Assembly (NCBI GenBank): GCA_963971425.1
Contig: OZ020517.1
Location: forward strand, 622,501-686,500
From: Bryoerythrophyllum caledonicum
Lineage: Eukaryota > Streptophyta > Bryopsida > Pottiales > Pottiaceae
Length of the DNA: 64,000 bases
Reading direction: 5' to 3'
In this document: positions 1 through 64,000 of the stretch, piece by piece
How positions within the stretch are numbered: position 1 is the first letter of the stretch
Layout of the letters: every line of letters begins with the position of its first letter
Notes under the pieces: generated by a model
Told to the model about the DNA's origin: nothing
Database searches by the model: none
The model's input: the letters and a program-made list of their open reading frames with translations, nothing else
Program-made: the position numbers and the translations under genes

Positions 1-1
1 T

Positions 2-3000
2 CGCAACTGCAAATGTGAAGATCTCTCTCCGTACGCGAAGGAGTTCTTCAGAGTCTTCATCGATGTGCGGTCGCGGTTCGTTTCACCAGTGGGAGCCCTG
101 CACTTTCGTTCTTACAAGGCGGCAACGAATTCGCTCGGGACGTGGCCTTCGGATTCATGGCGCAACCTGGGCTGCAATGTGAAGCTCGGCATCATCGACT
201 TCCGGAACATCCCTGGGTTCTCTGGGACGTCGTCATCGTCGTTGGAGAGGCCCTTCTTCGACGAGTTCATGACGATGTTCGCATCGAAAGGGCATCCTCC
301 CCTCACCGATCTTCCAGCCTGGCTCTTCATTTGCGGCAACGAGCAGTCACACCTTCAAGTGACAGCGTTTGCTGAGGGCCCGTCGTTGTGCCATGCATAC
401 GATGTGCTGCAGTCGAAGTATCTTCCCTCCGAGAACGAGCGCCTCGGAGGATTCGCGCCGAAGACCAACAACGCCCTAGACCCGGTTCGGCTCCTCTTTC
501 TCTTCAAGAAGGAGCTTACGGTGATCCCAGCCGTAAAGAAGATCTACGCAGCTCCAGAGCATGTGTTGTACACGAAGCTACGCAAGTACAACGAGTTGGC
601 GTACTTCATGAACATGAACGAGATGAGGATGGAGTTCTTCGTCAAGCTCCTGGAGCTGTTCTGCAAGAGGGGGGATTTTGTTGTCCAGCTGTTTGGCGGG
701 ACGAAATTACTGACAGCAAGTGTGGTAAGCATCCCTGCAGTTTAGCTCGAGTCGAGCTAAACTGTTTATTCCCTTTCTGACTCGTGCATAGTTTCAATGT
801 GGTCATGCCTATGCTGTTTGGTGAAACTTTAGCTCGACTCTACCTAAAGTGTCGGCTTTTTCTTGTATGATTTTATGGATGTCATTAACTTCGTTCGTAT
901 CATTTGAAGTTATAATAGCCAAGTTTTTGTACCAGCAATTGTTTGTATTGAGTTTAGCTCGACTCGACCTAAATTGTATCTTGTTCAATCCATTGGTGTG
1001 CAGATGCTGGACCTGGAAGCGTTCTGCATTTCTCACGACACCGATGAGCAGGATCTCGACGACGCCTTTGAGGTCGGCTTGACGTTGGATCGGGCCGATT
1101 TTGATATTTCTGCGTATCGCGTCAACTCGGAGATCTTCCCCGAGCTTGGAGATGCCGTTGGGAAGGGGAAGGGGAAAGCCATTATTGACCTCGGCGATGA
1201 GGAGGAAGATGCGGAGCCGAGCGCTGTGGTTGCGTGTCCGATCTCGAGCACCGTCACTCCGGATAATGAGTCCCAGGACGACTTCGTTGACGCTACTCCG
1301 CCTGAGTTTCAGAGTGCATCTCAATCTGAAGCAGGGGACACAATCGCTTCCTCGCGACAACGACTGGACTTCCCGGAGTTGGATTCGTTGGAGATTTCCG
1401 ACAGGCCTCATTCAGCTCCCACCTTGGGCGCTTCAACCGCTCGTCCCGCGGCCAAGAAGAGGAAGGTTGCTAGCGCGAGCACGCGCTCTCCTTTGGCTAT
1501 CGCGAGCAGCGCTCAGGATGACAGCAGGTTGATCTCCCTTGAGAAGAAGCTCAAAGAGGAGGCCACCCGGATGAGGTTGATGGAGCAGCGACTTGCGGAG
1601 CACGACGAGGAGCTCAGGGATCTGCAGCGGAGGCGTGACGATGAAATGAAGAGAGACCAAGATCAGAGGCATGTCGAGATGATGCTCATGATGCAGAGAT
1701 TCATGTCGGCTAATTTGCCTGCTTCCGCCACATCACCGCCCGTAATTATTGCTGCAATCCCCCAGCCTCCCGCATCGCCGGACGGCGGGTCTACGAGTCC
1801 GTCTCGCGATTTGCAGCTTCCATATCCGTCGGTTACCTCCCCCGTCTCCAGTGGGGCTCAATTGCTTCTTGTTCTCCCTTCCGCGTCGGCCCGCCCCTCT
1901 TCCCCTCCGAAGTCGCCCGATCGGGACGAATCTATCGCAGATGTCCCCAGGTCATCGTCAGGTTAGTGTAACGTAGTTGCGAGTGTATAGAGGCAGAACA
2001 TTTTGTAAATGTCCAATTTTGTACTCCAGTATTTTTTTTGTTAATATTACAGTGCACGGCGAGCACTTCAGCTCGAGTCGAGCTAAACTGCTTGACATCT
2101 AACCACTATGACTTGTATCCGTGTCCTCTGTGCCCATCCGCTGATAGGTGTGAAGTTGTTGAATTTTTCCAGATCTAAGTTTCGGTGATGACGCGATTGC
2201 TCAACCAGTCATAGAAGAGGTCGTCCAAATTGCAGTCCCAGTCATAGAAGAGGTCGTCCAAGTTTCTGCCGTGCTCGTAGACGAGATCAATCATGATTCT
2301 GAGCCACCTCTTCTTGTCCCAGAACCGTGCCCCCAAATGGATGTCGGGCACTCCGGGCCCCTTGACAGCATGCAGGGTTCATTGGGATCGATGGGTGCCC
2401 GAGACGAAATGTTGCAGGACGATGAAGTTCTCGAGGTATTCTTCTAACTCTTTTCGAACTCCACTCATTCCCCCATCACTCCTCCCCCATTTATCTCTTT
2501 CGTTCTACGTATTGTTGAATCGTCGTTGTTAATGAATCTGTAGTAATATTGGTCGTTCTCCTGGCATTTGCGAACCAGGTCGGCGAGGCATCAATAAGTG
2601 ATGCCAATAATCTAGAAGAAATACCTAGAGTCCATTCAGATATCGAGGGCAGGTGGTTGAACATTGTGCTGGACCTCAATGGGATTCTATGCACGTGTGA
2701 GCCGTCGTGGCAGGCCAGAGGATCCAGGGACTCTATCCCGTCCATTCACTCGGCTTCGCTGCCGGCCGAAGTAGGCCCTAAACTAGTTCGAGTGCGCCCT
2801 GGTTGTGCTGAATTTCTTACGAAGTTGTCTAAGATTGCCACCATCACGATCTGGAGTTCGATGATGGAATCTACAACGCGTCAGATATGTAATTATCTTT
2901 TTCAGCATAGTTCTTCGTACCCTCTCAGGATCTTTGGTCAGGAGAGTTGCGATAGGGTTCCCGAGCGTAGAGTCGGTAGCAGAACATTCTACATGAAGGA

Positions 3001-3373
3001 ATCTGGCACTCAGAAGGACATCTTCTTGAAGACCTTATCGAGCCATCTCTTCAATAGGTTGGGTCGTGAGTATACTCCGGCAAATACGCTTGTCATTGAC
3101 GACAGCCCGATTAAGCACATGCTCAATTTGCCGGAGAACGTCCTTCTTCTTCCATCATGGTCGCACAAACATGTTGGCGCGAGAGACGACTCTGTATTGT
3201 TGGAGGAATTGCTGCCATATCTCTCTGACCTTCATCGGTTTCCGGGTGGTCTAGCGCAGTACCGGGCCGAACATCCCTCTGGCCGGGAGATGTTTTATAA
3301 TGATCAGAAGACGTGTGGTCAGTCTGCGAGTATCTGGAACGCAATCCAAGCGTTTCGAAATCTCCGCTCTTAA
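2..3373 (+). CDS. Pseudo-methyltransferase / coiled-coil / FCP1-like phosphatase protein (5' partial)
   Basis: Four exons join in frame: 2-724, 1004-1961, 2173-2435 and 2579-3373, all with GT-AG borders. Exon 1 has the layout of a beta-class N6-adenine/N4-cytosine DNA methyltransferase. A motif IV position at about 195-215 reads IIDFRNIP, so DPPY is lost. Motif X and motif I (RGDFVVQLFGG) follow near 660-705. Exon 2 starts with the motif II-like strand (FCISHDTDE), then an acidic stretch, an NLS-like AAKKRKV and a charged coiled coil. Exon 4 is an FCP1/NIF-like HAD domain: LDLNGILC in place of DxDxT, then TITIWSSMME, then LVIDDSPIKHM. The second catalytic Asp is Asn, a form I recall from a plant FCP1-like subfamily. 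The start lies outside the window; in E2 and E3 a ParB-like domain precedes the methyltransferase part. Catalytic activity of either enzyme-like domain is doubtful. Confidence 0.65.
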
Positions 3374-4210
3374 TGCCGTTGGAAACGCTTAGATTCCTTT
3401 TACACTTTAGGTCGCATAGAGCTAAACTGTATCGATTGACTGCAGCTCGATGTTGTAAATTTTGTTGGACCATTTTCTGTCTATATATTTTTTTATAAAT
3501 GAAACTGAGATGTTTCACCGCTTTGTTTGTTGTGGGAATTGGATATCTACTGCTGATGGAATGTCGTGCTATTCTGAATGATTGAAATTTTCATCTATTG
3601 TTCTAAGGTATGTCAGTGTCGCTGTGGTTGAAATTTCTACAGGACTGTGACTGTCGGGCGTCCGTGGATTCCTTGCTAGGGCCAGAGGAGTTCGTCCTTT
3701 CTCTTCGGAGTAAAGGGCTTTTGTTGCACTCTGCTGCAACCGCACAATCAACCATGGATTATTCGACCATGGCAGTGGACGACGGAGTTGTTGAAAGCCC
3801 TATTGCGCGGGAGCCAATTCATGATAGGAACAACTCGCCTTCGCCGCAGTGGCCTCGTTTAGTTCCTGGGTCCCCGCCTTTAAATCCGGATAATTGTACT
3901 CCAGCAAAGCGTATTCTCTATGACGGTTTAAGGGATGGTACTTCCCAACGCTCGCTTGCGGTGCGTGTTATGATGACCTCCAATTTATTGCACTATTGCG
4001 ATGTTTTGGCCTAGACAATTTTGGTTTGTTGTTGAGCTACATTGTACTAATGTAGTTTTGGTTCATTTAAGCTTGTTTTTTTTGTTGGGGGTTAAATGTG
4101 CTCTGTGGATCTTTCCTTCTGCATTTTAGCTCCATCCGACCTAATGTGCGCTAGGATGGATTTCAATGATTAAATTTTCATCTGTGTTGTGTAGCAGTAT
4201 TCGACCTAAA
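741..4210. repeat. E1 palindrome array (7 copies, 21 nt)
   Basis: Copies lie at 741-761, 828-848, 953-973, 2067-2087, 3406-3426, 4125-4145 and 4190-4210. The first is a perfect inverted repeat with arms TTTAGCTCGA and TCGAGCTAAA around one base. Others vary mainly in the right arm (TCGACCTAAA). Six copies sit in introns and one lies between the two genes; none is in an exon. The spacing is irregular, so this is a dispersed set of sites rather than a tandem satellite. A role as binding sites for the neighbouring protein is inference. Confidence 0.75.
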
Positions 4211-4492
4211 GTGTATTTCTTTGGATTGTGTGTGGCGCCTATTGTGCAGGGACCATTCGGTAAATGTCTCCGTCCACGAACTTTGTCTGGGGATGCTACT
4301 AGAGGCAAATGCTCTCCTTCCCCCACCCGCCGGCACTCGCTGCCCAAATCAAACAGTGACGAGGTGCGTAGGCGGGGTTTGCAGCGTCTTCTAGAGAGTC
4401 CATTAATGCAAGAGAATGGCGCAATATGGACAAGGCAACGTCAGAGGGCTTTTTTGAAGACGCGTATAGAAGCTTATGGTGGAACTCCGTAG
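3610..4492 (+). CDS. Small spliced protein of unknown function in E1
   Basis: Two exons, 3610-3960 and 4250-4492, join in phase 0 across a GT-AG intron that carries two copies of the E1 palindrome. The predicted protein is about 197 residues. It has a proline/serine-rich middle (SPSPQWPRL, SPPLNPDN) and a basic C-terminus (WTRQRQRAFLKTRIEAYG). No family is recognised. It might instead be a further part of the upstream gene, or its true start may differ, because the sequence just before 3610 could be a splice acceptor. Support is the open frame over both exons and consensus splice sites. Confidence 0.4.
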
Positions 4493-4947
4493 ACCATTTG
4501 ATTAGTGATAGGATGATTGTGTTTTGCCTCGGGGTGAATGAATGTTGTTTGTGATTTTTTTTCATGAAGTTTTAAATAAAGCTTGGAATAATGGTACATG
4601 CTTCTTTTAGCGTTACCATTTTTTGGGACATTCGGCTAATTTGGTCCATCCATGTAATGGTATATAGTATTCTTGGTGCATTGTTGATATGCTTTGCACC
4701 TACAATTGTCTATATATATTGATACTTTAAAGATCATATATCTTCAAAATCATGGAAATCTCTCATTATAACGAATATGGTGTTAAAGGTGGATCCAATT
4801 AAAAGGCTGAATTAAAGCACCACCTCCCTAATCAACACAAAGAACCTAAGTGAACATGAGAGGTGTCACCATGCTTGTATGAGTCGTGTATGAATGGGCT
4901 GAGGATTGGTTACAGAAGGAACTAGGCCCCGTATTAGGATCTTATGT
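4493..4947. other. Non-coding junction between E1 and retrotransposon A
   Basis: A/T-rich sequence with no supported ORF, no palindrome copy and no terminal repeat that I can recognise. The edge of E1 and the point where the integrase of retrotransposon A is cut must lie in here. Confidence 0.5.
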
Positions 4948-5430
4948 TCAAGATAAGCCATCCTTTAGGGGCGGTTTATTTGGCTCACAACACACCATAC
5001 ACCTGGCCACCAAAGCTTGCACTTGGGACTGCATTCCACGCCACCAGTAGTGAATCTGAAGTAGACTATAAGTCCTCCGCACTCCAAAGTGTCCAAGGTC
5101 CTCATGTGTGTCACTAATCAGTTTTACTCTCTCTATTTGAGCTGGTACTACCTTCTTAGTACCATTTGGCCACAATCTCACAAGATGAGTCCTCTCCCAC
5201 ACAAACCTCTTAGCTTGTTGTAGAACTCTATCTCTCTCCTTATGAGACCATGAAGCCACTGCTTCTCCATCCTTCAAGAACTGCATCACATTCGTGTCTT
5301 CATGGATATCTCTGGCGCCCCCAGACTCTTCACCTCCATCCTCATCTACTGTAGCCACAATAGCTTCCCCGGTGGTATCTCCATTCATTGCCAACATCCC
5401 TAGAAAGACCAGACAATGCCACCCTGGCAA
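4948..5430 (-). pseudogene. Integrase N-terminal zinc-binding domain (truncated)
   Basis: Continues the pol frame after a single in-frame TAG at 5455-5457. Residues near the C-terminus form the gypsy integrase HHCC zinc-binding module (DTHEDLGHFGVRRT with CMVC about 25 residues on). The frame then ends, and the integrase DDE core and C-terminal domain are missing. The loss coincides with the border to E1, so truncation by a later insertion or deletion is likely. It cannot encode a working integrase. Confidence 0.8.
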
Positions 5431-5454
5431 CGGGTCTGTTTCACCCTCAGTTTG

Positions 5455-6642
5455 CTACCTAACACCTGTATCATCCTCTTGGTTTGGAATTGGATTGCGG
5501 CTAAGGCCATCTGCATCCATATTAACCAAACCTACCCTATGAACCACCTTGAAGTCATACTCCATCAACATCAAGGCCCATCGTGCCAATTCCCCTGTTA
5601 ATTTATCAGACTCCATCAACCATTTCAACGGCTGATGTTCTGTAACTAACAGAAATTCGTTACCATAAAGATAACACCGAAAATGGGCAATTGCCCATAT
5701 CGCAGCCAAGCATTCCCCCTCATACGAGCTATACTGAGCCTCAGCATTGTTGTTGGATCGGCTGGCATACGCAATGACAAATTCCTTGCCATCATCATCT
5801 ATTTGTGTCAATACTGCACCAATCCCCAACGAGCTCCAATCTGTGTGTAGCTGGTACGTCCTTCCTGCTATAGGCCTCCGAAGTATTGGTGCTGATGCCA
5901 AACGGTCTTTCAACTGTTGAAAGGCCGCCTCTTGCTCATCTCCCCAGATCCAAGGTTGATCATTCCTTGTCAACATGGTTAATGGCTTGACAATAGCACT
6001 GAAAGTTTTGACAAACTTTCTATAGTAGTTACACAACCCCAGAAATGCTCTCAACCTACTAACATCTCGTGGTCTAGGAATAGACATCACTACTTCCACT
6101 TTGCTAGCTACCACACCTAATCCACTTGGATAAATCATGTGGCCTAAATACTCAATGCAATCAAAGTAGAATTTGCACTTACCAAGGTGCAACTTTAATC
6201 CATGAAGCCTCAATTTAGCAAAAACCTCCATCAAGTGTAGTCTATGTTGTTTTCGATTCCTGCTAAAGACAATGATGTCATCAATATAGCACCTCACGAA
6301 ATCCAACCCCGAGAATACTCTGTCCATAATCCTCTGAAATTCTGCTGGAGCATACTTCAATCCAAACGGTAGAAACTTCCATTGAAACAACCGGTCCTTC
6401 CCATCTCTGTCAATGCCCCAGAACGCGGTTTTCTCCTTGTCTTCCTCTCTCAATCCAATCTGGTGGTATCCAGAGCGTAAATCCAACGTACTAAATACCT
6501 TGGCATGGCCAATGGCCTCAAAGTTCTCCTCTGGAGTTGGCATGGCATAACGGTCTGACTTAGTGAATTTATTAATTCTCCTATAGCCACCACACATCCT
6601 TTTCTCAGTCCAATTACCATAAATGTCCTTTTTGGATGGCAT
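5455..6642 (-). CDS. pol: Reverse transcriptase and RNase H (Ty3/gypsy pol)
   Basis: The ORF carries the RT core with GGYRRIN, STLDLRSGYHQI, PFGLKYAPAEFQ and the catalytic YIDDIIVF. RNase H follows with LHTDWSSLGIGAVL, the YSSYEGECLAAIWAI helix and TEHQPLKWL. These are hallmarks of chromovirus/gypsy-type pol. The first RT residues are in the ORF at 6657-6884, separated by a one-base frameshift near 6655. The frame ends in a TAG, after which the same frame resumes as integrase, so a full polyprotein is not made from this copy without suppression. Identity as Ty3/gypsy RT is secure. Confidence 0.9.
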   Translation of the reverse strand: MPSKKDIYGNWTEKRMCGGYRRINKFTKSDRYAMPTPEENFEAIGHAKVFSTLDLRSGYHQIGLREEDKEKTAFWGIDRDGKDRLFQWKFLPFGLKYAPAEFQRIMDRVFSGLDFVRCYIDDIIVFSRNRKQHRLHLMEVFAKLRLHGLKLHLGKCKFYFDCIEYLGHMIYPSGLGVVASKVEVVMSIPRPRDVSRLRAFLGLCNYYRKFVKTFSAIVKPLTMLTRNDQPWIWGDEQEAAFQQLKDRLASAPILRRPIAGRTYQLHTDWSSLGIGAVLTQIDDDGKEFVIAYASRSNNNAEAQYSSYEGECLAAIWAIAHFRCYLYGNEFLLVTEHQPLKWLMESDKLTGELARWALMLMEYDFKVVHRVGLVNMDADGLSRNPIPNQEDDTGVR

Positions 6643-6656
6643 AACCGTTGCTGATG

Positions 6657-6884
6657 CTACTCACAATCTGGAGGAGCCAACTCCACCAACCCTGCAGCCA
6701 TCAATTCTTCTGTGCGAGCACAAATCATCTTTCGCTCCATGTCGCTATACTTGTATGGCTTTCGATAAATTGGTGCTTCGTCGGTTAAATTGATACGCAC
6801 TTCTTGGCCCTTCAACACTCCCAAATCATGTACACTGAAAGCAAAACAATCTAGATACTCCTTCAAGAACTCATGTTCCTCCAC
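6657..6884 (-). pseudogene. RT N-terminal segment, frameshifted
   Basis: Encodes the usual start of gypsy RT: the acidic lead (EFLKEYLDCFAFS), then PIYRKPYKYSDMER and MAAGLVELAPP. It normally runs straight into the PSKKDIYGNW stretch of the next ORF. Here the frame hits a TAG at 6657-6659 and the continuation lies in another frame, consistent with a single-base loss. Confidence 0.75.
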
Positions 6885-6983
6885 CTCTACAACTCCATCC
6901 GCCAGGCCTACTCTTGGTTTTCAAGTGTCCTTAGTCACCACCTCCTTTGGTTCCTTTGGAGCAGGGTTTCCCACCCTTGGTTG

Positions 6984-8867
6984 CTATTGAATCCCCTGTG
7001 AAGGAGACTCCCCTCCTTCCTCCTCAATAACACTTCCAAGTCCTTCCAATTGACCAAGTTTGTCAATTTCTTCCATGTGAAGAGCTGTGTGTTCTTCCAA
7101 GAAGATCTTCTCCACAACCTCCTCCAAATCTAACCTCTGGTAAGCCAATCTGCTCCCTTCACTCCAGTTCTCCCCTCCATAGTGAAGATCTGTTGCTGTG
7201 GTGGTCGCAAAAATATTTGCGTTATCCCACATGTTCCATGGATGAGGTGCAAAGGCCCTCTCGCCCCCAACCACCTTGCTTTTCACCCTGAGATAGGCAA
7301 GTGGTTCTCCTGCCGCCCGCAACTCATAATAACCCATGTAACTTGTCAGACTAGAAGCTAAACGCTTCTGTTCAGCAACCACTAATGAAACAATCCAAGT
7401 CAGGCAATTTAAATCCATTGCCTGACCAAGTGAAAACCGTCGCTGTGGTTCTGAAATCCCAGGCACATCGGTGGTGCCAGTGGGAAAGCCCATGGCTCTC
7501 TCTCTCTCATCTGCATTGGGCTCTACCATCTCCTGAGACAATGAATCCCAGACATGCCCAGGGCCATTATCCTTGAAGGCATAAGACCGTACAAAACTAA
7601 CCAACGTGGACAAGGCCCTACGTGGTTCTCCCTTGTGGTTAACCACCGCTAATGGTGCCTGGTCATCGTGATACACGCACCGTGGTGTCCTGTGAGGATC
7701 TAATATGTCACTCACATACACATCTGGGCGTTTAATGCGACCCACCGCGGACTGTAGCAACTCTGCCGGTGCCAAGTTTGTCCACCATAAGCGTGGTCTA
7801 TGTGCCCTAGACCCTACTGTAGCCGCATCAATTAACACTAGCAAACCCAGCGTCTGATGGATTCTATGCATACTCTCGAGTGTCCTGGACCTCGAACTGC
7901 TCACCACGGGCACGTTCTCTACAATATAACCAAGCAGTTGCCTCTGAGAAGTCTGAAGCAACCAAAGCACTCGAATCATGTCAAAGAACCTGGAAGAACG
8001 GGAATCCTTTAACCCAATCTGATTGCCTGCCATAGACATGCCTTGGCAAGGCCATCCTACAATGACAAGGTCCACATGACCCACTCGGTGAATGTCATCA
8101 TCTGACAACAAGGAAATGTCACCTACAAGTGTAGAGAAGGAGGTTTTGATGGCACTAGTGGCCAACAATTCTGGAAATTGTGTCCTCAGTCTCCGTGTGT
8201 GACGTTTGGCCACATGCCTTGCTGCTTCATCCACATCCACGTAAATGTAGCACTTAACCTTGATCCCAGCTTGTAAAACAGCTGCCAAGCCTGTGCCAAT
8301 GCCTCCGAATAGTTCCAATAACACGATGCCATCTGTTGGTGCCTTCCAATGGATGGTGGCAGTGTCTAAGGGAGGTCCGATGTCTTGGTCAACTCCAGGC
8401 TCCTGTTGCATCTGTGGTAGCATGGAGTGTTGCCATGCTTCTTCCATTGCTAACTCCGCGGCCTCCCTCAATTGGGTGGTGTTATTCCACGCCGCCTCAA
8501 TCCTAGGTTGGTATCCTTCTTCCTCTCCACCACTGGTGTTGCCCATATAGACATCCACCTTGTCTGAGTTGTGGTGTACTATAGAAGAATCTTCAAAACC
8601 TGCCTGAAACCATGGAGGTTTCAGATTCATACCTCCAGAGAAGGCAAACACGTCAGCTAAGTTACCAGTAAGAACTCGAACAAATTGAGCTGACAGCTTA
8701 GCCTTCCGCCCATCTCCTGCTTGCCATCCTGGTCTATAGCTTGCTGACTCCTCCCAGAAATCCAAGGTGAATCCCATTGGGTATAGCACCGCCGAGCCCA
8801 CCAAGACATCATATGACTTGGCCTCCGTAACTATTGCCTTCACCTTCATGGAACTAGCATCTGCCAC
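6984..8867 (-). CDS. Protease C-terminus fused to cytosine-5 DNA methyltransferase
   Basis: The first residues finish a retroviral-type protease (DVLVGSAVLYPMG). A cytosine-5 DNA methyltransferase domain follows with the conserved motifs in order: I LLELFGGIGTG (about 8300-8330), IV GWPCQGMSMAG with the catalytic Cys (about 8040), VI IVENVP (about 7915), VIII SRAHRPRLWW (about 7790), IX ERERAMGFP (about 7490) and X RRFSLGQAMDL (about 7430). The order and the motif IX/X style resemble DNMT3/DRM-type enzymes more than DNMT1 or CMT. All catalytic and SAM-binding motifs look intact, and this is the longest unbroken ORF of retrotransposon A although neighbouring ORFs are broken. No PWWP, ADD or UBA domain is visible. 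Such retrotransposon-borne methyltransferases are, as I recall, reported from charophytes and dinoflagellates; a role in self-methylation is inference. Confidence 0.85.
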   Translation of the reverse strand: MADASSMKVKAIVTEAKSYDVLVGSAVLYPMGFTLDFWEESASYRPGWQAGDGRKAKLSAQFVRVLTGNLADVFAFSGGMNLKPPWFQAGFEDSSIVHHNSDKVDVYMGNTSGGEEEGYQPRIEAAWNNTTQLREAAELAMEEAWQHSMLPQMQQEPGVDQDIGPPLDTATIHWKAPTDGIVLLELFGGIGTGLAAVLQAGIKVKCYIYVDVDEAARHVAKRHTRRLRTQFPELLATSAIKTSFSTLVGDISLLSDDDIHRVGHVDLVIVGWPCQGMSMAGNQIGLKDSRSSRFFDMIRVLWLLQTSQRQLLGYIVENVPVVSSSRSRTLESMHRIHQTLGLLVLIDAATVGSRAHRPRLWWTNLAPAELLQSAVGRIKRPDVYVSDILDPHRTPRCVYHDDQAPLAVVNHKGEPRRALSTLVSFVRSYAFKDNGPGHVWDSLSQEMVEPNADERERAMGFPTGTTDVPGISEPQRRFSLGQAMDLNCLTWIVSLVVAEQKRLASSLTSYMGYYELRAAGEPLAYLRVKSKVVGGERAFAPHPWNMWDNANIFATTTATDLHYGGENWSEGSRLAYQRLDLEEVVEKIFLEEHTALHMEEIDKLGQLEGLGSVIEEEGGESPSQGIQ

Positions 8868-8882
8868 ATCACTCTGATTGAG

Positions 8883-9389
8883 TTATAACACCAACTCAGC
8901 CTTTGTGATCCCTGTAGCGTGCTCTGTACCCCCCATGGATGTGCTAATGGTCCAGGGACACTTCTCCAAAGTATCCCCAGTTAAACCCAACCCTTCAATA
9001 GCTGACGCTCCCAGCATCAGAGGTTGAGCTCCTGAATCCAGAAGCACACGTCGAGGTACAAAAACCTTCCCTTTAGGCCCAACGAGTTCGAAAATACCTT
9101 GGGAATTATCAACCACTACCACACCAGGGGTAATGGATGATCTCTCAATCGCAGGTCTAGCGGCCATTGTCTTCACACGCATGGCTGCTGAAAGCAGCCC
9201 CTCCACGTTGTCACTCTGGCTCTCCTCTGCCTGGATTATCTCCGTCTTCAACACATTAATCCCCGTGGAATTATCAAACTCACACATTGAGTCTACACTC
9301 TTGAAAACCTCTGCCACACTGAAGCCATCTCGTGACAACATCTTAGCAGAAAATAACGAAGCTTCCCACACGGCAGTAGTTGCCTCCAT
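8883..9389 (-). CDS. Aspartic protease N-terminal part
   Basis: Carries the retropepsin active-site signature VLLDSGAQPLMLG, preceded by VVVVDNSQGIFELVG and followed by an ISTSMGGTEHATG strand typical of clan AA proteases in gypsy elements. The frame ends at 8883 and the remainder of the protease continues in another frame at 8867, so a frameshift splits it. Confidence 0.75.
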   Translation of the reverse strand: MEATTAVWEASLFSAKMLSRDGFSVAEVFKSVDSMCEFDNSTGINVLKTEIIQAEESQSDNVEGLLSAAMRVKTMAARPAIERSSITPGVVVVDNSQGIFELVGPKGKVFVPRRVLLDSGAQPLMLGASAIEGLGLTGDTLEKCPWTISTSMGGTEHATGITKAELVL

Positions 9390-9425
9390 AAGTGCTCCAG
9401 ACCCTTCTGTGGGTCCTCCAGCTCG

Positions 9426-10271
9426 TCATGAGGCTCGTGTGGGTGTTGCCACTGGTCGTGGTGGAGGCACCATGGACGACGTGGGCACCATCTCTTCTAA
9501 AGTGAAGGATTGAGGCAACCTTGCTTGTCGATTATCCTTTCCATGGTGAGGATCCAGAGTTGGACTAGCTCCACGTGGAACATCCTTGGAACTTGGAGTA
9601 TGACTCCGTGTGAGGGCATAGGCCTCTTGTGTACCATCCCTGATGGCAAGTGCCATGCCACTCAACATGAAGTCCCCGAACTCATCATCCAGGGAACTAA
9701 ATCCGCCCCTAGCATGGAAACTGGGAGTGATCTGAGGTTTGCTACCTACCACATTAGTGTTGGCACTCATAGCTTTCATTTTGGCCTCCAACTCCGCGAA
9801 TTTGGCCTTCCAGCTCTTCTTCTCCCCTCCAGTGGTCTTGGACTCCTTGTCCTTGCCTCCTTTAGCTCCCTTGCTCCCTGTGGGCTTCAGCTCGGGATAA
9901 AGCTTTCAGCAGCTGGCCTCTGCATGCCCCTTGGCACCACAACCTGAGCAAAAACCTCCAATCTGAGGTGTGGAAGTCTTACCTTCCTTACAATCCTTCC
10001 TCTGATGTCCAGGCTTCCCACATTTGAAGCACAAGGCAGCAGATTCTGCAGTATATGAAGGAATAGTCACCTTGGCTACCTTAACCTTCTCTGGGACCTT
10101 CTCTTCACATTTGAAGAATCCCATGGCTGCCTTTTCTTCCAGTAAGTTTATCTCAATCCGCTCCGAAGTCTCAAAAACAAACCGTAGTGTCGTGGGTACT
10201 CCCAATCGCAACGCCTCATTGCGAACCAAGGTTTTCAACTCCTTATCCAGGATACTGTACCAGTGTTGCAC
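9426..10271 (-). pseudogene. gag: Gag zinc-knuckle region, fragmented
   Basis: Two fragments, 9906-10271 and 9426-9791. The first ends a gag helical domain (LKTLVRNEALRLG) and has two CCHC knuckles, CFKCGKPGHQRKDC and CSGCGAKGHAEASC. The second is a linker rich in Ser/Pro (LTRSHTPSSKDVPRG) leading to protease. The stops between fragments show decay. Confidence 0.7.
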
Positions 10272-10316
10272 TGCCTGTTGTTTTGTAACTCCATGAGTGG
10301 CTGAGACTCCATAACT

Positions 10317-11686
10317 TCATAACTTCATCTTATCCGCCCTCTGTCCTTGGTAGTCTCTATGGAGTTGCACGAAAAATCCCACGGTGGGATTAAATGGAGG
10401 TGGATGATTTACCAGTGCCTCTGGCTGCTCCACATCCTCCGTTGTGCTCGTACCTTCCTCCATCTTCCCTTTGGACAAGAGTGGGGGTGTCACCCTCGGT
10501 GCTCCACCGAACACGTCCACGTAGTTCGGTGCGTAGAAGTCCCTCCAGGCCATGATCTCGATGAAATGAGCCGCCTCAAACTCTCCGTAATCCGCCAGTG
10601 GCGCTCCTTCCAGACATCCAAACAAAGCTCTCCACACCATATACGGATTGAAATTGGGGTTACGAGACTTCTGAAGTCCACACCACATGGTGAAGTCCCT
10701 CTTGAAGTCATCGACTTCGATAGTGCCCGTGGCACCCGAAAATCTTCGTACCCCTCTTTCTCCACCTCCATATGGAGAAGCCATCTCCTCCCAATCAAAG
10801 TATGATTGGTAGGGCTTTGTGGATAAAACTGGAACCTGAACCCTCACCTGTGGGCTTTCAAGAAATTCCTCCTCTTCTACCAGTGGCAAAGCACTCTCTT
10901 CTACCTCTTCTGGTTGACCACGATTTTCTAATAACACCCTCTCACTAGCATCTACTGAGAAGGGGGTGTTTCTTCGTGTGAACCCGGGACCCTTCCAGTT
11001 ATCCAGATTGCTACTTAGGTGCTCTACTCGAACAACCGCCAGGCCTCATGGATTCCTCTCATCTCTGGAGCATAAATCGTAGGTGTCACTTCCCAGTCCA
11101 GCAACTCTAAAGTAAGACCATCCCACACACTCGAGGCACGTTCCTGCCACGTGTTGACCTCCCACTGCTAGGTAGTATGGAATAAGAACCCTTCGCTCTC
11201 GAATTCGGTGAAAATAAGGGAAAATGTGGGTAGGTGGATGCCTGAAGAGAAATCTTCTACCTCTATACCATACCTCGATCCAGAATTTCGCAGAACCACG
11301 GCCTTACCTCCAGTTACCAAATCCTCCACCCTGACTTGCCCACGAGCACGGCACAGAAGGGCTGGAATTCCCTCCTTCGTCCAAAGTGAGTGGATCTTTT
11401 GCACCCCACCTAGTGAAGTCCAGTACTTCACTGATTCCGCACTCAGCACTTTCGTACCTGGTTTACACAAACTCTGGGGCCCACTGCGAGATTTGGCTAT
11501 GGGTGAAAGCTCAAAGTCCCCGTGGCTACCACTTGCTGTGGCGGGGGAACCCTTCACTCGTAGGCTTTGCAAACAATCAATCAAGGTTTCCAACACCTCC
11601 CCATCAATTTCCACCTTAGGCCTACTAGTCTTCTCAGGATTCTTAGACTTACCTCTTCCCTCCATAGTCCATAATCTTAGTCCCAA
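10317..11686 (-). pseudogene. gag: Gag N-terminal and capsid-like region, fragmented
   Basis: Two main open stretches. 11168-11686 begins MEGRGKSKNPEKTSRP and encodes a charged N-terminal region. 10317-10937 holds a capsid-like segment with ATGTIEVDDFKRDFTMW, RALFGCLEGAPLADYG and VGFFVQLHRDYQGQRAD, matching the helical retrotransposon gag pattern (gag-fold domain, W and LEG/LRG motifs). Between and after them the frame is interrupted. The start near 11,686 lies about 55 bases inside the E2 insertion point. Confidence 0.6.
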
Positions 11687-11729
11687 ATATTAATGCAAAA
11701 CCATAACCCGTGTTGATAATGTCTCTACA

Positions 11730-11740
11730 ATCTCCAAGCG
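11730..11740. repeat. E2 left target-site duplication (ATCTCCAAGCG)
   Basis: The 11-bp ATCTCCAAGCG directly precedes the left terminal repeat and recurs at 39,640-39,650 directly after the right terminal repeat. A length of 8-11 bp fits Mutator-like elements. Confidence 0.85.
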
Positions 11741-11800
11741 GGAAAAGCTATTTAGTGAGCGGTGAGCGGTGAGCGGTGAGCGGAGAGCGGTAACTTTTCT
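11741..11800 (+). repeat. E2 left terminal inverted repeat with GTGAGCG array
   Basis: GGAAAAGCTATTTA followed by four to five tandem GTGAGCG/GAGCGGT units (11,754-11,792). The mirror image is at 39,585-39,639, and a close relative starts E3 at 53,844. Confidence 0.85.
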
Positions 11801-11834
11801 GTAATTTTGGAAATTTCAGGATTGTGAAGCATAT

Positions 11835-11910
11835 CCTATGACCGTGGTTTTGGTAGTTATTTCAAATGTAATTCAATATTTTAGGGAAAAAATCATGCCT
11901 ATATCCGTGG
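11835..11910. promoter_or_regulatory. Left subterminal motif pair CCTATGACCGTGG
   Basis: CCTATGACCGTGG at 11,835-11,847 and CCTATATCCGTGG at 11,898-11,910. Inverted copies lie near the right end (39,353-39,364 and 39,469-39,481), and direct copies occur inside the E3 left end (53,979-53,991 and 54,061-54,074). The conserved placement suggests transposase-binding sites (inference). Confidence 0.6.
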
Positions 11911-11975
11911 TTCAGGCACTTGGGGGAAATTTCAGAATGCGAGGGTGTAATTATTATAATAAAAAATAGACAGTG

Positions 11976-12240
11976 CAATTTTTTTATTCTTCCATTCTTC
12001 TTCCATTCTATCTTCTTATTTTTTTATTCTTCCAGTCTTCTTCCATTCTATCTTCTCATTTTTTTATTCTTCCATTCTTCTTCCATACTATCTTCTCATT
12101 TTTTTATTCTTCCATTCTTCTTCCATTATTTATTTCTTTATTTTTTATTCTTCCATTCTTCTTCCATTCTTCTTCCATTCTATCTTCTCATTTTATTTTT
12201 CTTCCATTCTTCTTCCACTCTATCTTTTTATTTTTTGTAA
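11976..12240. repeat. Pyrimidine-rich tandem repeat (TTCTTCCATTC type)
   Basis: Imperfect tandem units built from TTATTCTTCCATTCTTCCATTC-like blocks of roughly 30-55 bases. Open frames across it encode only Phe/Leu/Ser runs and are not genes. About 500 bases of A/T-rich sequence with no gene follow, up to 12.78 kb. Confidence 0.8.
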
Positions 12241-12775
12241 TTCTTAAAAATGTATTGGTATTTTATATTTTTCATCTTTTTTTTTTTGGGTTTGTTTTCC
12301 CGTTATTCCCGATTCCCTAGTCTTTGTTTCATATTTTGATCTATATTTTCAACGTCTTTTTTTGTTTTTTTGTTTTTTGGATTTGTTTTAAATTTTGTTA
12401 CATGGATGATGCTATGGTGGATAATGAGGTAGTTTACCTCTATGTCTTATTGAATGGTAGAGTGTAAGAATATTGTATGTGCCACTTAGATGGAACATAG
12501 TAAATAAATTTAAAAATAACATCAAATAATATATATCAATGACGGAGCTATAACTGCAAAATGTAGAGATATACGTTACGTAACCATTGCGTGTACATTT
12601 GAAAATATAGATGACACCTACAAAGGAATAGAAAATGATGACGGTTTTTATGAAGGCATTATAGAATATAATTCACTGTCTACGGAAAATCATGAAGATT
12701 ACCGCACTAAAAGAACACTGAACAATCAAATGCAAAAAAAATTTATTATGTAAGCAATAAGACACAAAATCCAAG

Positions 12776-15700
12776 CTAAGTCATATAATCGAAATCACCA
12801 TTATCAGATAATGCTACAGAGACTTTAGATTCTGTACTATCTGCATCTGAGGAGCCTTCATCCTCAGACTCAACAGCTTCTAAATCAACATACTCTATAC
12901 CACTTAGCAACAACTTCTTAGGTCTAAATGTACGATATGAACCTTCCGCTAATTCATTGGCAACGTCATTTGCGTATGAAGGGAGTTGCCAGGACTTTGG
13001 AGGGCTTGGAAGAACTTAGGGTCGCAAAAAAAAAGGCGGTGAATAGGGTATCTCAAATTACCGCTTCTGCAAATGCAAATGACAACATGTTCATAAAACT
13101 GTTACATATAAAAGCAAGTCAGAAAAGACAATACTAGTAGTAGAAATTGTAGCTATACTCACTTACTAAACCTTGACTTCTTCACGATCTTTTGAACAAC
13201 AATGACTTCGCTATCTAGATCCTCCGAGATGACAGCGTCTCCTGATTTCACTTCTATGGCAGGAGCAGATCGAACTAGAGGAGCGATCAAGGCTTCAAAA
13301 ATTGCTTTATCAGCCTCTAATGCCGCAATGTGACGGTTCACATTGCGGCAGGCATGAATAGAAGCTCTTGCAAATTAAGAAAACAATGAAGTTAGTTTTC
13401 AATCACCATAAAAATTAATTAATATGAAATGGTCAACAATTACTTATTTAAACAAGAAGAGATGTTAAACGTACCCATAGCTGCAGAGCAGTCTAGAACA
13501 ATATCCCCTGGCGAAGAAGATGCCTGAATGAGCATCTGCATAAGGACGACGGATTTTTCACGAGGACCACGCCATGGGGTGGATCCATCCATTAACTGAT
13601 CCTCCCTTGACACCAAGTTCTGGAGGATGTCATCCCATGCCACATCAACCCCGTGACGGTCTAGTGCAGGGATGTGTTGAAAGCAAAATCTGGAAGCACA
13701 CACCCTTGGAATGCTCCTCACAACTAAGGTTATCCCAAACCTCATGGTCTGCAGATTACAAAAACAGTGAATCAGTTTACTAACAAAAGAAGATAAAAAT
13801 CATTAAGCACATTCCAGCAAATGAAATGGAAGAGAAGGAACACAAACTGGATCTCTAAAACTGCCGTAGCTATCTCAAATTCCGTCTCAGCCAATTCGCT
13901 ACAACCGAATGTAACATCAGCCAGGGCCTAGTCAAATTTCAACGACACGTTCAACGACTAGCATGCACATACACACTATCCAGCCATTGCATGTACATAG
14001 ATTCACATCAGCCATCAGTGGCACATATTATCACAGACTCGAATTTTCACAAGCTCTTTGATTGTCAACTATGGTGTGCTCATACTTAGAAAATCAGTCA
14101 CGGCATTCATATTCCATCACATACTATCACAACAGCACATATTATCACAAATCCACATTATAACTAATCATGGCTACATGCAAATGTGATTACAAATAAT
14201 TAATTGCAGTATATACCGAGTAATGGACATCCGTCTGCACATAGTTTGCATGGCATAGAATATGTGGAATAGCTAACGAGACAAAACATAAGATACATCT
14301 ATCAATCAAATTAGCAATAAGCCATATCATAAAATGAACTCACAGTCAAGGCATGATTAATTGGGGACGTCAGGTGAAGCTTGTTCATCCCCTACCACTC
14401 CTTGCGAACAGAAAATCCATACGTGGAACAGTACCCAAGAATGTTTGACTTCGTAGTCATTCGAAAAGGATGGAACAAAATTATCGCCCCATCGTCTTGG
14501 AGGTGATGGTCTGCGAAATCAAAGATTGTTTGAAACCAATCCTCAGATTCTTTGTTCCAGGCGGGAACAGACGAAGGTGGATTCAAAATTCCTGGGACAG
14601 GAAGGCCCTTTGGAAGATCTCCAAGAATCAAGTCCACACAGGGTACTTCCGCAGCAGATCCCTTACAGCGTCGGGCTTTGATACTTGAGTGCTGCGCATG
14701 AAGAAACAATATTGAGAGCGTGAAAAAACTTAGACAAATCTTTAAAAGCATGCACAAATTTCATGACTTGGGGCTATGAAATATTAATAGAAGAAAATCA
14801 TCAAATGTAATCAAATAAACCACATGTCAACAGTAAGAAACTGGTTAATGACTTAAGGAAGTAGTCAAAAATTCTACCGAACAGAAGCTCATATGTACAA
14901 CAATTTTAAACACCAAGCAATGAAAACTAGTCTCTCAAATATAAAGAGAAAGCCAGGTTTCGTTCTGATAGATAAACAGCTAAAATGGAAACTGTCCAAC
15001 TAAAATGGCTACTGAATTTGACTAAGACTTGACAAAGGAAATTTGATTAGATTTAATACAGCAGAACACAGCCCTGAGGGTAGAACTGGTGGAGGTCCAT
15101 ATTGCAGCAAGTCTATTAACCCGGTTCAGAATCTGATATCGTAAAAAAAAAAAAAAAAAACAGTCCTCAAATCCAAGGTCTCTGTACTGAAACTGAAACT
15201 ACGAGCTACGAATCTGGCACATCTAAAATGTAGTTCAGAACTGATCAATTTGGACTTGCACATGAATTGCTGATTATTATGACTCAGATTCTGAGTATAT
15301 TTCAGAGTTGGTTAGCTTGATTTGAGCATCGCGAGGATCAGTAAGGTCATTGGACTTGACAACTAACAATTTATGCTTCGCATCTTTGAAAATATAATTA
15401 AATGAAATCTTCAACAAAGCAAAGCAGATGTACAGGGTACTACCTTGGAAATGAAGCTCTTTAACTCGTCAAATAAAGGACTCAAGCTGCCCGTGTCGCC
15501 ACCAAGGACTTCCTCTAGTGAGAAGTTTTTAATCCATTCCCCAACTTGGCCATCATGCTCCTCAGCCGATGTGAATACAGGGATTCCTTGGCTTAACTGC
15601 TCGTAGGAGGAATCGCGTTTGGTTCCTCTAGACTGAGTTGGAGCATGAGAACAAGAGTCATAAGTAGGACTAGGCGCAGGTGGGCTCTTACCTTCTGGCT

Positions 15701-18700
15701 CTGGAGGGGGGTTCATCTTCTTTTTCCCCCTCATGTTAGTCTTCTCCAGAGACTTCTGAAGTTTCTCCATCTCTTTCTGAGCCGCTTTATCCTCTGCTTC
15801 CTTCATCCTAAGCGCTTTCTTCCTATCTTCCTCTAGACGTCGCGAGAGGGCCTTTGCCCTCTCGTGCTCGTCTTCTATGCCCTGTAAATCAACCATCTCA
15901 ACACTCCAACTGCCTCCCTTGACTTCCTAAGTTCAGTTTCAAAGGAAGGAGTGAAACTAGGAGCACAGTCGAGGTACCATCCACCTCCTGTGAGATGTGA
16001 GGTTGACCAAGTCCGCTGTTGATTTGCTGAGAACATGCACGTTGTGTTCGACTTGTCAAGCCATGCAGAGAGAAATATGGGGAGATCTTCTTTTGTTATT
16101 GCTCCTTTTGCAAGGAGATCGTACTTGAAATACCTGCAGGTAAAAAACAGCTCATCATTATATACGGTGCAATAGGAATACCTGTCATGTGAAAATCCAA
16201 ATCACTATGCCAAATATAAGAATACTAGTAGATAAAGAAGAAAACTCACCGAAAGAGGACTCTTCGCACAATCAAGTTAGTCCCACTGAAACCCACAAAT
16301 TCGAGAGTTTTGTTAAAAGCCTCCTGCCCTCTGAAGAAGGTAGGGAACGCATTGTCCCATAGTTTCATTCTACAGTCCTTGATGTATGCAGCCAAGGTCA
16401 AGGGCTCGCTCGGTATTTCAAAGTTGATAGCTAGTCTGTCTTGGCGCAAAGTGTCTTCAAAGAGAATGGATGCCTGATCGGAAATCTGTCGAAACAGATT
16501 GAGCAAGGCCGAGTTCAAGACTGAGAACATAATCGACATAATCATTGGAATCAGAGTGAGCAAGACCGGGATCAGATTGAGAACAAAACCGACTTATTGA
16601 ATGAATTCATAGTGAGCAAGACCAAAAAGATGACCATGATCAAGATCGAGAGCAAGACAGTATTACTGTAACTGCTCAAATCAAGTCATGTAGAACTAAA
16701 GGGTACATAGAGGGTTATGTACTCACTCCGGCCCAAAAACATGCCCTGGCTAGGAATGCATGTAATTTCTCCTCGTTGGTAGGCTTGGTTGGCAGTTTGC
16801 GGGCTTCACGTGTTGAGGCAGAGGAATTGAAATACTCCAACAACTTGATTTTAAATGCCGGTGATGCTTTTGCAGTAGCGATCAACTGCAATTTCTCTAA
16901 GTTGAGCTCCGGTGTAATTGAATTTAGGGTATAGTGACGCTCAATCTGTGAACCGTAGAGCAATATATTAGAATCATGAAATATATTTAATTACTTGAAG
17001 GATGAAAAATGGGCCTTATAGTAGTGGACATACCTCCCGAAGCCATCCCTCGGTCAACTCTGAGTTTGCCACACAAACTAGTTTTGACATTTTCTTATGA
17101 AGTGCCTCGGCTCTCTTTGAAGCAGCAAACTTCGTTGCGGCTGCTTTTTCAGCAGCCGACACCTCTCCATCCGTTTGCTCAACAAGTTGACGAACACCCT
17201 CATCTGCCGCGAGTCCGAGTTCGTGCTGCAAAGGGATTTCCTTAGTTAGTTTGTCAACAGACAACTGCAACATATAAGGAATTCTGATTACGATAGTAAA
17301 CATAGAGAAAAAAAGTATTTGTAGCCAATATCAGAAGCCTATTCGAATCACATTCCCTGTATTCACAATGAACAAGATCAATGCATCGGAGAACATTTAA
17401 ATAAACAAATAATACCAGCAATAATATGTAGTAGTCAAAACTATCATGCAAAGTACCTAAGTGAGCCATACCATACGGACTTGGATCTCTAGAATCAGAT
17501 GTCGCAGAATAACAGTTCTTTGAGTAATCGAATTAGCAAGCATCAACATCAGATCACGAAGCATCATTGTCGGACTCAAATATGAAGTGTCAGAAAATAA
17601 CGACATCGAATACGAGCAATAAAATGTTCAAATGGATAAGAACGAGGAGATTCGCTCAGAGCTGAATTTTCGATCGCCAAAGGTATGGTATGGACTAGAG
17701 ACAGAACTTATAGAATTTGGCTAAACTAAGAACAACACAAGCGATGCTACGAAGACCTTTTCACATGAGCCGAGTAGCTAGTCCGAGATGCGAAACCTCA
17801 GTGATCCGTTAGCCATCAGTGGTTGTGAGCATAGTTAACCTGGTCTGTCAGAAAAAGAAAATAACCCGGCTCGGCTTACGGATCCAGCTTCTAGGTACTG
17901 CTGCAATTCTAGCTGCTGCTCTTGAACAGGGGAGACAAGAATATCGTTAAACTATGTCTCGGTACCGAGAGTCACTTTGAACTCTCTAAGCAGTGTACAG
18001 ATGCGGTCTACAGAATGATCATGATTTTAAACACACTCTCAGGTACTGTATTCCCGCCAATGTAGCTCCCTTAGACTCACAGACTTGTAGATATCAATGA
18101 CGACTCATCTAAGATTCTGTGGTTGAATTCAGGTGTGGGAGAAGAGGACTACAAGAATTGTGTAAAGAAGACTGTAACAACTGAGAAAACTGAGAGAGAG
18201 TCGGAAACTGATTTGATATTGTGAGTGGCCAAAGTGGGCCCTCACTTTTTTTTCTTTGTTTTTTTCGAGTTTTTGATAGTATTGACCCAATTTTAGTTAA
18301 AGTAGTAGTCAATCCATCTACTAGAGTCAAATTCCTAGAGTAATAAACTTAGTGCCATGATGTCACACTACGGTTCGTATTTTTCCTCTTCCCTACTAAT
18401 ATGCTTGAAAGTGTAGTGGAAGTGGAGTGGGAATGAAGAGAAAGATAAAAAAGGGAAAAAAAGGTCCTTGGAAAATGACTAAAAATTGAGAAATGGGACA
18501 AAAATTATGGAAAAAATTGAGAGAGTGTCTCCTAGCAGGTAGAAGTAGTGGTAAAATTTCTAGAATTTTCCGAGTTGAATTACTATTTAATTCTAGGGGT
18601 TGACTAGTTAGTCGACGGGTTGACCACTCGGAAAAAATACTTAATGAACTCCAAAAATGCTAGGAAAATTTGTGTAGACTAATTAGGGTGCTAGGAGTCC

Positions 18701-20774
18701 AGCTATGTGGTTAGTTTTTGAAGTTATAAGTAAATTGCAAATCATCAGTAGATAGTAGTAGATCTAGGGTAATGGTCGTTAAAAGATCAAAAGGAAAAGA
18801 AAAAAAGGGGAAGAAAAGAAAAGAAGGTGGTTGGGTGTGCTTCCCCATGCACATGCCACATGACAATTCTTGCCACCATGGAATTAATTTTAGGGAGGCT
18901 TGTCAGGAGCAAAGCGGCGAGTTAATGCTAGTAATAAACTAAAAACATGCAAAAACGGCTGTAAGTGGCCAATCCTGCACTTCTGTGAGAGGTCATGGGC
19001 TGCCTCATTTAAACTAAGCCAGTCTTGTCGGGGAAGAAAAACGAGAAAGACCAAAAGAAAAAGAAAAAAAAAAGAAAAAAAGGAGAACCAGCCAGGCTGA
19101 GTCGCTGGCGAGAGAGCTGGGGTCACGGGATTTTCGGGGGGCCGTTTTTGGAGCGAGGAGGAGCTCCTGCGAGCAGGAGAGAGGGCTGGAGCTCTCGTTT
19201 TTTGCTAGGGGTTGGGTTTGTTTTGTTTGGTGGTTGGTGGTGTGTGCGCCCTGGGCGCGAGGGAGAGCTGGCCTCTCTGTTTTTTTTTTCTTTCTTGGAA
19301 GAGCTCTGTGGGGAGAGGCGCGCTCTGAGCGCGTGAAGGAGGTCTCGTGTTCGGGGAGCTGGAGGAGGAGCTCCGGCGCGAGAGAAGAGCTGGACTCTTC
19401 TGTTTTTTTTCTTCTTCGTTTTTCCTGTGCGAGGCTCCTGTGCGAGGAGAGTCTCTCGTCTTTGTGGTGAGCGCACCGGCTGCGCGCGAGGAGGGTCTGC
19501 GCCTGCCTGCGCGAGGATGTCTCGTGTTCGGGGAGCTGGAGGGTGAGCTCCGGCGCGAGAGAAGAGCTGGACTCTTCTGTTTTTGTGTGTGTGCGCGGGG
19601 ATCGGAGCTGGGGCTTGCACGAGCTGGGCTCTGTTCCGGAAGGCTGCTCGGCGAGGGGCGCACCTGTGCGCGCAAGGGTCTGTGATTGTGATCACGAGGT
19701 CTGGCTCTGAGCTCCGGCGCGAGAGAAGAGCTGGACTCTTCTGTTTTTGTGTATGTGCGCGGGGATCGGAGCTGGGGCTTGCACGAGCTGGGCTCTGTTC
19801 CGGAAGGCTGCTCGGCGAGGGGCGCACCTGTGCGCGCAAGGGTCCGTGATTGTGATCACGAGGTCTGGCTCTGAGCACGGGAGAGAGAGCCGTGTTTTCT
19901 TTTTTTTTGTGGTTTTGAGAGAGCGCGCTGGAGTGCTCCTGCGGTGGGAGCTTCGGTGTGGAGGCGCTGTTGAAGGTCGGCGTTGGTGATCGTGGAGCCG
20001 TGTGTGCGCGCGGTGGTGTGAAGGTGCCGCGAGCTGAGAAGACTCGAGCTGGAGGATCCAGGCGAGAAGAGGCTGCGGCGCTCGGACCAGGGAGTATTTC
20101 CTGGGTGAAGCTACCTTCCCTAATTCCTACCTGCATGCGGTCGTTGCGGTTTCCTTCTTGTGTTGATTGAATTTGTGGGATCTCTAAACTTGTGCGGAAG
20201 CGCTGGAGGATTTTTTTTGACATTAGGGTTCCAAAACTTGGTGATGATTGCTCGCTGGCCGATGCAAGAATGCTGATGCTTGTAAGTTGGTGCTTGCTGG
20301 AATCGTTGAGAATTTGGTGAATGGTGTTCCCAATTGAATGATGTGTGAGCTCATGAGGGAGCTGTGAATACTTGTTGTGGTTGTTGGGTCGCCGCTGTCC
20401 GTCTGTATGTGGCAGTCCTCAAGGTCTGGTTGGACATTCTGAGGAGTCCATCGTCAAGAGCACGAAAAACTAATAAGATTAGAAGTTGAAAACGCTCAAT
20501 TCGGAGTTAATCCTAGGAAGTTAAGATGTTTTAAAAAAAAAAAAAACAAAACCTGGGACTCACAGGGACTGTCTGCTGCGACTGCTGGTGGAGGCCGGTA
20601 TCAATCTCAAATTAGGTATTTAGTGTTTTAACCAAGTTGGAATTGAGCTGGTGATCATTTTAAGAGGAAATTTTTTGGTATTCGGAGTCCCGAATCAATA
20701 GATAAAGGCTGCCGAAGTTGCTGCTCCAACCAGGGTCTGGATCAGGCCTGATCAGCTGACCTAAACTAAAAAAA

Positions 20775-20808
<34 letters not shown>

Positions 20809-23800
20809 CAACAAAAAATTAAAATAAATAAATAAATAAAGAATAAGTAATAATAATCATAATAACTAATAGCCATAATAATTAGATAACAATTAATTAA
20901 TTAACTATTCATACCTATCTAATTTATCCAGAGTTAAGCCTTTAAATACCAAGGAGGGTTAATCGAGTTCACTTAACTGGATTAAGATAATAGTACTATT
21001 GATTTCTAAATATATAAATGGATATGCCAAGATCCAAATCCAGTAGAAATTAGGGTTTACAGTTAAGCATAAGGAATGGTAAGTGGTGTAACAATAGGAC
21101 CTCGTAGGTTTAAAAATGGATTCTCTTAGGGGGTTTATTTTTGGGCTTACATTTGGTGCGTCTGCCGGGAGGAGCTTTTGTTTGGTTCATTGCTTGGAAG
21201 GTGTTTGTCTTACTGCTGGATTGCTAAATTTAGGGTTTCTAGGGTTCTGAATGGTCTATTTCTGACCTAAACCGTGAATGGAGTGGTTTTTGCCACATAT
21301 GGGGAGTGGAGTGCGCTATTGCTTGAGGTAAGTTGCTGAACTACTTTTGTGCATATATCCTTGTATGAAGTGTTTTGTCCAAGTTGTAATGGAGGTGGGG
21401 AGTTAGAAGGGTGTGTGGAATTCCCGACCTCCTAACACAAGCACATTGTGTTAGGCGGACCACCTTCTAACTCTTGTGCTTTGGTTGAGTTAGGGGGCTT
21501 AGGGGTGAAAGGTTGAGGCCCTCCCACGATTGCTTGAAAGTAATCAGTGAGCTTCTAAGCCAAAGAGGGAAGGTGCATGTGCCCGGGCATGGGACAAGGG
21601 CGCCCTTCCCTTCCCCCCCGAACTTGATCTACCACCAAGGTAAGAGCAACTTGCGTGCTATCAATAGCCTTGGTTATTGAATGGGATGAATGTTGCATAC
21701 ATGGAATGATATGCATGTTGAAGGGGTCGTGAGGAAGGAGCACGGCATAAGGTGAGTACACGAACCTTCCTCACTACACCAAATCCTACACTAGGCACTT
21801 AGATTCGCTTAGGGATCGAACAGGGATGGTGAAATTGCAGCCAGGTACGTTCTCCCCTTCTTAATGAACAAATTGTGATGAACCAATGAAGGATTTTTCG
21901 TACATGTTGGTGTCGTTTCTCTTAAGTTGGTGATGCCATCCCTTGGAGAGAATTTGGGGATACCTTGATACCGAGGAGAAACCTCCAAGTAGGTGGTCAG
22001 CCCAACTAAGAGTCTGTATCGTATGGGGCATAGTGGGTGTACCTCGTCCGGAGGTTAGCCCCACATGTAACCTTCTGTTTTGTTTACTTCCCAGCATGGG
22101 GGAGTTTGGGAGAAACTTGGAATCATTGTAAGTCAATTATTGGTGTTTACGAAATGTCTTCACATAGGTCTAGAGAACTAAGAACGGCAACTTAATCGTT
22201 AGATGAGCCCTGTGACTCGATCTGGAAGATGTTATAGACCGCTTCCCCTTCCCCTAATTTCTACTACTCCAACTTCATTTCCCAATCCTGAGACATTAGA
22301 AGGAGGTCCTAGTACAAGAACCAACTCGGGAGGCCCAAAAGACCGTATAACCGTTGAGGAATCAAGCTTTAGGTCTTCCTCCTCTCCTCACTCTTCCCCT
22401 CTTCCTAGTCCTGGTGACATGGAAGATCCAATTGTCAACCCACCCCTAAACCCCTTGGTTCAACCAAGGGGTTTGCCTATTGTAGTTCCTGAAGGGCTTC
22501 AAGCTGCCCCTATGCCCCCAAATCTTCCTAGTTTCAAGGGAACTAGGGATGAGGATCCCTCGATGCATGTGGAGCGGTTTATAGAGTTATTGACTACGTG
22601 TTTGATAACCGACAACCGTTACTACTTGGTGTGGTTTCCAACCACACTCAAGGAATCGGCTTACGAATGGTACCGCAATCATGCGGCATCCACCTTCCGT
22701 GATTGGGATGGCCTCATGAGGTCATTCTTGGAACAATACAGACCCGAAGTAGGCCAGAGTGCAGCCTTGACAGCCTTGGCAAGCTTTAGACAAGGGAAGG
22801 ATGAGGATATTTCATCCTACATCCGTAGGTTTGAACAAGTTGTCACCCGGTTCGTGGGTGATTTGCTCACGGATGATACCTTGAGACACTTTTTCCTTCA
22901 GGGGTTTTATCTAGAGAAAACGATACGGGAAATCCTCCAGACAAGGCCCACCACCTTAGAGGAAGCTAAGGAGGCAGCTAGGACCGTGGCAGCGGTGGCA
23001 ACAGAACACGAGAAACTATGGAGGAAGGAGAATGAGAGCATTCCTAGCTTTATTCCCATCCATGCCCGGGAGAAGTCAGACTCAGTTGAACCTCCACCTG
23101 GCCCAACAGTGTATTCTCCACCTGTGGTGAATACTATTCCTCTTAATGTCAGGCCCCCCGTTCCTCTACCCGCTCTTACATATGGACCCACTTGGCGTCA
23201 CGAGATGAAGAAGGAGATCCACGACGCTCAGCAAGGGTTCCAAGACCAACTCCAACAACAATTGAGGGCAATGACAGATCAGATGGCTCTTCTACTCAGG
23301 AACCAGAACCCTAATGCCCCACCTCCTCAGATAGAGTCAGGTAGGCATTCTTCTGGTATGTGGTGCACTTCATGCGGCGAGAATGGTCACACCATGCAGT
23401 TTTGTACCACCTTCCCACACCATTCAAACGTCTATCAACCCCCACACCGGAATCAACCACCTAACCGTGGTCAAGGTCTGAGGTCCCAGCCTCGTTGGGA
23501 GATCTGCCAATCCTGTGGAAGAAGACATCCACCTGGGAGTTGTTGGTTGGAAAATGGGGTAGTGTGTGGGAATTGCGGTGGTAATCATCCCACAATTAGA
23601 TGTAGGGAGAAGGACAAAGTCATTCCTATGAGGCCAATGAGAGGGAATTTTGCCCAACAAGCCATGGATAACCAGAGAGGGGCTCGAAACTCTTCGAATG
23701 ACAATAGTCTCCATCCTCCCAACATGTACTATGATTATAATAATCATCGTCAAAACCACCAACCTCCCCAAGGCTTACAAACCCAACACGGTTTTATGCC

Positions 23801-26800
23801 TTTTGGCCAAAACCAGGCACCTAACCAAGATGCCCGATTTGCATCTCCTTCTTCTTCATCTTCCTCTACCACCGTCACATTGACAGAACTCGGGTCTCAA
23901 GGAGCTCCTCAGAGTTCTACCTCTTCTCAATCCCATTTTGTATCGCATGAACCTGTCATTCCACATCAAGTGGCTCACCTTTCACTTCCCGTAAATGCGG
24001 TATTGACACGAGCCCAAAAGGCCAACCAACCCTTCGTAGCTCAGGAATCAGATGCTAGCTTCGAGGATTCACCACACTTATCAGAACTTAATGATGTAGT
24101 TCATGAAGCCTTGAAGTCCACAAAGGAGGCCAACCAGAAGGTGCCTCCGGTAAATCCGTTGATGTTAGATTCCACCCCTTCTGAAGGAGGTGAAAAACCC
24201 CAGAATCCCCACACACCCGAGCCAACCTGAGAGGGTCCAACAATTCCCATTCAAGAAATGGGGATTAAAAACCCTTCATCCACCCCCACGTTTAGACCGT
24301 ATGATCTTTGGGAGGACTTGAATAGGTTGAATGCCAACATTACCATTGCCCAACTCATCCACTTGGCTCCCTTGGTACGAAAGGAATTGAAGAAGAAGAT
24401 TCCCCTAGCCAAAAGGGTAAAGGTCAAGGCCAATTTAGCTGCTAGAATGAGCTCTTCTAGGAAGCCTTCAAAAAAAGCATTTGAGGTTCGTGCGGTAGAA
24501 ATTGAGGCCACTATAGTGGATAAGGTGTTGCCTAAAGTATTGGTGGATGGTGGTAGTGGTGTGAACATCATGCCTCTTCACACCATGGAACAATTAGGGC
24601 TAGAGATCACAGAGCCCTCACCTTATGTGATCAACATGGCCAACCAGATTCCAGAAGCACCAATAGGCCAAATTTCTGGGTGTAAGATGAACACAGGAGG
24701 GGAGGACTACACGATCACCTTCCAAGTGCTTCGAATGCACTCGAACAAAAATTCCTTTCCCTTGCTTCTAGGGAGACCGTGGTTGAGGGCAGCCAATGCT
24801 AAGGTAGATTGGAGTGGCGAAAAACCTCACATCACCTATGGTGTGGGGTCGAATCTAACCAAGGTTTATATTCAACCTAGCTTCCCTAAGACCTTAGGAT
24901 CTTCTAGCTCATCATCGGAGGATGAAGACCACGTGCCCCGCGGTGCTAGGAAGACAATCAAGGGGGTCAAGTTCGCGCTTCCAAAAGTAACAAAAACCAC
25001 CACTCCTCCCTCATTGAGTTGCTTGGGGCCTAGTCTATACGAATGGGAGGATGATGGAGAATTCTCTACTTGGTTGGCTGAGCACCCGCACACTGAGTCT
25101 GACCGATCCATGGATACGTTTTTCATGGAAGAACTTAGTGGTGATCCTCTCAAGGACATTGACTTAGCCATTCTCGTAGATGACCTACGTTACGAGGATG
25201 TTTGTGGTGTCACCTTAGATGGCACACAATTGTCCAATGTAGATCCTATCTTGGAGGAAGAAGCCCTCATTTCTCCGTTGCACTTCAAATCCACTTCATC
25301 AGGAATACAAGTGGGAAGTGATCTACCCATCTATCCACCAATCCCCCATGACTGGTACAAGGTGACCACCCAAGCCACTCCGTTTTCATTAGTCTATGGT
25401 GTAGAGGCTGTACTCCCCATAGAGTTTGAAGTGCCATCACTTCGAATAGCGATAGACACTCGATTAACCAAGCAGTCCCTGATCCATCGATTGGAACGGT
25501 TGGAGAAATTGGATGAGGATCGTAGACTGAGCGCACAACACATTGAGGTTGTCCAGAGGCGCCGGAAAATTGCGTTTGATAAACGCCACAAGAAGCGGAC
25601 ATTGTCGCCAGGGATGTTGGTTTTGCTTCAAGATGCGAGAAGGCTAGAATTCCCTGGGAAGTTTGATGCGTTGTGGTTGGGCCCCTATCTCGTTACCAAG
25701 GTGTTTCCCAACAACTCGGTCCAACTCGAAACCCTGAATGGTGAATCATTTCCAACGCGCACGGCTGGGAGTCGTTGCAAGGAATACCGGACATGATAGA
25801 GTGGATTCACTATCACTAGCCCACCTCACTTCGTGACAATTGGCCTCACAACGGGGAGGACATGACTCTTCCGATTCAACTAAGTGCCTTTTGACCACTA
25901 GTTGCAGCCGGTCATCTCTTCTCCATGGGTCAACCATACTAGTTTCATCACTACACTAGAGACAAGTGTTTTCCTTTCTCCCAAATTCTTATCAAAAATA
26001 TAGTTTTCTCTCCTTGCTTTCCTTACCTTCCAAAGAGATTGGAACTTCTATCTCTCTGTAGTCCAAGTTCACTCCGATGAAGGCGGAAGGCGGTTTTGAA
26101 ATCTTTTTTGGCTGTAGATTCAACCTGGGTCCGTCCAGGGCGAATGGGTTTAACTCAAAAATTGGGACGTGCATCCATTCTGCTAATCTTTCAATTCTTT
26201 CTAGTCGAATGCCGTCTCTATTTTCCCTATTTTTCTCTCATTTTTTCCCCCTTCTCTATTGAAATTTCCTAGCTTTTCTTCAATCCCATCACTTTTGTCT
26301 AACTTCCTAGTTTTCTTCCAAATTCCATAATTGTCTTTCTACATCTCGTTATTTTTTCTCATTACCGTGTGCCGTAGTGAGCAAGAGGTCTAGGTCCACT
26401 CTCCTCTCACGAGTCGGCCCAGATGGTCGCCATGTGTGAGTGGCCAAAGTGGGCCCTCACTCTTTTTTCTTTGTTTTTTTCGAGTTTTTGATAGTATTGA
26501 CCCAATTTTAGTTAAAGTAGTAGTCAATCCATCTACTAGAGTCAAATTCCTAGAGTAATAAACTTAGTGCCATGATGTCACACTACGGTTCGTATTTTTC
26601 CTCTTCCCTACTAATATGCTTGAAAGTGTAGTGGAAGTGGAGTGGGAATGAAGAGAAAGATAAAAAAGGGAAAAAAAGGTCCTTGGAAAATGACTAAAAA
26701 TTGAGAAATGGGACAAAAATTATGGAAAAAATTGAGAGAGTGTCTCCTAGCAGGTAGAAGTAGTGGTAAAATTTCTAGAATTTTCCGAGTTGAATTACTA

Positions 26801-29800
26801 TTTAATTCTAGGGGTTGACTAGTTAGTCGACGGGTTGACCACTCGGAAAAAATACTTAATGAACTCCAAAAATGCTAGGAAAATTTGTGTAGACTAATTA
26901 GGGTGCTAGGAGTCCAGCTATGTGTTTAGTTTTTGAAGTTATAAGTAAATTGCAAATCATCAGTAGATAGTAGTAGATCTAGGGTAATGGTCGTTAAAAG
27001 ATCAAAAGGAAAAGAAAAAAAGGGGAAGAAAAGAAAAGAAGGTGGTTGGGTGTGCTTCCCCATGCACATGCCACATGACAATTCTTGCCACCATGGAATT
27101 AATTTTAGGGAGGCTTGTCAGGAGCAAAGCGGCGAGTTAATGCTAGTAATAAACTAAAAACATGCAAAAATGGCTGTAAGTGGCCAATCCTGCACTTCTG
27201 TGAGAGGTCATGGGCTGCCTCATTTAAACTAAGCCAGTCTTGTCGGGGAAGAAAAACGAGAAAGACCAAAAGAAAAAGAAAAAAAAAAGAAAAAAAGGAG
27301 AACCAGCCAGGCTGAGTCGCTGGCGAGAGAGCTGGGGTCACGGGATTTTCGGGGGGCCGTTTTTGGAGCGAGGAGGAGCTCCTGCGAGCAGGAGAGAGGG
27401 CTGGAGCTCTCGTTTTTTGCTAGGGGTTGGGTTTGTTTTGTTTGGTGGTTGGTGGTGTGTGCGCCCTGGGCGCGAGGGAGAGCTGGCCTCTCTGTTTTTT
27501 TTTTCTTTCTTGGAAGAGCTCTGTGGGGAGAGGCGCGCTCTGAGCGCGTGAAGGAGGTCTCGTGTTCGGGGAGCTGGAGGAGGAGCTCCGGCGCGAGAGA
27601 AGAGCTGGACTCTTCTGTTTTTTTTCTTCTTCGTTTTTCCTGTGCGAGGCTCCTGTGCGAGGAGAGTCTCTCGTCTTTGTGGTGAGCGCACCGGCTGCGC
27701 GCGAGGAGGGTCTGCGCCTGCCTGCGCGAGGATGTCTCGTGTTCGGGGAGCTGGAGGGTGAGCTCCGGCGCGAGAGAAGAGCTGGACTCTTCTGTTTTTG
27801 TGTGTGTGCGCGGGGATCGGAGCTGGGGCTTGCACGAGCTGGGCTCTGTTCCGGAAGGCTGCTCGGCGAGGGGCGCACCTGTGCGCGCAAGGGTCCGTGA
27901 TTGTGATCACGAGGTCTAGCTCTGAGCACGGGAGAGAGAGCCGTGTTTTCTTTTTTTTTTGTGGTTTTGAGAGAGCGCGCTGGAGTGCTCCTGCGGTGGG
28001 AGCTTCGGTGTGGAGGCGCTGTTGAAGGTCGGCGTTGGTGATCGTGGAGCCGTGTGTGCGCGCGGTGGTGTGAAGGTGCCGCGAGCTGAGAAGACTCGAG
28101 CTGGAGGATCCAGGCGAGAAGAGGCTGCGGCGCTCGGACCAGGGAGTATTTCCTGGGTGAAGCTACCTTCCCTAATTCCTACCTGCATGCGGTCGTTGCG
28201 GTTTCCTTCTTGTGTTGATTGAATTTGTGGGATCTCTAAACTTGTGCGGAAGCGCTGGAGGATTTTTTTTGACATTAGGGTTCCAAAACTTGGTGATGAT
28301 TGCTCGCTGGCCGATGCAAGAATGCTGATGCTTGTAAGTTGGTGCTTGCTGGAATCGTTGAGAATTTGGTGAATGGTGTTCCCAATTGAATGATGTGTGA
28401 GCTCATGAGGGAGCTGTGAATACTTGTTGTGGTTGTTGGGTCGCCGCTGTCCGTCTGTATGTGGCAGTCCTCAAGGTCTGGTTGGACATTCTGAGGAGTC
28501 CATCGTCAAGAGCACGAAAAACTAATAAGATTAGAAGTTGAAAACGCTCAATTCGGAGTTAATCCTAGGAAGTTAAGATGTTTTAAAAAAAAAAAAAACA
28601 AAACCTGGGACTCACAGGGACTGTCTGCTGCGACTGCTGGTGGAGGCCGGTATCAATCTCAAATTAGGTATTTAGTGTTTTAACCAAGTTGGAATTGAGC
28701 TGGTGATCATTTTAAGAGGAAATTTTTTGGTATTCGGAGTCCCGAATCAATAGATAAAGGCTGCCGAAGTTGCTGCTCCAACCAGGGTCTGGATCAGGCC
28801 TGATCAGCTGACCTAAACTAAAAAAAATAAAATAAAATAATAATAATAATAATAATAAAACAACAAAAAATTAAAATAAATAAATAAATAAAGAATAAGT
28901 AATAATAATCATAATAACTAATAGCCATAATAATTAGATAACAATTAATTAATTAACTATTCATACCTATCTAATTTATCCAGAGTTAAGCCTTTAAATA
29001 CCAAGGAGGGTTAATCGAGTTCACTTAACTGGATTAAGATAATAGTACTATTGATTTCTAAATATATAAATGGATATGCCAAGATCCAAATCCAGTAGAA
29101 ATTAGGGTTTACAGTTAAGCATAAGGAATGGTAAGTGGTGTAACAATAGGACCTCGTAGGTTTAAAAATGGATTCTCTTAGGGGGTTTATTTTTGGGCTT
29201 ACAGATATCAAGCAATTACTTCAGACAATCTCACGATGGATTGGGTGATCAGATGGCTGACGCAGCCTTGAAGTTGCAAGTCCAAATTATGATCGTTCTA
29301 TCTACTCACAATACCGCACCCGCTTCGGTACTAGAACTATTCTGAATCATCTGATCGTCGTAGAAGTGTGACTCTATCTATTCACCTTGGCGAAGGCCTG
29401 GTTTACGTATAATAAAATCCATGATTGTATCATAGCCCATTTAGATCCGAGATTACTGAGATTGTGTGTCTCGGTACCGATAGTGACTTGCACCTGTGAA
29501 GAAGTGGCACATGCAAATGTATCCTAGTAGTTACCTAGAGTGACGTACAAGTGTGTCCTAGCAATTACCTCGAGTCTGATGAAGGTCTACGGATTAGCAG
29601 AAAGATTCTGAATCGAAACTCGATCCGATTACCTGCAGCGTTTGTACAGTGATATGTACAAACAACTGTCATCGACTATCCCTGTCCGTAACCTGCAAGC
29701 AGACCTTTTCCGTTCTACTGCTACAACGTTCATGAGGTTCCAGTATAGTCGAACAACCTATCAATAAGCAAACCAGTTCCCACAAGAGAATCTCTGAACA

Positions 29801-32800
29801 CGCACCCTGGCTAAGCCCCGTGCAACCGGAATATATTAGCCTAGACCTCAAATCTGATCTAGAACAGGTCTTGACAAAGACTTATAGACAAAGACTTTAC
29901 CCGCAGACTCCAATATGTGAAATTAAATTTTGGATAAAAAATGCGGGAATAAGTCATTCAGAGTGACTACTTTAGAGACCATACCTGAAAGATGAAGTTC
30001 GTAAATACATGTAGGTTCAACGAATACCAAGTCTTCTTCGCATTTTGAGATTTCTTGCACCTTTTAATTTCCGCTGGCGTCAATATGTCTTGGTACTGTT
30101 CAAGCGGCATAAGTCCATACTTCTGCACCCTGAATAGAGTGTGAACTGTGTTGGTCTTGACGTGAGAGTCTTCAGTATGTCTAAAATTTAACAATCAAAG
30201 AGTAATGATTAGCACATCATAATGAATGTGGATTTAAAGTTCTTTGAATAGATAAAAGCATTTCATAATGGAGAATACTTACTTGTTGATGTTATGCATA
30301 ACTTGCATAACAACACCAATTTTTCCCTTAGTGTCAAGGAGGATGCTATCCACCAAACAATGCCAGGTCTCATCTGTTCTGTGAAGTCTTTGAATGTGAT
30401 TCAACCAAGCCTGCCGCCTATGGTTCCCGTCACAGACGAAGAACATCAAATTCTTTAAACTGGCTAACTCCGGAACGGACAGAATAAAGGAGTTGAATTC
30501 TTCATTCTTGGCAATCCAAATGGGATCCCATGTTGCCTTATCAGCTTCAGTCACCTCATGTGTTTTGCCTTCTTCATCTGTTGTTGTGACATAGAATACT
30601 GAGGCACCCTCTCTATACCCATGTACAAACTCCCGCTCCAATTTTGCAAGATCACTTGAGAGAGTCGGCCTTACCATAGGCATGGCCAGCATTCTGCATA
30701 GGGGAATATTGAACCTAGATGAACTCAGGGGTTGGACTCTCAGTCGAGAAATCGTGGCAACAGAATTCAATTTCTGTCGGGTCCTGATATCATCTTCATT
30801 CCCTTCATATGCATCTCTATCTCCAAGCCCGTCTTCATCCTCATCCAGACCCTCTTCAGAATTGTCAAGTGAAACCGGAGTCGCCTCCAGTGGTGAAACC
30901 GGAGTCGCTTCCAGTGATGATACAGCAAGAGCATCCTCTTTAGCAGTTCTCTTAGCCTGCAAATTCGGAGTACAAGTTTGTTAAGGAGACAGGAGGCACC
31001 TGCAATTTCTATGATCAGATCAACTATACAGTGAATAGGGCATACCAATGCATTGAAATCTTATTGAAATGCATTAACGTAATGTATATCGGGACCGAAA
31101 CCTAGAAAACCTCCCAACAAATTTTTCATAAAGCCACCTTTGCAAGCTAATCACTAAAAGATAGTAGCTGAAACCTGCGCCTAACTCGAAGTGAAGCTCA
31201 TTAAAAAATCTTCCTCGCACTGATTCATCGTGGTTTTTGTATCGGTTTCGAGACAATCAAATATTCTGACCTAGTCGAATAAAACTGAACCTGTGTTTCT
31301 GAGTTAATGCTGGAATCCAATGCATGCTTATCTCAGTCCAACTACTTCTTATCAGCAACTACTTCTTAAGGCATTTTCTATTCATCCCTTTATGTATATC
31401 GAGACCGAGACCCACATTAACTCACAACAAAACATTTCAAATTTATCTCAGGACGCTAATTGCTTACCTCCTAACAACTAAACAAAACTCAGAGCGTACC
31501 TCTAAATGTAGCTATTAAAGTTTTGCCTTGCTCACTGAATTATCGATTTGTTAGTCTCGGTCCCGAGACAGTCAAAGCGCAACCTTACACCAGTTCAGAC
31601 CTACTCAAATAATAACAACTAAGACGAATACAGTGCATGCGGCATTCCAATACATTCACATTTCAGTGAGATGCATTAAAATAATCTTATCACCAACAAA
31701 TTTTGAATGCATATAACATCAATGCATATATGTATTAGGACGAGACCCACAGAAACTCAAATCAATACATTTGAAATCATCCTATTAATGCTAATCAGTT
31801 ACCATCATACATATAAACGTAACTCTGAACAATGTATGTAATGCTGCTCTTGGTACTGGATTCTTTCTTCACAGAATCAGAAAATGTCAGTCTCGGTCCC
31901 GAGATATCAAAATGCAGATCTAATCGAACCGATACAGGCGTCCATCATATCATCATGAACTTTCGTATATAACACTTTAAGTACCATAATTATTCACGAA
32001 CATCATGTTCGGAGCCGAGACACTCAAATTCGGATTTTAATAAAAGTCATTACATATATCCACGAACTAAATGTGTGTTGCTATCCGTGGGCAATACATA
32101 TGTAGTCGATGATTCCAAACTTGGATTTCCGGCAAGTATGTCTCGGTCCCGAGACAAATAGTTCTACTGCATCGCCCTCATTTCCAATACACGGCAGAGT
32201 TGACAGTACTCGGTACTTGGGATTCTCAAATGTCTCTTTCGGCACCGATTGGGACGAACAAGTATTTTCACACTAACTCATTGTTTATACCATTTCATCG
32301 TGCAGGGGGCTATGTTCTATCGAGAAGCAATCCGTTCTGTTGAGAGATCAGCTTCGTCACCTGGAGATATGGAGAACATTTCCATTATCTCTGCACAGAA
32401 GTTTGCTCTCATTCCTACTTATATTGATTCCTTAACAGGTCATCTTCCAAAATTTTCCATCTGTTCGTCATATTGGATCTGTCTAATCTGTACCTAAAGA
32501 ATGCGCTTTGTAGATCTTCGATTTACTCACACTTGCACAACGACCTTAGATGCCGAACTGGGCCGGTCGTTTGCCAAAGACCCTTTCATCTCTAAATATC
32601 ACCCCAATCTCTCACCCCAAATTGACACCACTATTCTCGATTTAGAATTCCGAAGCACACTAGACTTAAGGTGTCTGTGATTTCTAGGTTCCGAACCCCA
32701 AAGATTAGTTCTCGAATTTAACAGAAAGAAATGTCCTAAATGACTCTGTCGGCACCGATATGGACGGAGAAGCTGCAAATCCAGTACAGACCTTCACATT

Positions 32801-33859
32801 CTAACCCGATCATCTCATTCTGTACACACCTTAAGCAATCAACTATAGCCCGTGAGCCTTCAGAAGTCTCTCTCGGTGCTGAGACTCACAATCTGAACAA
32901 TTCCAGGTCACAAAGTCGACTGCGATGTTCCTACAACTTTCTCGAAAATTCCATCTCATCTAAACAAAAATTTGATCCAGGAAAGTCCTCTATCGCAAAT
33001 CAAGTCAACAGCCTTGGGGATCTGTGAACCCTTAACCAAGATACACATTCAACGAACGCCGCAGGTTTATACGAATGATCCACACGAGATTTCTGGGTGT
33101 GACTTAATACCTCTTCCAGTAAGTGTTGCTCCTGATTATCCATGCTGCCTTCGTCCAGATCAACAACACCAGGGTCGCGATCGAGTTCTCCTACGCTCTA
33201 TTGAGTCTGCGGATATCGTTGTCCTGTGCTCATTCGCTATGTAGCTGACCTAAGAAACTGTAAGCACCGCAAAGCAATCATCATATATGACCTAAAAGCA
33301 GTCTAAAATGGAAAGTACTTTTTGCAAACCTGCTGCTCACTATGATGTGATGTTGAGGCACTCGAGGTTGCCCCATGTTGAGGTTGTATCTGACTCAGTC
33401 CCCGTTCCAGATGCCGAAGCAATATCCAAGTCACTTTCGAACACCATTGATATAGGAGCCGATAACATTGCCAACACGACAAGAACAGTGAATGGGTCTA
33501 AACCAATTCAAAATATCCTAGATAGATGCAAACATTTCGAACGCACAATAAAGAACATCTTTAGGAATAAAAAAACACAACACCTCACTGCCCACATTGT
33601 CAACTGGGTTGTCTTCCTCTGAAACTGGAAATAAAACGATGGGAGCTACTGCTGAAACATCAAACGTCTTATCCCCTTTGGATCCTCTTCCAGTACCCCT
33701 CGAAATATTACCCCCTCGTCTACCCATTGTTGGCCGCAAGTTGTACGGTGTCCCTAAGCTCTCTCTTGATTCTAGCCTTTGCCTTCTCTCGATACGCCTC
33801 TGTTTTTCTATAGTCCTCCTGACTTCTCTATCTGCTCTCGCTCTCGATCTAGTGATCAT
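12776..33859 (-). CDS. ParB-like / pseudo-methyltransferase protein of E2 (spliced, interrupted by retrotransposon B)
   Basis: The exon series on the minus strand, from 5' to 3', is as follows: a possible basic first exon 33,584-33,859 (MITRSRARADREVRR); 30,283-30,956 ParB-like domain; 29,985-30,180; then, across nested retrotransposon B, about 17,034-17,226; 16,726-16,950; 16,251-16,490; 15,900-16,133; 15,445-15,896; 14,380-14,697 (motif IV region); 13,478-13,747 (motif X/I); 13,172-13,364 (motif II); and a last acidic exon of about 12,776-13,010 (ends DNGDFDYMT). Borders are GT/AG and phases agree where checked. The same exon order recurs in E3 at roughly 30% identity, strong evidence of coding. 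Motif IV reads LILGDLPKG instead of DPPY and motif I reads GDIVLDCSAAMG, so the domain looks non-catalytic. An in-frame TAG at 14,392-14,394 and a frame change near 15.93 kb suggest this copy is decayed. Confidence 0.7.
13172..14697 (-). other. Methyltransferase-like domain of the E2 gene
   Basis: Three exons spell a beta-class DNA methyltransferase layout. They contain a motif IV equivalent with a following FDFADHHLQDDGAIILF strand-helix; then MDGSTPWRGPREKSVVLM (the motif X/HPTEKP equivalent) and SPGDIVLDCSAAMGASIHAC (motif I); then RNVNRHIAALEADKAIFEAL (motif II with its acidic residue). Compared with the usual VLDPFxGSGTT and DPPY, both catalytic and SAM-binding signatures are eroded in a pattern shared with E3. 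Confidence 0.7.
18220..21151 (+). repeat. 5' LTR of retrotransposon B, with internal 164-bp duplication
   Basis: 2,932 bp, TG...CA. The region 19.1-20.2 kb is strongly G-rich (GAGCTGG, GCGCGAG) and yields long spurious Arg/Pro/Ser ORFs on the other strand. Units 19,545-19,708 and 19,709-19,872 are a tandem duplication starting at GAGCTCCGGCGCGAG; the 3' LTR has only one. An (AAT)n microsatellite lies at 20,775-20,806. Confidence 0.93.
21153..21171 (+). other. Primer-binding site, tRNA-Gly type
   Basis: TGGTGCGTCTGCCGGGA starts two bases after the 5' LTR. Its complement TCCCGGCAGACGCA plus CCA equals, from memory, the 3' end of plant tRNA-Gly(UCC). About 1 kb of untranslated leader follows up to gag, with no ORF. 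Confidence 0.7.
22203..24230 (+). CDS. gag: Gag of retrotransposon B
   Basis: 675 residues starting MSPVTRSGRCYRPLPLP. Residues about 105-270 form the retrotransposon gag domain (FKGTRDEDPSMHVERF, KESAYEWYRNHA, FLEQYRPEVG, SFRQGKDEDISSYIRRF). Three CCHC zinc knuckles follow: CTSCGENGHTMQFC, CQSCGRRHPPGSC and CGNCGGNHPTIRC. A Pro/Ser/Gln-rich tail links to pol. It ends in TGA at 24,228-24,230; the next frame continues in the same phase, implying stop-codon readthrough or a late-acquired stop. The coding sequence is intact, so Gag could still be made and could package this RNA. Confidence 0.92.
   Translation: MSPVTRSGRCYRPLPLPLISTTPTSFPNPETLEGGPSTRTNSGGPKDRITVEESSFRSSSSPHSSPLPSPGDMEDPIVNPPLNPLVQPRGLPIVVPEGLQAAPMPPNLPSFKGTRDEDPSMHVERFIELLTTCLITDNRYYLVWFPTTLKESAYEWYRNHAASTFRDWDGLMRSFLEQYRPEVGQSAALTALASFRQGKDEDISSYIRRFEQVVTRFVGDLLTDDTLRHFFLQGFYLEKTIREILQTRPTTLEEAKEAARTVAAVATEHEKLWRKENESIPSFIPIHAREKSDSVEPPPGPTVYSPPVVNTIPLNVRPPVPLPALTYGPTWRHEMKKEIHDAQQGFQDQLQQQLRAMTDQMALLLRNQNPNAPPPQIESGRHSSGMWCTSCGENGHTMQFCTTFPHHSNVYQPPHRNQPPNRGQGLRSQPRWEICQSCGRRHPPGSCWLENGVVCGNCGGNHPTIRCREKDKVIPMRPMRGNFAQQAMDNQRGARNSSNDNSLHPPNMYYDYNNHRQNHQPPQGLQTQHGFMPFGQNQAPNQDARFASPSSSSSSTTVTLTELGSQGAPQSSTSSQSHFVSHEPVIPHQVAHLSLPVNAVLTRAQKANQPFVAQESDASFEDSPHLSELNDVVHEALKSTKEANQKVPPVNPLMLDSTPSEGGEKPQNPHTPEPT
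24258..25796 (+). CDS. pol: Protease fused to integrase C-terminus by an internal pol deletion
   Basis: 512 residues in the gag frame. The N-terminal half has the aspartic protease: VLVDGGSGVNIMP (DGGS is the Tat/Athila-style active site), then FPLLLGRPWL. After a linker of acidic/Ser-rich sequence the frame jumps near 25,355-25,370 straight to TPFSLVYGVEAVLPIEFE, the end of the gypsy integrase core, and then the integrase C-terminal domain (FDKRHKKRTLSPGMLVLL, LWLGPYLVTKVF). RT, RNase H and most of integrase are absent, yet the frame stays open across the junction. About 640 bases of non-coding sequence follow before the 3' LTR. Confidence 0.88.
   Translation: MGIKNPSSTPTFRPYDLWEDLNRLNANITIAQLIHLAPLVRKELKKKIPLAKRVKVKANLAARMSSSRKPSKKAFEVRAVEIEATIVDKVLPKVLVDGGSGVNIMPLHTMEQLGLEITEPSPYVINMANQIPEAPIGQISGCKMNTGGEDYTITFQVLRMHSNKNSFPLLLGRPWLRAANAKVDWSGEKPHITYGVGSNLTKVYIQPSFPKTLGSSSSSSEDEDHVPRGARKTIKGVKFALPKVTKTTTPPSLSCLGPSLYEWEDDGEFSTWLAEHPHTESDRSMDTFFMEELSGDPLKDIDLAILVDDLRYEDVCGVTLDGTQLSNVDPILEEEALISPLHFKSTSSGIQVGSDLPIYPPIPHDWYKVTTQATPFSLVYGVEAVLPIEFEVPSLRIAIDTRLTKQSLIHRLERLEKLDEDRRLSAQHIEVVQRRRKIAFDKRHKKRTLSPGMLVLLQDARRLEFPGKFDALWLGPYLVTKVFPNNSVQLETLNGESFPTRTAGSRCKEYRT
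26435..29203 (+). repeat. 3' LTR of retrotransposon B
   Basis: 2,769 bp, matching the 5' LTR except for a few substitutions, the single instead of double 164-bp unit and a different microsatellite at 28,822-28,857. It is followed by the target duplication GATAT. Confidence 0.93.
30283..30956 (-). other. ParB-like domain exon of the E2 gene
   Basis: After a highly acidic lead (EEGLDEDEDGLGDRDAYEG) comes a conserved block: IPLCRMLAMPMVRP, then LEREFVHGYREG, then MFFVCDGNHRRQAW, ending VMHNIN. The order (an Arg/Pro turn, an L-x3-F helix with G, a DGNHRxxA loop, and a terminal Asn) mirrors the ParB/Srx N-terminal fold, where the loop reads GERRxRA. E3 has the equivalent WDGNHRYNAWW. Assignment is by motif order, not by a search; Srx or another GNHR-loop fold is the main alternative. 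Confidence 0.6.
31085..32885. repeat. E2 palindrome array (16-nt GTCTCGGTCCCGAGAC)
   Basis: Perfect copies lie at 31,554-31,569 and 32,140-32,155. Near-perfect copies lie at 31,890-31,905 and, outside the main cluster, at 17,956-17,971 and 29,468-29,483 (centre TA). Degenerate copies lie near 31,085, 31,239, 31,397, 32,006, 32,236, 32,746 and 32,870. The cluster is in the intron or upstream region between the first basic exon and the ParB-like exon. Size and symmetry resemble bacterial parS, but the sequence differs. The rest of 31.0-33.5 kb has no supported exon. Confidence 0.8.
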
Positions 33860-35247
33860 CTCTCACAATATTGAAGCAAAGAGATCCTATTTATCATTGT
33901 CAAGTCTATCACAATTATCATCAATGCGCGATCATTATGTTCACATTCTCTTAGAACAATTTAGATAAATCTACAGTTTCTTAAATTATTTGAGAAAGGT
34001 TGTTATAGTATATCCTCACTCAAATAATTCACTATCAAAGCCGGCGCTCAAATATAATCTTGATAATCGTTTACTGCCATGTCAGATATTTATGGCAATA
34101 TAGTTTAGACTAGTATTATAGTACATTCTTATCCTTGCTAAACAGGTTGTCCAGAGAAGACAAAAATATGTATTGACTATTAATTGATATTACCAAGGTT
34201 GCCAAAGATTAGGACATTGGTGACCACCCTAGGCGTATATTATTATCGAGTACTTTTACCCATACCTTCCTCTCCTCTCCATCTCCTGTTCCATTTGAAA
34301 CTGACTCAAGTCATCCATGTCTTGCTCATACAGGATCCCCTAGGTCATCTCAAATTTACTGCACGTTACCCATATATGGATCTCATGGACCTTATGTTTG
34401 TATCGGAGTTTCAGACGACAACAGCATGGAGATTGCCAACCCAACTGACTGCGCAGTATCACCGGCAGACGTGGTTCACTGTCCAGATCAACATACTCCA
34501 TCGTTGCAGGCGGATGAAACAACCCGGATATATGTCATGTCTACTCTCAGGAGTCCTGTCTCCTCTATAGTAGGGGATATAAAACCAGGCACGTACTCAA
34601 GATCTCAATTAAGGAGTACCCCACGTCCCAAAGATTTGAAACTCGGCTCAGCAGGATGCACTGCAGTTCATAGTTCAAATATTGACCATTGTCATTACAA
34701 TGACGGTGACAATAATGCCAAAGGTTCCTATAAGCGTGTTCGTCGTTAATGAGAATATAGCATTCGTACTTTCTGATGTATGGAATTTAATATTTCAGAG
34801 CTATTATCATGCTCTCCACATTATTCGTGGAAGCCGTCATTCGTATGACCTGATTTGCTAATCTATATTTTAACCATCAATGTTTAGATTGTATGCCTAT
34901 ACTTGGACTCTACTATTTGGAAAGAGTTATACATAACAGCTTTTGAGTGTGTATGAATGAACCACTTCTAAAGCAATCTTTATATTTTCAGTTTGTTTAA
35001 GACGGATCACGATTTCTTACATATCTCGGACTTACATCTAAATTTGTTCTTTGGCAGCTGACTTTCAGCTTAATCCGCAGGACTCTCTATTAACTTCTTA
35101 AATTCCTCTTATTGTGACATATAATAACCACTTTACACTGTAATTCCTTTCCTGTTATATATTCATGCCATTTCAATGTTCAGTGTACTTGCTGTGTCAA
35201 ACTGCTGTTCAAGTCCTTCACTAGATGCGAATTGAATTCAGTGGTTC
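33860..35247. other. Intergenic region between divergent E2 genes
   Basis: No supported gene. It separates the minus-strand ParB-like gene from the + strand transposase and presumably contains both promoters. Short frames here show no family features. Confidence 0.4.
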
Positions 35248-38200
35248 ATGGTTTCAGTGTGGAATACTATGGCCCTTGTTCGTGCTGATCATCATTCTGT
35301 TCCGGTCCTTTTTCCATTAGGTGTAGACGATCATGCTACAGTTACTTGTACAACATTAAGTTTGAGGTTTCTGTTTCGTGAGGACACTATCTTTGTCGAA
35401 GAAGAAGTTTTTGACGATCAAACCGGTCTACTTTCACATGCAGTTGGTCAGACTAGAGGAGAGAATGAAGTCGGTTCGTTCTGGTTGCTCAAGCCCGGTA
35501 AATATCGTGTATATGGAGTCTCAGAGTCTGTGTTAGATGGTTCGACTGAACTACTAACACCTAGGGAGTCGTCCACTGTTAGCATTGAGAGACCAGTGCA
35601 GTCTAGGGTCAAAATTGAGCCCGGTCTAGAAACAATTTATGAGTTGAGTGATGATTCTGACAGTGAGGTTGAAATTCAAAGATCAGACAGTAAAGCCCAA
35701 GCTGCGCTGTCTCCACATGTAGTTCGGAAGGAAACAACTACTCCAGTTAGTCCATCTCGTCATCCTGGTCACTCCAAGGTTGTGGCAAGTCTTGTTGTCA
35801 GTATCATTCATTCTTTGATGAGCCTTGGAGATCGTAAACGTTCTAAGAGTGTGTTATCTCGAATTAACTTTGATGCAATCAAACTCCAGCAGGTTGATTA
35901 CCTCCCCCCTCGTTACGATGGGGAAGTTATATTTGAATTTCCACCTTTAGGTGACCATGGCCAGAACACAAAGGCCAAGCAGCTTCGTGGAATGGATAGA
36001 CGGTACGATGGCCATGCTTGGACTCGCACAATAACATCCAATATTCAGAATGATCTGAATCTCTTGTTTCGTACATCATCTTGTTTAGGCCACCTCCGTT
36101 GCGACAACCGTGACTGTGAGTATCTTCAGCGAGACCACAGGACATCCATAGTGAATGAAACAGAGTGGGAAGGATTGTCTGAGAAGGTGTTTGAGGAGGG
36201 GTCCAAGCCTCCCACTGGTTCTACAGTTGTTTGCAAATCCTGTAACTTCCCACCCACTTGTGTTGTTGTCTGCCCTGCTAAGATCTACTATGTTACTTCC
36301 TCACCTCACATTACGAAGGCTTGTGTGCACTTGGGATCTCACGACCATCCCGTCAAGTCAGGTGATCATCGAGACTTCATCGAACTGACAGACAGCTTGA
36401 TTGGGGAGCAAGTCGAACGCACCCCATCAGCCACTCGCTCGGCTATTGTGCTTGAAACTGCTAAGGAAGTACTGGGCCCACTCCTCCTTGCTAAGGAAGG
36501 AGAACCACAGAAGATCTTGGAGTTGGACGAGCTGCAAGGTATTTTCGATCGTTGTAAGCACCTCACCTCGCCCAACATTCGTAATGCAGTCACCACGTTC
36601 AGGACTATCCGTCGCTTTGGAGTCATAGACAGTATTACCAAGTTACGCGGTGCTAGCAATTGGAAGTTCGTGCAGCAGAATAAGTTTCCAGGGCAAGGGG
36701 CGGACATGGACAAGGTCTTTGTCTTCAAGATGTCTGAAGTTGGACCGGGCAGCGGAGTCGACCTCGTGAAACGAATGCAAACTGGTGGTGACCTTGAGAA
36801 CTTTTGGATAATGTTTGACCATGTCAAACGGGTCAGGTCGTGGACGACAATGGCTTGCCATGTGTACGATTCTACATATTGCCGTGTCATGACAATTGCA
36901 GTATGCGACATGCAGTCTGAAGATGTTGCAGCCCAATCAGTCGTATGGAAGAACCTGAACGCCCTCATGGCTGCGCATGGAGTGGACAATGTCAATTTCA
37001 AAGGTTTCATGGCCGACAGTGCACAAGCCAACTGGAACGCGGTTCGAATCATATACGGAAGTGGAGATGCGTCTGAAAAGATGGTGGACAGAGAAAGGAC
37101 TTGTCTTTTCCATTGGACGCAGTCTTTGGAGAAACATACCAAGGCCGATATCCGTCAAGACCTGCAATCTCAGCATCGAAGACTATGCTTGCAGTACAAG
37201 AATGCAAAATCGATGGCGGAGGCCGAGACGAAGTTTCTGGCAATTCGGGCATGGTGGATGTCATCCGGTGCAGCAACTGAACAAGCCCTTCCTCGTCTGG
37301 AGCTCTGGCTAGCCTTCTGGCATTTCCGTTACCGCCAATGGGGTGGATTTATGGAGTTGGTAAGTCTAGATTTCCCTCTATATTTCATCTATACTTCATT
37401 CTATATAGTACTACTACATGAATTCCACCATTATGCTAATTCGGGAGTGTATTCACATTGCAGGATCTTAGTGAAGACGAACTAGCGGAAATGCCATCCT
37501 GTAACCTTGCTGAATCTATCTATAACAAGTGGAAGCAGCAATCTGGCGATCGAGGCAGCGACCTATATGTGGCAACAGTCGATGACTTCGTGCGTGCTTT
37601 CATGCAGTGCTCAGCATATTGCCAATTCCTGAAGGGAGAGAACCCTGGTACTGGACCGTCGAGGGAGGAATTGAAGCTACGGAGTGCTCAGAGGTCAGCC
37701 GCAAAAATAGGAAACTCCAAACGGCTTCATGAGGCCATCTTGAAGATGCCTGGCGGTGACGAGTGGTGCACCAGGACTCCCCACCTCGAAGGGGAAGAGG
37801 TTTTTGTTTCTCTGAAGCGTAAACCAAATACTGCTTTTGGTGACGAACGTGAATCTCACAGGCCAGACAAGATCAATATATCCCGTCCACGCGTCCAAAC
37901 CAGATCTGCCCGACTGAACTCCTCTCCACCTCCTGTGATAACTCCTGATTCTCCCTCAACTATAGATGACAAGCAGCAGCAATTCCATCCGACGACGCTC
38001 CGCAGCAGCTCGATCAGTACCACGTCACCGCAGTTGAGGAGACAGCATGCAACCTTGCCCAGTGGCACATCGCACGTCTGCCTAAGACATCTGCGAAGGC
38101 TTGCTTTGCTCTACAAGCAATCACCAAGAAGAAGTGCGTTGTGAGGATTGTACAAGACGGGAAGAGCACTGCTGCACCTACCTACTCGGGCCTCATGAAG

Positions 38201-38911
38201 AATTATCGGAAGAATAGGACCGACCCCATGGACTTCTTCTTTTGCAACGACGATATTGAGAGGTGCGTCAAGGGCACAAGGAGGAAGTGGGTTCTCTCAG
38301 TGCCGAGCGTTCCAGAGGTATGGCCGGTTAAGTTGGGGACCAACTTAACCTCCAAAGAGATCCTCTCTTTAGAAAACGCAGGCTTTAGACTGCCCCAGCA
38401 GAAGGAGATGACACCTACAAGACTTTTTCAGGACCACCCTTTGCCTGTGGACTTAACAAGCTACACAACTCCAGCATATCCGAATGAGTTTCCTTCCCGG
38501 CGTTCAGGGAAGTTGATTCGGCGCAACAAGAAGGCCCCGTCAACAAAGCACGCCAATAATTGTGCCTCAGCCATATCACTAAAAGGCAGAGTGCACAAAT
38601 TGTGCATGCTTCGAGCACCTGCCTTAGGATGCATTGTCTCATTGGATTTCGGGACGCCCCCAAAGATACAGCAATACTACTTGACAATTTCGCAGCTGCC
38701 AGCATACAGTTGTCCTAACTTCAAGGAGATGGCGACTAAAGCAATTGGAAACAAGGGTCAATGGGCCAACTGTAAGCATTTGTACTATTTGTTTACTGTA
38801 GTGTGTGGTTTGGACTCAGAATCAGATACGTTCATTCATGCAGCTAGTTTTAGCTTCAACGAAGTGAATAGAGTTTTGAACGGTGGTTTACTGAAGTACC
38901 TTGACTCTTAG
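35248..38911 (+). CDS. MULE-like transposase of E2
   Basis: Exon 1 (35,248-37,359) and exon 2 (from 37,464) join in phase 0 across a short GT-AG intron. Near 37.95 kb the frame changes and continues open to 38,911, by a further small intron or a frameshift. Residues about 330-380 hold a Cys/His cluster (CKSCNFPPTCVVVC ... HLGSHDHPV) reminiscent of WRKY/GCM or FLYWCH fingers. The MULE-type catalytic region follows: TMACHVYDSTYCRVM, FMADSAQANWNAVR and CLFHWTQSLEKH (D, D and C/H landmarks). The last part has a SWIM-like finger (YSCPNF ... WANCKHLYYLF) whose first Cys is replaced. The family was assigned by motif order. It is the likely mobiliser of E2 and fits the 11-bp duplication. Confidence 0.7.
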
Positions 38912-39352
38912 AGTTTTCTGTTTCTTCAGAGAAACATATGTATGGAGGATTTGTTATAATCATGATGTAGTGAGACTAAAAGGGCCACTACAAGATATTT
39001 GACTCACCACATGTATTTCACTGTTCCAAAGTTGCTTGACCCTTTTAGAATACGCATAATTCTCATTATACTGAAACAGTTCGTCTTTGACTTGAGAGGA
39101 TAAGTTATTTATTTCTGATACGGTAAGTCTCAATTTACTAAACAGTAAGACCCATTCACTGAAACAGTAAGTGATATCATATAACTAACACAGTATGCCT
39201 CATTTCAGTGATACAGTAAATTTTATTTTAAAGTATACTAAATGCTCATTTGACTAAAATTATATGTTATCCCAAGTCTAATACAGTGAAAATCCATTTA
39301 CTGATCTAGAATGTTTCTAAATCACTAGACCCTAGGTAGTATTCAAATCTTT
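38912..39352. repeat. Subterminal ACAGTAAG-type repeats near the E2 right end
   Basis: From about 39,115 to 39,300 the motif ACAGTAAG/ACAGTATG/ACAGTAAA recurs every 20-30 bases (for example CTAAACAGTAAGAC, CTGAAACAGTAAGTG, TGATACAGTAAATT). No ORF. Candidate protein-binding subterminal repeats. Confidence 0.5.
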
Positions 39353-39481
39353 CACGGCCGTAGGCCCTCATTGTACACGATCATAATTCCAAATATTCAA
39401 TTTACCAGATTTACCAGATTGTTCACTGATATATTTACATTTTTTTCTGTACTTGAACCCTTAATTGTCCACGGTCATAGG
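39353..39481. promoter_or_regulatory. Right subterminal motif pair (inverse of CCTATGACCGTGG)
   Basis: CACGGCCGTAGG at 39,353-39,364 and CCACGGTCATAGG at 39,469-39,481, opposite in orientation to the left-end pair. Confidence 0.6.
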
Positions 39482-39584
39482 TCCCAATATTTACTAAGTT
39501 TAGAAAGAAAAAAAAAAAACGGTTAGTCCAAAAATACCCTAAGCTTACTGCTTAAAGTTACATTTTAATCAAAATATCTCAGAA

Positions 39585-39639
39585 CTTACCGCTCACCGCT
39601 CACCACTCACCGCTCTACGCTCGCAAAATAGCTTCGTCC
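39585..39639 (-). repeat. E2 right terminal inverted repeat
   Basis: Read on the minus strand it starts GGACGAAGCTATTTTGCGAG, followed by GAGCGGTGAGTGG-type tandem units, mirroring the left end with a few differences. Confidence 0.85.
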
Positions 39640-39650
39640 ATCTCCAAGCG
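39640..39650. repeat. E2 right target-site duplication
   Basis: ATCTCCAAGCG, identical to 11,730-11,740. Beyond it the sequence should be the displaced 5' part of retrotransposon A. Confidence 0.85.
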
Positions 39651-39834
39651 TACACCCTTACCTCCCTAGGTTCCAATTTATTGTAACACTTGAAGTGTAG
39701 GCTACAACGGTGAAGTCGTATAATGCAGGAAAATACGTTCGTTGTTGCGTACCACACGGCCCAGGTACAATACGGGTAAATATGGATATCGACCCACTGC
39801 ACGGGTGTCAAGCTACTTCCGGGTATCTATCACA

Positions 39835-40552
39835 ACACAGGGTATCAAACGGATAGGGTATTAAAATTAATGCTGGATAATCTCTGCAGGTTATCAATCC
39901 CGACTACCGGCCATCAACCCGACAGTCGTTCATAAATCCCACAACCGATTATCAATCCCCACAGTCGGTCATCAACCCGACTGCGGTTATCAACCCAACT
40001 ACAGGTCATCAACCCCACAGCCGGATACCAGCAGAAGACAGGTTTTCACATAGGGTAGGGTATCACGTTGGACAGGCGGGTACCATGTACTCAACCGGGT
40101 ATCAGCTCACAGGTGGATATCAACACTCAAAACCAAGTTACAGCACTCAATCCGAGTACCCTCAGTGAATCTGGGTATCCTAACTCAATTCGGTACCCGG
40201 AAGCCGGATATAAACCTAACTGCCCGGGTATGCACCCATGCCCTGGTTACCAACCTGCTGCACCGGGTGTCAACACCTCCCTGGGTATCAACACCTGCCT
40301 GGACATCAACAGGAAAGCCGGGGTATAGTTCGGAAGAACGGGTATCATCTGAAAACCGGGTATCAGACCCTAAAACCCGGTATCAACTCTCGAAACGGGT
40401 ATCCAACAAGCACGAGGGTCTCAACCAGTAGTACGGGTATTATGTCGCAGCAACTGGGTACGAATATTAATGCAGGGTATCTTAGACCGAGAGGGTATCA
40501 AGGATCCAGGAGGGTATCAGTATAGCAAGGTAGCAGCAGAACCCGGGTACCT
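39835..40552. repeat. Degenerate GGGTATCAAC tandem array
   Basis: Roughly 30 imperfect units of about 20-26 bases with the core CCGGGTATCAAC (early units read CGGTCATCAACCCGAC). Clear copies lie around 40,220-40,400 and 40,490-40,520. It adjoins the displaced 5' end of retrotransposon A and may be part of its LTR (inference). From 40,575 to 40,690 a second short array, CCTGCCTGCACCCTG, follows. Confidence 0.75.
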
Positions 40553-40699
40553 GCTTGCTGTCGACGCACCTGTCTGTGCAGAGTCCCGCGTCTGTATGCA
40601 CAGACACGATTCTGCCCGCACCTGTCTGCACCGTACCCTGTCTGCACCCTGCCTGCACCCTGCCTGCGGACACACCGTGTCTGCCTGTGCGCGCCGATT

Positions 40700-42062
40700 C
40701 TTTGTGCGATCAAAACCCCTGCTTACACCTCTCGCCACTGCACCTGACTGTCCGAACGCCCAGCCCTCTTCTACACAAATCGCAACTCCGCGCTTGCGAT
40801 CCACTCCACGCTGCTTACAACAAACTTGTCTCCTCGCAAACCACAGATCACACGCCACCGCAACCATACTCCGACCCTAAGCAAAACCCTGCGCTCCACC
40901 TGCACATACAATGCCGAGTCATTCCTCCACGCCTCGCTCCTCGCGATGATCGCGTTAATGACCAGTGCCGACGCACTCCCAAGGGTGTACAACTTCAATC
41001 TGGCGTCTAGCTTCTCTCGCTTCGCGAACTCCTTGCTCTCCTTGCACGGCGTGAGATCCACAACGTCAGCCTGGGCGGCCTCGGGTGCCACGACTGTACT
41101 CGTCCCGCCCAGCGCCGCAAGTGCCAACGAGACAGGTTCAGACTCACGTGGTGTGTAACTACAAACAATAGTACCAGGCTCCGAATGCGCTGGATCGTGA
41201 AGGAGAGCAGCACGACGCCGTAAATGCTGGCTACTACGCTGTCCACGAGACACGGAGCAGACACCCCGAACCCGCTCGGCAACCCGCTCCAAACCCCCGC
41301 CGTTGCAGTACGTTCGTGACTGCTCGTACTTGCTCGCGCAAACTCCTTCACCTCCACCAGTGACGTGAGCCCTTCCCCCGAACTCGTACCGATTGCGCAC
41401 ACCTCGTCCCAAAACGCGCCAGGACTTGCTGCTCCTCCTCCCTGCCGCACGCCTCGGCACCCCCGCACCTCCGCGCCCAAAACGGATCTGAGGCAGACTA
41501 TTCGTGACCAAACAATGGATGAAGTACGTAAAGTCAACATACTTTCATCCACAAATATTAGCAACGGTAATCGTCCACCTCACCCTTCTTATCTTATCTA
41601 ATGAACCTCATCCATCTAGCTAAGCACACTTGAGGTTTTGCAACAAAATTTCAGCACTAAAACATTGCTCAAAAACACCCTAAACACAACATTTTGAGGG
41701 TTTTAAGTGTCACTAAATCACTAGGAATACACTCATATCTTAGTGATGATCTTTCTCAAGTAATAAACAAGTAGAAAATACTCATAAACTACACATAGTC
41801 AAGCCAATGCCATTCTTAAAGAATGAACGCATAATAACAATGAAGTTCAAGAAGTGCACGCACAAACGCACTCTCTCACTCCATCACGTGGGAGACTCAA
41901 CTTGAGAAAGATGAGTCTCCCCACACTACACGTGGAGGTCATTTGGACTCCAAGTCCCAAATGAGGTGTCAAAAGACACCACCAAGGCCCTAAAAGTCAA
42001 AGAACACTAATACTAACTCTAATTAATAACTAAAGCTAGCATCTAGGTCTTCCTTGGGCCAT
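40700..42062. other. Region without a supported gene
   Basis: C/G-rich to 41.5 kb, then A/T-rich. A 246-codon open frame on the minus strand (40,771-41,511) has an interesting inner stretch ([18 protein letters not shown]) but no recognisable domain and strongly biased composition. It could be a decayed retroelement exon; I do not call it a gene. Confidence 0.35.
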
Positions 42063-42488
42063 TTAACCTTCTAGTTGGTTTACAACGCGTAAACCAACCT
42101 CCACAAACCCTCCAACGCGTCGAACCTGACAAAGTTGAAAAGCACGGAAAAACCTCATGTCCAACGAATCAACCTCCACTAGGCGACCTGGAGCAACCAT
42201 GTAGCCAATCCCACCTCCCGTTCCAAGAGCATACAAGTTTTGAATTTCCATGGATTGTACAACATCCACGATAGTCTCGGTTGAGGAAAAATCCGCAAGA
42301 ACGAAATCCAAGTCGATTGTCTTTCGGCTGGAGCAGTGCAAGTACACAGCATAGCCTCCAACGATCTTGAATGCCCGATTGCTTTCTTCGAAGTGGGCTA
42401 CCAAAGCCGTGTACGCCGTTCTCAAATCCTCATCAGTGGGGGCAAGGACGTCACGCTTGGTAAACTGAGCCGGTGCAGCCCGATCCAT
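42063..42488 (-). CDS. Nucleotidyltransferase-like small protein
   Basis: 141 residues, starting MDRAAPAQFTKRDV. The segment KIVGGYAVYLHCSSRKTIDL followed by DF matches the nucleotidyltransferase fold core: a GG helix start followed by a K/R-T-x-D-x-D metal-binding pair. A second part (GYMVAPGRLVEVDSL) supplies a third acidic strand. Family members usually transfer nucleotides to RNA, protein or small molecules; the substrate cannot be told. The protein is short and may be only one exon or a fragment. It lies alone among repeats. Confidence 0.5.
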   Translation of the reverse strand: MDRAAPAQFTKRDVLAPTDEDLRTAYTALVAHFEESNRAFKIVGGYAVYLHCSSRKTIDLDFVLADFSSTETIVDVVQSMEIQNLYALGTGGGIGYMVAPGRLVEVDSLDMRFFRAFQLCQVRRVGGFVEVGLRVVNQLEG

Positions 42489-42726
42489 AGATCCTAAGTT
42501 CGTTGATTTTTTCTTCTACAGTAGAATAAAAGCACATAGAATTGAGGTAAGTGCACGTACTTTGTACGTGTAGACAGCTTCGGTCAAAATAAATCAAATC
42601 CATAATGGTAATGGTCAGTGACACCACGTACTGCAGAAAGGGAACTGCTCGGTCGTCCCAGCACGACCTGCATGACAAAGTCACAAAATCAGCCGCAGCA
42701 TTAATCATGTGTAGTTTGTGGAAAAC

Positions 42727-44125
42727 TCACATCTTAAGGTTTCAACTCGACCTCTAGATCTCCACAACGTAAAATACTCTATCTTCTTCTTTGAAACTGA
42801 ACAGTATCAATCATTGCAGCAATCCAATGCTTCAGCGAAATAAGCACTTGAAGCTTCAGCACTTTGTCCAAGGCATTGCCAACTCACATCTTGAGGTTTC
42901 AACTAAGAAGATAACCTCCACAGTTTCACAACATTAAAATACTACACAGATTATATTGTTTAGTGCAAGAATCAAGTGTGGGTTCTCATACTAGTTGTGA
43001 CAACAGTTATACTAGTTTTGATGACGGTCATACTAATTGTGATAACGGCCAACATTACTTAAGTTATTGTAATTAGCATGTCTCACTTGATCTTATTCCA
43101 AAATTATTGTGAGTTTCCGTTATTAGTGCGGTGCAGCTCGAACGAAATAAGATAATTTCTGTAGCTTTTTTCTTGAAATTGAAGAAAGTTAGCCATAGGA
43201 TAAATCCTCTACACTTGGTCTATTTCACATCTTAGAGTTTCAACTAAAACGACCTCCAAGTTTCACAACAAAAACATATGACTATTCCTTCAAACTCAAA
43301 AAATCAGACTCCTATGCACTTTGTCCAAGTCACGACCAATTCACATCCTAGGATTTCACCTAAAAAAACCTTCAGCGTTTCTTATAGTAGTGAAGACGCA
43401 CCAATACGTGAAACTACACAGCGGCCACGCTCAACGCCCCCACAGGAAGCACCGTTCAATTCCTAAAAACTAGCACCAACACAACATGCATGTCAAATGT
43501 GCAAAAAACTTACAATAACACCACGCGAAACATCAGCAGGTCCTACACAACACCAACAGAACACATGCCTATACACCATGCACAAACACACATTGACAAA
43601 AGATGAACCATATAGCACACAACAAAGGGAAAAGGCCAGTAACATTCATGGTACAACATGACATGCCCCTGTGCACTTGACCTGATTCACATCATAAAGT
43701 TTCAACTAAGACGACCTCCAAGTTTCACAACATAAGCTTATGCCTTTTCCTTCAAACTCAAGAAACCAGACTCCTATGCACTTTGTCCAAGTCACGACCA
43801 ATTCACATCCTAAAAAAACCTTCAACGTTTCTTACAATTGTATAGACGCACCTTTTACTTGGAACTGAACATCCGCCACGCTCAGCATCCTCACAGGGAA
43901 CACGGTACAATTCCTGCAAATCAACACCAATACAACGCGCACGTCAAATATGCACAAAACTTACAATAACACCACGCGAAACATCAGCAGGTCCTACACA
44001 ACACCAACAGAACACATGCCTATACACCATGCACAAACACACATTGACAAAAGATGAACCATATAGCACACAACAAAGGGAAAAGGCCAATAACATTCAT
44101 GGTACAACATGACATGCCCCCTTCC
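42727..44125. repeat. Dispersed and tandem repeats (about 455-bp duplication)
   Basis: A 50-base block, CACATCTTAAGGTTTCAACT followed by CGACCTCCAAGTTTCAC, recurs at about 42,727, 42,887, 43,222 and 43,684. The segment 43,222-43,670 is duplicated at 43,684-44,125 (offset about 451-461). The most conserved part starts CATCAGCAGGTCCTACACAA at 43,531 and 43,982. No ORF is supported here. Confidence 0.8.
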
Positions 44126-45103
44126 CTTCTTAAAGGCTGCAAAAAATTATTTCTACTTCAACCTTGAGACCACGAAGTCCTTCCATACTTAATGAGATTG
44201 TATTTGAGACACCAGCAAGCGCATCGATCGATCTAATTGCCACCGAGTGTGAACCATTCAAAACACAGTGTCCTACATCCTATTGAGCCTTTGGATGACT
44301 TTACAAAGAACTCTAATGTGAATATATTGAACGGATGAGAGGCACTTACAGGTTGGACGCAAAGGTGGCAGATAGACTGCGCTTGTTAGCGACTTCATTG
44401 ACAGTCCTTCCTAGTACAAGCGCACACGTTCATTCTCTGCCACCATGAGCAGAATTCGAGCTTTGCCTTGCCTTTGATGCCCTACTTGAGAGTTCAATCT
44501 CGGAGATCTACAGCAGCTCCAAACAAGACTGAATACTTAGAAACCTTCTGAAATCCTACATCGCTTCTTTGTTTCAAATGTGTTCAAGATTTGCACTCGT
44601 AAAGAGTCTAGCGCAATGTTAGTTACCTAAATTGGGATGAAAATCACCTGTACTCACACGACAATCAACAAAAAGCTTACAAATACACGTCGCGACAATT
44701 GCAACTTGGAAGAAATAGTAATGCAAAGGCAAGCAAAGGAGACTGTGCGGAGAGAGAGAGTGGGGGCAGGGGAGGGGAGAATGATATGGCAGGGTGGGCG
44801 ATGCGGACGCTACAGGGCCGCAGACGTCGTTGTCACTAGCCGTCATGGACAAAGTATACGCTCTTTACTCGGCAGGCTAATATTCGGAACCGTATTTGAA
44901 CCCCGTAGTGCTTAAGGATATCCGCCAAGCTGGAGAGGCCACCGACAGTGCCTTCAAGACCCTAGCATGGAGCTCTGTAGGTCCCAAAATTTAATCCTCA
45001 TGAGAAGAGCTAGACACAAGAGCTACTCTTAGCGATCCTTAATATTGTAGTCACTCACGAAGAAGAGGGAGTTGAGAAAATTCGTACGGGAGAAGGGTAG
45101 CCG
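44126..45103. other. Region without a recognised gene
   Basis: Single-copy-looking sequence with only short frames and no recognised motif. A GA-rich stretch lies at 44,740-44,790. Confidence 0.4.
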
Positions 45104-45477
45104 AGCTTGCGAGAGCATCTCCACCCGCACCGCAAACCGCCAAACTGGCAATGCGGGGTGGTTGAGTGCCCACACTGCATGCCCCAAACGGGGCATCGGT
45201 GTGGGACTTTTCCGTTGTACCGAGCCCCGAACGGGGAACTGGGGTTGGGCACCCAGCTCCCCGGGGTTTGCAGTTCCGGCCCCCCCACTCCCCGCATGCC
45301 GAGAGTGGAGCAATCGGATTTTTTTATTTTTTATTTTTTATTTTTTTTATATATTTTTTTTTAAAATGAAAAATGAAAGAATCCTGAAGCGGCCGGCCAG
45401 CTGCAGCTGGCCCACACCAAAATCTCCCCTTGGCGTGGGAGTTTCTCCACGAGGGGTGGAGATGCTCTGAGCTTGCG
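45104..45477. mobile_element. Mutator-type MITE, 356 bp with 9-bp duplication
   Basis: The element 45,113-45,468 has inverted ends AGAGCATCTCCACCC and GGGTGGAGATGCTCT. It is flanked by perfect 9-bp duplications GAGCTTGCG (45,104-45,112 and 45,469-45,477). The interior is GC-rich with an AT/T-rich patch and no coding capacity. Nine-base duplications point to a MULE-mobilised miniature element; its ends are unlike those of E2 and E3. Confidence 0.88.
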
Positions 45478-46122
45478 GAAAAGAACATGTACATATTGTT
45501 GAGTATTCTTGAGGTACTCCTCTTGTACTATTGTCTTGGGAAGTTTATGACTTATAAAGGTTCCTATGACTGCGTAGAAAACCCATAGTTCTCGAGTCCA
45601 TGCAGCTGCAAACAGACTTCCGCCAAGTTGCAGCAGTTTCTACAGCTGGATCTAGCAAGGCGTTGGAATGGAGGCACCAAATTCTCCAAGAGTGACCCAC
45701 CTATAAACCTCTTTGTTATAAGTCGCCTTCCGCATTGAAAATTGCTCCAATGCGGTGCTCGGTAGAAGATGGAAAACAATACTCTAATGATGGTGAATAG
45801 TGTTACCTACACTTGTTGATTTTAAAATGTTATAAGTTTTTACTTGTAATGAATATTTTAACCATCTATATTTACAAAGATCCTTCTCTTTGAGTAGTAT
45901 TTACATCAATGCTCTTGGTAAAAATATTCATTGCATGAAAAAACTTATAACATTTTTTAATCCATTGAGAAGTTGGTGCTCTACTCTTCGGTTGCCTTTG
46001 CGTGCTCTCCATCCATTTCAGCAGCTCAATGAAGGTGTTGGGGGCTGAAGGACAACCGCTTCCAATGACAAAGCTTGACGTTTGCACATTGCAATGCAAT
46101 GCAACAACTCTATTACCGTAGT
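45478..46122. other. Region without a recognised gene
   Basis: Only short frames; no repeat or motif that I can support. Confidence 0.4.
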
Positions 46123-46354
46123 ACCATAGCCAGGGTTGTTCACCTCCCCCTGGGACGTGTCCGTCCCACCGGTCCGCTCGTCCATCCGTTAAGCCTCATG
46201 TCCGTCCAATAAGAGAATATTTGAGTATATTCAAGCAAATTTTACGAATAATTATAGAATATTTATAGAATATGTCCGTTATTTGTCCGGGACCGACCGG
46301 TCCGTCCGCCAATTTTGGGCCATGTCCGTTCTTATTGACAACCCCGACCATAGC
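46123..46354. mobile_element. hAT-type MITE, 216 bp with 8-bp duplication
   Basis: The element 46,131-46,346 begins CAGGGTTGT and ends ACAACCCCG (complement CGGGGTTGT). It is flanked by identical 8-bp duplications ACCATAGC (46,123-46,130 and 46,347-46,354). CAGGGTTG ends with 8-bp duplications are classic for the hAT superfamily. Inside are several GTCCGTCC/GTCCGTT repeats, likely subterminal binding sites. Confidence 0.88.
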
Positions 46355-46609
46355 AGGGTCGCCAGAAAATAATTCTAAGAAAAAAAAAACATAAAAATTG
46401 AGAAATTCATGAACGAAATGCACAATTTTTTAAAATATCCATAAAATAGAAAATATACAGAGTTATCACACATTAACATTAGATTATCAAAAAAAAATTC
46501 CAAATTGTAAATTCTTTTTTAGAAAAAACAAAAATATGGAAATTCAGTTTTTAAGCACAAAGCTTAGTTTTTCAAAAAAATAATTATTTGTTTGAGGGTG
46601 AACAGCCAG

Positions 46610-47110
46610 CTCAAACGAGGAAGATCATCACAGCAGTCGGCAAGGGAGGCTTTGGGCCAGCGAGGGAGCACATCCAGCGGACGAGGAAGATCATCACAGG
46701 ACGAGGAGCTACAGTGGACACGAAGAGCACGACGAGGATCATCACAGCAGTCGGCAAGGGAGGCTCGGAGCCAGCAAAGGAGCACAACCAGCGGACGAGG
46801 AAGATCATCACAGGACGAGGAGCAGCCAACGAACACGAAGAGAAGGACGAGGAGCTACAGCAGACAAGAAGAGCACGAGGAGGATCATCACAGCAGTCGG
46901 CACAAGGCTCCGGGCCAGCAGGTTTGTGAGCGAGGCTCTGGGCCAGCAGGTTTGTGAGCAAGGCTCCGGGCCAACAGGTTTGTGAGCGAGGTTCTGGGCC
47001 AGCAAGTTTGTGAGCAAGGCTCCGGGCCAGCAAGTTTGTGAGCGAGGCTCTGGGCCAGCAGGTTTGTGAGCGAGGTTCCAGGCCAGCAAGTTTGTGAGCG
47101 AGGCTCCCGC
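46610..47110. repeat. Two tandem arrays: about 115-bp units, then 28-bp units
   Basis: 46,610-46,905 has about 2.5 copies of a 115-base unit built around ACGAGGAAGATCATCACAGC. 46,914-47,110 has seven copies of a 28-base unit, GGCCAGCAGGTTTGTGAGCG plus AGGCTCTG. Gly/Ser/Arg-rich frames across them are repeat translations. The arrays form the left border of the retrotransposon C region. Confidence 0.85.
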
Positions 47111-47295
47111 CAGCGGGCTTATATACGAGGCTCCAGGAGCACCGGCACGAACATGAGGAGGAGCACCAGGTACTCAGGCTCCAGGCCAGCCTTCAACGGA
47201 GGAGCAGCCGTAAGGAGGCTCCAAGCCAACCAAATACACGAACACCAGCAGCCGGGTAAGGAGCCCTACCGCCGTATAAGGAATTCAAGCCAACC

Positions 47296-48120
47296 GTGTT
47301 CAATGGCACCAACCGTGTGAAGGGAGCACCAGCAGTAGGACGAGAAGAGCAAGCCCCAACCCGGTTTTCACGCCTCAAGACCTCCAATCTAGTACCCTCG
47401 GGAAAGAAGGAGATTTGCCCGGTCATTCCCAAGGATTCTCTGGAGCTCACCGAGCTCAAAGAGGATCTCCTTCGCATGGGTTGTCTCTCCTTCATGGATT
47501 TCTGTTGGAGCTTTTGGGTGGGATCCACTGTGTAGGAGATGCGGCAAGATCCCTTGCCGGAACCCGATGGAGATAGCATCCGGGCTTGCCCGGATAGATG
47601 GACCATGGGGAGGTGGCAAGAAGTGTACGGCTTTCCACGACAAGGGGCGGGATGGACAAGTACGAAGAAGGAGGAGTATGCCAAGGGGAGGTTCGGTAAC
47701 AAGGATGCCAAGAACGGTTATACGGTACAAGATTGCACGGACCCCCGCGCCCGACGGGTCTTTGCATTCCTTGTACCAATCTTACACCCCGAGAAACCTA
47801 CCCGAGTGACGGTTACTCTCGCTAACACCATGTATAGTTCCTACCTTGGCAAGAGGGTGGTGAATTGGGCCATCATTGTGAAGGATGTGGTGATCAGGTT
47901 GACTCGGAGTATTCACAATGTCAAACGCGCCCCCCTCTGCCCGTTTTTGATCCACATGTATCACCATTTCAAGGAGACTACTCTGGAGGACATGGCGTAT
48001 GGAACGCAACTGATGATGAAGAAGTTCAAGGGGACTGAGTCAGAAGCTGAACCGGGATCTGAGGGAGGAAGCAGCTCATCACAGTCAGGAGAGCAGGTTG
48101 TACCACCTCCCAAGCCCTAG
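47296..48120 (+). pseudogene. Retroelement accessory ORF (plant transposon-protein-like), one stop
   Basis: Two frames in the same phase, 47,296-47,535 and 47,539-48,120, separated by one TAG (47,533-47,535). The protein contains LRMGCLSFMDFCWSFWVG, RWTMGRWQEVYGF, VTLANTMYSSYLGKRVVNWA and CPFLIHMYHHFKETTLED. This resembles the helical putative-plant-transposon domain of Athila/Tat-type elements (assignment from memory, moderate). A Ser/Glu-rich tail ends the frame. Confidence 0.5.
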
Positions 48121-48243
48121 AGACAGAGACAGGGAGGAGCCCCCTCCACCCGCACCCGCCCAGCCATCCACGACGCAGCCACCGGATAGGCACAACTTGG
48201 AGGCAAGTCTTATCCTGCCTCGGAGCTACTAGAGGCCATTCGC

Positions 48244-48846
48244 GTGTATGTGGAAGATGCGGACCGGACTTTGGGTCAAGCAAGCAACTTGGTGGGTTAC
48301 CCTCCGCGTGAAGGGTTGATCGATGCGATCAAGGAGAAAGTCGGAGGAGCTGGCGATCTCCGCCTCATGGAGCAGAAGGTCAACCGACTCACACTCGAGG
48401 TGACAAAGGTAAGGAGTCGAGCGTTGGAGGCAGAGAGAAGTTGCAAGGCGGCTCTTCTCCAAGCCAATGCCTCGGCGGCAGCATTACAGCAGGTAGACGA
48501 AGCATTACGTTTTCCCGCAGATATGGTACTGAAGGCCAAGATGTTCGATGCTCGATTGGAGAAGGATGACCACATTTCCAGCAAGCGGGTGATTGCCTTC
48601 GTGATGGAGCAAACCGTGAAGGTTGAGACGGCTTATGCCAACATGAGGTTATTGGTGAGCAATCTCACTCACATTCTACCCAAATTTGTGGAAGACTCTG
48701 ACAGTTCCGACAAGGATGGAGACTCGGATTCGGAGACCAACCCGGAGGAGCGTCGCCTCGATGATCACAGCCCACGAAAGGAGAAAGAAGTGGTGGACCT
48801 TGACAGCCCGGATCCGCCCCCTCAACTTGCAAGTTCGAAGGTCTAG
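48244..48846 (+). CDS. Coiled-coil accessory ORF
   Basis: About 200 residues starting MYVEDADRTLGQASNLVG. A long heptad-like region (LMEQKVNRLTLEVTKVRSRA) is followed by an acidic Ser/Asp tail (EDSDSSDKDGDSDSETN). No enzyme motif. It probably continues the accessory protein at 47.3-48.1 kb after a break, as the two always read like one charged, coiled-coil product. A further basic frame, 49,140-49,361, ends with an NLS-like SKKRKRREERKRLEE. Confidence 0.4.
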   Translation: MYVEDADRTLGQASNLVGYPPREGLIDAIKEKVGGAGDLRLMEQKVNRLTLEVTKVRSRALEAERSCKAALLQANASAAALQQVDEALRFPADMVLKAKMFDARLEKDDHISSKRVIAFVMEQTVKVETAYANMRLLVSNLTHILPKFVEDSDSSDKDGDSDSETNPEERRLDDHSPRKEKEVVDLDSPDPPPQLASSKV

Positions 48847-49361
48847 GCATGACCATTTCCTTCGGAGGTCACCACACCAATGCAGAGCGGTTGGAAGGAA
48901 CGCTTGGGTGTTGCGATGGAGCCCCCACTCCCCGTGCATCCTCCCCAGCTGCCACTCGGTGATCCCCGCGCACTACACCGATTGTGGCCCCTTTGCAGAG
49001 CGGGCTTCACATTGGGAAGACCGCAAGTGAGAGTTCCTCTTACTTCTACACTCCAGGACAGATATCCGACCAGGATATCATCATGGGCACCCCGAGTTAG
49101 GTATCGGCCCCTCCAACGCGATCGGGGCCACATCCGGGCATGACTACGATGTCACTCACCCCGGATGGCCCGGATTCTTCCTTGCCTTCAAGGGAAACCG
49201 TGTTGAGGGCAACGACTGGCCAACCCACGCCTTCCACTCATGTGTTCGCGCCATTGGTGGCACTTGCAGCAGCCGCGCCCACCCCGACTTCAAGCCGTGG
49301 TTCCAAGAAGCGCAAGAGGAGGGAGGAGCGGAAGAGACTTGAGGAGCTGGCCCGGAAGTAG

Positions 49362-50922
49362 GCCAGGATCTTGGTTTATAGGTCACTCTTTAGTCCGGGA
49401 TTTGGCCCCCGGTTGACTTTGGTTTTGACTTGGTTTTGCCTTGGATTTTGTATAATAAGTGACCTCTGACGGTGCACGTCGTGTGTAGTGGCAGCACCGC
49501 CGCCAAGAGTAGTTAATATCACCGTTTTTAGTTAGAAGGTATCGTTTGAGTTTGGACTCTTGTGTGAGTCCTTCGCAGTATAAGAGAGGAGTCTCGTGGC
49601 CTCTCTCTTGGCTGCTTGATGTGTGTACTTGCTTTCAGTTTAATTCTAAACCTACGCTCTCAGAGAACCTTCGACGGCTGGAAAGCTCGGATTCTATATG
49701 ACTGTGAGTACCATCTCAAGTAGTCCACTCCTCAAGTCCATACTAACCGTCGAGTCATTGTTTCCTTGTTCCATCAAGTAGAGTTAGTCCGGGTGGATGG
49801 GAATAATAGGTGAGATGGTTAGATGGTTAGTTGGGCGTGACTCTAACTCTGACCCCTTGTGATTGTTTCCTTGTTCCATCAAGTAGAGTTAGTCCGGGTG
49901 GATGGGAATAACAGGTGAGATTATAAGTGGTTAGGGGAGGACGAGGGGGGAGTGACGGGTGCGGAAGGAGTCTTGATATGTCTTGTGTGACCGGTCGGCG
50001 GCAGAATGTCATCGATTGTGAAGATGTACTCTGGATCCCGGATGCATCAACCTTTGGTCAGATAGGTTGATCCATAGGAGCATTACACACCATCAATCCT
50101 TCGTGTTGAGGACGGAGTAGACTGGCTTGACCTAAGGGCAGGAAGCCCAGACCGACTCTAACAGCTCGGATTATCTTGAGAGAAGAAAGGAGATCCAACT
50201 AATCCCTGTGCGCGGTGACCATCGGAGTAATAGGAGGAGGACTTTGTTCCCTGAAGAAAAGGAGTAGGAATCGGGTATTCCCGGGGCTAATAGCTAGGCG
50301 ATCCCACTACGTACTATTCTTTTAGCTGATTCTGAGGTAAAAGAAGGTCTCACAGCTCGAATGGTAGGTAAACCGCGTACTTGCCACAAGAGTAGTGTTA
50401 GTCCTTAAGGCCCAAGCCTTATCCCCTCTTACGGGGGGAACCCAGTGACACCACAACCATCCCAAGTTAGTGAGTAGGAGTGATTGGAGAAACTGTGAGG
50501 AAGAATTGACGTTTACTAAAACTTGTTTGAGTCCGTGAACTGTCGTTCATGGTGATAAAACACTCTCCGGATACGCAAGTATCCCGGAGTATATAACGTA
50601 CATAGTTGTGAAGTCCATGTGGGATCCGGGTTGTGTACAATCCGGGCCATATAGGATCCGGGCCATGTACGATCCGGGCCATGTAGGATCCGGGCCATGT
50701 AAAGCACTTGGGTGGGGCGGTTGGTGTAATTAACGCTCACCCCTTGTAATCTAAATCTTTCTCTCCTTTCTTTGGATGTATATATTGTATAGTTGACATT
50801 GTACAGATCATGGCTTGTTGTTAGTCGTTGTAGTTCTCGACGACTCTCTGTGGGAACGATTACCTTAAGGGTATCTTTGTGTTAAGATGTGAATACTTGC
50901 CAACGCGTACTACGACACAAAG
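49362..50922 (+). repeat. Likely LTR of retrotransposon C
   Basis: Non-coding sequence that ends ACGACACAA directly before a primer-binding site, as a 5' LTR should. It contains a 60-base direct duplication (49,758-49,818 and 49,859-49,921, TTGTTCCATCAAGTAGAGTT) and five tandem copies of a 17-base unit, GGATCCGGGCCATGTA (50,621-50,702). The left border is not defined, because the partner LTR is not in the window. Confidence 0.5.
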
Positions 50923-50940
50923 TGGCGCCGCTGCCGGGGA
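50923..50940 (+). other. Primer-binding site, tRNA-Asp type
   Basis: TGGCGCCGCTGCCGGGGA differs by one base from the site TGGCGCCGTTGCCGGGGA, which is complementary to the 3' end of plant tRNA-Asp and typical of Athila/Tat gypsy elements. Confidence 0.85.
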
Positions 50941-51484
50941 GTCACTTCGCTGAACTCAAAGACTAATAGCATGTCTTGTTGTATATTCTTTCTGAAACTA
51001 ACTTTGTGATCCTTGGATACTTAGCAACTACGAGGCGAAGAGAGAGAACGAGGGAGATAGTGAAGGAGCCCCAACCGTCCATCACGATAGCTTCCAAGTT
51101 TGCTCCACAGCTGCCCGGGCGGCGGTGTCTTTAAGGGGAGCGGCTCAAGTACCTTACTCAAAACTGGCGGACAACGGAGGCCAGGAACTTCATTCTTGGA
51201 ATGGAAACACCGGTGGATGGTATAACATCCGGTGTGCCTGTCCGACCCCAAGTGACTGAAGTCTGTCCAGATCTTGCGAAAGTAGTTGTACCCGCGTTGT
51301 GTCCGTGCCGCGTTCACTACGCACCTGTTCCATGCCCAAGCCGTGTCCGCGCACAGATCCAAGCAGAGATTCGAGCACTCTCTAAGCAAGACAGCTAGTC
51401 GATTAGTATAGCTAGTAGTTGTGACCAATAATCCTAGATCAAAAGATAGACGTAGTGAGTGCCTAGGCAGTACCATGAACCTTC

Positions 51485-53079
51485 ATGAGTCAAGAAGAAC
51501 CTAGCAAAATAGGAGTACGTCGATCCCAACGTAGGAATAGAGGTACGAGACGAGGAAGCCAGCCCTTCCATGTCCAACCTAGTCCTAGGAACACCCTAAC
51601 CCGTAGGCCGAGCAGAGGAGTAAGGGTCGTAAGTCCCCCAGTAGACATCCTGGAAGTACACACTTATGTAGGGAGTGACACGCCACCTCTAACTCCGTCT
51701 TCTGAGCCCTTCCTAGAAAACTTTGAAGTATACCAACTAGGACAAACCACAACCTTTGAATTCGAAGACCAGGAGATCCAAAAAGACGAAGCACCCGTCA
51801 CCATGGCTCGATCCGCGACCCGCCTGAGATATAGCTCGTTCAAATCTAATGGAAAGCAGACGTCGATGAATGGTTCGGGGAGTTCGAGACGATTGCCATG
51901 GCCAACCAGGAAGATGATCCTTCACGACTTCGGATCTTTTCCGGGTTGTTAAAGGGCGAAGCTCTCAATTGGTACCATGGGTTGTCGGACCAAGTGAAGG
52001 CGGATTGGGAGGAGCTCAAGGACCACTTCATCCAAGCTTTCCGCGAATCGGGAGGAGAATCACGTGCTCTAAGTCGGTTGAACAAAATCACCACGAAGGA
52101 TAAAGAGTTGGTTCGCAGGTACAGCCAGAGAGTGAAGAGCCTCATTAAGAAGTGTGCCACGGAGGGAAGTCCGAGATTGCAGAAGGAGTGGTTTGTCGAA
52201 GGCCTTCCCTCGGCCATGGGGTTTGCGATAAGGATGGCCAAACCAACGGCCCTTGCAGAAGCCATAGAAGCGGCCCAAGATTATGAGGACTCCCTTCACT
52301 CGATGAGGAAGACCCATGACAAGTACGCGATCACCGACAAGAAAAAGAAGAAGAAGCCGAAGCGCGACTCGTCTAGTTCAGACGGTAGCTCCTCCAGCTC
52401 ATCCTCAAGCGAATAATCCTTGAGTGATATCCCCGCAAAAACGACCCACTACAAGGATATGTCTCGAGCGGACGAGAGGACTGCGCGGCGACTGAAGGAG
52501 GTCAAAGAATCGAAGGAAGAATCGAAGGAAGTATTGAAGAGCCTCCGAGACACCATGGAGGCAATCAAGGTCAATTTAGCAGCCAACCCGATACCACGAA
52601 GGTCTATACCCACGGTAAGAACCAATGTGTGGTGTACCAAGTGCGGAGAGGCCGGACATGCCAACCGGGAGTGTCCAAAACTCGGACCGAGGAGGGTGCA
52701 CCTTGTCAATACCGATGGAACGACGAGCTTTTGGACCGAGGAAGAGGAAGAGGTATTAGAGGAGGAAGCCCCGGTCTACCAAGTACTTCCCTCATACGGG
52801 CGAGGACGAGGCGTCGTCCCAATCTATCAAGCCACCAACCCACCTTCGCGACAACTCGGGTACAAGCAGGCCTTCCAGCCACCAACATATCCACCTACCA
52901 CCTACCAAGGTGTAGCGCCATTCGCCCCAGCCCCAACGTTGTATCCCCCATACTCCGTTCCAGCAGGTACGCTGGTGTGTTACAATTGTGGTTCTCCATA
53001 TCATTTTGCCAATGTTTGTGACCAGCCGAAGAGAGGAAGACAAGGGGCACCATTGGAGCTACCTTACCAGAACTGCTAA
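51485..53079 (+). pseudogene. gag: Gag of retrotransposon C, frameshifted
   Basis: Frames 51,485-51,952, 51,898-52,416 and 52,420-53,079 together give a gag protein. A basic N-terminus (RRSQRRNRGTRRG) is followed by the gag domain (VDEWFGEFETIAMANQE in the second frame, LLKGEALNWYHG, FIQAFRESGGESRALSRLNK). A Lys/Ser-rich stretch comes next, and then the zinc knuckles CTKCGEAGHANREC and CYNCGSPYHFANVC, with a third (YGHDA) just after a stop. A one-base shift near 51,860 and stops at 52,414-52,416 and 53,077-53,079 break it. Confidence 0.75.
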
Positions 53080-53226
53080 CAGTACGGTCACGACGCACCC
53101 CACTGCCCACAACCGCCGGTACCAAAGGTAACATACAAGTAGGTGGAGACCCCTCCAAGGAACCAGACAGCCCTGAACTATGGCAATACCCGAGGGGTGG
53201 AGAATCCTCCGAAATGACGGGAGGAG

Positions 53227-53843
53227 GTGGAACCGCCAGGCGTTAAGGAGGAGGTAGTGCAGAAGGTTAGTACTCGCAGTTCCACCCGAACCAATCGTCA
53301 CAAGCATAGGAGTAGAGCGTCCCGACCTTTAGCAAGGCCGGTTAGTAGTAGTAGTACATCTAGTTCGGACACCGATCACGGGACCTCCGATCCCGAACCT
53401 TTGGAAGTCGAGCCAACCGTGCAAGAAGAACATCTAGAGACTGGCCCGGATCCACCCCGATCTGGCCCGGATCGTCTCCGGACCACCCCAGAGGTAAGCT
53501 ATCCCAGAGCTAACCAGAGCCCTATAGGAGATCCCTTAGCCGAAGCCGAGAAGGGGGTAAGTACCACCTGCCCGGACATTAGTGCGGAGGTAAGGAGACA
53601 GCTAGTAGCACCTAGAAGGCAGGAAACGAGAACAGGTCGCCAAGTTAGATTTGCGCCCGGTCTCACTATAGGGAAGGAGCCAACTCTCAGAATAGACAAA
53701 TATGACATCCTTCAAGACATTAGGGAATCACAAGCCAACGTGACTATAGGACAACTCCTGCGGGACAACCCCAATTACCAGAAGATAGTCAAGGAAGCTT
53801 GTACTCACTCTAGGCGGCGTAGGATCCGACTTCCTACCGTAGC
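53227..53843 (+). pseudogene. Gag-pol linker of retrotransposon C, cut by E3
   Basis: An Arg/Ser/Pro-rich region is followed by YDILQDIRESQANVTIGQLL and RDNPNYQKIVKEA, the helical segment that precedes protease in Athila/Tat elements. The frame runs into the E3 terminal repeat at 53,844. Protease and pol should lie beyond the right end of E3, outside the window. Confidence 0.65.
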
Positions 53844-53892
53844 GGGGAATGCTATTTTGTGAGCAGTGAGCGGTGAGCGGTGAGTAGTGAGC
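53844..53892 (+). repeat. E3 left terminal repeat with GTGAGCG units
   Basis: GCTATTTTGTGAGCAGTGAG followed by CGGTGAGCGGTGAGTAGTGAGC. Same order as the E2 ends. A duplication cannot be checked without the right end. Confidence 0.8.
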
Positions 53893-53978
53893 AGAAATAA
53901 AATGGGTTTGAGCAGAAAAAAGTGAGTTTAGGGTTAAGTTTACGTGGTTAAGAAATAGTTTTTAGCTTGGGAGAGGGT

Positions 53979-54074
53979 CTATGGCCGTGGATTATTATAC
54001 ACTATAATTGAAACATTGATTTAAAACATAAGGATAAATCATTATAGTTTCATGAAATGCCCTATGACCATGGA
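53979..54074. promoter_or_regulatory. E3 subterminal motif pair
   Basis: CTATGGCCGTGGA (53,979-53,991) and CCTATGACCATGGA (54,061-54,074), shared with both ends of E2. The next 750 bases are A/T-rich with no gene. Confidence 0.55.
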
Positions 54075-54822
54075 TGAAAGGCCTCGCATTCTTATTATTA
54101 GGACAAACCACAGTTTGATGTGTTAGCATGTACTACAGACTATATTGTACGTGAACATTGATTTAGATACTTAGAATTTAGGATTTAGGATTTAGGGTTT
54201 ACAAAATCAAGATTGTATCTGTATTGTACAATTATTACACAACTCTTTAAGAACTACCTTTTCTTGGTTTATCTGCCCGTTTTTAATTTTGATATTTTAT
54301 ATTCAAGAAGTCATGTATCTATTTGCTCATCATACATTAACTCATTTATTTTCTTAGAATGTATTTTAATATGTACGGTTTAGGGTCCTAGCAATATTCC
54401 GTGCGTCATACATTGTACAATCTATTATTCACTCTTGCATTATATGTGGTACTAAATTCTAATTCATTACTCGATGACAAAGTAGAATAACAACCAATAC
54501 TTCAATTTTTAACATCTGCCATTGCAGATTATGTGTAGCCTTGAATTGCATACTTAGCTAGAAGAATAGAATACATATCTGTTTCACAAATTCGTACGCA
54601 GTTACAAATTCAAGTAAGTTCAAAGTTTAGATTCAGGTTTAGTATTTTTCCGTGTCCAAATACCAAATAAGATGGAAACAAACTAAAGGACACGTTTCAA
54701 TATAAAATTGTTCTGGAACAATTAAAACCAATACAAAATCAATATCCAACTCTAGTAGACCCTATTTGGACTAGCAAATAAGATCTTACTGAATCAGAAA
54801 TTAAAATTAATACACCAAACAA

Positions 54823-57800
54823 CTACTCCGTATCATCTGAACTATCCTTGCATCCATTATCAACCTCTGCCTCTGTATCCATATAACAAATAACATCTTT
54901 GTGATACCTCTGCCGTTGACGTGTTGGGGGAGGAGATTTCAATGTTGATTGTATCTCTGCTGTAATTCGAGCCCAAATAGGGAGAGAAAAAGAAGAATCT
55001 GGAGATAAAGGTAGCGGCATAGCTCACAGAGAAACAATGAGGTTTAAGGTTCAAACAAACCGGACACATATTTTGTTAACAACAATGAAAACAAAAGAAT
55101 GTGCTGAACTTACTTACAAGAAGGAATACGACTACTTTTTTGCTTCTTCTGTGGTGGTTCTCCTTGAGTACGTCGCACGTTCTTCCCCTTGTCCATTACC
55201 AATTTCGCGTTTGCCTTTGGGATTAGCGGTGCGAGCAAGGCTTGGAAAATCTCCAAGTCTTCTTCAAAGGCCAATATGTGACGGCCCAATGACTGACACA
55301 CCCGAATAGTTGGTCCTAAAAAATACAGAAAGTTAGAAAAGATAAATTTTTTGTAAGGTATATGAAAAAGTTAAGTATACAATAATATTAAACAAATGCT
55401 TACCCGTAGAGGCATTCCAATCTAAAACAATATCCCCAACTTCTGTGAGGGATTCAAGAATTGTCTTCATGAGATCAACCGCTTTCTCCCGAGCCCCCCG
55501 CCATGGTGAGCCGCCATGCATGAGCTGTGATGCAACGTTCACCGGATTGAACAAGATGTCAAGCTCTCGAAGTGGAGAGCGAACTGAGAATGTCGAGACG
55601 ACGGGAGCATCACAAACAAACAGCTGAACACAGAAGCGCGTCCCTTGAGAAATAACAATACAAGATATTATCAATTAGATAGACATAGGGATGTTCAAGA
55701 CTATAGCTCAGAACTATGAAGACAATATGTTTAGAGCTTACTGTTGCAGAAGGATCTCGAGGCAAAGCTAGAGGAAGCTCATTCAAAGCCCACCAGTCGA
55801 TGAGGACTTTGAAGTCGTATGTAGAAGCACAATCATCAATTTCAAGTTGTAACTCCCTATCATTTGGATGAAGTAGAAGCAACGCAGCGTTGTCATGAAG
55901 ATAGTTGTCAGCGAACTCAAAAATCGTATCAATATAACTCTCCGGCCTCGAATTCCATGAAGGAATGACATCAATGGATTGAGAAATCCCAGGAACTGGC
56001 AAACTCTCAGGAATGTCAGCCACTATAAGATCCAATCCGGTGTGTTTGCAATTTTTGTTTGAAACTGATCGTGATCTACCTGCACCAACCTACAAGCAAA
56101 AAAAATAATGATTGTAAAACAACTGTAGAAATGTGATTCTGCAAAAATTTAAATCAAGAAGGTTAACATAGTCTTACCTTTGAAATAAACTGATGCAGCT
56201 CCTCCCAAAGTTGCGGTGGACCTCCAATTTCTGAAAGAGACTGCATGGTTGAAAACAGTGATATGTTTTTGATGAAACACTCTGATGAGGCAGCTGGCAC
56301 TGGAGCAACGGATGACTCAGAGTATAGAAATTGGCGCTGCTTGCGCTGTTGCACTTCCATCCTTATAACTTCAACATGGCTTGATCCTGCGGCCTGAGAG
56401 GACGCCATTATTGGAGGAGAGTTCCATGCCTGGACCTCATTCCTAAGCATATCTGTTGCATCTGGCATGAATGAAAGATTCTGTGTATCTCTCTCAGCAA
56501 AGGCGGCTGCAACTGCTGCATCTATCTCAGCCTTCTTCGCAACCTCTGCATCTTTAATAAGTTTTTTCTTCTAAGCCTTCGAAAGTCGCTTCTTCTTTCC
56601 CGACGTCTCCTCTTAGACTAGAACTGGTGGGGATGACAACTGCTCCACAATTTCAACCTCTGGCTCTTCCAATGCTGTTGACGTGGGAATCTCTGAAAAA
56701 TCTACAAGGCCTTTAAAGAGGTCTTTCTCAGCATCTGGAACAAAGTTGGCAGAGCATTCCAAATACCATCCACCACCGTGTAATACTTGAGTAGAATACC
56801 TCTTCTTCTGAAGCTCAGTAAAGATGCACAAGTCTGATGAAGGTTGAATCCACGTTGACAGAAATGAAGGGCAAATGGGTTGCTGGAGAGCGTTATGAGG
56901 TATCAGCTCTCTCACAATGTACCTGAAGAGAAGAAATCTGACTTAGATGAGCGACTTAGAATAATAAGATATTAAAACTACAATGAACTAGGATAGTCAC
57001 AAGAGACATACCTGTATAGGAGTCGCTTGATGGCGAGGTCAGCTCCAGGCAACACATCAAACTTTGTATTCTTCTGAAATGGTGGTTTTAACCCTGGATG
57101 CACAATGACCATATACGCCTTCTCCCATAAAACCATGCGCCATTTTTCCACATATTCGGAGGGCTTTTCAACACTTGGGGAAGCGTCCCAATTCACTGAA
57201 ATAGTGCCCGTTGCACAAATTTCTTCAAAATGAGCCATAAATTTGTCCTCCAGCTGACACCATGAATTTGAAAAGTCAGGACTCATACGAAATGATCAAG
57301 ATGCAAAAACTGTCATATAAGTCATTAAAAACTCGTAATTAATTTCAATACCTGTGCCCAAAAAGTTGCACGATTGAGAAAGGAATCAAGAGCGCCATCT
57401 TTGATTTGCGAGGCTGGAAACTGGAATGCCGATCTCACCATTGCTGGAGAGTTCCAAAAATGCAGCCACCTTGCTTTAAAACGAGGCTCCACCGCTGCCG
57501 TTGCCAACTTTTATAACTTTTCGATGGTCATTTCAGTCTTTTTTAAATGACTGAAATGAAAATTAATCTGCCAAAAGTAACGAAGGAAAAATTAGCTCAC
57601 TATGTATTAACAAAAATGATTCTAATAAATTCTAATCATGATTTATATTTCAAACAAATTATGTTCATTATTGTGTACCTCATGAAAGAAGTCATCGCCG
57701 TTCTTGGGATTGGCGACTGCAAGGTACTTTTGAAAGTCCTTGCCCTTAATTGCCTTCACGGTGTTGGCTGCAGCATTGCTCATGACATTCCACACTCCTT

Positions 57801-59723
57801 CAGCACTTCTCTCCTCCACTGATGTCCTCTTCTCGTATTCAATGGCTGCTTCATCAGAAGCTCGAGAAATATCTTGCTGCAATGATGTTTCAAAATGTTG
57901 GTATATAAAACATACTCAAACGTGATTACAGAGTCATAAATTAAAAATATTTAGCGTATGACAACCCTACCCGATATAAGAACGATATAAAAACATCAAC
58001 TGTTAATGGAAACCATGCTGCACGAGATTGCCGAACTTTCATGCATGTCTTGAATTCCTCAACTGTCAAGAGATCCTTGAAATCTTCTAACTTCAGTCCA
58101 CCATAAAAACGTATACGCTGGAGTTTTGCAGGAAGGCTGGTCTTTACAAAATCGTTCTGTGTTGACCTGAATTGGCACACATAGAAAATTAGTTCGAGTT
58201 AGCTGTAAATGTCAAAAAGATGTGAATGATTTCATAAGAGAAAGGATAAGTGCTAGAATATGTACCAGTTGACATCGTGCATACAATTCAGTAACACGGA
58301 TATCCGCCCAGTCGGATTCAATACGATACATTGGACATCATAGTGCCAATCAGGGTCATTGCCATGCTGTTCTGAGATGAAACGCCACCACGCATTGTAC
58401 CTATGATTTCCATCCCAAACAAAAAACATTTTGCCACTAAATGCAGCTAACTCTGGAGTAGAGCTCAACATTTCCTCAAACTTATCATTTGCTGCAATCC
58501 AATGTGAATCCCACGTTGACTTTATATGAGGGGAAACATCACGTGTCATTTCTTGGTCATCATAGATGGATATGTAGAATGCACGATCTCCATCGATATA
58601 GCCGCCTTCAAATCGTTTCTGCAACGCACACACGTCAATCTCTTGAATCGGCCGGACTCGAGGAAGGGCAATCATCCTGCAAAGTGGCACATAAAAAGGA
58701 CCCTTCGTAACGCGCATGCTCTCTAGGACGGTCATGAAATTCGACTTCTGGTGAAGTCGTCTTGCTCTTACGCCCTCAAAGGAAGTGACCAATCCATCCG
58801 GACACTTTGGTGACGAATCCTCAGAATCGCTCGTGGGATCGTTCTACAAAAGGCAATATGGGTAACTTAGAAGAAATATAACAAGGTATGATAAATCTTA
58901 AGCATTGCTCGGAAGAAATTAAAGAAGTGGCTAACCTGAATATGGGGGTTGTCATCAACATCGTGAGTGTCATCATGATCTCCCTAATATCAATAGAACG
59001 ATACAGGCATAAGAAAATATATTCCTGGAAGTTAGAATTATCCATTTTAAATTCCACCATCTACATGAACTAATATCCATATTCAGAAAAATAACACCAT
59101 CCGAATGAGACAATGATGTTCACTTATAGTATCACATCAAGCATACAATCAACTTGTATATAAAAAAACATGAAAAATGAGTAGGCTAATGTCAACGGTA
59201 AAGAGTTCTCATAGACGAGGTTTGCAGATATGAGGTGATTAAGCTAATTATTTGAGCACCAATATCATTACCTTCTAAGCTCCAAATCATACATTGTTGA
59301 AAAATTAATTTCACTCTTAACTTTATATAATATCAACTTTGACATATTTAAGAGAGACCTCGTATACTAGATTGTTAAATTACATGCTAGATCAACCAGA
59401 TATACAACATTGTTAAATTAGATGATGGTAGTCAATATACTTAGTAGTGCCACTCTTATCAAGCCACAATAGAAGAATTTGAGAAGCCTCGTATACGAGG
59501 TCACCTATGATCGGACTGCTGCAGCTGCCTAAAACAACTAAATAAGATAAAACTCAAAATTAACCCATGAATATTTAACTGTGACAGAAGTAAGCATTAA
59601 AATACCAATCATTCTAGAATTTCATGGCTTTGAATTCACCTCATCACTTGGTGTAGAAGTCACCAATCGTGAACTGTCCAACACGTGCTCCCGAAGATCT
59701 TCGCCCCCTTCGCCAAGATCAGT
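54823..59723 (-). CDS. ParB-like / pseudo-methyltransferase protein of E3
   Basis: Exons from 5' to 3' on the minus strand: 59,640-59,723; 58,936-58,983 (very acidic, GDHDDTHDVDDN); 58,266-58,843 (ParB-like: VPLCRMIALPRVRP ... MFFVWDGNHRYNAWW ... CMHDVN); 57,971-58,166; about 57,680-57,870; 57,345-57,507; 57,012-57,255; 56,160-56,925 (GGGWYLEC, then charged); 55,741-56,090 (motif IV region LIVADIPES); 55,402-55,648 (GGSPWRGAREKAVDLM, GDIVLDWNASTG); 55,125-55,315 (motif II, SLGRHILAFEEDLEIF); last exon 54,823-55,020. DPPY and FxGxG are eroded as in E2. In-frame TAA (56,613-56,615) and TAG (56,571-56,573) suggest this copy is dead unless an intron removes them. More 5' exons may lie to the right. 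Confidence 0.7.
55125..56090 (-). other. Methyltransferase-like domain of the E3 gene
   Basis: The beta-class order is preserved over three exons: motif IV position (LIVADIPES for DPPY), a helix-strand pair (FEFADNYLHDNAALLLLHP), motif X-like REKAVDLMKTILES, motif I GDIVLDWNASTG and motif II LGRHILAFEEDLEIF. Aligned to DPFxGSGTT, one Gly and the Phe are lost. Shared erosion with E2 argues for an ancestral change of function rather than random decay. Confidence 0.7.
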
Positions 59724-62414
59724 CTGCCGAGCCCACAATAATTAGCAAACATATCAAAGGAAATACGGCCTGGTGACAAAGACCAAAACGAGCGAATAAA
59801 CTGCGTTTGTCTTGCAATAATTTGGTAGTTAAACATGCTGCTAAACCAGGAACACTAAATGCCATAAATAAGCCCTCGCATACGAGGCTTCAATCCATCG
59901 TCAATATTGACCTCCTCTTAATTAAAATAAGTTCGTCTCGCAATATATGGAAAGCATAAAAAAATGCCTCGAGCTGCCCAGCTCAATATTCCTAACTGAA
60001 TAATAATTTCTACAGAGTACTCGGGAACCATTTACAAATTACAATGCTCGCCTCGAGTCCAATCCTGCGACACCACGACAACGTTGCGAACCCAAACAAC
60101 TGCGTCCCTATAGTAATCGGGACCTTGTAATCGGGACCCTGTAATCACCACCCTGCAGTCAACTGCGTCCCAGCTTGGAAACAGTAATCGGGACCCTACA
60201 GTCAACTGCGTCCCTGCTTGGAAACAGTAATCGGGTCAGGAAACCCGAACAACTTTGCGAACAGGAACCCGAACAACTTCGCGAACTCGAAGCTGACCAC
60301 GTCGCAAACCCAAACAACTTTATCGACTACAGTAATCAGTTGGCGGTCAACTACGTGCCAGCAGTCTGTTAACTTCGTCCCTGCTGAAATCTATGTTAAC
60401 TGTGTCTGCGACCCTGCGTCCTGATTACAGTATGGACGGTGTTGACTGCGTCCTGATTACAGTATGGACGATGTTGACTGCGTCCATGATTACAACTGTG
60501 TCCATGATCTGCGCAGATTACAGCATGGACGTTGTTTACTGCATGATTACTGCGTACTGTATCATTCACGCAGATTGTTTACTGCATACGCAGATTATAG
60601 CATGGACGTTGTTTACTGCATGAACGTTGTTGACTGCGTGACTTCGTCCTCTATAAACTTCGTCCTCTGTAAACTTCGTCCTCTGTAGACTTCGTCCCTG
60701 CTGTAATCAGGACACCGTAGTAGGAGGCCTCGTGCACGAGGTCTCCTTCATTACTATCCAGGTCATGTCGGGACAGGAGAAGAGGATGGTAATCGGGACA
60801 GGAGAAGAGGATGGTAATCGGGACAGGAGATTTTAGTTGGGAGTCGATAGTCGTGAATAAAAACAACTGCGTCCTTGAGCCAGTAATCGGGACAGTGCAA
60901 TCGGTCCACTGCAATCGCGCCTCTCCACTCCATAATCACCTCGACAACGTACACAGTATTCGGGACACAGTGATCGCGACACTGCAGTAGGAGGCCTTGT
61001 GCACGAGGTCTCCTTCCGACCATCTTCATCTCATGTCGGGCCTGTATTTATCGAGTCACCGGAATTAAACTGGATGTGTGCAAAATCACCGACTTCGGAA
61101 GATACACTGATTTGAGGGCCTATACCAAAAAAATAGCCGGCTCAAGCGCAGATGTTTATCAAGTAAGTAACTTCATGAGAACCTAACTACAAGGCCTCGT
61201 ACACGAGGCATGAGGACGTACAGTTGATGGTGGTACAACGTGATACATATCAGGAATCTGTTCCCAGCAGTTCCCATAATGTTCTGTCGATTCCCTACCG
61301 AACTCGAATCCCTTCCCAACTATAAGTCTGTAAAATAATTTTGTGACGTCCAAGACCCCATAATTTCTGAACTACTTCGCAACTTGAACCTTGCTAGTAA
61401 TCATGTATATTCCTTCATGCAATCTTCCAAAGCATCATCAAGGTCCAGCAAGGTGATCAAGGCATGATATTGATCAACGCAGTTTGTCAACATAAAGATC
61501 AACGTTGTTCGTCACCTCCAATCTAAGGTAGACCGATTACTTTAACAAAGGACGACTCGTACACGAGGTCTCCATCCACCAAGCTACTGGACATGCCGGG
61601 ACAGAGTGCTCGGGACAGTGGACTAGGTCGTCGATACAACTGAGGAGGTTGTCTGGACAGTGCAATGGGAGGCCTCGTCCACGAGGTCTCCTTCCGACCT
61701 TCTTCCAGACCTGTCGGGACAAACCTGAGCAGAGTCAAACCGACGACATGGCTCTATCCCTCGTTATCAAGATTCGTTGTACCTGGCTCTCCCAGTGATG
61801 GGCAGGGTCTTTCCATGATTGCCTCATCACCGATCGGTGTTCTTCTAATGTACTGTAACGAAATAGTTTATCAAGCAGAAAAGGTCTGGCGATAAGAGGC
61901 TCCCAATCTTTGGAGGCCATCATGAAGATCAAATTCGGTGCAGAGTGGTGACAAATGCAGCAAAACTGGAGCTCGAGAGGAGTGGCCTGCAAGGTGATCC
62001 CGCAGGAGCAATCGAGTTGGTCCAGGATCTCAGTGAAAAGCTGCACGAAGCCTCGAAAACACTGGAAAGCTTCATGAAAAAGACTGCCAAAAATCTCTAT
62101 CTCGGCCCTGCGACCGCAAAGAATCTCGCCGAACACAACAATGCGAAAATACTAGTCCGGTGGCAGTTCAGAGAGCCTCGCCATAATGTATTCCATCACA
62201 ACCCAAGTTTCATAATAGTTGAGATCACTACCACCTAGCTCCGTAAAGCGCAACACAGGCGGGACAAGATGAGAGGAAGGTAGTCAAGAGTCGTAGAGAA
62301 GATGTCGGGACAGGAGGAAAGCAAGGTAGCCGGGTCAGGAGTTGAGGAAGTAGTAGGCTTTGGTTAGACAGTAACCGAGACAGTTCACCTGGAGGCCTCG
62401 TGCACGAGGTCTGC
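59208..62414. repeat. E3 palindrome array (GCCTCGTGCACGAGGTC type)
   Basis: Strong copies lie at 59,486-59,502 (centre TATA), 60,723-60,746, 60,990-61,013, 61,668-61,691 and 62,391-62,414. The last four extend to 24 nt with GGAG...CTCC ends. Further copies lie at 59,873-59,889, 61,193-61,209 and 61,551-61,573. Partial copies lie at about 59,208 and 59,356. All lie at or upstream of the 5' exons of the minus-strand gene. A second recurring word, CGGGACAG, is often nearby (60,775, 60,799, 60,823, 60,891, 61,600, 61,613, 62,310). Confidence 0.8.
60085..60930. repeat. Degenerate short-unit repeat field
   Basis: Loose tandem use of GTAATCGGGACCCTG, CAACTGCGTCCCTG, TATGGACGTTGTTGACTGCG and TAAACTTCGTCCTCTG. 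Frames through it are repeat translations. It lies inside the E3 palindrome array. Confidence 0.7.
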
Positions 62415-62799
62415 TTCCGATCACCAGGTCATGTTACACCAGAATATTCTAGGTAATCGGCTCAAGTAGAATCGCTGGACAGTCGAGGGTCAGGTAGTAG
62501 TAGGCTCGAGGGTGAGTTAGTCAAAATCGCGGGAGAGGTAGACGAGACAGTTGGGGAGGGAGTCCCCACAGTTTGTAATAGGTAGGTTGTATCACGCAAA
62601 GTTTTGACTTAGGGTATGCAGCGAGAGCACTTCAGGTATTGAATCCAATCGCGAACCAACGACGTCAAAGATTGCTTGTGGGTTCCGGCTTAGATACGCA
62701 ACACAGATTGCAAAGATTTCTACACAATCGTTGCATACTTCAAACCCTAACTCGAAGTAAGTCCAAATAAAGGTCAGTTTTCATACCTCAACGCTTGGT

Positions 62800-63870
62800 G
62801 ACGGTACTGTCGGAGCAGCCATTTCCTTGCTCGTGCCTCCTGATACCTGCCACACCCACAGAATGCGTAAGAACTTGCACACAGACCTTCACCAAGAGAC
62901 CTTCACTGCAAGCACTTTTCGGTCTGTGAGTACAAGAGATGAGAAGAAGAGGTCAGGAAGCCGTCTTCGCAGATAAGCATTCCTGGGCGTTGACAAACGT
63001 TAACCCTAAACTGAACTATCCCCGTAGAGAAAAATCATCCATCCTCATTCGTTCACACGAATATGGACAGCCCAACATGTTGAGATGGCCGTCCAACGTA
63101 ACTTAACTCCTAAGGTACCGTGACAGTTTTACACCAAAACACTTCAAAATTGTTGGATTCTAGTAAAATGATCAAAGAAGGAACCAAAAACGTTGACTTC
63201 TGATTTTGACCGTAGGATCACAATTTAGACTTATTTAGTAACATACTCTAAATATTTCATAAACTTTGACCGCACGGATTGAAAGATTATAGTGTTTGAA
63301 GTCAAGCACATGATTCATTCTCTTTCCTAAGTCAACTGTATCAGCAGACTTTGACTTCACTTGGTGTCAAATTTTTGCACTACACAAGGTCTAAATCCAC
63401 TACCATCTTGTTAAGCATGATGTTAGTTCTTTATACACCAATTTTTGGAGGTAGAAGACGGGAGTAGCATATTCAAAACAACTGTGCAAGGAGTGGAGTT
63501 TCAAAATTTGTCAATTCACACTTTAATTTTTTGTGAACTTAATATGTTTTAGATTGGTAATCCGAATGATCAATAAGAAGGTTTACACCACATATTGTTG
63601 TGGGAATCGTAAAAAGTGAAAAATATTAAGTTTTATAGGTTTTATTTGATGCAGATGAGTACCTATGATCAATACTATTTCATTTACGTATTGTAGGAAA
63701 TCGGTGTACTGAGATTAGGGCCGTGCTATATTAGTTATGAATGTGAAGTGAAGATACATATGACTTGAGTGTGAATAGCGAAAGCTAACCTCTTCTCTCG
63801 AAGGCCTTGTTTGTGGAGATGATATACTACCCGATATATCGTGGCATTATGCTTCACTTCCTCCTGCAAC
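62800..63870 (-). other. Candidate 5' exons of the E3 gene
   Basis: Two short minus-strand stretches have splice-like borders: about 62,790-62,850 (reads SGGTSKEMAAPTVPSPSVE, then GT) and about 63,790-63,872 (reads LQEEVKHNATIYRVVYHLHK, then a basic end and GT). The rest of 62.4-64.0 kb shows nothing I can support. Whether they belong to the ParB-like gene is unknown. Confidence 0.3.
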
Positions 63871-64000
63871 TTTTGCCTGACAAACCCACACAAAAGAAGT
63901 TCAATAGATAGGCTTAAAGCACTTCGATATCACAGAGTACACACGTACAAAACAAGGAATAACATTTGAGAAGAAATTCAAAGACAACTTTGGGGCTAGC

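Follow-up and report, generated by a model that had tools for sequence, protein, structure and literature searches.

In Ectocarpus, the large DNA transposon Sola1-1 carries a gene with ParB-like and N4/N6-methyltransferase domains opposite its transposase, and the available part of that paper credits green and red algal cases of ParB-methyltransferase transposons to Iyer 2011 and Petroll 2025 (PMC12477816). That part predicts that the Ectocarpus methyltransferase makes 4mC or 6mA and does not mention a palindrome array for Sola1-1 (PMC12477816). For algal transposons of this kind, marking of their own adenine or N4-cytosine has been proposed. Another comparable system is VANC of the Arabidopsis VANDAL elements, which are Mutator-like. 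According to the accessible portion of that work, related VANC proteins differ in their targets and in the associated motifs, which are short and densely clustered within introns and upstream; VANC removes DNA methylation (PMC5735166). VANC arrays are built from the 9-mer motif YAGTATTAY in a single orientation, and VANC is not described as ParB- or methyltransferase-like in that portion (PMC5735166). ParB-type folds fused to methyltransferases are also frequent in phages; such folds bind CTP, ATP or GTP, and the Box-II arginine is needed for nucleotide binding, as stated in the available sections of a 2025 survey (PMC12704722).

We analysed a 64,000-bp stretch of the moss Bryoerythrophyllum caledonicum (contig OZ020517.1, positions 622,501 to 686,500), here called the window, in which a transposon, E2, encodes a ParB-like and methyltransferase-like gene beside an array of short palindromes. 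The sequence-only reading of this stretch had taken the architecture to be undescribed, a view that the Ectocarpus gene does not support. E2 and Sola1-1 are both large DNA transposons with a ParB-like and DNA-methyltransferase gene opposite the transposase; the Ectocarpus element differs in being of the Sola-1 type, and the E2 family differs in having lost the catalytic motif. Compared by motif description, the E2 family resembles VANDAL in carrying motif arrays in its own non-coding parts that differ between relatives; its motifs are palindromes, unlike those of VANC, and the family is known here from sequence alone, whereas VANC binding and demethylation are known from experiment (PMC5735166). 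Phage fusions of ParB and N6/N4-methyltransferase (L009, L010, L011, L017 and L019) share the domain order and a homologous methyltransferase (hhalign, 2.2e-6), but they keep DPPY and are single frames, unlike the E2 family, and their ParB parts could not be related by profile to the E2-family ParB-like part. Bacterial parS is a short palindrome similar to the E2 sites in size and symmetry. Short palindromes clustered beside the gene likewise recall ParB-parS, but no ParA was found in the frames scanned and no HTH family in exons 2–6. In the titles and abstract openings of open-licence literature on ParB with transposons, algae, moss, methyltransferases or Mutator-like elements, no cognate palindrome arrays were found; the arrays seem to be the new part, the two-domain transposon gene being already known from algae.

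E2 is a complete DNA transposon at 11740–39639, and the bounds of 12776–33859 given previously were too small. Its terminal inverted repeats (11740–11809 and 39570–39639) pair over 65 bp at 81.5% identity (left repeat against 39570–39634), and a 10-bp target-site duplication lies directly outside them, with ATCTCCAAGC at 11730–11739 matched exactly at 39640–39649. Tandem GAGCGGT units were seen inside the left repeat. An intron of the E2 gene contains an 11-kb LTR retrotransposon (18220–29203, forward strand) with a gag domain, LTRs of 99.6% identity (2759/2770) and a 5-bp GATAT duplication flanking both sides; it is a young insertion and no part of the palindrome/protein system. In the available text of a paper on Mutator-like elements, target duplications of 8–11 bp are typical and terminal inverted repeats of hundreds of bp are common (PMC6446971). 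The exact 10-bp duplication of E2 fits that range, and its inverted repeats are present but shorter than usual.

A transposase-like open frame of 749 aa (35236–37485, forward strand; 132 relatives) is divergent from the ParB-like gene. Two Asp residues and a CxxH (D545, D594, C623 and H626) were nearly invariant among its relatives, and CxxH is a signature of MULE transposases. The window frame had no Pfam match, and Transposase_mut was reached by only one of 34 relatives (E 0.034) in a scan where unrelated chance matches were at least as good. The earlier label "Mutator-like" agrees with the duplication and inverted repeats but lacks a confident Pfam match for the transposase-like frame; E2-type large elements are probably Mutator-like. 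Some relatives of the different proteins were on records of identical size, namely P0145 (methyltransferase) and P0167 (transposase) at 18151, P0051 (ParB-like) and P0123 (methyltransferase) at 5474, and P0104 (ParB-like) and P0158 (methyltransferase) at 5094, and these equal sizes suggest that each pair comes from one contig.

The E2 gene lies on the reverse strand and was modelled with nine exons. Exon 1 of the modelled part (30283–30956) encodes the ParB-like domain with DGNHRRQA, matches E3, a second copy of the gene in the window, at 40% (1e-44) and has 260 relatives. It is followed by exon 2 (29985–30180, also with an E3 match), exon 3 (17034–17225), exon 4 (16727–16945), exon 5 (16250–16485) and exon 6 (15444–16133, with a frame change inside). 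The methyltransferase-like domain is encoded by exon 7 (14344–14691; motif IV region GDLPKGLPVPG, one in-frame TAG, 46 relatives), exon 8 (13475–13748; motif I region VLDCSAAMG; the joined domain matches PF01555) and exon 9 (13166–13364; motif II region, modelled by alignment to E3). A candidate first coding exon at 33556–33859 is proposed from an open frame starting at an ATG at 33859, with neither a family match nor confirmation from E3.

E3 (55135–58843, reverse strand) is a real paralogue of E2 with its own palindrome type. Its nine modelled exons, with the ParB-like exon at 58266–58843 and the methyltransferase exons at 55135–56089, pair with those of E2 in equal or similar sizes, and the intron phases are the same for exons 1–6. 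A spliced protein of the moss Ceratodon purpureus (P0160) spans the exon 7–8 junction as modelled for E2. The left terminal inverted repeat of E3 (53844–53900) is 83% identical to the E2 repeat over 42 bp; the right end was not seen in the window and probably lies beyond it. A third copy, "E1", to which the earlier reading had referred, was not found in the window by blastp of all frames of at least 25 aa.

Between E2 and E3, identity at codon positions 2 and 3 was 62–67% and 31–37%, respectively, in the ParB-like exon and exons 7–8, 57% and 38% in exon 2, and 55% and 24% in exon 5, indicating that the protein was under purifying selection. Both window copies are broken, E2 by the frame change in exon 6 and the in-frame TAG in exon 7, and E3 by three in-frame stops and an exon 8 without a clean acceptor, so the system here is a relic. 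Many other genomic copies have no stop listed within the ParB-like exon. Reading the in-frame stops as a sign of an altered genetic code seemed improbable, given that TAG also terminates both genes and that the stops resemble decay.

Judged by homology, the METHYLTRANSFERASE part of the gene is a real methyltransferase domain. The spliced E2 domain matched PF01555 at 2.2e-8 (34.7 bits; curated cut-off 26.7); this family was matched by two of eight rows, the other six being mostly exon 7 alone. PHROG DNA methyltransferases were matched at up to 3.1e-8, and tblastn reached annotated phage methylases at 1e-6, and its top match (2e-8) fell in a phage record that lacks annotation. The hhalign match to phage methyltransferases extended over 167 columns, collinear from motif IV to motif II. 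Motif IV precedes motif I both in exon order and in this collinear match, which is the beta-class order. The canonical motif IV, [DNS]PP[YFW], was found in none of the 46 relatives; in the 41 of them readable by pattern it was D-x-P-E or D-x-P-K (one DITE), reading DLPK in E2 and DIPE in E3, and motif I was degenerate (DCSAAMG in E2, DWNASTG in E3). Since none of the relatives found has the catalytic motif, the domain is probably inactive as a methylase. The C-terminal beta-class methyltransferase recognized from the letters alone is thus upheld as homology, but its activity is weakened.

The N-terminal block likely belongs to the ParB group, an assignment held mainly because the same two-domain gene was called ParB-like in the algal transposon. 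The ParB motif order noticed earlier is present in E2 (VRP...DLAKLE...DGNHRRQA...MHNIN), but the sequence statistics are weak. DGNHR, a Box-II-like motif with a conserved Arg, occurred in 119 of the 120 relatives listed (260 found). PHROG 1033, annotated as a ParB-like partition protein, was reached at E 0.014 by E2, the best value; 14 of the 45 family members reached it at E ≤ 1. The E2 block matched nothing in Pfam; DUF1015 was matched by four of 45 members (best 0.061), and the unrelated Phage_tube_C reached 0.0035 in two of 45, indicating that E values of the DUF1015 and PHROG type are near chance level. An HHpred-type check, which had been proposed for the ParB fold, came out at chance: hhalign compared 45 members with 12 phage ParB domains at E 0.45, a score equalled or exceeded by 27 of 60 column shuffles, and taking out a long insert brought no improvement and left the shuffle count the same. 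A sequence search of the PDB matched neither the ParB-like nor the methyltransferase part to a ParB or methyltransferase, tblastn of the ParB-like relative P0038 against phages gave no credible match, and the collections of prokaryote genomes and viruses yielded no confirmed relative. Exons 2–6 of E2 had only chance-level Pfam matches.

The palindromes of E2 form an array at 31086–32885 (sites at 31086, 31239, 31396, 31554, 31890, 32006, 32140, 32746 and 32870) in the interval that separates the ParB-like exon from the divergent transposase-like frame. Two further sites lie in the large intron, one on each side of the nested retrotransposon (17956–17971 and 29468–29483). Allowing up to three mismatches, GTCTCGGTCCCGAGAC gave 14 strand-matches at nine places, compared with a mean of 0.23 and a maximum of 3 in shuffles. 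The cluster of about ten copies described previously is therefore real, but only the copies at 31554 and 32140 are exact, the others are variants, and the two intron sites stand apart from the array. E3 has its own array of the GCCTCGTNNACGAGGC type at 59206–62410 (sites at 59206, 59357, 59486, 59873, 60727, 60994, 61194, 61554, 61672 and 62395).

With up to two of 14 arm mismatches and the two central bases ignored, E2-type sites occurred at seven places, all inside E2, and E3-type sites at eight, all inside E3; neither type was found elsewhere in the window, nested retrotransposon included. Each consensus was derived from its own element, so that presence there is by construction, but clustering and absence elsewhere are not. 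At up to four mismatches, 15 sites were counted in E2 (Markov resamples: mean 2.8, maximum 5) and ten in E3 (mean 1.4, maximum 3). Arm identity between sites, inflated because the sites were chosen for similarity, was 0.78 in E2 and 0.84 in E3, versus 0.28–0.33 in the 40-bp flanks. The ten bases adjoining E3 sites had an identity of 0.40–0.42, raised because some of these sites share a duplicated unit. Self-comparison of the E2 array revealed short diverged duplicates (71–89% over 28–96 bp), and Tandem Repeats Finder reported no repeat there.

Across the 437-Mb genome, window included, exact GTCTCGGTCCCGAGAC occurred at 56 places and its reversed control at none, and a second type, CGTCGGTACCGACG, at 49 places, each on both strands, with 12 for its control. 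At least 52 of the 56 GTCTCGGTCCCGAGAC places were near ParB-like exons (39 within 0–4 kb upstream, 13 up to 3 kb downstream; four elsewhere), as were at least 40 of the 49 CGTCGGTACCGACG places, all 40 upstream and nine elsewhere. These counts are lower bounds, as they refer to the 150 scored ParB-like exons of 1779 candidates; the flanking intervals counted around these exons make up no more than 0.24% of the genome. Of 20 stretches sampled around exact palindromes, 19 contained a ParB-like exon and none an E3-type site. The remaining one, L030, spans 10 kb with a palindrome and transposase matches but lacks a ParB-like exon. The copies lie on chromosome-size contigs. The link between gene and palindrome is thus stronger than the window alone had suggested, with lineage-specific palindromes adjoining the ParB-like gene genome-wide.

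We also drew 23 genes from the 150 listed by protein identity only, spread from 78% to 44%, and searched about 3.2 kb upstream of each blind to palindrome sequence. A recurrent palindrome beat the best of 20 shuffles at 18 of the 23 loci, and in E2 and E3 as well; the other five loci had no palindrome above shuffles. At three further loci, L055, L061 and L063, the best palindrome was not of the TCGG type, that of L055 being AT-rich. Seven control stretches of the window had 2–5 copies of their most recurrent palindrome, and one control stretch, overlapping the 3' end of E3, stood one copy above all 15 of its shuffles. The core TCGGNNCCGA was present at least once at 23/23 loci and at least three times at 20/23, versus 0/10 control stretches; E3 had none.

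The outer two bases of the half-site vary by lineage (TC, TA, AG, CG or CC), giving TCTCGG, TATCGG, AGTCGG, CGTCGG and CCTCGG, and E3 has CCTCGT. Most sites of an array share one class, and changes are symmetric in both arms. The six classes required five changes, the minimum, on a maximum-likelihood tree of the ParB-like exon, versus a mean of 12.9 in shuffles and a value as low in 0 of 200; the tree held 21 classed loci, E2 and E3 (the E3 branch represented by the window copy alone), left out the class-less L053 and L055, and carried class labels assigned after the counts were seen. The CG and CC clades were well supported, the AG clade weakly (66/32), and the TC class was not one clade (three changes); the CC group joined E3, a long branch of unsure placement. 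In a Mantel test of protein versus palindrome, 39 of 5000 permutations were as high with 18 loci; with 12 non-redundant loci the test was not significant (555/5000). Near-copies would cluster any label on any tree. Palindrome letters follow protein lineage. Being carried by a single element, gene and palindromes would be correlated through shared descent alone, which explains part of the relationship.

Both arms of a site, and most of the sites across an array, shift in step with one another and with the protein lineage, which is simply explained if the element encodes a symmetric DNA reader. Our main reading, to which we give a probability of about 0.55, is that the gene encodes a dedicated self-recognition protein that reads the lineage-specific palindromes of its own element with a VANC-like effect. 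The ParB-like part, or an adjoining DNA-binding part, would bind the short palindromes as a symmetric dimer, its targets clustering in the 5' introns or leader of the element; protein and palindromes would have diverged jointly, making each lineage the reader of its own tag. Having lost its catalytic motif, the methyltransferase-like domain would probably contact DNA or act as a scaffold. The likeliest outcome would be that the element escapes silencing or has its expression set, as with VANC in VANDAL. From the anatomy of the element, the genome-wide co-location and the lineage pattern we infer palindrome binding, the dimer and the effect on the element.

A tentative alternative, which we consider possible but doubtful, is that a captured bacterial or phage ParB-methyltransferase diversified rapidly, within a eukaryotic transposon family, into separate protein-palindrome pairs. 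The dead methyltransferase would be a DNA-binding scaffold, and a ParB-type nucleotide clamp would load on the palindromes of its lineage, spread over the element and exclude the silencing machinery, so that a parS-ParB system would serve epigenetic self-defence.

The transposase in the same element is a rival candidate reader of the palindromes. The palindromes could serve it or an accessory factor, in assembling a transposition complex or in repressing the transposase promoter; internal transposase sites are found in many DNA transposons, the E2 array is placed between the two genes, and L030 pairs a palindrome with transposase matches. The sites, however, occupy the upstream side of the ParB-like exon and an intron further down, not the vicinity of both element ends, and a ParB-like exon accompanied the palindromes in all but one of the sampled stretches, making this account rather unlikely in our view.

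If the protein instead bound the palindromes and methylated its own element at adenine or N4-cytosine, in the way suggested for the algal transposons, the two domains and gene position matching Sola1-1 and the confirmed PF01555 membership would be expected company; we judge such self-marking improbable, given the lack of a canonical motif IV in any relative and the degenerate motif I of both E2 and E3.

It is very improbable that the palindromes are by-products, either old tandem-repeat debris or leader RNA hairpins carried with the gene and bound by no protein. The E2 array does hold diverged duplicates and linkage alone yields correlation, but the arms are conserved next to nearly random 40-bp flanks, most sites of an array are of one class with symmetric changes, and the palindromes are enriched near ParB-like exons genome-wide. 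Least probable of all is a functional ParB-parS clamp holding on to element DNA or spreading along it, as on bacterial plasmids, for segregation or extrachromosomal maintenance, since the clustering of palindromes beside the gene and the retained Box-II-like Arg are set against scanned frames with no ParA-like family, copies residing on chromosome-size contigs and a ParB profile comparison at chance.

Under the main reading, ParB-methyltransferase genes of the algal type would gain a concrete target in the form of cognate palindromes, which would open their role to binding assays. A single moss genome would offer several candidate protein-palindrome pairs as a natural library for decoding specificity. 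If the VANC-like reading is true, anti-silencing through clustered tags of the element's own would have arisen at least twice from unrelated proteins.

At the ParB-like locus L049 (G000:C624:28490-32260), a ~115-bp unit is repeated some 24 times upstream of the ParB-like exon, and this repeat region contains 23 TCTCGG-type and 13 CGAGAG-type sites. L025 (G000:C1:12107600-12117500), taken around exact copies of the E2 palindrome, carries five of them at positions 4628-5108 with a spacing of exactly 120 bp, a tandem array that recalls the targets of VANC, the anti-silencing proteins of VANDAL elements. L030 (G000:C3:29433000-29442900) has transposase matches and an exact E2 palindrome, and lacks a ParB-like exon within its 10 kb; it is perhaps a shortened, dependent element copy.

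The terminal inverted repeats of E2 contain tandem 7-bp GAGCGGT units (window 11757-11791 and 39589-39620), which are possibly transposase sites. A very young LTR retrotransposon (18220-29203; LTRs 99.6% identical) lies inside an intron of the E2 ParB-like gene. The second element, E3, inserted into a gag-pol-like open frame (53218-53862) that apparently belongs to another retroelement.

E2 is also adjoined by a Ty3-type retroelement (4948-11689, minus strand) that includes a domain matching PF00145, the C5 cytosine methyltransferase family, at 5.1e-11; its reading frames are separated by single stops. DNMT-bearing Gypsy elements are on record in the charophyte Klebsormidium, according to PMC5890265; such an element in a land plant would be of interest, provided that the source here is a moss.
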